From positions 1 to 50,306 of the forward strand of contig CAIOTK010000147.1 of NCBI GenBank assembly GCA_903861185.1: 50,306 nucleotides of DNA. The letters run 5' to 3'. Made by a program: the position numbers and the translations under genes. The notes below the pieces were generated by a model, which saw nothing but the letters and a program-made list of their open reading frames with translations, was not told where the DNA came from and searched no databases. The stretch's first letter is position 1. Every line of letters begins with the position of its first letter. The DNA is from an uncultured Opitutia bacterium. Its GTDB lineage: Bacteria; Verrucomicrobiota; Verrucomicrobiia; Opitutales; Opitutaceae. Shown here one piece after another: positions 1 to 50,306 of the stretch.

Positions 1-77
1 CAGATCGGCTGGTGGCGGCGGGCATACTCGGCCTCGGCGCCGGGATGGACACTCATCACGAAGGCCTTGCGGATCAT
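1..77 (-). CDS. rhaM: L-rhamnose mutarotase, N-terminal fragment (runs off window start)
   Basis: Too short for the ORF track. Reading the minus strand from the ATG at 77 gives MIRKAFVMSVHPGAEAEYAR followed by RHQPI and then a Trp codon cut by the window edge. This is the typical N-terminus of RhaM/YiiL, the enzyme that interconverts alpha and beta L-rhamnose; the family pattern is M-S-V-x-P-G-x-x-x-E-Y-x-R-R-H-x-P-I-W. His22, an active-site residue in the family, is present. The start codon overlaps the stop of the upstream secreted protein gene (ATGA), so the two are probably translationally coupled in one operon starting at the SSS symporter. Only 25 residues are visible; the family assignment is confident, the rest of the gene is unseen. 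Confidence 0.85.
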   Translation of the reverse strand, partial: MIRKAFVMSVHPGAEAEYARRHQPI

Positions 78-1828
78 TTGCGGGCGGCGGAAGCAGGTGG
101 CGGAATCGGAGGCGCGGGCGCGGCCGAGGGCCGTTCGAGCGTGGTCAGGCCGTCGAGGAAGGAATCTCGGGCCGGCGCCGCCGCCGCGGGCGCGGCCGAA
201 CCGGCGGGCGCGGGCGCATCGAGCGAGGCGCGCAGTAATTGGAAACGTTCCCGTTCGGCGGGCTCGCGGGCGAGTTTCACGCCGCGCTCGGCCATTGCCT
301 TCGCCTCGGTCGGGAAGCCGCGGCGGTGGGCGAGCAGCGCCGCCTGCTGGAGCAGCACGAGGTCGCGGGGGAACCGGTTGAGCCCCTCGATCACCACGGC
401 GAGATGCTCCGCCTGCGGGGGGACCGCGGACTGCATCCAAGTCTCGGCGATCAACCCGTAAGCGGCCGCCAGCGGCGGCGGCTGTTTGAGCGCGGCGAAA
501 AGCGGTGTCAGCACGGCGGTGACCTGCGCCTCGTCTAGGCGACCTGCCGGCGCGCCGGGCCGCTGGCGAACCTCCTCCAATCGCAGCCGGGCCAACTCGA
601 CGTGCGCGCGCGCCCGGACCGCCCCGGCCTGCGCCGCCGCCTCCAGGAAACGGCGCGCGCGGTCGCGGCGGCCAGCCTCCAGTTCGTCCAGCCCGAGCGC
701 CGCCAGCAGCCGCGGGTCCCGCTCGCCGCGCACGTAGGGCGCGATCAGGGCGTTGCGCGCGGAGTCACCGTGGCCACCTAGGCGCAGCACCTCACCCTTG
801 ATGCGCCCGACGTCCGCGTCTGCGGCCGCCCGCAGCTCGACCGGCGGCGGCGGAGGCAGCGCCTCGCCCTTCTTCGCCTGGAAACGCGTCGCGTTGTATA
901 CCGTGAACTCGCAGTGGCTCCGGATCTCGAGGGCCATCTGCCGGTAGGTCCGGTTAAAACACTCCTTGAAGAGCTGCTCGCTCAGCGGCTCGGTGCCAAG
1001 GCGCGTCACGAACTGCAGGAAGGGCTTCTGGTACTTCCGGTTGTTCCCGTAAAGGCAGAGGTGGACGAACGCGTAGCACTGGGCCTTCCAGTAACGCGTG
1101 CGCTGGCGCGGCCCCTCCGTCCGCAGCATCTCACCGAGCGGCACGAGGGCCTTGCGCGAAAGGACTTGGTTGAAGTCGCCCAGCTTCTCCGCGCCGAACC
1201 CGTCCCCGATCTGGCCAAAGGTGATCGTCTCGCGCGAGAAATCGATCGCCCCGAACAACTGCACGAGGCCTTCCTCGAACCAAGCCGGCGGCGCCTGCGC
1301 GAGTTGGCGGCGGATCAGGTGGCGGAAGTACTCGATGTAGAACGAGCGGTACGGGTCGCTTTCGACTGTCTCCGCGTCGCTGAAGCGAAGCTCCTGCAGG
1401 GCGAAGTCGACGACGATCGCGGCCCGTTCCGGGTTCTGGAGGAACAGGCTGTTCATCGCGAACCGCTCCGCCCGGTCGCGCACCGGGAGGAACTCGTCGA
1501 ACCCGCGGCCCCGGCCGCAAAGGATGAGCGCCGTCGGCACCGCGACCTGCCCCCGCGTCAGGCCCGGCATAATGATCTCGATCACCTGCTGCAGCAGCAG
1601 GAAGTCTGCGACAAAGCGCCGCGTCTCCCGCTCCGACAGGCGCGAGAGGATCTCAAAGCCCGGGATTTCCGCGTACCGCCACTCCTCGGGCGGCGGGAGC
1701 ACCCGCGAGTCGCTCACCTCGAAGACCGGCAGCTCGACGACGGGACCCGGCGCGGCCGGCGGGGCGGCGGCGGGCAGGCACGGAGCGGCGGCGAGGAGCG
1801 CGGCGAGGAGGAGGGACCGGGATCGCAT
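74..1828 (-). CDS. Secreted peptidase-MA-like protein with degenerate zinc motif (paralog A)
   Basis: 584 residues with a signal peptide (about 1-22), then the lineage-typical PVVELPVFEV segment and a region PEEWRYAEIPGFEIL that is nearly identical in the adjacent paralog. Around residues 163-192 it resembles a gluzincin (peptidase MA / DUF1570-type) core: an E-Y-containing helix followed by PPAWFEEGLVQLF, where these families have P-x-W-x-x-EGLAEYF. The HExxH zinc motif appears as IEYFR (165-169), so both His ligands are missing and catalysis is unlikely. The C-terminal half (about 350-540) is Ala/Leu-rich and looks like TPR helices (for example LAALGLDELEAGRRDRARRFLEAA). Six bases separate it from paralog B, and its stop overlaps the rhaM start. 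Function unknown; secreted or periplasmic. The low-complexity Ala/Pro tail is probably disordered. Confidence 0.85.
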   Translation of the reverse strand: MRSRSLLLAALLAAAPCLPAAAPPAAPGPVVELPVFEVSDSRVLPPPEEWRYAEIPGFEILSRLSERETRRFVADFLLLQQVIEIIMPGLTRGQVAVPTALILCGRGRGFDEFLPVRDRAERFAMNSLFLQNPERAAIVVDFALQELRFSDAETVESDPYRSFYIEYFRHLIRRQLAQAPPAWFEEGLVQLFGAIDFSRETITFGQIGDGFGAEKLGDFNQVLSRKALVPLGEMLRTEGPRQRTRYWKAQCYAFVHLCLYGNNRKYQKPFLQFVTRLGTEPLSEQLFKECFNRTYRQMALEIRSHCEFTVYNATRFQAKKGEALPPPPPVELRAAADADVGRIKGEVLRLGGHGDSARNALIAPYVRGERDPRLLAALGLDELEAGRRDRARRFLEAAAQAGAVRARAHVELARLRLEEVRQRPGAPAGRLDEAQVTAVLTPLFAALKQPPPLAAAYGLIAETWMQSAVPPQAEHLAVVIEGLNRFPRDLVLLQQAALLAHRRGFPTEAKAMAERGVKLAREPAERERFQLLRASLDAPAPAGSAAPAAAAPARDSFLDGLTTLERPSAAPAPPIPPPASAARK

Positions 1829-1834
1829 TAGGGT

Positions 1835-3619
1835 TCAGGGCCGCGACGTAGTGGCCGCGGGGGTGGCGGGCGCGGTGGCGGCCGGCGCAGGCGGCAGGGA
1901 TTCCTTGAGGCCGGTGAAGCGCTGGCGGGCCTCGGGGGTCGGCGCGTACTTCACGCCGTGGTCGGCCAAGGCGTGGGCCGACTGGAGGTCGCCGGCATCG
2001 CGGGCCAGCACCCCAGCTTGGTAGACCGTCCGCAGCCGCGTCGGAAACAGCATCGCGCCCTCGACCATCAGCTTGGCCTCGTCGCGGGTCGGCACAGTCG
2101 CGCTGCGCGCCCAAACGTCGCCCGCGACGTCATAGACGGCCGGCAGCAACGGGGGCTTGCCGTGCGCGAGCTGCAGGGGAGCGAGGACGGCACGGGTCTG
2201 GCTCGGCGCAAGTTGGGTGCCGGCTCCGGGCGCCGCGAGCGCCTCGGCCAGACGCAGGCGGGCGAGCTCTAGGTTGGCCTCGGAGCGCCGGGCGCCCCCG
2301 GCAAAGGCCGCCTCGAGGAACTTGCGCGAGCGGACCGCGTCACCGTGGCGCTGCTCGTACAAACCAAGCGCAGCCAGGAGGTAGGGGTCGCGCTCGCCGC
2401 GGGTGTACGGGGCGACCAACTCCGCCCGGGCCGGTTTTACCCGCCCGGCCAGCACCATCGCCTCCCCCTTGATTCGCCCCACCTCGGCCTGAGTCGCGTC
2501 ACGCAGCTCCACCGGCGCCGGCGGGACGATGACGTCCTCCTTCGATCGATACTCGCGATGCTGATAGACGGTGAAGTCGATGTAGCCGCGCAGCTCGATC
2601 AGCATCTGTTTGTACGTGCGGTTAAAGACCTGCCGGAACAGCTCCTCGCTCGCCGGTTCCCGCGCCAGCCGCTGCAGGAAGGTCGCGAACGGCTTCTGGT
2701 ATTTCCCGTTCAGGCCATAGAGGCACATATGGACGAACGCGTAGGCCTGCTTCGCCCAGCGGTTGTTCCCGAGCACGTTAGTCGCCTCGGAGGAATCGTG
2801 GGCCACAGCGAAAAACTTATCCAGGGGCACCAGCGCCTTGCGTTGGAGCGCCGCGTTAAAGTCCCGATCCTCCGCCGGCGCGCCCGGTAGCGCCATTGAC
2901 TCCGCGCCCTCCTCGCCCGCCCCCAGCGCGTTGATTTGCTGCACCATCGCCGCCTGCGCGGAGATGGTGTTCGGGTCCTCCAGCTTCGCGAAGGAGATCC
3001 AGCGCCGGTCGAATTCCATCCGCATAATGATCTGCGAGAGGCCCTCCTCCACCCACGCCGGCAGCCGCGGTTCGCTGCTGCTCAAAAGGTAGCGCACGTA
3101 CTCGCGGTACAGTTGCTTGTCGTGGTCGACCGAGACCATCCCCGAGTCGGTGCCCGTCGCCGCGTCGTTCAGACCATCGACGTTCAGGACGTTCAAGGTC
3201 GTCGCCTGCAAATCGATCACGATCGCCGTCTGCGCTCCCTGCTTGAGGAAGACGCTGGCGAAGCCCGCGTCGGGCACGTAACGCCCCGCCGGGATGAAGT
3301 CCTGAAACTTTCCCCGCTTCGCACAGAGGATCAGGGACGTGGTCTGCGGGTGGCGCCCGGGTTGGGGCCAGACGTGCCCCAGCGCCTGGCGAAACATTGC
3401 GAAGTCTCGCAGCAGCCGCTGCGTGGCCCGATCCGACGCGTTGCTCAGGATCTCAAAGCCCGGGATTGCCGCGTAACGCCACGCTTCCGGGGGTGGAAGC
3501 TCGCGATTGTCAGTCACCACGAACCGGGGCAGCTCGACGACGGATTCCGCGGCAGCTCCGAGTTCCGCGGCGGCCAGCGGGCCGGCCAGCGCTAGCAGGG
3601 CGACGAGGGTCGATCTCAT
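1835..3619 (-). CDS. Secreted peptidase-MA-like protein with degenerate zinc motif (paralog B)
   Basis: 594 residues from the ATG at 3619. The track start at 3835 adds 72 residues that overlap the symporter 3-prime end and hide the signal peptide MRSTLVALLALAGPLAAAE, so I reject it. It is a tandem paralog of the downstream gene: shared VVELPxF, PPPEAWRYAAIPGFEIL, LxAWVEEGLSQ, an NRTYKQM-type segment, and a TPR-like C-terminal half (LLAALGLYEQRHGDAVRSRKFLEAA). The gluzincin HExxH position reads REYVR (172-176), so the zinc site is lost here too, while the EEGL Glu (191-194) is kept. Relative to paralog A it carries an extra insert around residues 210-245. It probably sits in one operon with the SSS symporter and rhaM. 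Function unknown. Confidence 0.85.
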   Translation of the reverse strand: MRSTLVALLALAGPLAAAELGAAAESVVELPRFVVTDNRELPPPEAWRYAAIPGFEILSNASDRATQRLLRDFAMFRQALGHVWPQPGRHPQTTSLILCAKRGKFQDFIPAGRYVPDAGFASVFLKQGAQTAIVIDLQATTLNVLNVDGLNDAATGTDSGMVSVDHDKQLYREYVRYLLSSSEPRLPAWVEEGLSQIIMRMEFDRRWISFAKLEDPNTISAQAAMVQQINALGAGEEGAESMALPGAPAEDRDFNAALQRKALVPLDKFFAVAHDSSEATNVLGNNRWAKQAYAFVHMCLYGLNGKYQKPFATFLQRLAREPASEELFRQVFNRTYKQMLIELRGYIDFTVYQHREYRSKEDVIVPPAPVELRDATQAEVGRIKGEAMVLAGRVKPARAELVAPYTRGERDPYLLAALGLYEQRHGDAVRSRKFLEAAFAGGARRSEANLELARLRLAEALAAPGAGTQLAPSQTRAVLAPLQLAHGKPPLLPAVYDVAGDVWARSATVPTRDEAKLMVEGAMLFPTRLRTVYQAGVLARDAGDLQSAHALADHGVKYAPTPEARQRFTGLKESLPPAPAATAPATPAATTSRP

Positions 3620-3705
3620 AACGGAGGAGACGAACGCCGCGGGCGGAAGTTGCCCAGCCCAAAGCATCCCGGCGGCACCGGGCGCTCTCCGGCGCGGTCC
3701 GACGC

Positions 3706-5742
3706 TCAGGGCGCAGCCCAGCGGAGCAGCGCGATAAACAGCAGCACGATCGCCCCGGAAAGAGCGCAACAGGCGAGAAAGCCGATGGTGTCGACCCGAT
3801 CCCAGCGGCAGAACTCCCACTGGGAACGCGGCCACAACTTGGTGTGGTCAAAGCGGTCCGGACGACGTTCGGTTTCCGCTAGGGCCGCCTGTTCCAACTC
3901 GGGCGTTGCCCCCACCGGCGTCTTCATCCGCCCGTAGAAGCGGGCGACGCGCGCCGGGGCGGTGGGGCGTGTCACCAGGCTCACGCCGAGCAACACGAGG
4001 AACGGAAACACGGCGTCGAAGAGGAACTGCAGGGTGACGCGCTCGGTGCGGGAGCGGCCGGCTATCTCGACCCCGCAACGGGACAGCAGCCAGCACTCCA
4101 GATTGAAGCGGTTTAGGCCGGGGCCGGCGACCAGCGTGCTGGCGGGGTCTCCCGAACGCGCGCGTACCAGCTGGTTGAAGTAGACCGGGACCGACGCGGC
4201 GCCCGGGGCCCCGGCAGCGACCGTCAACGCCGGGTGATCCCGCAGGCCCGGCAAGTGCGAGGCCGTCCACGGCACCACCAGGACCACCAGCGTCGTGAGG
4301 AGGACGCACCACCACACCCCCGCAGCCGTGACGCGCCGCCAGAAGAACGTGACCAGCACGGCGGCCCCGAAGGGCAGGTTCACCGTGAGCACCAAATTGA
4401 TGATCGAGAAGAAGTCCCGCATCAGCCATCCGGCGACCGTACCGAGGACGAGCACGGCGACGATGGTGCAGCGAGCGAGGAAGACGCCCTGGGCCTCGGA
4501 AAGGTCGGGCCAGATCTGGCGGAACACGTTGCGGACGAAGAGGGAGGAGATGGCGAGCGCCTTGGCCGCGAGGGTGGACATCGTGCCCGCGATGACCCCG
4601 GCGAGCATTAGGCCCGCGAGGCCGGGGCCGAGCAGCCGGTTGGACATCGCGCCCCAAGCCGTATCGGGATCGGAGAGCCCGCCGACCCCGAAGAGCGCCA
4701 CCGCGATCAAGCCGGCGAAGGCCCAGAGGATAATCATCAGCCGCTTGAGGTACGTGCCGGAGACCCCCGAGCGCGCCGCGAACTCATCGCGGGCCGAGCC
4801 GCAAATGCCCATATTGTGGCTCAGGCCCGCATTCTGCACTACGCTCACCAGTAGAATGGCGACGAGACCGAGCACCGAAAACTGCCCGGCGCCCCCAGAC
4901 CCGAAGAGGTCGAAAAAATGGGCGGGGATCTTACGTCCCAACTCGGCCCACCCCCCAATCGCCGCCAGGCCCGTCGGGATCAGGATGACCGAAAAGGCGA
5001 TGATCAGGATGCTCTGCAGCCCCTCGTTGGCCGCGGCCGCCGCCATCCCGCCCATCACGATGTAGGTGCCTACCACCAGCGTGAACACCGCGTAGAACAG
5101 GACGTCGTTGAGCAGAGTCACCTGGCTCGTGAGCTCCCCCCGCGCCGCACGATCGCGCAACTGCTCGAGCCGGGGCTGCGCGGCCGGAGCGAGCCGGCCT
5201 TCCCGCTGCTCGCGTTCGAGCGCCTTCCATTCCCGGTAACCCTCGACCCCGGCGCGCTCGACCCCAGTCCAAGCAGCCTCCGGCTTCACCACCAGCGAGG
5301 AAGCGATCTTGTAAGCGGTGACGTTCCCGAATCCGAGGAACACGCACGCCACCAGGATCTGAAACGTGGCGTAGAAGAGGCTCAACCCGCGGCTGGCGAA
5401 TCGCTCTTCAAACAGGTCCGAGAGCGTGGTGAGCCGCACCCGGCGGAACCAAACGTTCATGAACCAGAAGTACGGGTTCATAAAGACCGTCTGGAATGAC
5501 AGCCAGCAGCCCGGGGCCCCCTGCTGGTAGACGAAGCTCGCGGTGCTCACCGCCCCCTGCGGCTCAGTCGAGTTCCCGAAGTTCAGAAAGAATTGGTACA
5601 ACTTACCCAGCCCGCGCCCCGCGAGAAAGAATCCTTCCTCGGACTTTGCCGCCCGCGACGCCCGATATCCGAGATAAAGGACCGCGAGCAGGTAGGCGGC
5701 GATGATCGCCACATCGAGGACGTGCAGGGAGCCAAGGAGCAT
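3706..5742 (-). CDS. Sodium:solute symporter (SSS family), probable sugar importer
   Basis: 678 residues, longer than the usual 500-550 of the SSS family. The track begins at a TTG (5745), but the adjacent ATG (5742) is the likelier start. Family features: an N-terminal helix VLDVAIIAAYLLAVLYLGYRAS, FFLAGRGLGKLYQFFLNFGNST near the first Na+-binding helix, TTLSDLFEERF, and a dense run of transmembrane helices to about residue 500. Two hydrophilic insertions explain the extra length: a charged helical segment (about 155-205, EWKALEREQREGRLAP) and a soluble loop (about 505-575). One more helix closes the C-terminus. It is the first gene of the minus-strand operon leading to rhaM and is divergent from a LacI-type regulator, which suggests inducible uptake of a sugar such as rhamnose. 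The substrate is inferred from context only. Confidence 0.85.
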   Translation of the reverse strand: MLLGSLHVLDVAIIAAYLLAVLYLGYRASRAAKSEEGFFLAGRGLGKLYQFFLNFGNSTEPQGAVSTASFVYQQGAPGCWLSFQTVFMNPYFWFMNVWFRRVRLTTLSDLFEERFASRGLSLFYATFQILVACVFLGFGNVTAYKIASSLVVKPEAAWTGVERAGVEGYREWKALEREQREGRLAPAAQPRLEQLRDRAARGELTSQVTLLNDVLFYAVFTLVVGTYIVMGGMAAAAANEGLQSILIIAFSVILIPTGLAAIGGWAELGRKIPAHFFDLFGSGGAGQFSVLGLVAILLVSVVQNAGLSHNMGICGSARDEFAARSGVSGTYLKRLMIILWAFAGLIAVALFGVGGLSDPDTAWGAMSNRLLGPGLAGLMLAGVIAGTMSTLAAKALAISSLFVRNVFRQIWPDLSEAQGVFLARCTIVAVLVLGTVAGWLMRDFFSIINLVLTVNLPFGAAVLVTFFWRRVTAAGVWWCVLLTTLVVLVVPWTASHLPGLRDHPALTVAAGAPGAASVPVYFNQLVRARSGDPASTLVAGPGLNRFNLECWLLSRCGVEIAGRSRTERVTLQFLFDAVFPFLVLLGVSLVTRPTAPARVARFYGRMKTPVGATPELEQAALAETERRPDRFDHTKLWPRSQWEFCRWDRVDTIGFLACCALSGAIVLLFIALLRWAAP

Positions 5743-5804
5743 CAAGGGGGAGGCGCGGCGGGCCTAGGGGCAGTTCCGGAGGCGAGGTCGACCCTCTGCG
5801 CACC

Positions 5805-5823
5805 GCAACAAGAAACGCGTTGC
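5805..5823. promoter_or_regulatory. Candidate operator in the symporter/LacI intergenic region
   Basis: An inverted repeat, GCAAC-N9-GTTGC, overlaps the 8-bp palindrome AACGCGTT (5814-5821). LacI/GalR-family operators are usually palindromes with a central CG, as here. It lies in the 121-bp region between the divergent symporter (start 5742) and LacI-type regulator (start 5864), where autoregulation is expected. Short palindromes arise by chance in GC-rich DNA, so this is tentative. Confidence 0.3.
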
Positions 5824-5863
5824 CATCGCCGGCGACGGTCGAAGTGTGCGGACAGTCCGACCC

Positions 5864-6895
5864 ATGCCGTCCGCCGCCCCCACCCTCCGCACCCTCGCGC
5901 GGGACCTCGGCCTGTCCCGCACCACCGTGTCCGACGCGTTGCGCGGCTCGGCGCGGGTGGATCCCCGGACCGCAGAGCGGGTGCGGCGCGCCGCGGAGGC
6001 GGCAGGTTACCGGCGCAATCCGCTGGCCGGCGCCCTAATGTCAGAGCTGCGGCGCTCGCGCGGGGGCGAGTTCCGCGGCGTCCTCGCGGCGGTGGACTTC
6101 CACGAGGCCCAGCGCCCGGAGGGAGCGGCCGCGTACCACGGCAAGCTCGCCCAAGGGCTGGGCGAGCGAGCCGCCGAACTGGGCTTTAAGCTCGAGCGCT
6201 TCACCGCGGGCACCGAGGGGCTGAGCGTGCCCCGGCTCGGATCCATCCTGCAGTCGCGGGGCATCAGCGCGGTCGCCCTGCTGCCCTCCTGGGTCCCACC
6301 GGACCTTTCCGCCCTCGACTGGACCCACTTCACCGGCGTTTACACAGACTATCTGATCGAGCGGCCTCGATTGCACGCTGTCTGCTCGGACCAGTACCGC
6401 TCGCTCCTCGGTGCGCTGCGGCAACTCCAAGCCCGGGGCTACCGGCGACCCGGTCTCTACCTGCAACGCCGGCAGGACGAGCGCCTGCAATTCCGCTGGA
6501 GCGCCGCGTTCCGTGCATTTCAGGAGGCCCTACCCCGCGCCGACCGGACCCGCCCCCTCGTGGTCGAGGCGTATGCGCAGCCGGCCTTCACCACCTGGTT
6601 CCAGCGGGAACGTCCGGATGTCGTCCTAAGCCACCACTCGCCCGCAATCGGATGGATGGAGGCGGCCGGCGCCCGCCTGCCCAAGACCCACGGTTTCGCC
6701 TGCCTGAACCTCGACATGGCCGACCGGCCGTGCGCGGGCCTCGACCTGCAGCCCAGCCTGCTCGGCGCCCGCGCCGCCGAGCTGCTGATCGCCCAACTGC
6801 AACGTAACGAAACGGGCATCCCCGCCTGGCCATCGACCACGATGATCTCCGCCCGCTGGACCGAGGGCCCAACCCTGCGGCCAGCGGGCAGCTGA
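5864..6895 (+). CDS. LacI/GalR-family transcriptional regulator
   Basis: 343 residues from the ATG at 5864; the track uses a GTG six codons earlier that adds nothing family-like. Residues about 8-60 form the LacI helix-turn-helix: TLRTLARDLGLSRTTVSDALRG, then RVDPRTAERVRRAAEAAGYRRNPLA, including the hinge region. The remainder is a periplasmic-binding-protein-like ligand domain that is more divergent than usual (ending ...GARAAELLIAQLQRNETGIP). It is divergent from the SSS symporter operon that ends in rhaM, so it probably represses that operon and responds to a sugar. The effector cannot be read from sequence. Confidence 0.88.
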   Translation: MPSAAPTLRTLARDLGLSRTTVSDALRGSARVDPRTAERVRRAAEAAGYRRNPLAGALMSELRRSRGGEFRGVLAAVDFHEAQRPEGAAAYHGKLAQGLGERAAELGFKLERFTAGTEGLSVPRLGSILQSRGISAVALLPSWVPPDLSALDWTHFTGVYTDYLIERPRLHAVCSDQYRSLLGALRQLQARGYRRPGLYLQRRQDERLQFRWSAAFRAFQEALPRADRTRPLVVEAYAQPAFTTWFQRERPDVVLSHHSPAIGWMEAAGARLPKTHGFACLNLDMADRPCAGLDLQPSLLGARAAELLIAQLQRNETGIPAWPSTTMISARWTEGPTLRPAGS

Positions 6896-6950
6896 ACGGT
6901 CGGATTTTGCGGCTGGCGCCCCGCCGATCCGGCCGCCTCTCTGGAGTCTA

Positions 6951-7952
6951 ATGCCCGTCCCGTCCCGCCGCGCCCGCGTCTACTCCGGCACCGCCCGCAA
7001 TCTCGCCCGCCTCGCGGGGACCTTGCGTCGCGGGGGACTCGTAGCAGTGCCGACGGAGACCGTCTACGGCCTTGCCGCGGACGCACTCGACGCCCGCGCT
7101 TGCGCCCGCATCTACCGCGCCAAGGGCCGCCCAGCGACCGACCCGCTGATCGTGCACCTCGCCGCGGCGGTTGAGCTCGAGGCTGTCGCCGAGGGGAACG
7201 CCGCAGCTCACCGGCTCGCGGACGCCTTTTGGCCAGGGCCCCTCACTATGGTCCTGCCGCGGCGGCCAGCCGTGCCCGCGCTGGTTTCTGCCGGCTTGAG
7301 TAGCGTCGCGGTGCGCGTGCCCGCCCACCCGCTCTTCCGCCGGCTCCTGCGTCTCACCGGCCGGCCCCTCGCGGCCCCGAGCGCCAACCCCTTCGGCTAC
7401 GTTAGCCCCACCACCGCGGAACACGTCCGCGCCGGCCTCGGCGGCCGGATCGGACACATCCTCGACGGAGGCCCCTGCGCGGTTGGGGTCGAGTCAACCA
7501 TCGTCGACCTCCGCGACCCGGCCCGGCCCAAGCTGCTGCGGCCCGGTGCGATCTCCCGGGCGCAGCTGGAGTCCGTGCTCGGCGTACGCGTCGCGAACGG
7601 CGGTCCGGTCGGTAGCGCGCGGCGGGCGCAGGTCGCCCCGGGCCAACTGGCCCGCCATTACAGTCCCCGCACCCCGGCGACCTTGCACGCGCGGCTCGAT
7701 CCGGCGGCGGCCGCCGCGGGTCGCGCGGACGAGGCGTGGCTTTTCCTCGCCCGTCCGCCCGGCCCCGCGCGGACCAATGTCCGCTGGCTGGACGCGCGCG
7801 GCGATTTGCGCGGCGCGGCCCGCCGGCTCTTCGCGCGCCTGCGTGAACTCGACGCCGCCGGCTACCGCCACTTGCACCTCGAGTCGGCGCCCGGCGAGGA
7901 CGGCTTCGCGCTGGCGATTAACGATCGCCTCCGCCGCGCCGCCGCCCGCTGA
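6951..7952 (+). CDS. L-threonylcarbamoyladenylate synthase (Sua5 type)
   Basis: 333 residues. It catalyses formation of threonylcarbamoyl-AMP from threonine, bicarbonate and ATP, the first step of the universal t6A37 tRNA modification. The YrdC domain (about 15-205) shows AVPTETVYGLAADAL, RIYRAKGRPATDPLIVHL and LAAPSANPFGYVSPTTAEHV, the nucleotide and threonine-binding signatures. After a linker comes the Sua5-specific C-terminal domain beginning APGQLARHYSPRTPATL, which makes this the long Sua5 form rather than the short TsaC form. It is convergent with the next gene (18-bp gap). Standalone housekeeping gene. Confidence 0.93.
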   Translation: MPVPSRRARVYSGTARNLARLAGTLRRGGLVAVPTETVYGLAADALDARACARIYRAKGRPATDPLIVHLAAAVELEAVAEGNAAAHRLADAFWPGPLTMVLPRRPAVPALVSAGLSSVAVRVPAHPLFRRLLRLTGRPLAAPSANPFGYVSPTTAEHVRAGLGGRIGHILDGGPCAVGVESTIVDLRDPARPKLLRPGAISRAQLESVLGVRVANGGPVGSARRAQVAPGQLARHYSPRTPATLHARLDPAAAAAGRADEAWLFLARPPGPARTNVRWLDARGDLRGAARRLFARLRELDAAGYRHLHLESAPGEDGFALAINDRLRRAAAR

Positions 7953-7970
7953 GGCGGTAGGCTTGGCGCG

Positions 7971-9374
7971 TCAGTCAGTCCGCCGGCAAGGCAGCAGGGC
8001 CGCGTCCTGCATGCCGTGAATGATTTTCTTGTCGGCCGGGCAGAAGGTCGCGAGCGCCCCCGAGAGCCGGGCCTGGCCGCCGGCGACGGTAAAATAGGGG
8101 CAGAGGCGGAGGCGACCGGGCTGCGACCGCGCGTCCGTGACTGCGACGGCATCCGGCGGGTAGATCGGATGTTCCAGCAGACGCGGTTTGCGAAAGACCT
8201 GCAGCACACGGGGATGGTGGGCCGCCTCCGCGAGGGCCTGTTCGAGGGCGGCCTGCCAGACCTCACGCGGGACGTCGCTGCCTAGGGTGACGCCACGCGC
8301 CCCCCAAGCGGACTCGTGAAACCCGCTGATCTTAAGGATCAGGTCTCGTTCCCGCTGCGAGGCGGAGGCCAGCTCCCGCCAATCGTGGAGCGGACGCCCG
8401 CCGACCAGCGGACCGTCGAGCACGGCGCCGGGCGGAAGGGTCGCCGGGTCCACGATCCACGTCGGCGGGATCAACGCGGACAAGATCCGCCGCGCCCCGG
8501 CGCTGAGCACCTCGCCCCAGAAGTCCCGCAACCGGGGGTGGTGAAACAGGGCGAGCGAAAGTTTCTCCTCCTGAAAGGCGCGCAAGGGGGGCGCGACTGC
8601 GACCTCGCCCGCCGCCCACGCATCGAGGATGAAGCGGTGCGCCGGGATATTCGGTAGGTCGAAGAGCTCGAAAAACCGGTAAATGATCTCGATGCGTTCC
8701 GGATTCCCGTCGACGGCTAGGCATAGCGTCGACCCCAGCGGGAAGAGTTCCTCGGGCCGCACGCAATGCACCCGCTGCCCCTGCAGTTGCAGTTGCTGCG
8801 CCAGCCACTCCAGCTCAGGCCGGTAGGTTTCCGCCTCCGCGCTAACTACCAACGCGATGACCGGGTTGCGCACCGCCGGCCGGAGCGCCGCGAGGGCGGC
8901 GTGGAACCGCGTCACCAGTGCATCGCCCGCGCCGAGGATCTCGCCCGTGCCGGCGTAGAGGCGGTTGAGGAAGGCGGTTAGGCCCACGCCGCCCGGGACC
9001 GAGTCCAGTTCGGTCAGGGCCCAGCCCTCTGCCGTGAGCAGCAGATCGGGGCGCAGCAGGGTCGGCAGGGCGCCGCGATTAGCGGGATGGCGCCCGTGGG
9101 CGATCAGTTCCGGCGGCTTGCCCCGGTCGAGGTACTCCGCGACCCACGGCGCGATCAACGGACGGTTACGGAGCAGGTTACGGCCCGCCGCGGAACGCAG
9201 GTAGAGCGTCTCCAGCGCCTGGTGAAACTCGAGGCACGCCGCGCCAATCGCCTCCAATTCGGCAACTTGGGCGCCCGTCAACGGCCAAGCTTCCGGGGAG
9301 AGGCGCCACGTCTTGGCCTCGAAAAAGGTCTGCGCGGCGAAGGCGCCGCGGAGTTCCGCGGGGGACAGGGACAT
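7971..9374 (-). CDS. Conserved protein of unknown function, possibly ATP-grasp-like
   Basis: 467 residues with no signal peptide or membrane segment. I do not recognise the family with certainty. The mid-N-terminal part has RPDLLLTAEGWALTELDSVPGGVGLTAFLNRLY, and the C-terminal half has RDLILKISGFHESAWGARGVTLGSD and LQVFRKP, arranged like the substrate and ATP-binding segments of circularly permuted ATP-grasp ligases (glutathionylspermidine-synthase-like). That comparison is by eye only. The complete reading frame, codon use like its neighbours and position 43 bp behind prfB on the same strand support a real gene, probably at the end of the arg-prfB transcript. Confidence 0.7.
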   Translation of the reverse strand: MSLSPAELRGAFAAQTFFEAKTWRLSPEAWPLTGAQVAELEAIGAACLEFHQALETLYLRSAAGRNLLRNRPLIAPWVAEYLDRGKPPELIAHGRHPANRGALPTLLRPDLLLTAEGWALTELDSVPGGVGLTAFLNRLYAGTGEILGAGDALVTRFHAALAALRPAVRNPVIALVVSAEAETYRPELEWLAQQLQLQGQRVHCVRPEELFPLGSTLCLAVDGNPERIEIIYRFFELFDLPNIPAHRFILDAWAAGEVAVAPPLRAFQEEKLSLALFHHPRLRDFWGEVLSAGARRILSALIPPTWIVDPATLPPGAVLDGPLVGGRPLHDWRELASASQRERDLILKISGFHESAWGARGVTLGSDVPREVWQAALEQALAEAAHHPRVLQVFRKPRLLEHPIYPPDAVAVTDARSQPGRLRLCPYFTVAGGQARLSGALATFCPADKKIIHGMQDAALLPCRRTD

Positions 9375-9417
9375 CGCCGGGAGGGAGAGGACGGCGGTGA
9401 GCCGGCGCGAGCCGGAC

Positions 9418-10564
9418 TCACTCGTCGTCCATCTGGATCTCCTTGTTGCGGTGCCGCGGGCAACCGGCGCGGAGCCACGCGTTAATGAATCGGTCGAGGT
9501 CGCCGTCGAGCACGCCCTGGGTGTCGCTGGTACTCACGCCAGTGCGGAGGTCCTTCACCATCTGGTAGGGCTGGAGGACGTAGCTGCGGATCTGGCTGCC
9601 CCAGCCGATCTCGCCCTTCTCGCCGTAAAACTTATCCATCTCCGCGCGCTGCTCGTCTTGGCGCTTCTCGTAGAGCCGCGCCTTGAGGACGTTCATCGCG
9701 CTGGCGCGGTTCTTGATCTGGGAGCGCTCGTTCTGGCAGACCACCACGATGCCCGAGGGCAAATGCGTGATGCGCACGGCGGAGTCGGTGGTATTGACGC
9801 CCTGACCGCCCTTGCCGGACGAGCGGTACACATCGACCCGGATCTCGCCGTCGGGGATCTCGATGTTTATCTCCTCGTTGATCTCGGCGATCACATCGAT
9901 TGCGCAGAACGAGGTGTGGCGGCGCTTGTTGGCGTCGAACGGGCTGATGCGCACCAGCCGGTGCACGCCGCGCTCTGCCTTCACGTAGCCATAGGCGTTC
10001 TCGCCCTTCACCAGCATCGTGGCGCGGCTGATGCCGGCCTGGTCGCCGGGCTGCACGTCCTGCAGCTCCACGGTGAAGCCGCGCCGCTCGGCCCAGCGGG
10101 AGTACATCCGGAACAGGATGTCGGCCCAGTCGTTAGACTCGGTGCCGCCGGCGCCGGACTGGATGGAGAGGATGGCGTTGTTGCGGTCGAACTGACCGGT
10201 GAGGAAGGCCCCGATCTCAATCGCATCGAGCTCCCGGACCATCGCGGTCACCTGATCATTGAGCTCGGCGGCGTACATCTCCTGCTCGGCGCCGGAGGCG
10301 GCCTCGACGAGTTCCACCATCACGCCCACGTCGTCGACCTTCTTGCGGAAGGCGACCACGGGGAGCACGGCCTTCTTTAAGCCGTTGAGCTTCGCGATGT
10401 GACGTTGGGCGCGCTCGCTGTGGTCCCAGAAAGTGGGCGAGCCCATCTCGGCCTCCATCGCCTCGATCTCGCGCAGTTTTTGTTCGCCGTCAAAGAAACC
10501 TCCACAGGTGGCCGGCGCGCTTCTTGATGTTCTCGATGTGGTTGAAGGTCTCGGGGGCGATCAT
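9418..10564 (-). CDS. prfB: Peptide chain release factor 2 with programmed +1 frameshift
   Basis: The track shows only the downstream part. The gene starts at ATG 10564: [20 protein letters not shown] then WRFL and an in-frame TGA (10490-10492). A +1 shift at CTT-TGA-C enters the long frame ([16 protein letters not shown]...), giving about 381 residues, close to the usual RF2 length. The slip site is the classic one, with an SD-like GGAGG three bases upstream of CTTTGAC. RF2 signatures are present: the SPF stop-codon recognition tripeptide (in [15 protein letters not shown]) and the catalytic GGQ loop ([16 protein letters not shown]). RF2 ends translation at UGA and UAA, and the frameshift autoregulates its level. 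It lies downstream of argG on the same strand. Confidence 0.96.
10480..10510 (-). promoter_or_regulatory. prfB programmed frameshift site
   Basis: On the minus strand the sequence is TGGAGGTTTCTTTGACGG. It contains an internal Shine-Dalgarno-like GGAGG, a 3-base spacer, the slippery CTT and the in-frame TGA followed by C. When RF2 is scarce the ribosome slips +1 on CUU-U and makes full-length RF2. The 24-codon lead ORF upstream ends here. Confidence 0.93.
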
Positions 10565-10637
10565 AGTGGCGAGGAGGCAGGCAACCGCCCCGGGCGGAAA
10601 GCACAAGCGCGCATTCCGACCGGGGGGGGGCTCCACG

Positions 10638-11864
<1,227 letters not shown>

Positions 11865-11884
11865 AGGAAGGGGGTAGGGCCGGC

Positions 11885-12832
11885 TCAGCGACGGCCGGCG
11901 AGGCGGGTGAGGATCGCCTTCTGCATGTGGAGGCGGTTCTCCGCCTCGTCGAAGATGAGCGACCGCGGGCTCGCGAGCACCTCGGGCGAGACCTCCTCGC
12001 CGGGATGCGCGGGCAAGCAGTGGAGGAAGAACGCGTCGGGGCGGGCGGCGGCGAACAGCTTGGGCGTGACCGCGTACGGCGCCATCTGCCGGCGGCGGGC
12101 GCGGGACTCCTCCTCCTTACCCATGCTCACCCATACGTCGGTGTAGACCACATCGGCGTCGCGCACGGCTTCGTAAGGGTCGGTGGTGAAGGTGTAACCG
12201 CCGGTGAGGCCGGACTCCCGCAGCAAGGCGTCGACCGCCGGGGTGGGCGCGAAAGCCTTCGGTCCCGCAAGGGCGACCTTCATCCCGAAGAGGTTGCCGC
12301 CGAGGATCCACGAGTTGGCCACGTTGCAGGCCGCGTCGCCGAGGAAGGCGATCTTGCGCCCGCGGAGGGAACCAAAGAGCGCCGCGCCCGAGGTGCCGCG
12401 GGTCCAGCGCTCCGCGAGAGTGAACGCGTCCGCGTAGATCTGGCAGGGATGCAACAGATCGGTGAGGGCGTTGATCACCGGCACGGTGCCGGCGGCCGCG
12501 AGGCGCACCACATCTTGGTGGTCGAAGGTGCGGACGATCAGCCCGTGGACAAAGCGGGAGAGGACGCGCGCGGTATCCTCGATCGACTCACCGCGGCCGA
12601 GCTGGATGTCGTTGCGGTTAAGAAACAGGGGGCGGGCGCCGAGCTCGTGGAGACCGACCTCGAAGGAGACGCGAGTGCGGGTCGAGGACTTGGAGAAGAT
12701 GAGGGCCCAGGTCTGTCCCTCCAAGGGGCGGGGTCCCTTCCGGCCGCGGCGGCGCTTAAGGTCCCGGGCCAGGGCGAACAACCCGGGCAGGGCGGAGCGC
12801 GGGACGTCGGTTTCTTGGAGGAAGTGCGGCAT
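11885..12832 (-). CDS. argF: Ornithine carbamoyltransferase
   Basis: 315 residues. It transfers the carbamoyl group from carbamoyl phosphate to ornithine, giving citrulline. The carbamoyl-phosphate loop SSTRTR (49-54) and [25 protein letters not shown] are typical, as is [15 protein letters not shown]. The ornithine-binding [16 protein letters not shown] contains the catalytic Cys of the HCLP motif, which separates OTCases from ATCases. It sits between argD and argG on the minus strand. Its N-terminus is short, starting directly at [10 protein letters not shown]. Confidence 0.96.
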
Positions 12833-12876
12833 CGGAAAGGGTCGGACCCTAGGCGGCGGCGGCGCGGCGAACGAGG

Positions 12877-12901
12877 AAAAAACCGCCGCTCAGGCCGCGG
12901 C
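12877..12901 (-). terminator. Weak terminator-like hairpin at the argD stop codon
   Basis: On the minus strand GCCGC-N7-GCGGC is followed by GG and six T (the A run at 12877-12882). The stem is only 5 bp and overlaps the argD stop codon. It could reduce read-through into argF, but the short stem makes the call uncertain. Confidence 0.3.
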
Positions 12902-14110
12902 ACCGAGCACCGCGCGGAGGATCGCGACGGCCTCCGCCAGCTCGGCGGACGTGGCGTTCAGCGGGGGTAGCAGGCGGATGACATTGCCGCCCGCCGCGGC
13001 CGCGAGGAGGCCACGCTCGCGCAGGGCGGCCAGCACGGGCGCGGGATCCGCGGCAAACTGGAGTCCGACGAGGTAACCTTGGCCACGCACCGCGAGTACC
13101 TTGGCCGGATGCTCCGCCGCCAAGGCCCGCAATTCGGCCAGCCACGGGGCGCTACGGGCGCGGACGGCCGCGAGCAGGTCCTCGCGCTCAAGCACATCAA
13201 GCACGGCCAACGCGGCCGCGCAGGCCAGGGGGGTGCCCCCGAAGGTGGTCCCGTGGTTGCCCGGTTGGAACAGGTCCGCGTGCGGTTCGCTGAGCCAGAT
13301 TGCGCCGATGGGGAACCCGCCCCCTAGGCCCTTGGCCATCCCAATGGCGTCCGGCCGGACGCCCGCGTGCTCGAACGCGAAAAAGTGCCCGGTCCGGCCG
13401 ATGCCGCACTGCACCTCGTCGAGCAGCAGGAGCAGGTTGCGCTCCGTGCACAGGCGGCGGAGTCCTTGCAGGAATTCCGGGGTACAGGGCTGGATGCCGC
13501 CCTCGCCTTGGATCGTCTCCACGAAGATGGCGGCGGTCTCGTCATCGACCAGCCGGGCGAAGCCGTCGAGGTCGTTCAGATCCGCGAAGGCGAACCCGGG
13601 AACGAGCGGGCGGAAGCCACCCTGAATCTTTTCCTGCGGGGTCGCGCTCATCCCTCCGAACGTACGACCGTGAAAGGCGTTCCGCGCGCAGATCACCTTG
13701 TAGCAACGCCCCTCGACGCCGCCGGACTTCCGGCGGCCGTGGAGGCGGGCGAGTTTCAACAGGCCCTCGTTCGCCTCCGCCCCACTGTTACAGAAGAACA
13801 CCCGGCCCGGCCCGGCGTGGCCAACCAGCCGGCGGGCCAGCTCGCCCTGCCCCGGGTTGCGGAACAGGTTGCTCACGTGCACCAGCTCCGCGGCCTGCCG
13901 CTGCACCGCGGCGACCCAATGCGGATGGCAATGGCCGAGCGCCGACACCGCGATGCCCGAGGTGAAGTCGAGGTAACTCCGGCCGGCGTCATCCCACACG
14001 CGGGTGCCCGCGCCACGCACGAGCGTGAGCGGAGCCCGCGCGTAGTTGCGCATCACGTGCGCGTCATAGAGGTCAGCGGTGGAGGCGCGGACGACCGGGG
14101 AAGGATCCAT
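12890..14110 (-). CDS. argD: Acetylornithine aminotransferase
   Basis: 406 residues, a class III PLP-dependent aminotransferase of the ArgD/SucC/AstC group. It converts N-acetylglutamate semialdehyde plus glutamate to N-acetylornithine. Visible signatures are FFCNSGAEANEGLLKLAR, NAFHGRTFGGMSAT, the cofactor Asp in LLLLDEVQCGIGRTG and the Schiff-base lysine K260 in GMAKGLGGGFPIGA. FGGTPLACAAALAVLDVL lies downstream. Its place between argB and argF supports arginine synthesis; some ArgD enzymes also act as succinyldiaminopimelate aminotransferases, which sequence alone does not exclude. Confidence 0.95.
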   Translation of the reverse strand: MDPSPVVRASTADLYDAHVMRNYARAPLTLVRGAGTRVWDDAGRSYLDFTSGIAVSALGHCHPHWVAAVQRQAAELVHVSNLFRNPGQGELARRLVGHAGPGRVFFCNSGAEANEGLLKLARLHGRRKSGGVEGRCYKVICARNAFHGRTFGGMSATPQEKIQGGFRPLVPGFAFADLNDLDGFARLVDDETAAIFVETIQGEGGIQPCTPEFLQGLRRLCTERNLLLLLDEVQCGIGRTGHFFAFEHAGVRPDAIGMAKGLGGGFPIGAIWLSEPHADLFQPGNHGTTFGGTPLACAAALAVLDVLEREDLLAAVRARSAPWLAELRALAAEHPAKVLAVRGQGYLVGLQFAADPAPVLAALRERGLLAAAAGGNVIRLLPPLNATSAELAEAVAILRAVLGAAA

Positions 14111-14167
14111 GGAAAAAAGAGAGAAGGGCTAAACCCGCGGCAGCCGCCGGCGGACAGCCGAAGGCGT

Positions 14168-15049
14168 TCAGCCGAGCACGATCTCGGTACCGATGCCCTT
14201 GTCGGTGAAGATCTCCAACAAGAGCGAGTGGGCGAGCCGGCCGTCGATGAAGTGCACGCGCTGAACGCCCTCCTGCAGGGCCCGCACCGCGCTCTGCACC
14301 TTGGGCCGCATCCCCTTGTCGATCACACCGCGGCGCTTGAGCTCCTCGACCTGCCCCGTCTTCAGCGTGGAGATCAACGAGCTCGGGTCCGAGGGATTGG
14401 AGAGCAGGCCCGGCACGTCGCTCATATACACCAACCGCCGGGCGCGCAGCGCACTGGCCACCCGGCCGGCGGCGAGGTCGGCATTGATGTTATAAGGCTT
14501 GCCGTCGTAACCCTCCGCCACAGGCGAGATGATCGGGATGAAGCCCTCGCTGATCTCCTTCTTGATCAGCTTAACTTTCACCTCCGTGACGTCGCCCACG
14601 TAGCCGAGATCCACCGCGTTGCCATCGTCGTCGGTGGCCAGCTTCTGGCAGACGAGCACGCTGTCCCCCGGGAGTCCCTTGGGTCGGGCTTTGGCCGCGG
14701 CCACCGCCTCGCAGACGTCTCGGTTGACGATCTCGTCGAGCGTCTTCTTGACCACCGCGATGGTCGCGGCGTCGGTCACGCGCAGGCCGTTCACGAAGGA
14801 GGCCTTGAGGCCGGACTCCGCCATCGCCTTAGTGATGGCCTTGCCGCCGCCGTGCACCACCACGACGTTGATCCCGCAGGCGGCGAGGAAAGCGATGTCG
14901 TGCGCGACCCGCGTGCGCGCCGCCGGGTCGGGGTCGTCCATGAAACTGCCCCCGTACTTCACGACGAAGGTGGAGCCCCGGAAATCCTGGATGTAGGGCA
15001 AGGCCTCGAGCAGCACCTTGGCCTTAGCGGTGACTTCGGCGACGTTCAT
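14168..15049 (-). CDS. argB: Acetylglutamate kinase
   Basis: 293 residues from ATG 15049 ([20 protein letters not shown]); the track start is a TTG eight codons earlier and is unnecessary. An amino-acid-kinase fold protein that phosphorylates N-acetylglutamate. Signatures are [12 protein letters not shown] (ATP-binding Lys), [12 protein letters not shown] and [16 protein letters not shown]. The N-terminal helix before the kinase core resembles that of arginine-sensitive hexameric enzymes, so feedback inhibition by arginine is plausible, as expected when ArgJ recycles acetyl groups. It heads the argB-D-F-G run and is divergent from argJ across a 197-bp intergenic region. Confidence 0.96.
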
Positions 15050-15246
15050 CGGGCGGTCAGGACGCCCGGCCAACGGCCGGGAGGGAGCGGGGGAAGGCGG
15101 AGCGCGCGTTCACGGAATCAAGCGAAGAGGAGCGACTAAGACACCCTCGGCCGGCATTTCCACCAAAAACTTCGCGCGCCGGCCCCGCGAGTGGCGCGCG
15201 CCGGTTTTGCCTTCACACCTTGCCGCGACCCGCCCACTTCTCTCGC

Positions 15247-16563
15247 GTGCCCAGCACGCAACTCACCTTCGCCGACCGCGCCGCGCACCGCGCGTGGCTC
15301 GCGGCCCAGTCTTCCCTCCCCGCCGGATTCCGCGTCGGCCGCGCCAGCTTCGACTTCACGCCGCGCGAGGCGCCGAAGCCCGCCCGGATGAACCTGACCG
15401 TGATCGCGCTGGACCAGCCGACCCCCGCGTTCGCCGCCCTGTTCACGCGCAACGCCTTCCCCGGCGCGCCGGTCATCATCGGTCGAACCCGGCTCGCGGA
15501 GCCCTCGCTCGGCGCCATCGTCATCAATAACAAGATCTCCAACGTCTGCGCACCCGACGGCGTCGCGACCGCCGAGCGCGTGTGCGCCGCCGCCGCCGCG
15601 CAGCTCGGGCTCTCCCCGCGCCAAGTGCTCCCCTCCTCCACCGGCGTCATCGGCTGGGCACTGCCCGAGGAGGCGATGATCGCCGCCCTGCCCGCCGCCG
15701 TCGGCGCGCTCGCGCCAGGCTCCGTCCTACCCGCCGCCGAGGGCATCGTGACCACCGACCTGTACCCGAAGGTCCGCCGGGCGGACGTCGGCGGTGGCAG
15801 CATCGTTGGCATCGCGAAGGGCGCCGGGATGATCGAACCCAACTTGGCCACGATGCTCGTGTACATCCTAACCGACATCGCGGTGCCCCGCGCGGAGCTC
15901 CGCCAGATGCTGGCCCGTGCCGCAGACGCCAGCTTCAACGCCATCAGCATCGACAGCGACACGAGCACCTCCGACACCGTGGTCGCACTCTCCTCCGGCC
16001 GCGTGCCCTTCGCGGACTGGGGCGCCTTTGAACGCGCCCTGCACCAGGTCTGCCGCGACTTGGCGGAGGACGTCGTCCGCAACGGCGAAGGGATCCGCCA
16101 CGTGATCCGGGTCACGGTCCGCGAAGCGGCGAGCCCCGCGCTAGCTCGCGCCCTCGGCAAGGCGGTCGTCAATGGACCTCTATTTAAGTGCGCCGTCGCC
16201 GGCAACGACCCGAACGTGGGTCGCCTGATCCAGGCGATCGGTAAGCACGTGGGCGCGCACGCGCCGGGCACCGACCTCTCAGGCCTGCGGGCCTCCCTCG
16301 GCGGGATCGAGATCTTCTCCGGCGGCGTATTCCGTCTCAACCCGGAGAAGGAGGCCGCGCTCGTGGCGCACCTCCGCAGCGCGGAGCTCTACGCCAGCCA
16401 AGTAGGACCCGACGGCGTGTTCAGTGCGCCGATCGACTTCCCGCCGCACGAGCGCGCGGTCGAACTCGAAATCGCCCTCGGGAACGGCGCGGCCTCCGCC
16501 ACCGTCCTCGGCGGCGATCTTACCCACGAGTACGTGAGCGAGAACGCCGACTACCGCTCCTGA
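15247..16563 (+). CDS. argJ: Glutamate N-acetyltransferase / ornithine acetyltransferase (ArgJ)
   Basis: 438 residues from GTG 15247; the track TTG at 15220 adds nine non-family residues. ArgJ moves the acetyl group from N-acetylornithine to glutamate, closing the cyclic arginine pathway. The precursor cleaves itself before the catalytic Thr in EPNLATMLV (Thr202 here), giving alpha and beta chains. Other signatures are LPSSTGVIGWALP, GIVTTDLYPK, FNAISIDSDTSTSDTV, AGNDPNVGRLIQAIGKH and the C-terminal GGDLTHEYVSENADYRS. The stretch IVINNKISNVCAPDG is unusual: most family members have a V-N-S-G-N-A-N-A-type sequence there. It is the only plus-strand arg gene, divergent from argB and convergent with argC. 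Confidence 0.94.
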   Translation: MPSTQLTFADRAAHRAWLAAQSSLPAGFRVGRASFDFTPREAPKPARMNLTVIALDQPTPAFAALFTRNAFPGAPVIIGRTRLAEPSLGAIVINNKISNVCAPDGVATAERVCAAAAAQLGLSPRQVLPSSTGVIGWALPEEAMIAALPAAVGALAPGSVLPAAEGIVTTDLYPKVRRADVGGGSIVGIAKGAGMIEPNLATMLVYILTDIAVPRAELRQMLARAADASFNAISIDSDTSTSDTVVALSSGRVPFADWGAFERALHQVCRDLAEDVVRNGEGIRHVIRVTVREAASPALARALGKAVVNGPLFKCAVAGNDPNVGRLIQAIGKHVGAHAPGTDLSGLRASLGGIEIFSGGVFRLNPEKEAALVAHLRSAELYASQVGPDGVFSAPIDFPPHERAVELEIALGNGAASATVLGGDLTHEYVSENADYRS

Positions 16564-16586
16564 AACGCCGGCGGCGGCCGCCGAGC

Positions 16587-17612
16587 TCAGGCAAGACCCG
16601 CCGTCTCGGGGAAGCCGCACCAAAGGTTCATAATCTGAACCGCTTGGCCGCTCGCCCCCTTCATCAGGTTATCCTCCGCGATGGTGAGGACGAAATTACC
16701 CGTGCGCGGATCGTGCGCGGCCCCGAGATCCACGCGGTTGGTGCCGACGACGTGAGCCGTGTCGGGCGTCTCCCCGGCGGCGAGTAGCTGGACGAACGGC
16801 CGCCCCGCGTAGGCTGCCTGCCACGCGGCCTGGAGCGCCGCGAGGTCAGCTCCCGGGGCGGCGGGCACGGTGATGGTGGTGGCGATGCCGCGGCGCATCG
16901 GCGCTAGGTGCGGATTGAACTGGATCACCGTCGGCGCACCGGTCTGGAGCGCGAGCTGCTCCTCGACCTCCGCGAGGTGGCGGTGCTTCACCAGCCCGTA
17001 GGCCTTGATGCTTTCCGCCCGCTCCACGAACAGGTACATCTCCTCGGCCTTCTTCCCGGCACCGCTCACCCCGCTGTAGGAATTTACGACGATGTGCTGC
17101 CGCGAGATTACCCCCGCGCGCAACAAAGGGATCAGCGGGATCAGGATGCTGGTGGGATAACAGCCCGGCGCCGCGACGAGCCGCGCCTCCGTGCGCCAGG
17201 CGGGCGCGGTGAGCTCGGGCAGCACGAACCGCGCGGAGGGCAAAAGCTCCGGCGCGGGGTGCGGGCCGTAGTAACGCTCGTAGGTCGCCTGATCGGCGAT
17301 GCGGAAGTCCGCGCTGAGGTCGATGACGCGCTTGCCCGCGGCCACCAGGACCCTCGCGTAGGCGGCGGCGGCCCCGTGGGGCAGCGCGAGGAACAGCAGG
17401 TCGAGATCGGAGGCCGCCAGCGCGGCCGCATCCGAATCAGTGAAGTGCAGCCCCCGGTCGAGCCCACGCAGCGCGGGGATGACGGCCGCCAGCCGTTTGC
17501 CCGCCTGGCTCCGCGAGGTGACCGCGGCCAGCTCCACCCGTGGATGACCGAGCAAGAGCTTGACCAAGACTTCACCGGAATAACCCGAGGCGCCAACAAT
17601 GCCGACTTTCAT
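16587..17612 (-). CDS. argC: N-acetyl-gamma-glutamyl-phosphate reductase
   Basis: 341 residues from ATG 17612 (MKVGIVGASGYSGEVLVKLL); the longer track start lacks family similarity. It reduces N-acetylglutamyl phosphate with NADPH to the semialdehyde, the step between ArgB and ArgD. The Rossmann GxSGYSGxE dinucleotide motif starts the protein. The catalytic Cys lies in LVAAPGCYPTSILIPL, and NSYSGVSGAGKKAEE and FNPHLAPMRRGI are conserved. It is convergent with argJ (23-bp gap) and transcribed apart from the argB-D-F-G run. Confidence 0.95.
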   Translation of the reverse strand: MKVGIVGASGYSGEVLVKLLLGHPRVELAAVTSRSQAGKRLAAVIPALRGLDRGLHFTDSDAAALAASDLDLLFLALPHGAAAAYARVLVAAGKRVIDLSADFRIADQATYERYYGPHPAPELLPSARFVLPELTAPAWRTEARLVAAPGCYPTSILIPLIPLLRAGVISRQHIVVNSYSGVSGAGKKAEEMYLFVERAESIKAYGLVKHRHLAEVEEQLALQTGAPTVIQFNPHLAPMRRGIATTITVPAAPGADLAALQAAWQAAYAGRPFVQLLAAGETPDTAHVVGTNRVDLGAAHDPRTGNFVLTIAEDNLMKGASGQAVQIMNLWCGFPETAGLA

Positions 17613-17712
17613 AAAGGAAGAATCTCCCACGCTCACCTTCCCTCCGCCCCAAGGCCAGAGCGAAGTGCCCCCTAGGGAAACCGTCGCGGACGAGCGCCCC
17701 GCGCTAGGTGCG

Positions 17713-17753
17713 AAAACAAAAAGGGCGGCGCCCGGGAATCCGGAGCGCCGCCC
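17713..17753 (-). terminator. Rho-independent terminator of the TorF-like porin gene
   Basis: Read on the minus strand, a 9-bp GC stem (GGGCGGCGC / GCGCCGCCC) with a 13-base loop is followed by TTTTTGTTTT. It starts 18 bases after the stop codon of the porin gene. Strong canonical form. Confidence 0.88.
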
Positions 17754-17771
17754 GATTTCGGAACCGGGACG

Positions 17772-18560
17772 TCAGAACGAGACCGAGTAGCCGACCGAAG
17801 CCACCCAGCGGCCGACGGCGAGGGTGTTGATCGCCTTCGGCGTGTTGCCCTGCTTCAGGAAGGCGTCGCGGCCCTCGGTATACGCCACACCCAAAATGAC
17901 CTTCGACTCCTTGCTCACTTGGACCGGCAAGGAAGCGCCGAGCAGCCAGTAGTCACCCCAGGACTTCACCGCGGGCGAGGTGCCGTTGGCCGCGTCCTTG
18001 AGCAGGAACGTGCCCAGCTGCGCCGTGAGGGCGAGCTCGGTGCCCAGATCCTTCAGCGCCACCGCGTAGGCGGCCGTGACCTCATAGGTCGCCCCACGCA
18101 GCGTCACGTCGTAGTACACCTTAGGCGTGAATTTGATGCCCTCGACGGTGTAGTTCACGGCCACGCTGGGCTCGAAGGTCGACTTGTAGAAGCCGGCGGC
18201 CTTGTCCGCCTTCGGGTAGGTATAGAGAGTCGCTCCGGGGACAATCGAGAGGTCCTTGCCGAGCGCCATCGTGTAGGAACCGTAGAGATCCAGTTCCGGA
18301 TCCGAGCTGCCCGGGACCTGATCATCGATCACGAAGTTGCCCCAGACACCGGCGGTGAAGTCGCCGGCCGCCGCCTCAATGGTCGGCTGGAAGCCGCCGG
18401 CATTGAGCCGCTGGCCGCGGAACATATACTGAGTCACGAGGGTGCCGGTAGCGGTGATCGCAACCGCCGGGGCGGCAGCGGCGGGGGCGGCCGGAGCCTG
18501 GCCGAACGCAGGCAGGGCAACGGCGGAGCCGAGGAGAACAAGGAGGAGTTTGTGGTTCAT
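17772..18560 (-). CDS. TorF-family putative outer-membrane porin
   Basis: 262 residues from ATG 18560 (MNHKLLLVLLGSAVALPAFG, a signal peptide with a likely cut near AFGQA); the track start 70 codons upstream lies in the promoter region and is rejected. After an Ala/Pro linker comes ITATGTLVTQYMFRGQRLNAGGFQPTIEA, the opening of TorF-type (TIGR02001-like) beta-barrels. Alternating aromatic strands follow, ending in VGRWVASVGYSVSF with a C-terminal Phe for BAM insertion. It is divergent from a second barrel gene and the urea transport operon, and a sigma-54-like element lies just upstream. A role in passage of a small nitrogen solute is inferred from this context. Confidence 0.85.
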   Translation of the reverse strand: MNHKLLLVLLGSAVALPAFGQAPAAPAAAAPAVAITATGTLVTQYMFRGQRLNAGGFQPTIEAAAGDFTAGVWGNFVIDDQVPGSSDPELDLYGSYTMALGKDLSIVPGATLYTYPKADKAAGFYKSTFEPSVAVNYTVEGIKFTPKVYYDVTLRGATYEVTAAYAVALKDLGTELALTAQLGTFLLKDAANGTSPAVKSWGDYWLLGASLPVQVSKESKVILGVAYTEGRDAFLKQGNTPKAINTLAVGRWVASVGYSVSF

Positions 18561-18597
18561 GGTGGGAGGTTGGATTGAATCGAACGAGCCCACGTAA

Positions 18598-18613
18598 GCA
18601 GACTTCGGGCCAA
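18598..18613 (-). promoter_or_regulatory. Sigma-54-type -24/-12 promoter for the TorF-like porin
   Basis: On the minus strand the sequence is TTGGCCCGAAGTCTGCT. The invariant GG and GC are exactly 10 bases apart, and it matches the consensus TTGGCACGN4TTGCW except at two positions. A start about 12 bases past the GC would leave a leader of about 26 bases before ATG 18560. Confidence 0.6.
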
Positions 18614-18635
18614 TTCCGAGCGCGACTGAAAGTTT

Positions 18636-18660
18636 TTCATACCAGATGAGCTCGTATGAA
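18636..18660. promoter_or_regulatory. Inverted repeat between divergent sigma-54 promoters (possible activator site)
   Basis: A perfect dyad TTCATAC-N11-GTATGAA sits in a locally AT-richer stretch, about 23 bp upstream of the minus-strand -24 element and about 103 bp upstream of the plus-strand one. Sigma-54 promoters require an AAA+ activator bound at upstream dyads, usually 80-150 bp away. The sequence does not match the NtrC consensus, so the binding protein is unknown. Confidence 0.5.
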
Positions 18661-18762
18661 TAGAATGCGTACATCCCGGGCGCGCCCCAGAGGGAAACTT
18701 TTTTTCCAGAAGGCGCCGCTGACTTTTCCGCCGGACGGGGAGGCCCGGGAGCCCACTTTGGC

Positions 18763-18778
18763 TGGCACATGTGGTGCT
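18763..18778 (+). promoter_or_regulatory. Sigma-54-type -24/-12 promoter for the OmpL-like porin / urt genes
   Basis: The sequence is TGGCACATGTGGTGCT, with GG and GC exactly 10 bases apart and two mismatches to TGGCACGN4TTGCW. The predicted start near 18789 leaves a leader of about 50 bases before ATG 18840. The same bases form GCAC-N5-GTGC, which also resembles an NtrC half-site pair, so the element could be a binding site instead. Confidence 0.6.
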
Positions 18779-18839
18779 AAACGCTGGGACCGGTTCTGAA
18801 CCGGCCAACCAACCCGAAAGCAACCACGCAGCATCCACC

Positions 18840-19808
18840 ATGAACCTCCGTTCCCAGCTCGCCGCCAGCCTCGCGCTCGCGGCATCCGCCACCGCCTTTG
18901 GTGACATCAAAATCAACGACGCCCTCTCGGTCGGCGGCTACGCCGTCGGCTCCTATCGCACGATGGACCCCGCTCCAGGGCCCGCCACCGATCGGATGGA
19001 CCTCGATGCCGCCAAGACGCTCTTCACGACCTCCTTCAAGCCTGTCACCGGCGTGGTCAGCCTCTATTACCAGCCAGGCGCACCGAGCGACGTCACCATC
19101 CTCGACGCCTACGCCACGGTCGACGTGGGGGGAGGCTCGACCGTCACCGTGGGCAAGTTCTTGAGCTACCTCGGCTATGAGGCCTTCGACATCCCGAACA
19201 TGTCGCAGATTTCCTACGCCAACGGCGACTTCCTCGGGCCCATCCCCGGCTACCACAGCGGGGTGAAGTGGGACTACGCCGACAAGGACGTCGGCTTCGG
19301 CCTCGGCCTGCTCGACTCGGTCTACTCCGGTCCGAACTACCTCAAGGGCGACGGAGAACTGAAGCGTAACGCCGGCTTCGAGGGCTACTTCACCTACAAG
19401 GGCACGCCCGATCTTACCCTCTGGGCCGGCTTCGCCTACGACACCGAAGGCAATGTGCTCCACAAGAACGATGCCATCCTGACGCTGGACTTCTGGTTGA
19501 GCTACGCGCTCAGCAAGGAAGGCACGCTCGCGCTCGAGTACGCCCACAAGGACGGCGGCGCTGGCGACGAAGGTTACAACTGGCTCGTCTTCTACGGCCA
19601 CAAGTTCAGCGCCAAGACCTCGGCCGCCTTCCGCGTCAGCGGTGAGAAAATGAAGAACGGCGCCGGCTTCACCAAGTACACCGTCAGCCCGACCTGGGCC
19701 GTCAACGATGCCTTCGCCGTCCGGGCCGAGCTCTCCGCCTACGACTACTCGAAGCACAGCGCCGACCGCGCCCTCTTCTTCGGAGTGCAGACGCTGCTGA
19801 AGTTCTGA
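18840..19808 (+). CDS. Outer-membrane beta-barrel protein (OmpL-like porin)
   Basis: 322 residues from ATG 18840 (MNLRSQLAASLALAASATAFG, signal peptide); the track start at 18771 lies inside the promoter element. The mature protein has repeated aromatic beta-strands typical of the OmpL-like porin family (PF07642-type), such as VGKFLSYLGYEAFDIPNMSQISYANGDFLGPIPGYHSGVKWDY, and ends in ADRALFFGVQTLLKF with a terminal Phe. It lies 103 bp upstream of urtA on the same strand and has its own sigma-54-like promoter. It is therefore probably the outer-membrane entry route for urea or a related amide; that role is inferred. Confidence 0.85.
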   Translation: MNLRSQLAASLALAASATAFGDIKINDALSVGGYAVGSYRTMDPAPGPATDRMDLDAAKTLFTTSFKPVTGVVSLYYQPGAPSDVTILDAYATVDVGGGSTVTVGKFLSYLGYEAFDIPNMSQISYANGDFLGPIPGYHSGVKWDYADKDVGFGLGLLDSVYSGPNYLKGDGELKRNAGFEGYFTYKGTPDLTLWAGFAYDTEGNVLHKNDAILTLDFWLSYALSKEGTLALEYAHKDGGAGDEGYNWLVFYGHKFSAKTSAAFRVSGEKMKNGAGFTKYTVSPTWAVNDAFAVRAELSAYDYSKHSADRALFFGVQTLLKF

Positions 19809-19831
19809 TCCCGCGCGGAACGCGTAATTCC

Positions 19832-19857
19832 GAACCCCGGGGCCCAATTCGGGGTTC
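19832..19857 (+). terminator. Hairpin between the porin gene and urtA
   Basis: GAACCCCG-N10-CGGGGTTC forms a perfect 8-bp stem 23 bases after the porin stop, followed by a second small repeat GGCAGG-CT-CCTGCC. There is no T tract, so it may be a partial terminator or an mRNA-stabilising hairpin that sets the porin-to-urt ratio. Confidence 0.4.
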
Positions 19858-19911
19858 CGGGGCAGGCTCCTGCCGCGCGTCCCCACCCCTCCCTCTCCTC
19901 TTTCCTCCCTC

Positions 19912-21162
19912 ATGAAACTCAAATTCCTCCTCGCCTCCGGCGCGATCGCGCTAGGCCTCTCCAGCTCCGGGCTCCGGTCCGCCGAAACCGTGAAGGTGGG
20001 CGTGCTCCACTCGCTCTCCGGAACGATGGCGATCAGCGAAACTTCGCTCCGCGACATCCTCCTGTTCACCTTCGACGAGATCAATGCCCGCGGCGGTGTT
20101 TTGGGCCGCAAAATTGAGCCGGTCGTTGTGGACGGCGCCTCGAACTGGCCGCTCTTTGCCGAAAAGGCCAAGCAACTTCTCGAGCAGGATAAAGTGGCGG
20201 TCACCTTCGGCTGCTGGACCTCCGTCTCCCGGAAATCGGTCCTGCCCGTCTACGAGCGGAACAACGGCCTGCTCTTCTACCCCGTGCAGTATGAGGGCGA
20301 GGAGGAGTCCCAGAACGTGGCTTACACCGCCGAGGCGGTGAATCAGCAGGCGACCCCGGCCGTCGATTACTACCTGAAGGAGGGCAAGAAGAAGTTCTAC
20401 CTCCTCGGCTCCGACTACGTCTATCCCCAGACCACGAACCTAGTCCTCCTCGAGTACCTCCTCAGCAAGGGCGTTCCGCTGGCGAACATCGGGGGCGGCT
20501 TCCGGCGCGATGGCGCGGGCAAGATCATCTCCGCAGGAAAGTACACCCCGTTCGGCCACACCGACTACCAGCAGATTGTCGCGGAGATCAAACAGTTCGC
20601 CGCCTCGGGCGACGCCTGCGTCATCTCCACCCTGAATGGCGACACCAACGTGCCGTTCTTCAAGGAGTACGCCGCCTCCGGTCTGACCGCCGAGACGTGT
20701 CCCGTGGTGTCCTTCTCCATCTCGGAAGACGAGTTCCGCGGCCTGCCGGCGGATAAGTTGGTCGGCCAACTCGGCTGCTGGACCTACTTCCAGTCGCTGA
20801 ACACCCCCGCGAACAAGAAGTTCGTCGCTGACTTCCAAGCCTGGCTCAAGAAGAGCAGCGTACCCGGACTGGTGAAGGAGGGTCGCGTCACCTGCTCCCC
20901 GATGGTGCTGAGCTACGTGGGCGTCTACCTCTGGAAGGCCGCCGTCGAGAAGGCCGGCTCGTTCGAAGTCGACAAGGTGCGGGCAGCTTGGAAGTCGGGC
21001 CTCACTTTTGACGGTCCCGGCGGCAAGGTCACCACGCAGAAGAATATGCACCTGACCAAGAACGTCTACATCGGTGAGACGCGGGCGGACGGTCAGTTCA
21101 AGATCGTGAGCTCATTCGACCACGTTTACGGCGAGCCCTGGCTGAAGGGGAAGTTCAAGTAA
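19912..21162 (+). CDS. urtA: Urea ABC transporter, substrate-binding protein
   Basis: 416 residues with an N-terminal export signal ([20 protein letters not shown]). It is a type I periplasmic binding protein of the branched-chain amino acid / amide family. UrtA signatures are [73 protein letters not shown] and [14 protein letters not shown]. It captures urea in the periplasm for UrtBC. It is first of urtABCDE, followed by a strong terminator, so it is probably made in excess over the membrane components. The leader is pyrimidine-rich (TTTCCTCCCTC) with no Shine-Dalgarno sequence. Confidence 0.97.
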
Positions 21163-21189
21163 GCCTCGCGGGCCGTAAACCCACCACCG

Positions 21190-21220
21190 GGGCGGACGCC
21201 GATAACGTCCGCCCTTTTTT
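21190..21220 (+). terminator. Intrinsic terminator between urtA and urtB
   Basis: An 8-bp stem GGGCGGAC / GTCCGCCC with a 9-base loop is followed directly by six T, 27 bases after the urtA stop. Since urtB follows with little room for a promoter, partial read-through probably supplies the permease genes. Confidence 0.85.
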
Positions 21221-21253
21221 CTGGCACGATTCCAGCATTCCCCCCGGCACTCG

Positions 21254-23035
21254 ATGAAGGCCTTTCTGCTCCTCCCCTGCCTGCTGGCGCTCCTGTTCGC
21301 CACGCCGGGCCGGGCGGCTGCCACCGAGAACCCGCGCGCCCTCATCGCCCGCGCCGCGACCGAGGCGCAGCCAGCCCAAGCCCGGCAACTCCTCGCCGCC
21401 GCCGTGGGCCGGGCGGACGAATCGGTGGCTCCGCTGCTGGATGCCTGGCGGCGGGACGCCCTGTTCCTCCACGCCCAGGCCGATGGCGGGCGCGTCGCGG
21501 TGTTGCTGACGGGCGAGAAGGATGAACGCGGGGCCCAATCCGCCCTGCGGGCCGCCGATGGCCAGCCGTTGCAGGACGAGGCCGGTCGCCCGGTGCGATT
21601 GGTGGCGGCTGACCTCCCCGCGGCCGAGCACGACGCGAGCCTGCGCCGAACGATGAAGGCCATCCTAGATTTGGCGGAACTGGCGGCGGTGGATCCGACC
21701 CGCCGCGCCCGCTCGGTCCGAAACCTCGGCCTCGCGCAAGACGCGGAGAAGCTGCCGGTGCTGCTCGCGCGGGAGTCGGTCGAATCGGCGCCGGAGGTCC
21801 GCCGGGCGCTCCGGGAGGCGATCGCGCTGCTTCGGTTAAAGGACCCCCGGGAGGAGATCCGGGTCGCCGCACTGCAGGAACTGCAGGCCGTCTCCTCGCT
21901 GGCCACGTCGGATTTACTGGCCCGCGTCGTCCAGGAAGAGGCGGCGGCGGGCAACCGGCTCGCCCTGGAGGCGGCCCGGAGGGCGCAGCAGGCGGTCGAG
22001 TGGCACCGCACTAAAGTAGATTTCGCCGGCACCCTGTTCCGCGGCCTGAGCCTAGGCAGCATCCTCCTCGTAGCCGCCCTAGGGCTGGCCATCACCTTCG
22101 GGCTGATGCGCGTGATCAATATGGCGCACGGGGAGCTGATCGCGGTCGGGGCCTACACGACCTACCTCACCCAAGCGGTGTTCGGCACCGGGATGACCCT
22201 CCCCTGCTTTGGCCTGAGCGTCCCGATCCCCGGCCTCCAATTCTCCGGCGCCGCGCGGGAGGCGTATTTTATCGCGGCCCTGCCCGCCAGCTTCCTGGCG
22301 GCCGCCACCGTCGGCCTTCTACTGGAGCGGGGCATTATCCGTTTCCTCTATCGGCGTCCCCTCGAGAGCCTCCTCGCCACCTGGGGCGTCTCCCTCGTGT
22401 TGCAGCAGGCCTTCCGCCTCATCTTCGGCGCGAACAACGTCCAGGTTTCGAGCCCTTCCTACCTCAGCGGCAACTGGCTGGTCGGGGATGTAATCCTCGG
22501 TTGGAACCGCGTCTTCGTGATCGGCTTCGCTCTGCTCATCGTACTCGGTATGGGTCTGGTTCTAACGCGCACCTCCCTGGGCCTCCTGATCCGCGCCTCG
22601 ATGCAGAACCGCACGATGGCGGCGTGCCTAGGGGTCCGCACCGAGCGAGTAAACGCGCTCACGTTCGCCCTCGGGAGCGGCCTGGCTGGGCTGGCGGGGG
22701 CCTTCCTGAGCCAGATCGGCAATGTGGGCCCCTCACTCGGCCAGGGCTACATCATCGACTCGTTTATGGTAGTCGTAGTGGGCGGGGTGGGCAGTCTCGG
22801 CGGCACTATCCTAAGCGCGTTCGGCATCGGAGGCATCGATCAGGTACTGCAGCAATATCTGCCGCTGGTCGCACCCGGGCTCGCCTGGGTGCCCGGCATC
22901 GGCGGCTTCCTCCAGAATCTCGCCCAGGACGCCGCCGTTTTCGGCAAGATCCTCGTTCTCGCCGGCATCATCCTCTTCCTGCAATGGCGGCCTGCCGGAC
23001 TGTTCGCGCCGCGCAGCCGCTCCTTGGACGAATGA
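21254..23035 (+). CDS. urtB: Urea ABC transporter, permease UrtB
   Basis: 593 residues. A signal peptide (MKAFLLLPCLLALLFATPGRAA) and a periplasmic helical region (about 25-255, HEAT-like, LRLKDPREEIRVAALQELQAV) precede the LivH-type permease core. That two-part build is known for long-form UrtB. The core begins FRGLSLGSILLVAALGLAITFGLMRVINMAHGELIAVGAYTTYL and contains NRTMAACLGVRTERVNALTFALGSGLAGLAGA and GQGYIIDSFMVVVVGGVGSLGG. It forms the membrane channel with UrtC in the inner membrane. Its stop overlaps the urtC start (ATGA). Confidence 0.95.
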   Translation: MKAFLLLPCLLALLFATPGRAAATENPRALIARAATEAQPAQARQLLAAAVGRADESVAPLLDAWRRDALFLHAQADGGRVAVLLTGEKDERGAQSALRAADGQPLQDEAGRPVRLVAADLPAAEHDASLRRTMKAILDLAELAAVDPTRRARSVRNLGLAQDAEKLPVLLARESVESAPEVRRALREAIALLRLKDPREEIRVAALQELQAVSSLATSDLLARVVQEEAAAGNRLALEAARRAQQAVEWHRTKVDFAGTLFRGLSLGSILLVAALGLAITFGLMRVINMAHGELIAVGAYTTYLTQAVFGTGMTLPCFGLSVPIPGLQFSGAAREAYFIAALPASFLAAATVGLLLERGIIRFLYRRPLESLLATWGVSLVLQQAFRLIFGANNVQVSSPSYLSGNWLVGDVILGWNRVFVIGFALLIVLGMGLVLTRTSLGLLIRASMQNRTMAACLGVRTERVNALTFALGSGLAGLAGAFLSQIGNVGPSLGQGYIIDSFMVVVVGGVGSLGGTILSAFGIGGIDQVLQQYLPLVAPGLAWVPGIGGFLQNLAQDAAVFGKILVLAGIILFLQWRPAGLFAPRSRSLDE

Positions 23036-24117
23036 ATACGCCTGCTCGCCAAGTCCCCCGGCTGGAAACCATCCTCCTCCTCGCGCTGGGTGTGGCCCTC
23101 GTCGTCGTGTTACCCTTGCTGCACGCTGCCGGGCTCCTCAGCAGCTTTACGCTTGGCGTCTGGGGCAAGTACCTGTGCTACGCCATGCTCGCCCTCTCCG
23201 TGGATCTGCTCTGGGGGCACACCGGCCTGCTTTCGCTGGGGCAGGCGCTCTTCTTCACCCTCGGCGGCTACCTGCACGGGATGTACCTGATGCGGATGAT
23301 CGGTGAGCTAGGGCAGTACCGGAAACCGATCCCCGACTTCCTCGTGTTCCTCGGCTGGGAACGGCTGCCCGCCTTCTGGGAACCCTTCGCGAGCTTTCCC
23401 TTCGCGGTCGCGATGGTGTTCCTCATCCCCGGCTTGGTCGCCTTCGGCTTCGGGTACCTCGCTTTCCGGTCCCGAGTGAAAGGCGTGTACTTCTCGATCC
23501 TGACCCAGGCGCTGACCTACGCGGCCTCGATCATGTTCTTCCGCAACAACCTCCTCCTCGGAGGCAACAACGGGTTCACCGACTTCAAGTTCATTCTCGG
23601 CCATCGCCTCGATGACCCCACGACCACCCGCGCGCTCTACCTCGCCTCCGCCGTCGCCCTCTTCCTCGCGGTGGCTTTCTGCCGCTGGCTGCGGGGCACC
23701 AAATTCGGCCTCGTGCAGCACGCCATCCGCGACGGCGAAAACCGGGTGCTCTTCAGCGGCTATGCGGCGGTCCACTTCAAGCTCTTCGTTTTCGTGGTCG
23801 CCGCCCTTATCGCCGCCGTCGGCGGGGCCCTTTACACCCCCCAGGTCGGCATCATCAACCCAGGAGAAATGCAGCCCGAGAAGTCCCTCGAAGCTGTCGT
23901 CTGGGTCGCCCTCGGCGGCCGCGGAACCCTGCTGGGGCCCGTCCTCGGTGCCGTCAGCGTTAACGCCCTCAAGAGCTGGGCCACGCGCGCCTACCCGGAC
24001 CTCTGGCTCATCCTCCTCGGCGGCATCTTCGTGCTCGCTGTCCTCTTCCTCCCCGGAGGGCTGGTCAGCTTGCCTGCCCGCCTGCGCGCCCTGTTCTCCC
24101 GGCGCCCCCCTTCCTGA
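23032..24117 (+). CDS. urtC: Urea ABC transporter, permease UrtC
   Basis: 361 residues from ATG 23032, which overlaps the urtB stop; the track ORF starting at 22501 is a read-through of the wrong frame. A LivM-type permease: SSFTLGVWGKYLCYAMLALSVDLLWGHTGLLSLGQALFFTLGGYLHGMYLM, then FRNNLLLGGNNGFTDF, which is typical of UrtC. The conserved EAA-like loop region is GTKFGLVQHAIRDGENRVLFSGY, followed by GEMQPEKSLEAVVWVALGGRGTLLGP. It pairs with UrtB as the second half of the urea channel. Confidence 0.95.
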   Translation: MNTPARQVPRLETILLLALGVALVVVLPLLHAAGLLSSFTLGVWGKYLCYAMLALSVDLLWGHTGLLSLGQALFFTLGGYLHGMYLMRMIGELGQYRKPIPDFLVFLGWERLPAFWEPFASFPFAVAMVFLIPGLVAFGFGYLAFRSRVKGVYFSILTQALTYAASIMFFRNNLLLGGNNGFTDFKFILGHRLDDPTTTRALYLASAVALFLAVAFCRWLRGTKFGLVQHAIRDGENRVLFSGYAAVHFKLFVFVVAALIAAVGGALYTPQVGIINPGEMQPEKSLEAVVWVALGGRGTLLGPVLGAVSVNALKSWATRAYPDLWLILLGGIFVLAVLFLPGGLVSLPARLRALFSRRPPS

Positions 24118-24118
24118 G

Positions 24119-24895
24119 ATGCCTCATCCCCTGCTCACCGTGGAAGACGTGGCCAAGGCCTACGACGGCTTTCAGGCCATCTCGAACCTCAACTTCTACC
24201 TGTTCGCGGGCGAACTCCGCACCGTCATCGGTCCGAACGGAGCGGGCAAATCGACCTTCTTCGACCTCCTCACCGGCCGGGCCAAGCCGGACCGCGGTCG
24301 GCTCGAATTCGGCACGGATCCCGCCGCCTCCCACGACCTCACTCGGCTCTCCGAGCACGAGATCAGCCGCCTAGGCATCGGTCGAAAGTTCCAGACGCCG
24401 AGCGTCTACGCGGATCACTCCGTCTGGGAAAACCTTCTGCTCTCCCTGCGCGGCCCCCGGGGGGTCTTCGCCGCCCTGTTTCAGCGAACCGGTCCGGCCG
24501 ACCGTGCCCGCATCGACGACCTTCTAGAAATGGTCCGCCTCGGCGACAAGCGCCACTGGCGCGCCGGACTCCTCTCCCACGGCGAGAAACAGTGGCTGGA
24601 ACTGGGGATGCTCCTCGCGCAGGAGCCCAAGGTGCTCCTGATCGACGAGCCCGCCGCCGGCATGACCGACGAGGAAACCCACCGGACCGGCGAACTCCTC
24701 CTCTCCCTCGCCGGCCGCCACAGCCTCATCGTCATCGAGCACGATATGACCTTCGTGAAGCAAATCGCGCAGCAGGGGCAGGTGACGGTGCTCCACCAGG
24801 GGAGCGTGCTATGCGAAGGTCGCTTCGAGGAGGTGCAGTCCGACCCCAAAGTGCGCGAGGTCTACCTCGGCCGAGGCAAACACGACCGGCGATGA
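24119..24895 (+). CDS. urtD: Urea ABC transporter, ATP-binding protein UrtD
   Basis: 258 residues from ATG 24119, one base after the urtC stop. A LivG-type ATPase with Walker A GPNGAGKST (38-46), KFQTPSVYADHSVWENLLLSL, the variant signature LSHGEKQWLELGMLLAQEP and Walker B VLLIDEPAAGMTDEE. The LSHGEKQWLEL signature in place of LSGGQ is characteristic of UrtD/LivG proteins. It energises urea import with UrtE on the cytoplasmic face. Its stop overlaps the urtE start. Confidence 0.96.
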   Translation: MPHPLLTVEDVAKAYDGFQAISNLNFYLFAGELRTVIGPNGAGKSTFFDLLTGRAKPDRGRLEFGTDPAASHDLTRLSEHEISRLGIGRKFQTPSVYADHSVWENLLLSLRGPRGVFAALFQRTGPADRARIDDLLEMVRLGDKRHWRAGLLSHGEKQWLELGMLLAQEPKVLLIDEPAAGMTDEETHRTGELLLSLAGRHSLIVIEHDMTFVKQIAQQGQVTVLHQGSVLCEGRFEEVQSDPKVREVYLGRGKHDRR

Positions 24896-25665
24896 CCCCG
24901 CTCCTCGAAATATCCGGGCTGGAAACGCACCTCGGGGGCTCGCGCATCCTCCGCGGGGTGAACCTTGCCGTAGGTCCGGGAGAAATTGTCGCCCTGATGG
25001 GCCGCAACGGGGTCGGCAAGAGCACGACCCTGCGCTCCATCACGGGCGTGGTTCCGGTGCACGCGGGCAGCATCCGCTTCGCCGGTCGCGAGCTGCGGGA
25101 GCTGCCGCCGGACGCAAGGGCGCGGGCCGGGATCGGCTATGTCCCCCAAGGGCGCGACATCTTTCCCCATCTCACCGTGGAGGAGAATCTGCGGGTAGGC
25201 CTCGTGGCGCACGGGCGCCGGGGGCCCGCCGCGCGCGCGGCCCTCGATCGAGTCTTCGCCCTGTTTCCCGTCCTCCGGGACATGCTCGGACGTAAGGGGG
25301 GCGTGCTTTCCGGAGGTCAGCAGCAGCAGCTCGCGATCGGACGCGCCCTGCTCACCGATCCGCGGCTCCTCATCCTCGACGAGCCCACGGAAGGGATTCA
25401 GCCATCGATTATCGAGCAGATCGGGGACACCCTGCGCCGTCTGCGCCAAGAGGGCTTGGAACCCGACCCGACGCACGAGATCCGCCACGCGTTACAGGAG
25501 CTCAAACGCGAGGGTCGGTTGGCCATTCTCCTCGTCGAACAATTCGTCGACTTCTGCCGCGAATGCGCGGATCGCTTCTACGCGATGGACCGCGGGGCGG
25601 TGGTCGCCGCCGGCACGGTCCAGGAGCTCACGGACGAGGTGGTGCGCCGCCACCTTCAGGTCTGA
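24892..25665 (+). CDS. urtE: Urea ABC transporter, ATP-binding protein UrtE
   Basis: 257 residues from ATG 24892, in a 4-base ATGA overlap with urtD. A LivF-type ATPase with Walker A GRNGVGKST (37-45), IGYVPQGRDIFPHLTVEENLRVGL, signature LSGGQQQQLAIGRALLTDPRLLILDEPTEGIQPSI and the D-loop region. The insertion EGLEPDPTHEIRHALQELKREGRLAILLVEQ is longer than in typical LivF. Last gene of the importer; ureA follows after 12 bp, so transport and hydrolysis genes are probably co-transcribed. Confidence 0.96.
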   Translation: MTPLLEISGLETHLGGSRILRGVNLAVGPGEIVALMGRNGVGKSTTLRSITGVVPVHAGSIRFAGRELRELPPDARARAGIGYVPQGRDIFPHLTVEENLRVGLVAHGRRGPAARAALDRVFALFPVLRDMLGRKGGVLSGGQQQQLAIGRALLTDPRLLILDEPTEGIQPSIIEQIGDTLRRLRQEGLEPDPTHEIRHALQELKREGRLAILLVEQFVDFCRECADRFYAMDRGAVVAAGTVQELTDEVVRRHLQV

Positions 25666-25677
25666 CTCCTTTCCTCC

Positions 25678-25980
25678 ATGCACCTGACCCCGCGCGAACG
25701 AGAGAAACTCCTAGTCGTGGTAGCCGCCGATCTGGCGCGCCGCCGGCAGGCCCGCGGCCTAAAACTGAACCACCCCGAGGCCGTGGCCATCATCACCAGC
25801 GAGATTCTTGAGGGCGCCCGGGACGGGCGTAGCGTGGCCGAACTGATGAGCCTCGGCACCAAAATCCTCACGACCGCGGACGTGATGCCCGGAGTGCCCA
25901 GCCTGATCCCCGAGGTGCAGGTCGAGGCGACGTTCCCCGATGGCACCAAACTCGTCACCGTCCATCAGCCCATCCGCTGA
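25678..25980 (+). CDS. ureA: Urease gamma subunit
   Basis: 100 residues, full family length. [50 protein letters not shown] and [31 protein letters not shown] are the standard UreA sequence. It is the smallest of three structural subunits of the (alpha-beta-gamma)3 enzyme that hydrolyses urea to ammonia and carbamate in the cytoplasm. The leader CTCCTTTCCTCC lacks a Shine-Dalgarno sequence. Three bases separate it from ureB. Confidence 0.98.
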
Positions 25981-25983
25981 ACC

Positions 25984-26298
25984 ATGATCCCCGGAGAAAT
26001 CATTCCAGCCGACGGCCCGGCGCTCCCCGCCAATTCCGGTCTCCCCACCTTACGCCTCGAAGTCACCCACACGGGCGACCGGCCGGTGCAGGTCGGCTCC
26101 CACTACCACTTCGCTGAGACCAACTCTGCGCTCCGCTTCGACCGCTCCGCCGCCCGCGGCTTCCGGCTCAACATTCCCGCCGGCACCGCCGTCCGATTCG
26201 AAGCGGGCGACACCCGGGAAGTGGAGCTGGTTGCCCTCGCCGGCCGCCGGGAGGTCCACGGCCTGAACGCGCTCATCAACGGCCGCCTCGATCCCTGA
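25984..26298 (+). CDS. ureB: Urease beta subunit
   Basis: 104 residues. Typical UreB sequence [12 protein letters not shown], then [65 protein letters not shown]. Structural subunit that packs against UreC and holds the active-site flap. Separate ureA and ureB genes match the usual bacterial three-subunit layout. Three bases separate it from ureC. Confidence 0.98.
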
Positions 26299-26301
26299 CC
26301 C

Positions 26302-28065
26302 ATGCCCCTGCACCTTTCCCGTCGGCAATACGCCGAGATGTTTGGCCCCACGGTCGGCGACCGCGTGCGGCTCGCCGACACCGACCTCTTCGTCGAGGTG
26401 GAGCGCGACCTCGTGGCCGTGGCCGGCTACGGTAACGAAATCAAGTTCGGCGGCGGCAAGGTCATCCGCGACGGGATGGGACAGTCGCCCACGGCCCGCG
26501 ATGCCGAGTGTCTCGACCTCGTGATCACCAACGCCCTCATCCTCGATCCGCGCTTGGGGGTGGTGAAGGCCGACATTGGCATTAAACACGGCCGCATCGT
26601 GGGCATCGGGCACGCGGGTAACCCCGGCATCCAATCCGGACTCGGCTCGGCCTACCCCGATCCTGCGACGGGCCGCCTCGACCCAATGACCGTAGGCGCG
26701 GCCACTGAGGTCATCGCCGGCGAAGGCCGCATCATCACAGCCGGCGGCATCGACACCCATATCCACTTTATTTGTCCGCAGCAGATCGACGAGGCCCTGA
26801 GTTCCGGTGTGACCACGCTCCTCGGAGGCGGCACGGGGCCAGCCCACGGTACCCTCGCCACCACCTGCACCCCGGGCCGCTGGAACCTGCATCGGATGCT
26901 GGAGGCCGCCGAGGCCTATCCGGTAAACCTCGGTTTCCTCGGCAAGGGGAACTGCAGCACCCCAGACCCGCTGCGGGAACAGATCGTCGCTGGGGCCATC
27001 GGGCTCAAACTCCACGAGGACTGGGGGACCACGCCCGCCGCCATCGACACCTGCTTGGGCGTGGCGGAAGAACTGGATGTTCAGGTGGCCATCCACACCG
27101 ACACGCTCAATGAATCCGGCTACCTCGACGACACCCTCCGGGCGTTTCGCGGCCGCACGATTCACACGTTCCACTCGGAAGGAGCCGGCGGCGGGCACGC
27201 CCCAGACATCATCCGCGTCTGCGGGGAGCCGAACGTCCTGCCTTCCTCCACCAACCCCACGCGGCCGTTCACGGTCAATACTGTGGATGAGCACCTCGAT
27301 ATGCTGATGGTCTGCCATCATCTGGACTCCAAGATCCCGGAGGATGTCGCCTTCGCTGAGTCGCGGATCCGGCCCGAGACCATCGCGGCGGAGGATCGGC
27401 TCCACGATCTCGGCGCCATCTCGATTATGTCGTCGGACTCCCAGGCCATGGGCCGAGTCGGGGAGGTGATTCTCCGGACCTGGCAGACGGCCCACAAGAT
27501 GAAGGTCCAGTTCGGCGCCCTAGCCGATCAAACCCATCCCGCCGCGGATAACTTCCGGGTGCTACGCTATCTCGCCAAATACACGATCAACCCGGCCGTG
27601 GCGCACGGCATCAGCCACCTCGTCGGTTCGGTCGCCGTGGGTCAGCTGGCGGATCTGGTGATCTTCCGGCCGGCCCTTTTCGGGGTGAAGCCGGAGACTG
27701 TGCTCAAGGGTGGCTTTATCGCCTGGGCAAACATGGGGGACCCAAATGCTTCGATCCCCACCCCGCAGCCGACGTTCTACCGGCCCCAATTCGGCGCGGC
27801 GGGAGCGGCCCTCGGGTCCACCTGCCTGACCTTCGTGAGCGCTGCCGCCCTGCAGGAGGGTAGCCTCGCTGGGCTTAGCCTGCGCCGGCGCCTCGAGCCG
27901 GTCCGTCGCTGCCGCCAGTTGGGTAAGCGGGATATGGTGCTCAACGCCGCGCTGCCACGGATCGAAGTCGATCCGGAAACTTACGAGGTACGCGCAGACG
28001 GCGAACTCCTGCGCTGTGAACCCGCCCGGGAACTGCCGCTGGCCCAACGCTACTTCTTGTTCTAG
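26302..28065 (+). CDS. ureC: Urease alpha (catalytic) subunit
   Basis: 587 residues, about 20 more than the Klebsiella enzyme. All catalytic residues are present at a constant offset of +19: nickel ligands H153 and H155 (GGIDTHIHF), carbamylated K236 (GLKLHEDWG), H265 ([10 protein letters not shown]), H291 ([15 protein letters not shown]) and D379 ([13 protein letters not shown]). The flap Cys338-His339 is in MMVCHHLD. Most of the extra length is an insertion of about 13 residues before the first metal motif (near [13 protein letters not shown], about 111-130). The C-terminus [10 protein letters not shown] is canonical. It should be an active nickel urease once matured by UreDEFG. Confidence 0.98.
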
Positions 28066-28090
28066 GCCCAGCCGCATTGTTCACTGGTCT

Positions 28091-28552
28091 ATGCAGCTGA
28101 TCACCGGCCCCCTAGCCTCCAGCGACCCCAACTTGCCGGAGATTGCCGTCCCGGTGGATCGTCAGACCCTCGCGAAGCGCCTGTGGCGCGGCACAGCCGA
28201 GGACGGGCGGGAATTCGGTTGTGAGCTCGCGTCTCCACTGCGCCACGGCGAAGTCCTGCAGCAAACCGCCTCCGCCCGCTACGTCGTGCGCCAGACGGAG
28301 GAACCCGTAGTCGAGGTGGACCTCAACCTCGCCCCCTCGGCGGCGGCGGGCATTGGCTGGGCCATCGGCAACCTGCACTTGGAGCTCGCGGCCGAGCCGC
28401 AGCGTCTGCTCGCCCCAGATGAACCCGCGGTGCGGCAGCTGCTCGAACGCCTGAAGGTCCCATTCCGGACCGGCCGGGCCGTCTTTCGACCCGGCCGGTT
28501 CAGTCGCGGCGCCCAGCCCAGCCATGAACTCGGCCCCAGCCACCGGCATTGA
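28091..28552 (+). CDS. ureE: Urease accessory protein UreE (nickel metallochaperone)
   Basis: 153 residues from ATG 28091 (MQLITGPLASSDPN); the track start at 28016 reads back into ureC in another frame. UreE binds Ni2+ and hands it to UreG. The metal-binding core is GWAIGNLHLELAAEPQRLLAPDEPAVRQLLERL, equivalent to the conserved GNxH segment. The C-terminus is short with a modest His cluster ([10 protein letters not shown]) rather than the long poly-His tail of Klebsiella. Its end overlaps the ureF start by 29 bases. Confidence 0.92.
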   Translation: MQLITGPLASSDPNLPEIAVPVDRQTLAKRLWRGTAEDGREFGCELASPLRHGEVLQQTASARYVVRQTEEPVVEVDLNLAPSAAAGIGWAIGNLHLELAAEPQRLLAPDEPAVRQLLERLKVPFRTGRAVFRPGRFSRGAQPSHELGPSHRH

Positions 28553-29243
28553 GGAGATCCCGGCCTGGTTGCCCGGCCTCCTGCAAACCTGCGACTCTGC
28601 CTATCCCACCGGAGGCTACGCCCACTCCGGGGGCCTCGAAGGTCTGGTCCAGGCAGGAGTTGTGCGGGATGCGGCGTCGCTCGGGCGGCATCTTCAGGAG
28701 ATCATCCTCCCGGCGCTCCGCCAGGTTGATCTGCCCCTCGCCGCCCAAGCCTGGCGGGCGCTCGCGCGGCCGGACTGGGAACGCGTGGGCGAACTCTGCT
28801 TTCTTTCCTCCGCGCTCCGGCCTGCCCGGGAGTTGCGGCTGGCGGCGGAAAACACCGGCCGGCAGCGGGTCGAGCTTCTCGCCCACTTGCACCCTGACAG
28901 CCTCGCCACCGCCTTTCACGCCGAGGCGGTGCGGGGCCGCTGGCCCGGCGCTCACCCGATCGCAGCCGCACTGGAAGGACGCCTCTGGGGCGCCCCCGAA
29001 CAGGCCGTCCTCGTGAGCCTCGGGTACAGCACCCTCGCGGCCTCCCTCGCGGCCGCGATGAAGCTCCTGCGGATTGGGCAGAATGCCGCCCAGGGGTTGC
29101 TCACCACCGCCCTGCGCCAATTACCCGAAGCCATCACCACCGCCCGCCAACTCCGGGATCCGGAGATGGGTTGGTTTAACCCCTGGCTTGAAATCGCCTC
29201 CGCCCGCCATGAATCCGCCGACCACCGTATGTTCATCTCCTAA
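28524..29243 (+). CDS. ureF: Urease accessory protein UreF
   Basis: 239 residues. An all-helical protein that acts with UreD and UreG in the pre-activation complex, promoting nickel delivery and lysine carbamylation. Family motifs are [27 protein letters not shown] near the N-terminus (the S-x-x-x-P-x-G-x-x-x-x-S-x-G-L-E pattern) and [15 protein letters not shown] in the C-terminal half. It overlaps ureE upstream and ureG downstream (35 bases), suggesting coupled translation. Confidence 0.93.
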
Positions 29244-29889
29244 CCCGGGCCGTCGCCCGCCCCGCATCGGCATCGGGGGCCCCGTGGGCTCCGGTAAAAC
29301 CATGCTTTGCCTGCGCCTTTGTCAGGCCCTCCGCGATCGCCTCTCGCTCGGCGTGGTGACCAACGACATCTACTGCTCCGAGGACGCGGATTTTCTGCGC
29401 CAGCAGAGTGCCCTCGAGCCGGGGCGCATTCTCGGGGTCGAAACTGGCGGCTGCCCGCACACCGCGATCCGCGACGACACCACGATGAACGAGCAGGCCT
29501 GCCGTGACCTCGAAGCCCGCTTTCCCGACCTACAACTGCTGCTGGTCGAGAGCGGCGGCGACAACCTCACCGCCACCTTCTCACCCGAACTCGTGGACGC
29601 GTTCATCTATGTGATCGACGTGGCCGAGGGGGATAAGATGCCCCGCAAGGGAGGGCCGGCCATCCGGCACAGCGATCTTCTGCTCATCAACAAGATCGAT
29701 CTCGCCCCGCTAGTCGGGGCCGACCTCGACGTGATGGATCGGGATGCGCGCCGCCAACGGGGGACCCGGCCGTTTCTGTTCTGCGACCTCAAACGGCATC
29801 ATAACCTGCCGGCGGTGCTCGACTGGATCGAACACCACGTGCTCTTCGCGACCGCAGCCCGCGCCGCAGAGCCCCCGCGCCATGGCTAA
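29209..29889 (+). CDS. ureG: Urease accessory protein UreG (GTPase)
   Basis: 226 residues from ATG 29209, inside the ureF 3-prime end; the track ORF begins 45 codons too early. A SIMIBI GTPase that powers nickel insertion. The P-loop is GGPVGSGKT (23-31), the metal-binding CPH motif is in [18 protein letters not shown], the Walker B-like [19 protein letters not shown] follows, and [13 protein letters not shown] gives guanine specificity. The N-terminal 18 residues before the core are Pro/Arg-rich and non-conserved. It overlaps the ureD start by 8 bases. Confidence 0.95.
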
Positions 29890-30712
29890 GCTCACCGGCC
29901 ATCTCGACTTCCGCGCCGTACCGCGGGCGGATGGCCAGACCGTCCTAAAGGACCAGTCCTTCCGGGCCCCCTTTCATCTCAGCAAACCGTACTGGGATTC
30001 GGAGGCCCGCATCCTAATCGTCCAAGTCGTCAATCCGACGGCCGGAATCCTCGCCGGGGACGAGCTCGACGTGCGGATCGAGGTGGAGCGAGGAGCCGCT
30101 CTCATTGTTACCACGCCCGGGGCCAGTCGGGTCTTCACAATGCGCCACGGCGCGGCCGTGGCCCGCCAGCAGATCTCCGTCGCGGACGGCGCGTGGCTCG
30201 AATGGATTCCAGAGCCACTGGTGACGCACCGCGAATCCACGTTTCGGCAAATCACCCGGCTTGAACTCGGTGCCAGCGCGGCCGTTTTCTACGCGGATCA
30301 ATGGATGCCCGGACGGCTGGGCCACGGGGAGGCGTGGGCCTGGCGTCAGCTGGAACTGCTCCTCGAGGTCCGGCAAGCCAACCGGCTCGTGCTCTGCGAG
30401 CGAATGGCGGCCTCCGGCCCGGAACTCCGGTCAATTGCCGCCCTACACGGATCCGGGCCCGAAGCGTGTTTCCTGAACGCAGTGCTGGCCGGCCCCGCGC
30501 TCGGCCCCACGGAAGGAACGTGGCGGAACGAGTTGGAGCGTCTCCAACAGCCCGGCATCTGGATCGGGGTGAGCAGCTTAGCCGGTCAGGCCGCTTGGAC
30601 TCTCAAAGTGGTCACGGAAAACGCGCGCCGCTTGCGGGAAACCGTCCGCGCCATCCGTGCGGCGCTAGCGCCGCACCTGCCTTACTTGGCGACAGACTTG
30701 CGCAAGCTCTGA
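29882..30712 (+). CDS. ureD: Urease accessory protein UreD (UreH)
   Basis: 276 residues from ATG 29882 ([10 protein letters not shown]); the track start at 29744 lies inside ureG in another frame. UreD is the scaffold that carries UreF and UreG to the urease apoprotein. Signatures are [56 protein letters not shown] and [24 protein letters not shown]. Many bacteria place ureD first (ureDABC); here it closes the cluster in the order A-B-C-E-F-G-D. Its last 31 bases overlap a convergent small membrane protein gene. Confidence 0.93.
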
Positions 30713-30930
30713 GCACTGACGCGGCGGGAGCGGAGGTGACTCACCCCGGCCCAGAGCGCGGCGCCGACGATCAGTAGGCAGGCGGCGGACGCCAGCGGGT
30801 GAGCGGCTAGGTGGCTGAAATCCCAAGTGAAATCGCCGCCCTCGTGCCCGTCATGGCCGGGGTGCGCGCGGGCGACGGCGGCAGAAAGAACAACGAACAC
30901 CACGGCGGAACGGACAAAAAACTGGTTCAT
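30682..30930 (-). CDS. Small His-rich exported or membrane protein next to urease (HupE/UreJ-like start)
   Basis: 82 residues from ATG 30930 (MNQFFVRSAVVFVVLSAAVARA, signal peptide); the track start 27 codons earlier precedes the signal. Cleavage after ARA would expose HPGHDGHEGGDF, a His/Asp-rich stretch suited to bind Ni2+ or another metal. One transmembrane helix (LASAACLLIVGAALWAGVSHL) and a basic tail follow. The arrangement HPGHxxH...HPL...GxxLWAG resembles the start of HupE/UreJ nickel permeases but is far too short to be one. It is convergent with ureD and overlaps it by 31 bases. Real gene likely because of its clear signal peptide; function unknown. Confidence 0.6.
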   Translation of the reverse strand: MNQFFVRSAVVFVVLSAAVARAHPGHDGHEGGDFTWDFSHLAAHPLASAACLLIVGAALWAGVSHLRSRRVSAQSLRKSVAK

Positions 30931-31014
30931 GCCGCCGATACAGCAGGACCCATTCCGCTTCGCCAACAAAAAAGTGGCCTGCGGGCCCAAGTGCGCGGGT
31001 CCATCTTCCAACGC

Positions 31015-31046
31015 AAAAAAACCGCCGTCCCGGATAGGGACGGCGG
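31015..31046 (-). terminator. Rho-independent terminator of the rplM-rpsI operon
   Basis: On the minus strand a perfect 10-bp stem CCGCCGTCCC / GGGACGGCGG with a 5-base loop is followed by a run of seven T. It begins 25 bases after the rpsI stop. Strong canonical form. Confidence 0.93.
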
Positions 31047-31070
31047 CGGAAGATAAAACTCCGACAGCGC

Positions 31071-31475
31071 TCAGCGCTTGGAGAACTGGAACCGCTTGCG
31101 GGCGCCCGGCTGACCGGCCTTCTTGCGCTCCTTCTCGCGCGGATCGCGCTTGAGGAAGCCGCTCTTCTTGAGCTTAGGACGGTGCTCGGCGTTCAGCTTC
31201 TGCAGCGCGCGGGCGATGCCGTGCGCGACCGCGCCGGCCTGGCCGGCGACGCCGCCGCCGGAGACATTGACGGTCACGTCAACCTTCTCCTTGAGCTCCA
31301 TCGTCAGCAGCGGCGCGTAGGCCTGCTTGGCGAAGTTCTCGTGCGAGAAGTAGTCGTCGAAGGTGCGGCCGTTGACGGTCAGCTTGCCGGAACCCTCGGT
31401 CAGGCGGACGCGGGCAGTCGAGGTCTTGCGGCGGCCGGTGCCGAGGAACACGGTGGCGGGGGAGGCAGCGCTCAT
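31071..31475 (-). CDS. rpsI: 30S ribosomal protein S9
   Basis: 134 residues from ATG 31475; the longer track start overlaps rplM. Typical S9: [36 protein letters not shown] and the conserved basic C-terminal tail ending KRFQFSKR, which reaches the P-site tRNA. Second gene of the rplM-rpsI operon, 19 bp after rplM. The leader CCCCTCCCACCGACCGCT has no Shine-Dalgarno sequence even for this highly expressed gene. Confidence 0.98.
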
Positions 31476-31494
31476 AGCGGTCGGTGGGAGGGGT

Positions 31495-31923
31495 TCAGAC
31501 GGTGATCTTCTGCGGGGCGTTCGCCTCGTGGGTGTGGGCGGTGCCAGCGAAAACGCGCAGCTTGCGCAGCATCGTCGCGGCAATCCGGTTCTTCGGGAGC
31601 ATCCCCTTGACGGCGTGCTCGATGATGAACTCCGGGTGGCGCTCGCGCATCAGGGAGACCTTGCGGTAGCTCTCGCCGCCGACGAAGCCGGAGAAGAACA
31701 TATACTCGTTCGCCTCCTCCTTACGACCGGTGAGGACCACCTTCTCGGCGTTGATGACCACCACGAAATCACCGGTGTCCACGCTGGGGGTGTAGCTCGG
31801 CTTGTGGCGGCCGCGGATAATGTTGGCGGCTTTCACGGCGAGGCGACCGAGCGGCACGCCGGCGGCATCGATAAGATACCACTTGGGCTGCACTGCCTCC
31901 TTCTTGGCGAGGAACGTTTTCAT
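31495..31923 (-). CDS. rplM: 50S ribosomal protein L13
   Basis: 142 residues from ATG 31923 ([22 protein letters not shown]), exactly the usual L13 length; the track adds five residues. Signatures are [37 protein letters not shown] and [23 protein letters not shown]. An early-assembling 23S rRNA-binding protein and first gene of the rplM-rpsI pair. A TTGACA -35 box lies about 40 bases upstream. Confidence 0.98.
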
Positions 31924-31938
31924 GCGAAAAGAGGTCAA

Positions 31939-31966
31939 GAGCTAAGGTCCGCCCCGTGAGTGTCAA
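31939..31966 (-). promoter_or_regulatory. Candidate housekeeping-sigma promoter of rplM-rpsI
   Basis: On the minus strand a perfect TTGACA is followed after 16 bases by TAGCTC, a weak match to TATAAT, and ATG 31923 follows 15 bases later. The perfect -35 in a GC-rich background ahead of ribosomal protein genes makes a strong promoter plausible; the -10 is uncertain. Confidence 0.45.
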
Positions 31967-32064
31967 CCGAGTTTTGGGTGGAAAATCCACTGGGCGCTTT
32001 CCCGCCCTCCACCCGGAACGCCTGCGGCCTTGTTTCCCGGAGACTCCCGGCGCAACCTCTGACG

Positions 32065-32472
32065 ATGTCCTCCCCTTCCCTGCCCGCCCGCCGTGCGCTC
32101 GGTGCGGCTGGCTTGCTCGGTCTGAGCGGCGTGGCCCTCGGCGCCCTCGGCGCGCACGCCCTGAAGGGCACGCTCGCGGCGCGCGGGATGGAACCAGTCT
32201 GGTCCACCGCCGCCCAGTACCACCTCGGGCACGCTCTCGCCCTCGCGGCACTGGCCGCCTGGCTGCGCGGGGATCCGACTCCCACCCCGAGCCTCGCCTG
32301 GGTGAGCCGCTGCTGGACGGCCGGGACGGTCCTGTTTTCGGGCTCCTTGTACCTGCTCGCCCTCGGCGGTCCCCGCTGGCTGGGGCCGGTGACCCCGATA
32401 GGCGGAGTTGCGTTGCTCGCCGGCTGGTTGCTCCTCTCGCTGGCCGCTCTGCGCGGTCGCCGGACGGAATGA
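32065..32472 (+). CDS. DUF423-family small membrane protein
   Basis: 135 residues from ATG 32065; the track start at 31960 falls in the rplM promoter region. Four predicted transmembrane helices with the DUF423 (YgdD-type) pattern: GLLGLSGVALGALGAHALKGTL, VWSTAAQYHLGHALALAALAAWL, AGTVLFSGSLYLLALGG and LGPVTPIGGVALLAGWLLLSLAAL. The short motifs GAHALK, YHxxHALAL and FSGSLYLLAL are diagnostic. Inner-membrane protein with no established function. Its stop overlaps the start of the CCA-adding enzyme gene (ATGA). Confidence 0.9.
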   Translation: MSSPSLPARRALGAAGLLGLSGVALGALGAHALKGTLAARGMEPVWSTAAQYHLGHALALAALAAWLRGDPTPTPSLAWVSRCWTAGTVLFSGSLYLLALGGPRWLGPVTPIGGVALLAGWLLLSLAALRGRRTE

Positions 32473-33920
32473 ACGCGCCTCTGCTGCTGCCGCCGGACCT
32501 GCGGGCGATGCTCGAGGCCGTCCGCCGCGTCGGCCGGCCGCGCATCGTCGGCGGAGGCGTGCGGGACTGGCTGCTGGGTCTCGAGCCGAAGGATCTCGAC
32601 GTCGAAGTAGGCGGCATCGACTTCGAAACGCTGCACCGGACGCTCGCGCCGTTCGGGGCGACGGACGTGGTGGGCCGAAGTTTCGGCGTGATCAAGGTGA
32701 GGAGCGCCGCCTCAGGGACGGAGTACGATTTTTCGCTGCCGCGCCGCGAGTCGAAGACCGGGTCGGGCCACCGGGGTTTCGCGGTGGCGCCGGAACCCGG
32801 GCTGGGAGACGCGGAGGCGGCGGCGCGGCGCGACTTCACGCTGAACGCGATCGCGTACGATCCGTTCTCCGACGCGATCATCGATCCGCACGGCGGACGG
32901 GAAGATCTGGCGCGCCGAATCCTGCGCCATACCAGTCCGGCCTTCGCGGAGGATCCGCTACGGGTGCTCCGCGGGTTCCAGCTCGCGGCGCGGTTCGATC
33001 TAACGCTCGCCCCGGAGACCGCGGCCGTGTGCCGGGCCATTGCGCCGGCGTACGCCGAGCTGCCCGTGGAGCGCGTCTGGGGCGAATGGGAGAAGTGGGC
33101 CGCCAAGGCGCTGCGGCCCTCGCGCGGCCTGGCCGTGCTGGAGGCAACCGGCTGGCTCGCGCATTTCCCGGAGGTCGCCGCGCTCCGCGGGACTCCGCAG
33201 GATCCGCAGTGGCACCCCGAGGGCGACGTGTTCGTTCACACGGGACATTGCCTGGACGCACTGGTGCAGCTGGCGGGCTGGCGGGAGCGGGACGCGGGCG
33301 GGCGAGTCCTGCTGACCCTCGCGGTGCTGGCGCACGATTTCGGGAAACCGGCAACCACCGTGCGGGTGGAGCGGCCCGGCGGCGCGCGCTGGACCAGCCC
33401 GGGGCACGAGGCGGCGGGCGGACCACCCGCGGAAGCCTTCCTCACGCGCCTGGGCGCGCCGACGCGCTACCTCGCGCCGGTCCGGGCCCTGGTCGTCAAT
33501 CACCTCGCGCACCATCACGGGCAGGGGGAATTTTCCGACTCGGCGGTGCGACGCCTCGCCCGCCGGCTCGCCCCGGCGACCGTGGACGAGTTGGCGCTCG
33601 TGATGCGGGCCGACGCGGAGGGCCGGCCCCCGCTGCCGGCGGCGGACGTGCACGCACGCATCGACGCCCTTGTGGCGCGGGCCCGCGCCCTAGCGCTCGA
33701 GCAGCTCGCGCCGCGGCCGATCTTGCTCGGGCGGCACCTGATCCGCTTGGGCCTCCCTCCCGGTCCAGACTTCAGCCCACTGCTGGAGGCTGCGTTCGAA
33801 GCTCAGCTCGACGGCATATTCCAGGACGAGGCGGGCGCGCTGGCGTGGGCCCAGGCGCGCCTGAGGCCGCGCGACGCTCACCACAAGCCTTCCCCACCGC
33901 CCCAGCGCGGCGGTAAATAG
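32469..33920 (+). CDS. CCA tRNA nucleotidyltransferase / poly(A) polymerase-family enzyme with HD domain
   Basis: 483 residues from ATG 32469; the track ORF runs 171 codons too far upstream through the DUF423 gene. Class II nucleotidyltransferase: PRIVGGGVRDWLLGLEPKDLDVEVGG holds the helix turn and the catalytic DxD, and RRDFTLNAIAYDPFSDAIIDPHGGREDL and EDPLRVLRGFQLAARFDL are the family head and neck motifs. A C-terminal HD-type domain shows HTGHCLDALVQL and LAVLAHDFGKP with LVVNHLAHHHG. HD-containing members add or repair CCA at tRNA 3-prime ends and have phosphohydrolase activities; poly(A) polymerase activity cannot be excluded from sequence. Confidence 0.92.
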   Translation: MNAPLLLPPDLRAMLEAVRRVGRPRIVGGGVRDWLLGLEPKDLDVEVGGIDFETLHRTLAPFGATDVVGRSFGVIKVRSAASGTEYDFSLPRRESKTGSGHRGFAVAPEPGLGDAEAAARRDFTLNAIAYDPFSDAIIDPHGGREDLARRILRHTSPAFAEDPLRVLRGFQLAARFDLTLAPETAAVCRAIAPAYAELPVERVWGEWEKWAAKALRPSRGLAVLEATGWLAHFPEVAALRGTPQDPQWHPEGDVFVHTGHCLDALVQLAGWRERDAGGRVLLTLAVLAHDFGKPATTVRVERPGGARWTSPGHEAAGGPPAEAFLTRLGAPTRYLAPVRALVVNHLAHHHGQGEFSDSAVRRLARRLAPATVDELALVMRADAEGRPPLPAADVHARIDALVARARALALEQLAPRPILLGRHLIRLGLPPGPDFSPLLEAAFEAQLDGIFQDEAGALAWAQARLRPRDAHHKPSPPPQRGGK

Positions 33921-33933
33921 CCCCAAAAGCAAC

Positions 33934-33960
33934 GGGGCGGCCGGTGAAACCGGCCGCCCC
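33934..33960. terminator. Hairpin terminator between convergent cca-type gene and TonB receptor gene
   Basis: A perfect 12-bp stem GGGGCGGCCGGT / ACCGGCCGCCCC with a GAA loop sits 13 bases after the nucleotidyltransferase stop and 30 bases from the receptor stop. There is no T tract on the plus side; on the minus side the stem is followed by GTTGCTTTT. It probably serves both convergent genes. Confidence 0.7.
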
Positions 33961-33990
33961 GGGGAGGGAACGGAACTTGGGCGCGGGAGC

Positions 33991-36939
33991 TTAGAAGCTC
34001 TTGCGCACCGACATGTAGAAGAACCGGCCCATCGGACGGGAGACGTAGCCGCTCTCGTAGCCGATCGAGTCGTAGTAAAGGGGCGGCGCCTTATCCATCA
34101 GGTTGTCCACGCCCACGGTGACGCGGGTGTTGTTCAGGTACGGGCTCAGCCCGGCCGGAATGTCCCAGCCGTAGAACGCGTTGTAGGTGTAGTAGGCGTC
34201 CACCTCGTAGCCGTCACGGTTGATGTCGCTATAGGAGGCGATATGGTTGTTCGTGATGCCAGCGCTGTGCTCCTTGCGGGTCCAGAGCAGGCTGGTCTGG
34301 ATGCGGGTGCGGGGGAAGCCGTCGCGGCCGGCGAGGTTCGCCGGGTTCACCGTGCGGGTGAAGCCGTAGAACTTCAGGTAGGTGGCGTTGCTCCGGAGGC
34401 TGAACTGGCCGAAGTCGGTGGTCCGCTTGCGGTAGTTCACCTCGAAGTCGTAGCCCTCGACCTTCTGGAAGGCCAGGTTCACGACGCTATCGCTGATGTA
34501 GCGGATACGGCCGGGGACCGTGACCGTCTGGCCGGGGGCGACCGGGGAGACGGCGCCGTTCGGGCCGGAGAGCACGTTGATCGGGCTGGTCGTGCGGTTG
34601 GTGTAGGTCTCGGTGCCCGCGTCGCGGACGACGAGGTCCTCGGTGCCGCCGCCGACCTCATTCTGACGAATGTAGGAAGTGCCGACAGAGGTGATGATGT
34701 TGCTCTGCTCGATGTGGAAGAACGACGCGCCGAGCGAGAGGCCCTGGAGGGCCTTGACCGGGACGTCGTACACGAAGCCGTACTGCCAGCCCTTGGCGGT
34801 CTCAGGCGTCAGGTTCGGGTTGCCGCCGGCGCGCACGAGGCGCTGGGTGGCGGCGCCGTCGAACGGATCCCCGGTGAGGAGCTGCGGGCGGCGAAGGTCG
34901 GCGAGGCCGTTGGGGAGGGACTCACGGACGCCACCGTAGAGCTGGGGCAGCGTCGGGGAGCGGAAGGCCTCGTTGTACGTACCGCGGAGCATCAGGGACT
35001 TCACCGGCTGCCAGCGCAGGCCGACGTAGGGCGTCAGGCCGGAGTCATAGCCGTCGGAGAACTGCTCGTAGCGGCCGGCGAGTGTGAGCTCGAGGCGGTT
35101 GATGCCCTTCACGGTGCCCGCCTTGACGAGCGGGGCGTTGAGCTCGATGGCGCCGGCCTTCACGCGGCGGCTGGCATCGGTGGAGTCGGCGAGGCGGACC
35201 TGGCCGATGATGTCATCGAGGGTGGTGGAGATGGCGTCGTTAGCCTCGCCGAACTTCTCCTTGCGCCACTCGACGAGGAGCGCGCCGCCGAGGGGGCCGG
35301 TGGGCAGCTGGGCGATCTCACCGGACAGCTGGGCGTGCCAGAGATCCTGAGTGGAGTAACCGCCCTTCTGGGTGGTGACGCGGATGCCATCGAGGACGTT
35401 CTTCGGGTTGCGGTAGGAGGCGCCGCCGAAGATGTTCAGGGCGTCCGGAGTGCTCTTCGCGAGGGCGGCGCGGAGGCGGCTCTCGGAAATGGCATTCTTG
35501 GTCTGATCGACGACCTTGTCGTTGTCGTAGGAGTAGTAGATATCCCAGTTCCAGCGGTCGAGGATGCTACCCTTGGCGCCGGCGACGAGGCGCCAGGAGT
35601 CGTTGGTGATGTCGGCCATCCGGGGGCCGATGTCGACCGGGCGGTAGTTGAACGAGACGTCGACGCCGAAGGGATTCCAGTAGTTGGTCTTCGGGACGAT
35701 GATGTTGTTGTCGCCCGCGGTGGAGATCGGCGAGGGCGCGAGCTCGATGTGGGACTTATTCTGCTGGTAGGCCGTCTCGACGTAGAACGAGACGTCCTTG
35801 GTCAGGTCGTAGCGGAAGGTCGTGTTGATGCCGAGGCGCTCCGTGGCGGGCGTGAGCCAGACAAACTCTTGGAAGTTGTAGAGGTTCGACGGATTGCCCT
35901 GGGGGACGAGGCGCTGGGGCTCGAAGGAGGAAGCGCCCGGCGCGCTGAACGCGCCGCCGGAAGGATTGCGGTTCGCGCTGGCGAAGTTCGGCGAGGCCGA
36001 AGCGAGCGTGCCGGCGACGACCCCACCGGTGCCGGGTAGACGGGTGATGGCGGTGCCCGCGGCCAGGCCGGGGATGTTGACGCCGTTCACGCCGTTGACT
36101 TGGCCAGCGGCGGCGCCGGTCAGGCCGATGCGGGCCTGCGGGCCCGTGCCGGAGCGGAGGTCGAAGGCGCCGGCGGCGACATTGTCCGCGTAGTCCGCGC
36201 CCCGAGCCGCAAAGCGGGCCGAGAGGTCAGCGTTGTTCGCGAACGAGGTGTCCGAGGCGCGCAGCGCGGCGCGCTCGAAGTAGGAGATACCGACCGTCGC
36301 GCTGGCCTTGCCGCTGGCGGCGCCGCCGAAGAACGAGTAGGTCTTCTCGGCGACGTCAGTCTTGAACGAGTTGCCGTAGCTCACGCCCACTTCCGCGCCG
36401 GAGTAGTCCTTGCGCAGGATGACGTTGACCACGCCCGCGGTGGCGTCCGCGCCGTAGATGGCGGAAGCGCCGTCCTTGAGCACCTCAACGCGCTCGACCA
36501 TCGCGATCGGGAAGCGGTTGAGGTCGACGAACACCGTGCCGCCCGAGTTGTTGCCCGTGGGGGCGACGCGACGGCCGTTGACGATGACCAGAGTGTTGTT
36601 GGCGCCGAGGCCGCGGAGGTCGAGGGCGGTGGAGCCGCGGACCGCGGTCACCGTGCCGGCCTCGTTGATGCCGATGTTGCCGCCCTCAGGGAGCTCGCGG
36701 AGGAGGTCGGTGAGGTTGGTACGGCCAGACACATCGATGTCGGCGCGGTTGATGATCTTGATCGGGGAGGGTCCCTCGGTCTCGGCCCGCTTGATGTGGG
36801 AGCCCGTGACCTCGAACTTCTCGAGCTTGATCGGGGCGTCTTCCTTCTTCGCGGGGGTAACGGCCTGGGCCCAGACGACGCTGGCGCCCGCGGAACCCGC
36901 CAGCACGCAGCGCAGGGCCGCGATGGTCAGTTTTCTCAT
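33991..36939 (-). CDS. TonB-dependent outer-membrane receptor
   Basis: 982 residues from ATG 36939 (MRKLTIAALRCVLAGSAGASVVWAQA, signal peptide); the track start adds 94 non-coding codons. After the TonB-box-like IKLEKFEVTGSHIKRAETEGPSPI comes the plug domain (about 50-190: LTDLLRELPEGG, RGLGANNTLVIVNGRRVAP, VERVEVLKDGASAIYGADATAGVVNVIL), then a 22-strand-type barrel with many aromatic strands, ending GRFFYMSVRKSF. It imports an unknown large substrate using TonB energy. It is divergent from the S9 peptidase, which suggests peptide or glycopeptide uptake, but this is inference. The start has a CCACCATG context. Confidence 0.95.
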   Translation of the reverse strand: MRKLTIAALRCVLAGSAGASVVWAQAVTPAKKEDAPIKLEKFEVTGSHIKRAETEGPSPIKIINRADIDVSGRTNLTDLLRELPEGGNIGINEAGTVTAVRGSTALDLRGLGANNTLVIVNGRRVAPTGNNSGGTVFVDLNRFPIAMVERVEVLKDGASAIYGADATAGVVNVILRKDYSGAEVGVSYGNSFKTDVAEKTYSFFGGAASGKASATVGISYFERAALRASDTSFANNADLSARFAARGADYADNVAAGAFDLRSGTGPQARIGLTGAAAGQVNGVNGVNIPGLAAGTAITRLPGTGGVVAGTLASASPNFASANRNPSGGAFSAPGASSFEPQRLVPQGNPSNLYNFQEFVWLTPATERLGINTTFRYDLTKDVSFYVETAYQQNKSHIELAPSPISTAGDNNIIVPKTNYWNPFGVDVSFNYRPVDIGPRMADITNDSWRLVAGAKGSILDRWNWDIYYSYDNDKVVDQTKNAISESRLRAALAKSTPDALNIFGGASYRNPKNVLDGIRVTTQKGGYSTQDLWHAQLSGEIAQLPTGPLGGALLVEWRKEKFGEANDAISTTLDDIIGQVRLADSTDASRRVKAGAIELNAPLVKAGTVKGINRLELTLAGRYEQFSDGYDSGLTPYVGLRWQPVKSLMLRGTYNEAFRSPTLPQLYGGVRESLPNGLADLRRPQLLTGDPFDGAATQRLVRAGGNPNLTPETAKGWQYGFVYDVPVKALQGLSLGASFFHIEQSNIITSVGTSYIRQNEVGGGTEDLVVRDAGTETYTNRTTSPINVLSGPNGAVSPVAPGQTVTVPGRIRYISDSVVNLAFQKVEGYDFEVNYRKRTTDFGQFSLRSNATYLKFYGFTRTVNPANLAGRDGFPRTRIQTSLLWTRKEHSAGITNNHIASYSDINRDGYEVDAYYTYNAFYGWDIPAGLSPYLNNTRVTVGVDNLMDKAPPLYYDSIGYESGYVSRPMGRFFYMSVRKSF

Positions 36940-37098
36940 GGTGGTTTGGTTGGTTGGGAGGGTGCGAATCCGGCGACGGCGCCGAAATCCGATAATGAAC
37001 GGATAAGTGAAAGTGAGGTTAAATTCGCAACGCAACGCCCAACTTTGGCCGCCGGGCGACGTTTGACTCCCGGCCGCAACCCCGCTCTCTCCCCAGCC

Positions 37099-39195
37099 AT
37101 GCGCCGATTCCTGCTGCTCCTCCTGAGCATTTTCACCCTTCCCTGCCTGTCCGCGGCGGCCCCCTCCCCCGCCGCGACCCCGCCCGCCCTCGCGGATCTC
37201 TTCGCGGATCCGGAACTGCAAGCGGTGCAGGTCTCGCCCACCGGGCGTTACCTCACTTGGCTCGCCCCCAAGAACCAGCGGATGAACCTCGCCATCCTCG
37301 ACCGGGAGACGCGCAAGATGCGCTGGCTCACCGACATGAAGATCGAAAGCGTGGTCGCCTACGTCTGGGCCAAGCCCGACCGGATCCTCTTCGCGCAGCA
37401 GTTCGGCGGGCGGGAGCAGTACGGGATGTTCGCGTGCTCCCCGGACGGGACGAACCTTGTGACCATCAACAAGCTAGAGGGCGTGGAGTCCACCGCCGAC
37501 GGCTTGGGGGAAGGCGACGCGCCCTCGTCGGAGCGCGACCTGCCGAAGACCCTAGTCTCGCTGCTGTCCCGGGATCCGGACCACATCCTGATGAACCGCT
37601 TGCGCGGGAATTCCGGGCTGGGCGACGTGATCAAGGTCAACCTCCGGACCGGCCGGGAGACCATCCACGAGCAGAATCACATTAACGCGCGCGTCTGGCT
37701 GGCGGACTCGAAGGGCGTCATCCGCCTCGCGATTTGCACGGACTTCGAGAAGCCGGTGCAGGTAATGTACCGCTCGACCGAAAAGGCGGATTGGCGGCCG
37801 ATCGGGGAGTTCAGCCGCGAAGTGTCGCTGCTGTTTGAGGAGGCGTCGCCCATCGACCCGCACTGGCGGCCAAGCGTCTTCGCCAAGGACGACCGCACCT
37901 TGTACGTCAAAAGCTTCCTCGAGCACGACAAGGCCGTGATCCGGACCCTCGACCCGGAGACCGGCACCTGGGGCCCGATCGTGTTTGAGCACCCGCGCGT
38001 CGAACCGGGAGACCGCTTGGCCAATTACCGGCGCGGCGGCCTGTCCTCTCGGGCGGCGGTCGATGGCCTGCTCTTCAACCCGGCAGGCGACCTCGCGGGC
38101 GTGTCCTTCCACGACGATTATCCGGAGGTCCGCTGGCTCGACCCGGCGATGGCGAAGCTGCAGCGCGACCTCGATGGAGCGCTCCCGGGGACGCGTAACT
38201 TCATCGCCAGTGCCACCCGGGACGGCCAAGTGATGGTGATTCTCGCCGCCAGCGACCGGGATCCCGGGACTTACTACCTTTATGACGCGGGCAAGCAGGA
38301 GATGTCCGTGATCGGCAAGGTGCGGCCCAAGGTGGATCCGGCGCGGATGGCCGAGATGCGCCCGATCCGATTCCCGGCGCGGGATGGCCTCGAGATCCCG
38401 GGCTACATTAGCGTGCCGGCGGGCCGGGAATTGCGGAAACTGCCGATGATCCTCGTACCCCACGGCGGCCCGTACGGTCCGCGCGACCAGTGGGGCTGGA
38501 GCGAGCAGGTGCAGTTCCTCGCCAGCCGCGGTTACGCGGTGCTGCAGGTGAATTATCGGGGCAGCGGCGGCTACGGCCTCTCCTTCCAGCGGGGCGGCTA
38601 CCGGGAATGGGGCGGGAAGATGCAGGACGACCTCACCGACGCCGTGCGCTGGTGCGTCGCGCAGGGCTACGCCGACCCGGCCCGGGTGGGCATCTTCGGC
38701 GCCAGCTATGGCGGCTACGCGACGATGGCGGGCCTGACCTTCACCCCGGAGCTGTATTGCCTCGGCATCAACTATGTGGGCGTGGCGGATCTGGAACTGC
38801 GCGGGGGCGGGCGGAGCTTCGCCCTGCCGCGGATCTTCGCCGAGACGCGTTCGTTCACCAACCTCGACCCGGTGAAGGATGCTGCGCGCCTGAGCGCGGT
38901 GAATCCGATCAACCACATCCCCGCCATCCGCGCGCCCCTGATGGCCGCCTACGGCAAGAACGACCCCCGCGTGCGCTTCGACCAGTGGCAGAAACTGGAG
39001 TCGCGGCTCCGCCAGCACGGCAAGGAGTACGAGGCCATCATCGAGGAGAATGAGGGCCACGGGTTCCGTAAGCTCGAAAACAAGCTCGAATTCTATGCCA
39101 AGGTGGAGTCGTTCCTCGCCCGCAATATGAACGTCCCCGAGGGCCGGGTGAAGGTCGGGACACCGGTCGAGGTGGCGCCGCGACCGGGCCAGTAA
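37099..39195 (+). CDS. Exported S9-family (prolyl oligopeptidase-type) serine peptidase
   Basis: 698 residues from ATG 37099 with a signal peptide (MRRFLLLLLSIFTLPCLSAAA). The N-terminal part (about 45-400) is beta-propeller-like with WD/PD40-type repeats (SPTGRYLTWLAPKNQRMNLAIL). The C-terminal alpha/beta-hydrolase (about 410-670) has the oxyanion segment LVPHGGPYGPRDQWGW, nucleophile Ser536 in GASYGGY, Asp622 in GKNDPRV and His654 in NEGHGF. It cleaves peptides, probably oligopeptides or dipeptide ends, in the periplasm. The track start at 36100 reads backwards through the receptor gene. Divergent partner of the TonB receptor. Confidence 0.93.
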   Translation: MRRFLLLLLSIFTLPCLSAAAPSPAATPPALADLFADPELQAVQVSPTGRYLTWLAPKNQRMNLAILDRETRKMRWLTDMKIESVVAYVWAKPDRILFAQQFGGREQYGMFACSPDGTNLVTINKLEGVESTADGLGEGDAPSSERDLPKTLVSLLSRDPDHILMNRLRGNSGLGDVIKVNLRTGRETIHEQNHINARVWLADSKGVIRLAICTDFEKPVQVMYRSTEKADWRPIGEFSREVSLLFEEASPIDPHWRPSVFAKDDRTLYVKSFLEHDKAVIRTLDPETGTWGPIVFEHPRVEPGDRLANYRRGGLSSRAAVDGLLFNPAGDLAGVSFHDDYPEVRWLDPAMAKLQRDLDGALPGTRNFIASATRDGQVMVILAASDRDPGTYYLYDAGKQEMSVIGKVRPKVDPARMAEMRPIRFPARDGLEIPGYISVPAGRELRKLPMILVPHGGPYGPRDQWGWSEQVQFLASRGYAVLQVNYRGSGGYGLSFQRGGYREWGGKMQDDLTDAVRWCVAQGYADPARVGIFGASYGGYATMAGLTFTPELYCLGINYVGVADLELRGGGRSFALPRIFAETRSFTNLDPVKDAARLSAVNPINHIPAIRAPLMAAYGKNDPRVRFDQWQKLESRLRQHGKEYEAIIEENEGHGFRKLENKLEFYAKVESFLARNMNVPEGRVKVGTPVEVAPRPGQ

Positions 39196-39217
39196 CCCGT
39201 CGAGGGACGCGCTCGGG

Positions 39218-40027
39218 TCAGGGCGCAGGCACCCACCCAACGATCCGCAGGGGAGCGCCGCTGCCCCCGCGGATCTTCATTGGCAGCGCGACGACCCGCG
39301 CTCCGATCGCAGGGAGCGCGTCGAGGGAAGCCACGTTCTCGAAGGCCGGAATCTCACGTTCAAACAGGATACGATGGGACTCAAAGAGCTGGGAGCGGCC
39401 GCGGTCGATGCTGGCCGTGTCGATACCCACCGCCTTCAGGCGGCGCTCCGTCGCTAGCCAGCGCGCGGCCGCCGGCGCGAGCCCCGGGAAACGCAGCTTG
39501 GCCACCGCGGCCGGCCCCTTCTCCGCCGTCCCGAGATAGCGCACCGCGTCGGGCCAACGGGCGGCAAAACCCGTATTCAGCAGTAAAATCGCACCGTCAG
39601 GAATTCGTCCGTGGCGCTGCTCCCAAGCCTGCAGCTCCCCCACCCCCACCTCGTGGTCTGGATCGGCCGCGCAGGCGGCGCGGACATCCACCACCGCCGC
39701 CGCGCCAATCAGCTGGTCCAGCGGGATGCGGTCGACAGTGCGGCGATCGCGGGCGAAGTGGATCGGCGCGTCGAGATGGGTGCCGCCGTGCTCCGAGGTC
39801 CGGAACCGGTTCGCGGCGTAAAAATAGCCCTGCGGCGTAACCCCCTTGAACTCGACCTCAAGCGCGAAGCCATCCGCGGTGGGCCAGTACAGCGTATCCG
39901 CCGCGTAATCGTGCGAGAGGTCCACCCAGCGCCCACCGGCGAAGGGATCGGCAGGGGCGGCGCCGTGGACGGCGGCGCAGGCGGCGAGCAGAAAACCGGC
40001 CAGAGTAGGAAGTCGGAGGACGCGCAT
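39218..40027 (-). CDS. Exported cyclase-family protein (kynurenine formamidase-like fold)
   Basis: 269 residues from ATG 40027 (MRVLRLPTLAGFLLAACAAVHGAA, export signal; the Cys at 17 in LLAACAA could alternatively be a lipobox). It belongs to the cyclase/KynB family (PF04199): WVDLSHDYAADTLYWP at the start of the domain and the metal-binding HGGTHLDAPIHF (80-91). Later come AILLLNTGFAARW, FPGLAPAAARWLATERRLKAVGIDTASID and H-containing SQLFESHRILF. Members hydrolyse amides or lactone-like substrates with a divalent metal. Exported versions have no assigned role; the substrate is unknown. Convergent with the S9 peptidase gene (22-bp gap). Confidence 0.88.
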   Translation of the reverse strand: MRVLRLPTLAGFLLAACAAVHGAAPADPFAGGRWVDLSHDYAADTLYWPTADGFALEVEFKGVTPQGYFYAANRFRTSEHGGTHLDAPIHFARDRRTVDRIPLDQLIGAAAVVDVRAACAADPDHEVGVGELQAWEQRHGRIPDGAILLLNTGFAARWPDAVRYLGTAEKGPAAVAKLRFPGLAPAAARWLATERRLKAVGIDTASIDRGRSQLFESHRILFEREIPAFENVASLDALPAIGARVVALPMKIRGGSGAPLRIVGWVPAP

Positions 40028-40051
40028 CGCACCGGGGGTACTCCCGCAGCC

Positions 40052-40078
40052 TTGCACTCCTCAAGGGAAATGTATTGG
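40052..40078 (+). promoter_or_regulatory. Possible promoter of the ten-gene signalling/transport operon
   Basis: TTGCAC, a 15-base spacer and TATTGG lie just upstream of ATG 40093. The spacer is shorter than the optimal 17 and the -10 matches partly, so this is tentative. It is the only promoter-like pair seen in the 65-bp gap between the cyclase gene and this operon. Confidence 0.25.
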
Positions 40079-40092
40079 CCTCCCTAGATCTG

Positions 40093-42090
40093 ATGCGCGT
40101 CTTTCTCCGCCGACTGAGTCTCGGCCTGCTCCTGATCGCCGCCACCTCGGCCGTGCTCCTGCTCTCGGATCTCGGCTCGCGGCGCGAGGCCGCCGCGCGG
40201 ACGCGCGCGGAACCCGGCCGGCAGGTCAGCATCGCGCTGCTACAGCACGCGTCGCAGACCATCCTCGACGATGGGCGCGAGGGGATGGTGAAGGGCCTGT
40301 CTGAAATGGGCTGGGAACAGGGCCGCAACGCCCGGATCAAGCTCTTCAACGCCGAGGGCGACAGCAATGTGTCGCAGTCCATCGCCCGCCAGATGGCCGC
40401 GGGCGGCCACGACCTGCTGATGACGATTACCACGGTTTCCCTGCAGGCCGTGGCCAACGCCAACCGCGCCGGCAAGACGCCCCACGTGTTCGGCTTGGTG
40501 TCCGATCCCTACGGGGCCGGCGTTGGGATCAACCGCGAGAACCACCTAGATCACCCTCCCTACCTCACCGGCTTTGCCACGATGCAGCCGGTCGAGGCCT
40601 GCCTGCGGACCGCCCGGGAGCTGAACCCGGGCCTGCGGCGCCTCGGCGCTCTCTTTAATCCGGCGGAACCGAACTCGCTCTCGCAGATAAAAGTGGCCCG
40701 CGCGACCTGCGCCGCTCTCGGGATCACCCTTGAGGAGGGGAACGCCGAGAACGCCAGCTCCGCCCCAGAGGCCGCGGCCGCGCTGATCGCCCGTGGGGTC
40801 GACGCCCTCTGGCTACCCGGCGACGTCGCGGTGATGGTGGCGCTCGACGGGATCGTCGCTGCTGCACGCAAGGCGCGTATTCCCGTCCTCACCGTCAACC
40901 CGCCGAGCGTCCGTAAGGGGACCCTCTTCGACCTCGGGGCGGATTACTTCGAGATCGGGCGCCTGACCGGCCGGCTCGCCGGCGAGGTCCTCAACGGCCG
41001 CAACCCCGCCACCATCCCGGTCGGCCCGCTGATGGCGGAGAACCTCTGCCTCAACCGGCAAGCCCTCATCGGCCTCCGCGAGGGCTGGTCCTTCCCGCCG
41101 GCCCTTGTCGCCCGGGCCCAGCTCATCCTTGACGAACAGGGCCGCGAGCAACCCCGCGCGGCGCCAGGGCCCAAAGCACCGCCGCCGCCTAGCCCCGGGC
41201 GCACCTACACTCTAGGTTTCGCGGCCTTTGCCCCCGACCCCCAGGTCGACCTCTGCCAGAAGGGCCTGCTGGACGGCCTCCGCGAGCTGGGCTTCGCGGA
41301 AGGAACCAACCTCCGCGTCGTCCGCCAACACGCGCAGGGCGAGGTGGTCAACATCCTGCCGATGATGCGCAACTTCGACTCCTCGGAGGTCGATGTGATT
41401 GTGCCCTTCTCGACGCCGGTGCTCCAAGCCTCATTCCAAGTCCGCGCCAAGCCCGTTGTCTTCACTTACGTGACCGATCCCATCGCGGCCGGCGCCGGGC
41501 GCTCCTTCACCGACCACCTGCCGCACATCACCGGAGTCGGGTCGCTCACGCCGGTCGAGGACATCGTAGCCGCAATGGTGCGTCTGCTCCCTGCCGTGCG
41601 CCGCATCGGCACCGTGTACAACAGCGGGGAGGCGAACTCGGTGAAGGTCATCGGCCTGCTCCGCGAATCGACCCGCCGTCGCGGGATCGAGTTGGTGGAA
41701 CTCACGGCCGGCAACACCAACGAGGTGCTGCAGGCCGCGCAGGGCATCGTCTCGCGCCAGGTCGACGTGTTCTACCTGACGAGCGACAACACCGCGTTCC
41801 TCGCCTATGACGGCATCCGCAAGGTCTGCCAGGACGCGCGTCTCCCCCTGATCGTGGAAGACCCCGACGCCGCCAGCCGGGGCGCGCTGATGGGAGCGGG
41901 ACCAGGCTTCTACCACAGCGGCAAGGCGGCTGCGCCGCTGCTGGCGCGAGTGCTAGGCGGGGAAAGCCCGGCCGGCATTCCGATGGAGAACGTGGCGGTG
42001 AACGAGATCCGGATCGGCCGCGAGGCGATCACGCGGCTCGGGCTCCGCCTCGATCCCGCGCTCGTCGCGGAACTCGAGGGGAAACGCTGA
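40093..42090 (+). CDS. Membrane-anchored tandem ABC substrate-binding protein (ABC_sub_bind x2)
   Basis: 665 residues from ATG 40093, twice the usual length. An N-terminal hydrophobic segment (MRVFLRRLSLGLLLIAATSAVLLL) is an anchor or signal. Two homologous TrpX/YtxM-type (ABC_sub_bind, PF04392) domains follow. Domain 1 (about 48-355) has SIALLQHASQTILDDGREGMVKGLSEMGWEQGRNARI; domain 2 (about 380-660) has TLGFAAFAPDPQVDLCQKGLLDGLRELGFAEGTNLRV. Each ends with a GEVLNGxxPATIPV / ARVLGGESPAGIPM segment. They are joined by a Pro-rich linker (GPKAPPPPSPG). The next genes encode a permease and an ATPase of the same transporter class. Ligand unknown (the class includes aromatic amino acid binders). 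Confidence 0.9.
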   Translation: MRVFLRRLSLGLLLIAATSAVLLLSDLGSRREAAARTRAEPGRQVSIALLQHASQTILDDGREGMVKGLSEMGWEQGRNARIKLFNAEGDSNVSQSIARQMAAGGHDLLMTITTVSLQAVANANRAGKTPHVFGLVSDPYGAGVGINRENHLDHPPYLTGFATMQPVEACLRTARELNPGLRRLGALFNPAEPNSLSQIKVARATCAALGITLEEGNAENASSAPEAAAALIARGVDALWLPGDVAVMVALDGIVAAARKARIPVLTVNPPSVRKGTLFDLGADYFEIGRLTGRLAGEVLNGRNPATIPVGPLMAENLCLNRQALIGLREGWSFPPALVARAQLILDEQGREQPRAAPGPKAPPPPSPGRTYTLGFAAFAPDPQVDLCQKGLLDGLRELGFAEGTNLRVVRQHAQGEVVNILPMMRNFDSSEVDVIVPFSTPVLQASFQVRAKPVVFTYVTDPIAAGAGRSFTDHLPHITGVGSLTPVEDIVAAMVRLLPAVRRIGTVYNSGEANSVKVIGLLRESTRRRGIELVELTAGNTNEVLQAAQGIVSRQVDVFYLTSDNTAFLAYDGIRKVCQDARLPLIVEDPDAASRGALMGAGPGFYHSGKAAAPLLARVLGGESPAGIPMENVAVNEIRIGREAITRLGLRLDPALVAELEGKR

Positions 42091-42094
42091 AACG

Positions 42095-43318
42095 ATGGAC
42101 ATCCAACGCGACAAGCGCGGCGGCGAACTGATTTTGATCCTGCGGGGCCGGCTCGATGCGAGCTGGGCCGGCCACGTGGCCGACGCCCTCACGGCGGCGA
42201 TCCGGGACGGGGAGCACCACCTGCGGACCGAGATGTCGGCCGTGGGCTACGTGAGTTCAGCGGGGCTGCGCACCCTGCTCACCGCCCACCGGCAGGCGAA
42301 GTCCATCGGCGGCAGCTTCGGGGTGCTCGCGCCCTCACTCGCCGTGCGTGAAGTTCTGGAGTTGGCGGGCCTCGAGCAGCTCATCACGACCCCGGCGCCG
42401 GCCGCTGCCCCCGCCGTTTCGGTCGCGACGCGCGTCCACGAGGGCGCGGCGGCACGGCACGAACTGCACCCCGTAGCCGGGGCGCGGCCGGGCGGACTCC
42501 GCGTGCGGATCACCGGCGAAGCAGGCCGGCTGCTCCACGGGGCAACCCCGGAAGCACTCTGCCCCACCCGCTTCGGCCCGGGAACCTTCGCCCTTGGCGT
42601 GGGCGCACTGGGCCCCGACGCGGCGGACAGCCGCAGCCGGCTCGGCGAACTGCTAGCCGCCGGGGGCGCCGCCGCTTACCAGCCGACGGACGGGCCGGGG
42701 CGGCCGGATTTCGTGGTGACCGAGCGCGGCCTCGAGCCGTCCGGCCACCTCCTACTCGGGCTGGCGGGCGAGGGTGACTTCGCCCTGCTCTCCCGCTTCA
42801 CCCCGATGGGTGACCGCCGTTCCGTGCCGCTCGCGGCGCTGGCGGCCGAGGCGCTCGCACTGGGCGCGGCACCCGCGGTCGCTTTCGTCGCCGTCGTCGA
42901 GTCCGCAGGCCTCGTCGGCGCCACCCTGCGCCAGTCACCCGCCGCGGGGACCGGCGCGGACGAGCGCTTCGCTTTTCCGGCCGTGCGGGACTGGCTGTCG
43001 TTCACGCCGGAACGCTCCTTCCGCGACTCGACGGCCCTGCTGGCGGGCGTGGTGGCGCGCGCGGGCACGCCCTTCGAGCCCTTGCTGCGGCCACTCGGCG
43101 GGGACGGCCTCCGGGCGCACGTCCACGCGGCGGTCTTCCCCTACCGTCCCGTGCGGCAGGGCGCGGTCGAACTGGCGGCAACCGTCCGCGAGTTGTTCGA
43201 CGGTCAGGGCCTCCAAGCAATCCTGCATCTACTCGCCGATCCGCGGGGCGCGGGCGGGGCGGGCGACAGCGAATTCCTCCGCGGCGCACTCTGGTGCGCC
43301 CCGGCTCATCCAGCCTGA
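42095..43318 (+). CDS. STAS-domain protein with unrecognised C-terminal domain
   Basis: 407 residues, 4 bp after the binding-protein gene. Residues 1-100 are a STAS domain of the anti-sigma-antagonist type: ELILILRGRLDASWAGHVADAL and YVSSAGLRTLLTAHRQAKSIGG, with the phospho-acceptor position Ser54/55. It aligns with the free STAS protein at 45519 without gaps at these sites. After an Ala/Pro linker (about 102-115), residues 130-405 form a region I do not recognise (HLLLGLAGEGDFALLSRFTPMGDRRSVPLAAL, FAFPAVRDWLSFTPERSF, HVHAAVFPYRPVRQGAVEL). It has no membrane segment. Lying between the transporter binding protein and permease genes, it may link the transporter to partner switching; this is inference. 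Confidence 0.82.
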   Translation: MDIQRDKRGGELILILRGRLDASWAGHVADALTAAIRDGEHHLRTEMSAVGYVSSAGLRTLLTAHRQAKSIGGSFGVLAPSLAVREVLELAGLEQLITTPAPAAAPAVSVATRVHEGAAARHELHPVAGARPGGLRVRITGEAGRLLHGATPEALCPTRFGPGTFALGVGALGPDAADSRSRLGELLAAGGAAAYQPTDGPGRPDFVVTERGLEPSGHLLLGLAGEGDFALLSRFTPMGDRRSVPLAALAAEALALGAAPAVAFVAVVESAGLVGATLRQSPAAGTGADERFAFPAVRDWLSFTPERSFRDSTALLAGVVARAGTPFEPLLRPLGGDGLRAHVHAAVFPYRPVRQGAVELAATVRELFDGQGLQAILHLLADPRGAGGAGDSEFLRGALWCAPAHPA

Positions 43319-43334
43319 CCTCCACCGTCCCGCC

Positions 43335-44261
43335 ATGACCCTCCTCCTCGGCGCGCTGACCCTCGGCCTGATCCTCTCGCTCCTCGCGATGGGCGTGTAC
43401 GTCTCGTTCCGGATCTTCTCGATCCCGGACATCACCACGGACGGCTCCATCACCCTCGGTGCCGCGGTGGCCGCGGTGCTCCTAGTGGGGGGCACATCCC
43501 CCATCTTCGCGACGGCGGCCGGCGCGCTCGCCGGGGCCGTCGCGGGCGCGTTGGCAGGGGTGATCCACACCCGCTTCAAGATCAATTCCCTGCTCGCCGG
43601 CATTCTCGTGATGACGGCCCTGTACTCGGTGAACCTGCACGTGATGGGCCGCAGCAACGTGCCGTTGCTGCAGGCCAACAGCTTCGCCACGCAGGGCGAG
43701 CGCCTCGGGCAAGCCCTATTCGGCGCCGGGCCGCTGCACGTGCTCGGCTGGCCGGTGACCCCCGGCGACCTCGCGGTCCTCACCCTCGCGTTCCTCGCGG
43801 CGGTCGCGGCCGGCGTGGTCCTCTACCTCTTCTTTCGTACCGACGTCGGCACGGCGATGCGGGCGACCGGCGATAACCCGCAGATGGTCCGGGCGCTCGG
43901 GGCCGACGTCGATCGCTACACCATCCTCGGCCTCGCCCTCTCCAACGGCCTGGTCGCGTTATCTGGCGCGCTGCTCGCACAGTACCAAGGCTTCGCCGAC
44001 GCCCAGATGGGCATCGGGATGATCGTGTGGGGTCTCGCCAGTGTGATCATCGGCGAGGCGCTGACCGGCACCCGGAGTCTCGGCCTCGCCCTCGCCGGCG
44101 CCGTACTCGGCTCCGTGCTGTTCCGCCTGCTGGTCGCCGTGGCCCTGCGCTGGGGCCTCAACCCGAACGACCTCAAACTCATCACCGCCCTGTTCGTCTT
44201 TTCCGCGTTGGTCCTCCCGCGCCTCCTCGCCCGCCGGCGGGGCGGCGCCCCGGCCGCCTGA
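43335..44261 (+). CDS. ABC transporter permease (TrpY/LivH-like)
   Basis: 308 residues from ATG 43335; the track ORF at 42774 starts inside the upstream gene in another frame. A BPD_transp_2-type permease with about eight to nine transmembrane helices: LLLGALTLGLILSLLAMGVYVSFRIFSIPDITTDGSITLGAAVAAV is the typical start of permeases paired with ABC_sub_bind proteins. GTAMRATGDNPQMVRALGADVDRYTILGLALSNGLVALSGALLAQYQGFADAQMGIGMIVWGLASVIIGEAL carries the cytoplasmic coupling loop. It forms the channel with the ATPase encoded next, 4 bp downstream. Confidence 0.93.
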   Translation: MTLLLGALTLGLILSLLAMGVYVSFRIFSIPDITTDGSITLGAAVAAVLLVGGTSPIFATAAGALAGAVAGALAGVIHTRFKINSLLAGILVMTALYSVNLHVMGRSNVPLLQANSFATQGERLGQALFGAGPLHVLGWPVTPGDLAVLTLAFLAAVAAGVVLYLFFRTDVGTAMRATGDNPQMVRALGADVDRYTILGLALSNGLVALSGALLAQYQGFADAQMGIGMIVWGLASVIIGEALTGTRSLGLALAGAVLGSVLFRLLVAVALRWGLNPNDLKLITALFVFSALVLPRLLARRRGGAPAA

Positions 44262-44265
44262 TCCC

Positions 44266-45078
44266 ATGCTCGAGCTCCAAGGCCTCCGCCAGACGTTCAA
44301 TCCCGGTACCGTGAACGAGGTGCGCGCCCTCCAAGGCGTGGACCTCACGTTGGACGAGGGCTCGTTCATCGTCGTGCTCGGCACCAACGGATCGGGCAAA
44401 TCCACCCTGCTCAACGCGGTGGCGGGCTCCTTTTTCGTCGACGAGGGTCGCATCCGCCTCGACGGCCACGATGTCACTCGCTGGCCCGAGCACCGGCGCG
44501 CGAGCCTGATCGGCCGCGTGTTTCAGAACCCCTTCAGCGGGACCGCGCCCGGGATGTCCATCGCCGAGAACTTCGCGCTCGCCGCCCGCCGCGGCCGGGC
44601 CCGCGGGCTCGGCTGGGCCCTCGCTCCCGACCTGATGGGCGCGCTGCGGGAACGCGTGGCCGGACTGCGGATGGGCCTCGAGAACCGCCTCGACAACGCC
44701 ATCGGCTCGCTCTCCGGCGGCCAGCGCCAAGCCCTCACCCTGCTGATGGCGACCTGGCTTCGCCCCCGCCTACTGCTCCTCGACGAACACACCGCTGCCC
44801 TCGACCCCAAGAGCGCGGACCAGGTCATCAGCCTCTCTGACGAGGTAATCCGGCGGGACGGCCTCACCACCCTGATGGTGACGCACTCGATGGCGCAGGC
44901 CGTGGCCTACGGCGACCGCATCATTATGATGCACCGCGGCCAAGTCGTGCACGACTTCCGCGGCGCCGAGAAACGCCGTCTGCGGCAGGAGGACCTGATC
45001 GACCGCTTCGACGAAATCCGCCGCCGTGAGCAACTCGACGAGGGTGCAGCGGCGATGCTGCGGGAGCTTTACGTCTGA
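44266..45078 (+). CDS. ABC transporter ATP-binding protein (TrpZ-like)
   Basis: 270 residues. Complete ATPase: Walker A GTNGSGKST (39-47), Q-loop GRVFQNPFSGTAPGMSIAENFALAARRG, signature LSGGQRQALTLLMATWLRP, Walker B LLLLDEHTAALDPKSA and switch His in LMVTHSMAQAV. DEHTAALDPK is characteristic of the ATPases that accompany ABC_sub_bind binding proteins. Forms the importer with the two preceding transport genes, although a STAS gene intervenes. Three bases separate it from the HATPase gene. Confidence 0.95.
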   Translation: MLELQGLRQTFNPGTVNEVRALQGVDLTLDEGSFIVVLGTNGSGKSTLLNAVAGSFFVDEGRIRLDGHDVTRWPEHRRASLIGRVFQNPFSGTAPGMSIAENFALAARRGRARGLGWALAPDLMGALRERVAGLRMGLENRLDNAIGSLSGGQRQALTLLMATWLRPRLLLLDEHTAALDPKSADQVISLSDEVIRRDGLTTLMVTHSMAQAVAYGDRIIMMHRGQVVHDFRGAEKRRLRQEDLIDRFDEIRRREQLDEGAAAMLRELYV

Positions 45079-45081
45079 ACG

Positions 45082-45513
45082 ATGTCCGCCGCGGTCCAGT
45101 TGCTCCCCCTCACGAGCTCGCTCGAGGAAATCCCGGGTCTGGCGGACGCGGTGGAGGCGTTCTGTGCCCCCCTCGAACCCGGGCCGCGCGACCTCCACGC
45201 CCTCCAGTTGGCCCTCGAGGAGGCCGTCACCAACGTGATCACCCACGGCTACGGGGAACAGCCCGGACACGCCTTCACCCTCGAGCTCCGGCGCGAGGAA
45301 CGGCGGGTGACCGCCGTGCTCACGGACGACGCGCCCGCCTACGATCCCCTCGCTCGGGCGGAGGTGGACATCCACGCGCCCCTTGCCGAACGCGCCATCG
45401 GCGGGCTCGGGGTGCACCTCGTGAAAAAGCTGATGGACTCCGCAGGCTACGAGCGTCGGGATGGCCGCAACGTCCTGACCCTCGTCCGCACCTTCGCCCC
45501 TCCCGCCCCCTGA
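45082..45513 (+). CDS. RsbW-like ATP-binding protein (anti-sigma-type serine kinase fold)
   Basis: 143 residues, a HATPase_c_2 domain without a dimerisation or sensor part. The N-box is LALEEAVTNVITHGYGE (Glu46/47, Asn51), the G1 region is AVLTDDAPAYDP, and the G2-like segment is IGGLGVHLVKKLMDSAGYERRDGRNVLTL. Proteins of this kind phosphorylate STAS antagonists on Ser/Thr and hold a sigma factor or another partner. The STAS target is encoded 5 bp downstream (45519) and a second STAS upstream (42095); a PP2C phosphatase is in the same operon. No sigma factor gene is present in the window. Confidence 0.9.
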   Translation: MSAAVQLLPLTSSLEEIPGLADAVEAFCAPLEPGPRDLHALQLALEEAVTNVITHGYGEQPGHAFTLELRREERRVTAVLTDDAPAYDPLARAEVDIHAPLAERAIGGLGVHLVKKLMDSAGYERRDGRNVLTLVRTFAPPAP

Positions 45514-45518
45514 TCCTT

Positions 45519-45854
45519 ATGGAAATCACCGCCTCGACCCAGAATGACATCACGGTACTGGCCCTGCAGGGCCGCCTCGATGGCCTCGCCAGTCCCCAAT
45601 TGGAGCAGCGGCTGGACGCCCTAGTCGCAGCCGGTACGCGCAAGGTGGTGCTCGACTGCTCCGCGCTCAACTACGTGAGCAGCGCCGGTCTGCGCGTTTT
45701 CCTCGGTGGCGCCAAGAAGCTCAAGTCCGCGGGCGGCCGCGCGGCGTTCGCCGCCCTCACCCCGGCGGTGCACGAGGTCTTCGAGTTGTCCGGATTCCTT
45801 GAGGTCTTGGCCGTCCACCCCTCAGCCGCCGCTGCCGCCGCCAGCCTCGCCTGA
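45519..45854 (+). CDS. STAS-domain anti-anti-sigma factor (RsbV-like)
   Basis: 111 residues, a single STAS domain. DITVLALQGRLDGLASPQLEQRLDALVAAGTRKVVLDCSALNYVSSAGLRVFLGGAKKLKSAGG matches RsbV/SpoIIAA proteins, with the phosphorylatable Ser at 54/55 in NYVSSAGLR. In partner switching the unphosphorylated form binds the RsbW-like kinase and frees its other client; the PP2C protein at 46930 would dephosphorylate it. The Ala-rich tail (PSAAAAAASLA) is probably disordered. Two bases separate it from the GPP34 gene. Confidence 0.93.
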   Translation: MEITASTQNDITVLALQGRLDGLASPQLEQRLDALVAAGTRKVVLDCSALNYVSSAGLRVFLGGAKKLKSAGGRAAFAALTPAVHEVFELSGFLEVLAVHPSAAAAAASLA

Positions 45855-45856
45855 CG

Positions 45857-46522
45857 ATGATCCCGTCCCACCAGCTCACCTTCGTCGAGGAGATCGCGCT
45901 CCTCGCCCTCGACGACGCCACCGGCAAGCGCCTGCCGATGCCGACCCTCGGCTTCAGCTACGCTCTCGCCGGCGCCGCGCTCTGTGATCTCTTCCATCTG
46001 GGCCGGATCGACACGGACCCCGCCGCGCTGACCGTGCTGAGCACGGCGCCGACGGGGGATCCGATTCTGGATGAGGTGCTGAAGGTTCTCGCCGCGGCCC
46101 GGACCCCGGAGCCCGTCGGCTCCTGGCTCGGCGTGCTCGCCCAACGCTCTGCCTGGCTGGAAGCCGCGGCGGATGACCGGTTGGTGGAGCGCGGGATCCT
46201 GCGGCGCGAGGAGAACAAGGTGCTCTGGGTCTTCGGGGTTCGCCGCTATCCGACGGTGGACAACCACGAGCGGGTCGAGGTGCGCACCCGCCTCCGCACG
46301 CTGATCCTCGGCGACGATCTTCCCGACCCTCGTGACGCGACGCTGCTGAGCCTGCTCTGCGCCTGCCAGCTCGCCGCGGTGATTTTCCGCGGCCCCGAGT
46401 ACAACGCCCGTGCCGACCGCCTCGCCTCCCTTGCGAAGATGGACCTCGTTGGCCGGGAGGTCTCCCGCGCGATCGACGCCCTGGGCAAGGCCCTCCTCGG
46501 TGCCTCGCCGCTGCGCCTCTGA
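45857..46522 (+). CDS. GPP34 (Golgi phosphoprotein 3-like) family protein
   Basis: 221 residues, full length for the GPP34 family (PF05719). Typical features are the N-terminal LTFVEEIALLALDDATGKRLP, then SYALAGAALCDLFHLGRIDTD, LERGILR-like LVERGILRREENKVLWVFGVRRYPTVDNHERVEVRTRLRTLILGDDLPDPRDATLLSLLCACQL, and a helical C-terminus. Eukaryotic GOLPH3 binds phosphoinositides and glycosyltransferases. Bacterial members are common in actinomycetes and mostly uncharacterised. Its place 2 bp after an RsbV-like gene and before a response regulator is unusual and suggests it is an effector or client of the switch, perhaps at the membrane; this is inference. Confidence 0.85.
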   Translation: MIPSHQLTFVEEIALLALDDATGKRLPMPTLGFSYALAGAALCDLFHLGRIDTDPAALTVLSTAPTGDPILDEVLKVLAAARTPEPVGSWLGVLAQRSAWLEAAADDRLVERGILRREENKVLWVFGVRRYPTVDNHERVEVRTRLRTLILGDDLPDPRDATLLSLLCACQLAAVIFRGPEYNARADRLASLAKMDLVGREVSRAIDALGKALLGASPLRL

Positions 46523-46534
46523 CCCCGCCCTCCG

Positions 46535-46915
46535 ATGCCCAAGATCCTCCTTGTCGAAGACAATGAGATGAACCGCGATATGCTGTCGCGGCGCCTCCTC
46601 CGCCGCGGCTACGAGGTCGTGATCGCCGTCGACGGCCAACAGGGCGTGGACCTCGCCGGCACGACCCAGCCGAACGTGATCTTGATGGATATGAGTCTGC
46701 CGGTGATCGACGGGTGGGAGGCGACGCGCCGGATCAAGGCGGACCCCGCGACCAAGGCCATCCCGGTGATCGCCCTGACCGCGCACGCGATGGCCGGCGA
46801 CCGCGAGCAGGCGCTCGCGGCCGGGTGCGACGACTACGACACTAAGCCGATCGACCTCACCCGCCTCCTGCCCAAGATCGAGAAGTACGCCGGGCCCGGC
46901 ACCCCAGCGGCCTAA
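46535..46915 (+). CDS. Single-domain response regulator (CheY/DivK-like)
   Basis: 126 residues, one receiver domain and no output domain. MPKILLVEDNEMNRDMLSRRLLRRGYEV gives the acidic pair and the DivK-like ExNxxNRDML start. The phospho-acceptor is Asp52 (VILMDMSLPVIDGWE), the switch Thr lies in IALTAHAM, and Lys104 is in DTKPID. It probably receives phosphate from the histidine kinase at 48423 or passes it through the HisKA-receiver protein encoded next. 14 bp precede the following gene. Confidence 0.94.
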   Translation: MPKILLVEDNEMNRDMLSRRLLRRGYEVVIAVDGQQGVDLAGTTQPNVILMDMSLPVIDGWEATRRIKADPATKAIPVIALTAHAMAGDREQALAAGCDDYDTKPIDLTRLLPKIEKYAGPGTPAA

Positions 46916-46929
46916 CGCGCCGCCGCCCG

Positions 46930-48399
46930 ATGTCCGACCAAACCGACCGCTCGTCGCTCTCGCACCTGCGGCACGACCTCCGGACGCCGCTCAACCAGAT
47001 CATCGGCTACAGCGAGTTGCTAGCCGAGGAGGCCGCGGACGCCGGGCACGAGACCTACGCACCTGACCTCCAGCGCATCCGCGGCGCCGCCCGACAGCTG
47101 CTGGAGCTGATCAACCGCAACCTCACCGACGAGCGGGTCACCCTCGCGGGCGAGATCATCGCGGCCACCGCGCCCGCTGCCGCCCCGGCCGCCGGTTCCG
47201 CCCCGCCGCTCGCGGCCGCGGAGGACGCGCGCGCCCCGATCACGGGACGAATCCTCGTCGTGGACGACCAGCCCGGGAACCGGGATATGCTGGCCCGGCA
47301 ACTCGAGCGTCAGGGCCACACAACCTCCGTTGCCGGGGACGGCCGCGAGGCCCTCGAGCGCCTGCGCGCCGCCCCCCACGACCTTGTCTTACTCGACCTG
47401 ATGATGCCGGTGCTCGACGGCCACGGCACGCTCGCCGAGATGAAAGCGGACCCCGCGCTCAGCCACCTGCCGGTCATTATGATCTCGGCGCTCGATGAGC
47501 TGGGCAGCGTCGTGCGTTGCATCGAGCGGGGAGCAGAAGATTACCTGCCCAAGCCCTTCAACCCGACGCTGCTGCGGGCCCGCATCGGGGCCGGCCTCGA
47601 GAAGAAGCGGTTCCGCGACCAGGAGCGGGCCTACGTCCGCACCATCGAGGAGACCCAGCAGCGCCTGCAGGCGGAACTGCAGGAAGCGGAGAACTACGTC
47701 CGGTCAATTTTACCCCCGCCCCTCACCTCCGGACCGGTGCGCTCGGAGTGGCTCCTCGTGCCCTCCACCGAACTCGGCGGTGACGCCTTCGGCCACCACT
47801 GGATCGATCCGGACCACCTCGCGATCTACCTGCTCGACGTCTGCGGGCACGGGGTGGGCGCCGCCCTGCTCTCAGTGACGGCGGGCAACGTGCTCCGGCA
47901 CGGGTCGCTTCCGGGCGTAGACTTCCGGGACCCGGGCGCGGTGCTCACCGCCCTCAACGAAGTCTTTCTGATGGAGAACCAGAACGGGATGTACTTCACC
48001 ATCTGGTACGGCGTCTGGTCGCCCTCGTCGCGCCGGTTGCGCCTCGCGAGCGCCGGGCACCCCGCGGCGCTGCTCGCCACGCCGGCGGGCGCGGAGCGGA
48101 AGGTCGAGCGCCTGCGGGGCCCGGGAATGATTCTGGGCGGGATGAGCGGCACCGTGTACCGGACCCTGGAGCGGGCGATCCCCGCGGGAGCGCAGCTCTA
48201 CGTGGTGAGCGACGGCACCTTCGAGATCACCCTGCCCTCAGGCGAGATGTGGCCGGTGACGGACTTCGAGCAGCACTTCACCGCGCCGCCCACGGGCACC
48301 GCCGCGGAGGACCTCGCCGCCTTGCTCGCCCGCGCCCGCGCGCTGCGCGGCGCGACCATGCTAGACGACGACTTCTCGATCATGCGCCTGGACCTCTGA
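46930..48399 (+). CDS. HisKA-receiver-PP2C (SpoIIE/RsbU-type) phosphatase without HATPase domain
   Basis: 489 residues in four parts. Residues about 9-68 are a HisKA-like dimerisation helix pair with phospho-His15 (LRHDLRTPLNQIIGYSELL). Residues 105-220 are a receiver with Asp156 (LVLLDLMMPVLDG) and Lys208. Residues about 225-260 form a coiled coil. Residues about 265-489 are a PP2C/SpoIIE phosphatase with metal Asp motifs ELGGDAFG, LLDVCGHGVGAALLS, VVSDGTFE and DDDFSIM. No HATPase lies between HisKA and receiver; the gap is an Ala/Pro linker. The HisKA part resembles that of the kinase encoded next, suggesting heterodimerisation or phosphotransfer. It should dephosphorylate the STAS proteins of the operon. 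Confidence 0.92.
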   Translation: MSDQTDRSSLSHLRHDLRTPLNQIIGYSELLAEEAADAGHETYAPDLQRIRGAARQLLELINRNLTDERVTLAGEIIAATAPAAAPAAGSAPPLAAAEDARAPITGRILVVDDQPGNRDMLARQLERQGHTTSVAGDGREALERLRAAPHDLVLLDLMMPVLDGHGTLAEMKADPALSHLPVIMISALDELGSVVRCIERGAEDYLPKPFNPTLLRARIGAGLEKKRFRDQERAYVRTIEETQQRLQAELQEAENYVRSILPPPLTSGPVRSEWLLVPSTELGGDAFGHHWIDPDHLAIYLLDVCGHGVGAALLSVTAGNVLRHGSLPGVDFRDPGAVLTALNEVFLMENQNGMYFTIWYGVWSPSSRRLRLASAGHPAALLATPAGAERKVERLRGPGMILGGMSGTVYRTLERAIPAGAQLYVVSDGTFEITLPSGEMWPVTDFEQHFTAPPTGTAAEDLAALLARARALRGATMLDDDFSIMRLDL

Positions 48400-48422
48400 A
48401 GGCCGCCGGCGCCACTTTCCCG

Positions 48423-50306
48423 ATGGCCCCGAAAACCGCCTTCAACCTCCGCTTCCTCGGCGGCTTCCTCCTCCTCTGCGCGCTGGTCGGCGGCGGCCTC
48501 GCCGGCGGCTTCCGCCTGCTCCGTCAGGAAATCCGCGAGACCCTCCACGCAGAGGTAGACCAGCAGGTGGCTGAGGTCGGCCGCACCCTCTGGACGATGC
48601 GCAGCCTGTACCTCGAGCGGGTCCAGTCCTCGATGCGCGTGCTGCGGCAACTCGCAGCCGCCGAAGGCACGGCCTCCGCGGGGGATCCCGTCGTGGTGGA
48701 GGGACGGACCGTCCGTGACCTCCGTTTCGGCAACCTCCGGGGTGCGGCCGGCAACACGCTGGTCGACCGGACGGTGGACCTCGTCGGGGGGACGGCGACG
48801 CTCTTCACGCGGGACGGCGACAATTTCGTGCGCATCTCCACCAACGTACGCCGCGCCGACGGCAACCGCGCCATCGGCACGGTGCTGGACCCCGCCGGCC
48901 CCGCGATGGCGGCCCTGCGGCGGGGCGATGCTTACTACGGCGTGGCGGACATCCTCGGCCGGGCCTACCTGACCGGTTACGAACCCGTGCGCGACGCAGC
49001 CGGCGCTGTCATCGGGGTGCTCTACGTCGGCTATCCGATCGAGGCCATCTCGCAGGTCGGCCGCCTTTTGGAGGAAGCCCAACTCCTCGGTCAGAGCGTC
49101 ATCGCCCTGCTGGACCGGCGAGGCGATCCCCTGTTTCCCGTGCCCACCACCAAGGTGCAGTTGCTCGAGTCGGCGCGGGCGGGCGCGGCCGGTGCGGCGG
49201 CGAACTGGGTCGACGGCGATTGGTCCTGGCGCAAGGAGCTGTTCCCTGAGTGGGGCTTCACCCTGCTGGTGGGCGTCGATCTCGCCCAGATCGACCGCGC
49301 CTCGTGGGAGCAGGTCCTGCCGGTCTTCGGCTTTATGAGCCCGATGATCCTCACGGCGCTCGGGCTCGGGCTATTCTTCGCCCGGCGGCTCTCGCAGGCG
49401 CTGACCACCGCGGAACGCCTGCGCGAGGAAGCGCGCAAGCTAGCCCTGGTCGCCAGCCGGACCCACAACGGCGTGCTCATCACCGGATCGACCGGCCGCA
49501 TCGAGTGGATCAACGACGCCTTCACTCGGCTCACCGGCTACCCCGAGGCGGAAGCACTCGGCCGCCATCCGGACGAGTTTCTGATGGGACCGGATACCTC
49601 GCCGGCGACGCTGGCCGAGAAGAAGCGGGCGCGGCAGGCGCGGCGCGGCTTCCAGCTCGAGATCCTCAACTACCACAAGTCCGGCCGCCCCGTCTGGATC
49701 CTCGCCGACGGCCAGCCGATTTTGGACGAGCAGGGTGAGGTCCGGAACTACATCGTAGTCCAGACGGACATCACCCACCGCAAGCAGGCGGAGGCCGAGC
49801 TGCGCGCAGCCCAGGAAGCGGCGGAACAGGCGAACCGGACCAAGAGCGCCTTCCTCGCCAACATGAGCCACGAGCTGCGCACCCCGATGAACGCCATCAT
49901 CGGCTACAGCGAGATGCTAATGGAGGAGGCCGAGGACACGGGCCAGGACGCCTTCCTGCCCGACCTGCGCAAGATCCACGGCGCCGGAAAACACCTCCTC
50001 GGGCTCATCAACGACGTCCTCGACCTCTCGAAGATCGAGGCGGGCAAGATGACCCTCTACGTTGAGGCCTTCGGGGTGGCCGAGATGATCACCGAGACCG
50101 CCGCCACCGTGCAGCCGCTCGTCGCCAAAAACGGCAACACCCTCGCCGTCGAGGTCGACCCCGCCGTGGGGCGGATGCGGGCTGACGTGACCAAGGTTCG
50201 GCAAACGCTCTTCAACCTGCTCAGCAACGCGGCGAAATTCACCCATCAGGGCCGGATTACTCTCGGGGTCGCGCCCGCGACCTACGAGGGGCGCGCCTGC
50301 GTCGCG
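48423..50306 (+). CDS. Cache-PAS sensor histidine kinase, C-terminus cut by window edge
   Basis: Open to the window end, so absent from the track: 628 codons from ATG 48423. TM1 is residues about 8-33. A periplasmic Cache_3-Cache_2-type sensor (about 35-295) has RRGDAYYGVADILGRAYLTGYEPVRDAAGAVIGVLYVGYP, and TM2 is about 299-320. A PAS domain (about 335-455) follows: LVASRTHNGVLITGSTGRIEWINDAFTRLTGY, ending VQTDITHRKQAEAEL. HisKA has phospho-His483 (NMSHELRTPMNAIIGYSEML), and the HATPase begins with N-box LFNLLSNAAKF; the G boxes lie beyond the edge. Last visible gene of the operon, 23 bp after the PP2C gene; the likely input kinase. Confidence 0.93.
   Translation, partial: MAPKTAFNLRFLGGFLLLCALVGGGLAGGFRLLRQEIRETLHAEVDQQVAEVGRTLWTMRSLYLERVQSSMRVLRQLAAAEGTASAGDPVVVEGRTVRDLRFGNLRGAAGNTLVDRTVDLVGGTATLFTRDGDNFVRISTNVRRADGNRAIGTVLDPAGPAMAALRRGDAYYGVADILGRAYLTGYEPVRDAAGAVIGVLYVGYPIEAISQVGRLLEEAQLLGQSVIALLDRRGDPLFPVPTTKVQLLESARAGAAGAAANWVDGDWSWRKELFPEWGFTLLVGVDLAQIDRASWEQVLPVFGFMSPMILTALGLGLFFARRLSQALTTAERLREEARKLALVASRTHNGVLITGSTGRIEWINDAFTRLTGYPEAEALGRHPDEFLMGPDTSPATLAEKKRARQARRGFQLEILNYHKSGRPVWILADGQPILDEQGEVRNYIVVQTDITHRKQAEAELRAAQEAAEQANRTKSAFLANMSHELRTPMNAIIGYSEMLMEEAEDTGQDAFLPDLRKIHGAGKHLLGLINDVLDLSKIEAGKMTLYVEAFGVAEMITETAATVQPLVAKNGNTLAVEVDPAVGRMRADVTKVRQTLFNLLSNAAKFTHQGRITLGVAPATYEGRACVA

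Follow-up and report, generated by a model that had tools for sequence, protein, structure and literature searches.

Copies A and B, two tandem genes of a rhamnose-type sugar operon at the start of a 50,306-nucleotide stretch of Opitutia DNA (the window), probably encode non-catalytic periplasmic proteins composed of a pseudo-gluzincin and a TPR-like domain, most likely acting as ligand- or partner-binding accessories of methyl-pentose/pectin-type carbohydrate uptake. A gluzincin-type fold, the loss of zinc ligands relative to HExxH-containing relatives, purifying selection and a conserved operon were all obtained by computation. Loss of catalysis in both proteins is well supported; their part in sugar uptake would most likely be one of binding or scaffolding. 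A and B belong to a large, conserved and unnamed family of dead peptidases that probably serve as binding or scaffold proteins. Since rare pseudoenzymes carry out other chemistry, a protein that lacks protease activity may still be catalytic in some other way. In the proposed arrangement the periplasmic body of A and B would combine a gluzincin domain devoid of zinc with a superhelix of TPR type. The pair would share its expression with rhaM, and in most cases also with an SSF sugar symporter, under control of a LacI-type regulator, and both would work as capture or scaffold components that bind a ligand or a partner protein.

Gene layout and conserved neighbourhood

The original prediction had placed two paralogous reading frames between a symporter and rhaM, with the second coupled to rhaM by an ATGA, and this layout was borne out. 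Copy A (1835..3619, minus strand; 594 aa) and copy B (74..1828, minus strand; 584 aa) are 46% identical to each other. Each is annotated as an exported pseudo-gluzincin and TPR-like protein, A from its ORF and translation, an AF2 model and its orthologs, and B from its ORF and translation, an AF2 domain model and Foldseek. The 3′ end of B reads ...AAATGA, such that the B stop codon overlaps the rhaM ATG (ATGA at 77-74). Because the window begins at a contig end, just the 5′-terminal 77 bases of rhaM, a gene of the L-rhamnose mutarotase family (1..77, minus strand), are visible. The gene was assigned from this overlap and from an ortholog match to PF05336; in orthologous loci a full rhaM is the next gene (L124:15743-16057, PF05336, E 2.9e-32). 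Upstream of A lies a gene for an SSF sodium:solute symporter (3706..5745, minus strand; PF00474, E 5.2e-19), and beyond it a divergent gene for a LacI-type regulator (5846..6895, plus strand), which scored barely over the PF00356 cut-off and occupies the same place in related loci. Elsewhere in the window, a gene run at 19912-30712 (plus strand) resembles a urea-type ABC transporter with urease and accessory genes, the translations having been judged by eye.

Conservation of the neighbourhood was counted from a table of 35 loci retrieved by protein search, several of the losses being contig ends. A and B were adjacent in 28 of the 35 loci, followed by rhaM in 27 and preceded by the SSF gene in 21. 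The order was B-A in L027, L028 and L039, and A occurred without B in L031 and L126. Six related loci contained A-B-rhaM without an adjoining SSF gene; rhaM is therefore the closer partner and the link to the transporter is looser. Other neighbouring genes encoded a GDSL hydrolase, a PLP-dependent enzyme, a glyoxalase-family protein and, in L031, a GH28 pectinase. A paralog in L041 adjoined UxaC (uronate), a sugar-isomerase-like TIM barrel and a GFO/IDH oxidoreductase, and a further family member (L132:8067-9815, plus strand) was found within a murein-recycling cluster (MR_MLE epimerase, GH3, amidase, SIS, AnmK). Thus the carbohydrate link recurs without fixing the substrate. The genes near A and B and the clusters of these other paralogs speak for the reading of A and B as uptake accessories; the differences between the clusters count against it.

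The zinc site, the fold and their maintenance

An EEGL segment after P-A-W, together with REYVR in A and IEYFR in B at the HExxH position, had been proposed as the remnant of a gluzincin active site. Both were seen in the translations, A reading YREYVRYLL then PAWVEEGL and B reading YIEYFRHLI then PAWFEEGL, and were mapped by alignment to intact relatives. The HExxH position corresponds to residues 172-176 of A (3092..3106, minus strand) and 165-169 of B (1322..1336, minus strand), and the third-ligand segment to residues 187-194 of A (3038..3061, minus strand) and 181-188 of B (1265..1288, minus strand). The first His was absent in 49/49 A and B orthologs, and with it the HExxH of clan MA(E). 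Both Glu residues of the EEGL segment were kept in 29/29 A and 20/20 B orthologs, the third-ligand Glu aligning with EGLA of the intact relatives.

Replacement of both His ligands held for the two window copies and, at the first position, for all orthologs, but a second His persists in part of the A lineage: position 176 is His in 13 of the 29 A orthologs and Arg in the other 16. Likewise, the central Glu was kept in both window copies and throughout A (E173 29/29, as was R172) but not across the family, since Glu166 of B was found in 12/20 orthologs and was Ala or Gln in 8/20. The first position in the 20 B orthologs was occupied by Lys, Ala, Ile, Arg or Leu, and R169 was invariant (20/20). 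Three features are fixed across A and B: the first His is missing, one ligand position is occupied by Arg (R172 in A, R169 in B), and the EEG Glu is retained. The Arg may substitute for the charge of the zinc. In a group comprising L069-L072, L043 and L004, the EEG Glu was lost as well.

The A and B alignments were also searched for another His pair that could complete a zinc site. The only His at least 90% conserved in both was H297/H256, which is not kept throughout the C group; the intact enzymes also possess a counterpart of it, so no replacement pair was found. The Tyr of the FYAQSW motif of the intact enzymes is not kept in A or B.

The survey for intact copies, a search with the degenerate-family profile, returned seven distant Opitutaceae proteins with an intact HExxH, which aligned motif to motif with the degenerate proteins (VIYHEYVHLLL...PLWLDEGLAEVFS over QLYREYVRYLL...PAWVEEGLSQIIM). 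Comparison of the degenerate and intact alignments by hhalign gave a probability of 99.9 (E 1.4e-32, 280 columns). Together, these results indicate that the mapping of REYVR and IEYFR onto HExxH is not due to chance. The DUF1570 cut-off was exceeded by 4/7 of the HExxH relatives, all four scoring above 22 bits, and A and B gave no match to DUF1570 (PF07607) at E<=1. In a quick maximum-likelihood tree, 75 degenerate rows were separated from the seven HExxH rows plus L119 by a branch with 99% SH-aLRT support, a split limited by long branches. L119 (L119:1419-3221, minus strand), placed on the HExxH side, has GRYMR at the HExxH position, apparently an independent loss. Relatives occurred in 14/241 genomes of the phylum, 12 of the 14 in one GTDB family, and one A-like protein (L068) came from another family of the same order. 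Two fusions were noted: a degenerate relative joined to an FGE-sulfatase domain (L084:493-3294, minus strand; PF03781), and an HExxH relative joined to a TonB C-terminal domain and Sel1 repeats (L115:462-2849, minus strand; PF03544).

Structure prediction used an alignment of 59 relatives containing zero HExxH sequences. The AF2 model of full-length A had a pLDDT of 87 and a pTM of 0.82, and that of B residues 27-350 a pLDDT of 86.9 and a pTM of 0.84. The B domain was folded alone because TPR proteins dominated the Foldseek results for full-length A, with aminopeptidase N and tricorn factor F3 further down. In searches of the PDB, the B domain matched clostridial and Grimontia M9 collagenases at the top (4ar1, E 8.5e-6, prob 1.00, TMq 0.46), and most of the matches below these were M1 aminopeptidases. 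Indeed, the predicted B domain has the gluzincin-type three-dimensional fold of clan MA(E) by both AF2 and Foldseek, rather than an unrelated one; TM-scores near 0.46 indicate a similar fold and no close kinship. A TPR-like helical domain was predicted at residues 377-574 of A (1898..2491, minus strand) from AF2 helices, Foldseek TPR matches and profile matches to TPR proteins, and at about residues 337-534 of B (227..820, minus strand) from the alignment with A and a weak TPR_14 match. Helical repeats of the TPR type are thus indicated for A by Foldseek and profile, Pfam TPR matches being weak in A and B and stronger in relatives. Scanned against Pfam and NCBIfam, A and B gave only weak TPR matches; a PDB sequence search returned nothing useful with A alone and only TPR proteins with the A2 profile.

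Between A orthologs NG86 dN/dS was 0.05-0.22, between B orthologs it was 0.07-0.36, and no stops were present in the compared copies. Both genes are therefore maintained, and these values agree better with the original proposal, in which the fold is retained and the zinc chemistry lost, than with decay. Decay, with A and B as the last traces of a lost peptidase, would agree with the missing active-site residues, but the dN/dS range (0.05-0.36), the lack of stops and the conserved operon refute it, leaving this reading extremely unlikely. It is quite unlikely that A and B are still metallo-enzymes with a different site, or another hydrolase. The strong conservation of H297/H256, of the EEG Glu and, in A, of E173, and retention of the second His by 13/29 A orthologs, count in its favour, but the first His is missing from every one of the 49 orthologs, neither A nor B has a second conserved His, and the FYAQSW Tyr has gone. 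Regulation of a sister peptidase that is active within the same cell is a theme known for inactive metallopeptidase homologs (PMC11266112), and some genomes of the family do contain HExxH relatives; none was found in the window's genome (94% complete), which makes this role very unlikely for A and B. Apart from A and B, the A4 profile gave only weak and partial hits in that genome, confined to the TPR-like part of the profile, and PF07607 gave nothing over its cut-off.

The N-terminal element

A and B start with Sec-like signals, and a lipobox-like motif was found in just 5/101 family members; the signal-like N-termini suggest a periplasmic location. The mature N-termini carry VELPKFVVTDSR, a sequence similar to the TonB-box segment that TonB-dependent receptors (TBDTs) of the same genome have before the plug. 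The putative TonB-box-like element spans residues 27-39 of A (VVELPRFVVTDNR; 3503..3541, minus strand), after the signal peptide and in a low-pLDDT tail, and residues 30-42 of B (VVELPVFEVSDSR; 1703..1741, minus strand). Degenerate members have VVELPKFVVTDSRELPPPE right behind the signal peptide, and the element was absent in the six HExxH relatives scored. The receptors of the same genome, which yielded 92 Plug matches, carry IKLEKFEVTGSHIKR, VRLEAFVVTGSNIRR and similar segments ahead of the plug. One such receptor, with the pre-plug segment IKLEKFEVTGSHIKR and a Plug match, is encoded within the window (33991-36939, minus strand).

Pre-plug segments of TBDTs from this genome, 14 in all (residues ahead of the Plug match), served to build a matrix, which was applied with a score threshold of >=10. 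This was reached by 57/128 degenerate members, 0/6 HExxH relatives and 0/224 non-exported proteins, and by 14/222 other exported proteins, most of which were the training TBDTs; shuffled N-termini reached it in 0.35%. Judged from sequence, the resemblance of the element to TBDT pre-plug segments is real. In FecA-type receptors an STN domain lies ahead of the TonB-box element. Two paralogs from different genera (L071:1111-4341 and L082:913-3207, both plus strand) likewise have an STN domain (PF07660) ahead of the TonB-box-like element. The same post-signal motif (TQLDPMKVTAS) occurs in an exported Kelch-like protein (L125:9724-10728).

Should the element be a genuine TonB box, the unstructured VELPKFVVTDSR segment would bind TonB, and A and B could be SusD-like periplasmic helpers of TonB-dependent receptors. 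Consistent with this are the matrix scores, confined to degenerate members when set against the HExxH relatives and non-exported proteins, the STN domains of L071 and L082, the TonB_C domain carried by the HExxH relative L115, and the abundance of Plug matches in the genome. The idea draws solely on the likeness of a short segment, however, and no TBDT gene lies within the A-B cluster; occurrence of the element in the Kelch-like protein likewise speaks against it, since certain exported proteins may share the element as a general trait. We regard a helper role of this kind as doubtful, with perhaps a minority chance of being right. On a related and similarly tentative evolutionary scenario, a bacterial family of exported pseudo-peptidases could have gained the N-terminus of a receptor, with a TonB box and in some members STN. 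The inactive gluzincin/TPR body would thereby be linked to the TonB system, giving a non-receptor periplasmic TonB-box protein.

Significance and comparison with known systems

Under the preferred reading of A and B as binding accessories, the family would record the conversion, across a clade, of a zinc peptidase into a protein that is conserved but non-catalytic. With intermediates in which the site is partly degraded (REYVH in A orthologs, REYVR and IEYFR), it would provide a clean case for the dismantling of an active site under purifying selection. Together with the receptor-like N-terminus, the placement in sugar operons suggests that Verrucomicrobiota have an exported, so far unstudied component of glycan uptake. 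Literature searches on DUF1570, on TonB box and TPR in Verrucomicrobia and on rhaM in Verrucomicrobia returned nothing on the A/B family; in marine Verrucomicrobiota, one study reported no SusCD machinery (PMC8857213).

The peptidase domain of M9 bacterial collagenases (ColG, ColH, ColT) is the top structural match of the B domain, but is only 11-14% identical to it, and differs from A and B in retaining HExxH and in its accessory domains. M1 aminopeptidases (APN, IRAP, ERAP1, tricorn F3), the next-best structural matches, share the combination of a gluzincin domain with a helical C-terminal domain, whereas A and B lack the catalytic residues, show no sequence similarity to them and have a different N-terminal region. 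DUF1570 (PF07607) and Peptidase_MA_2 (PF13485) are the homologous domain, matched by HExxH relatives of A and B; A and B themselves reach neither model, have lost the zinc ligands and have gained the N-terminal element. With STN-containing TonB-dependent receptors, the likeness lies in the N-terminal element behind the signal peptide, and in the STN domain of two A/B paralogs, but Pfam scans and the model revealed no Plug or barrel in A or B. The pseudo-metallopeptidases are inactive peptidase folds that have been conserved and reused for binding, as reviewed in PMC11266112, in which nothing was found on gluzincins, collagenases or the MA clan. A and B resemble them in having a conserved inactive peptidase fold that would be reused for binding, and differ from them in forming a family of bacterial proteins linked with sugar operons.
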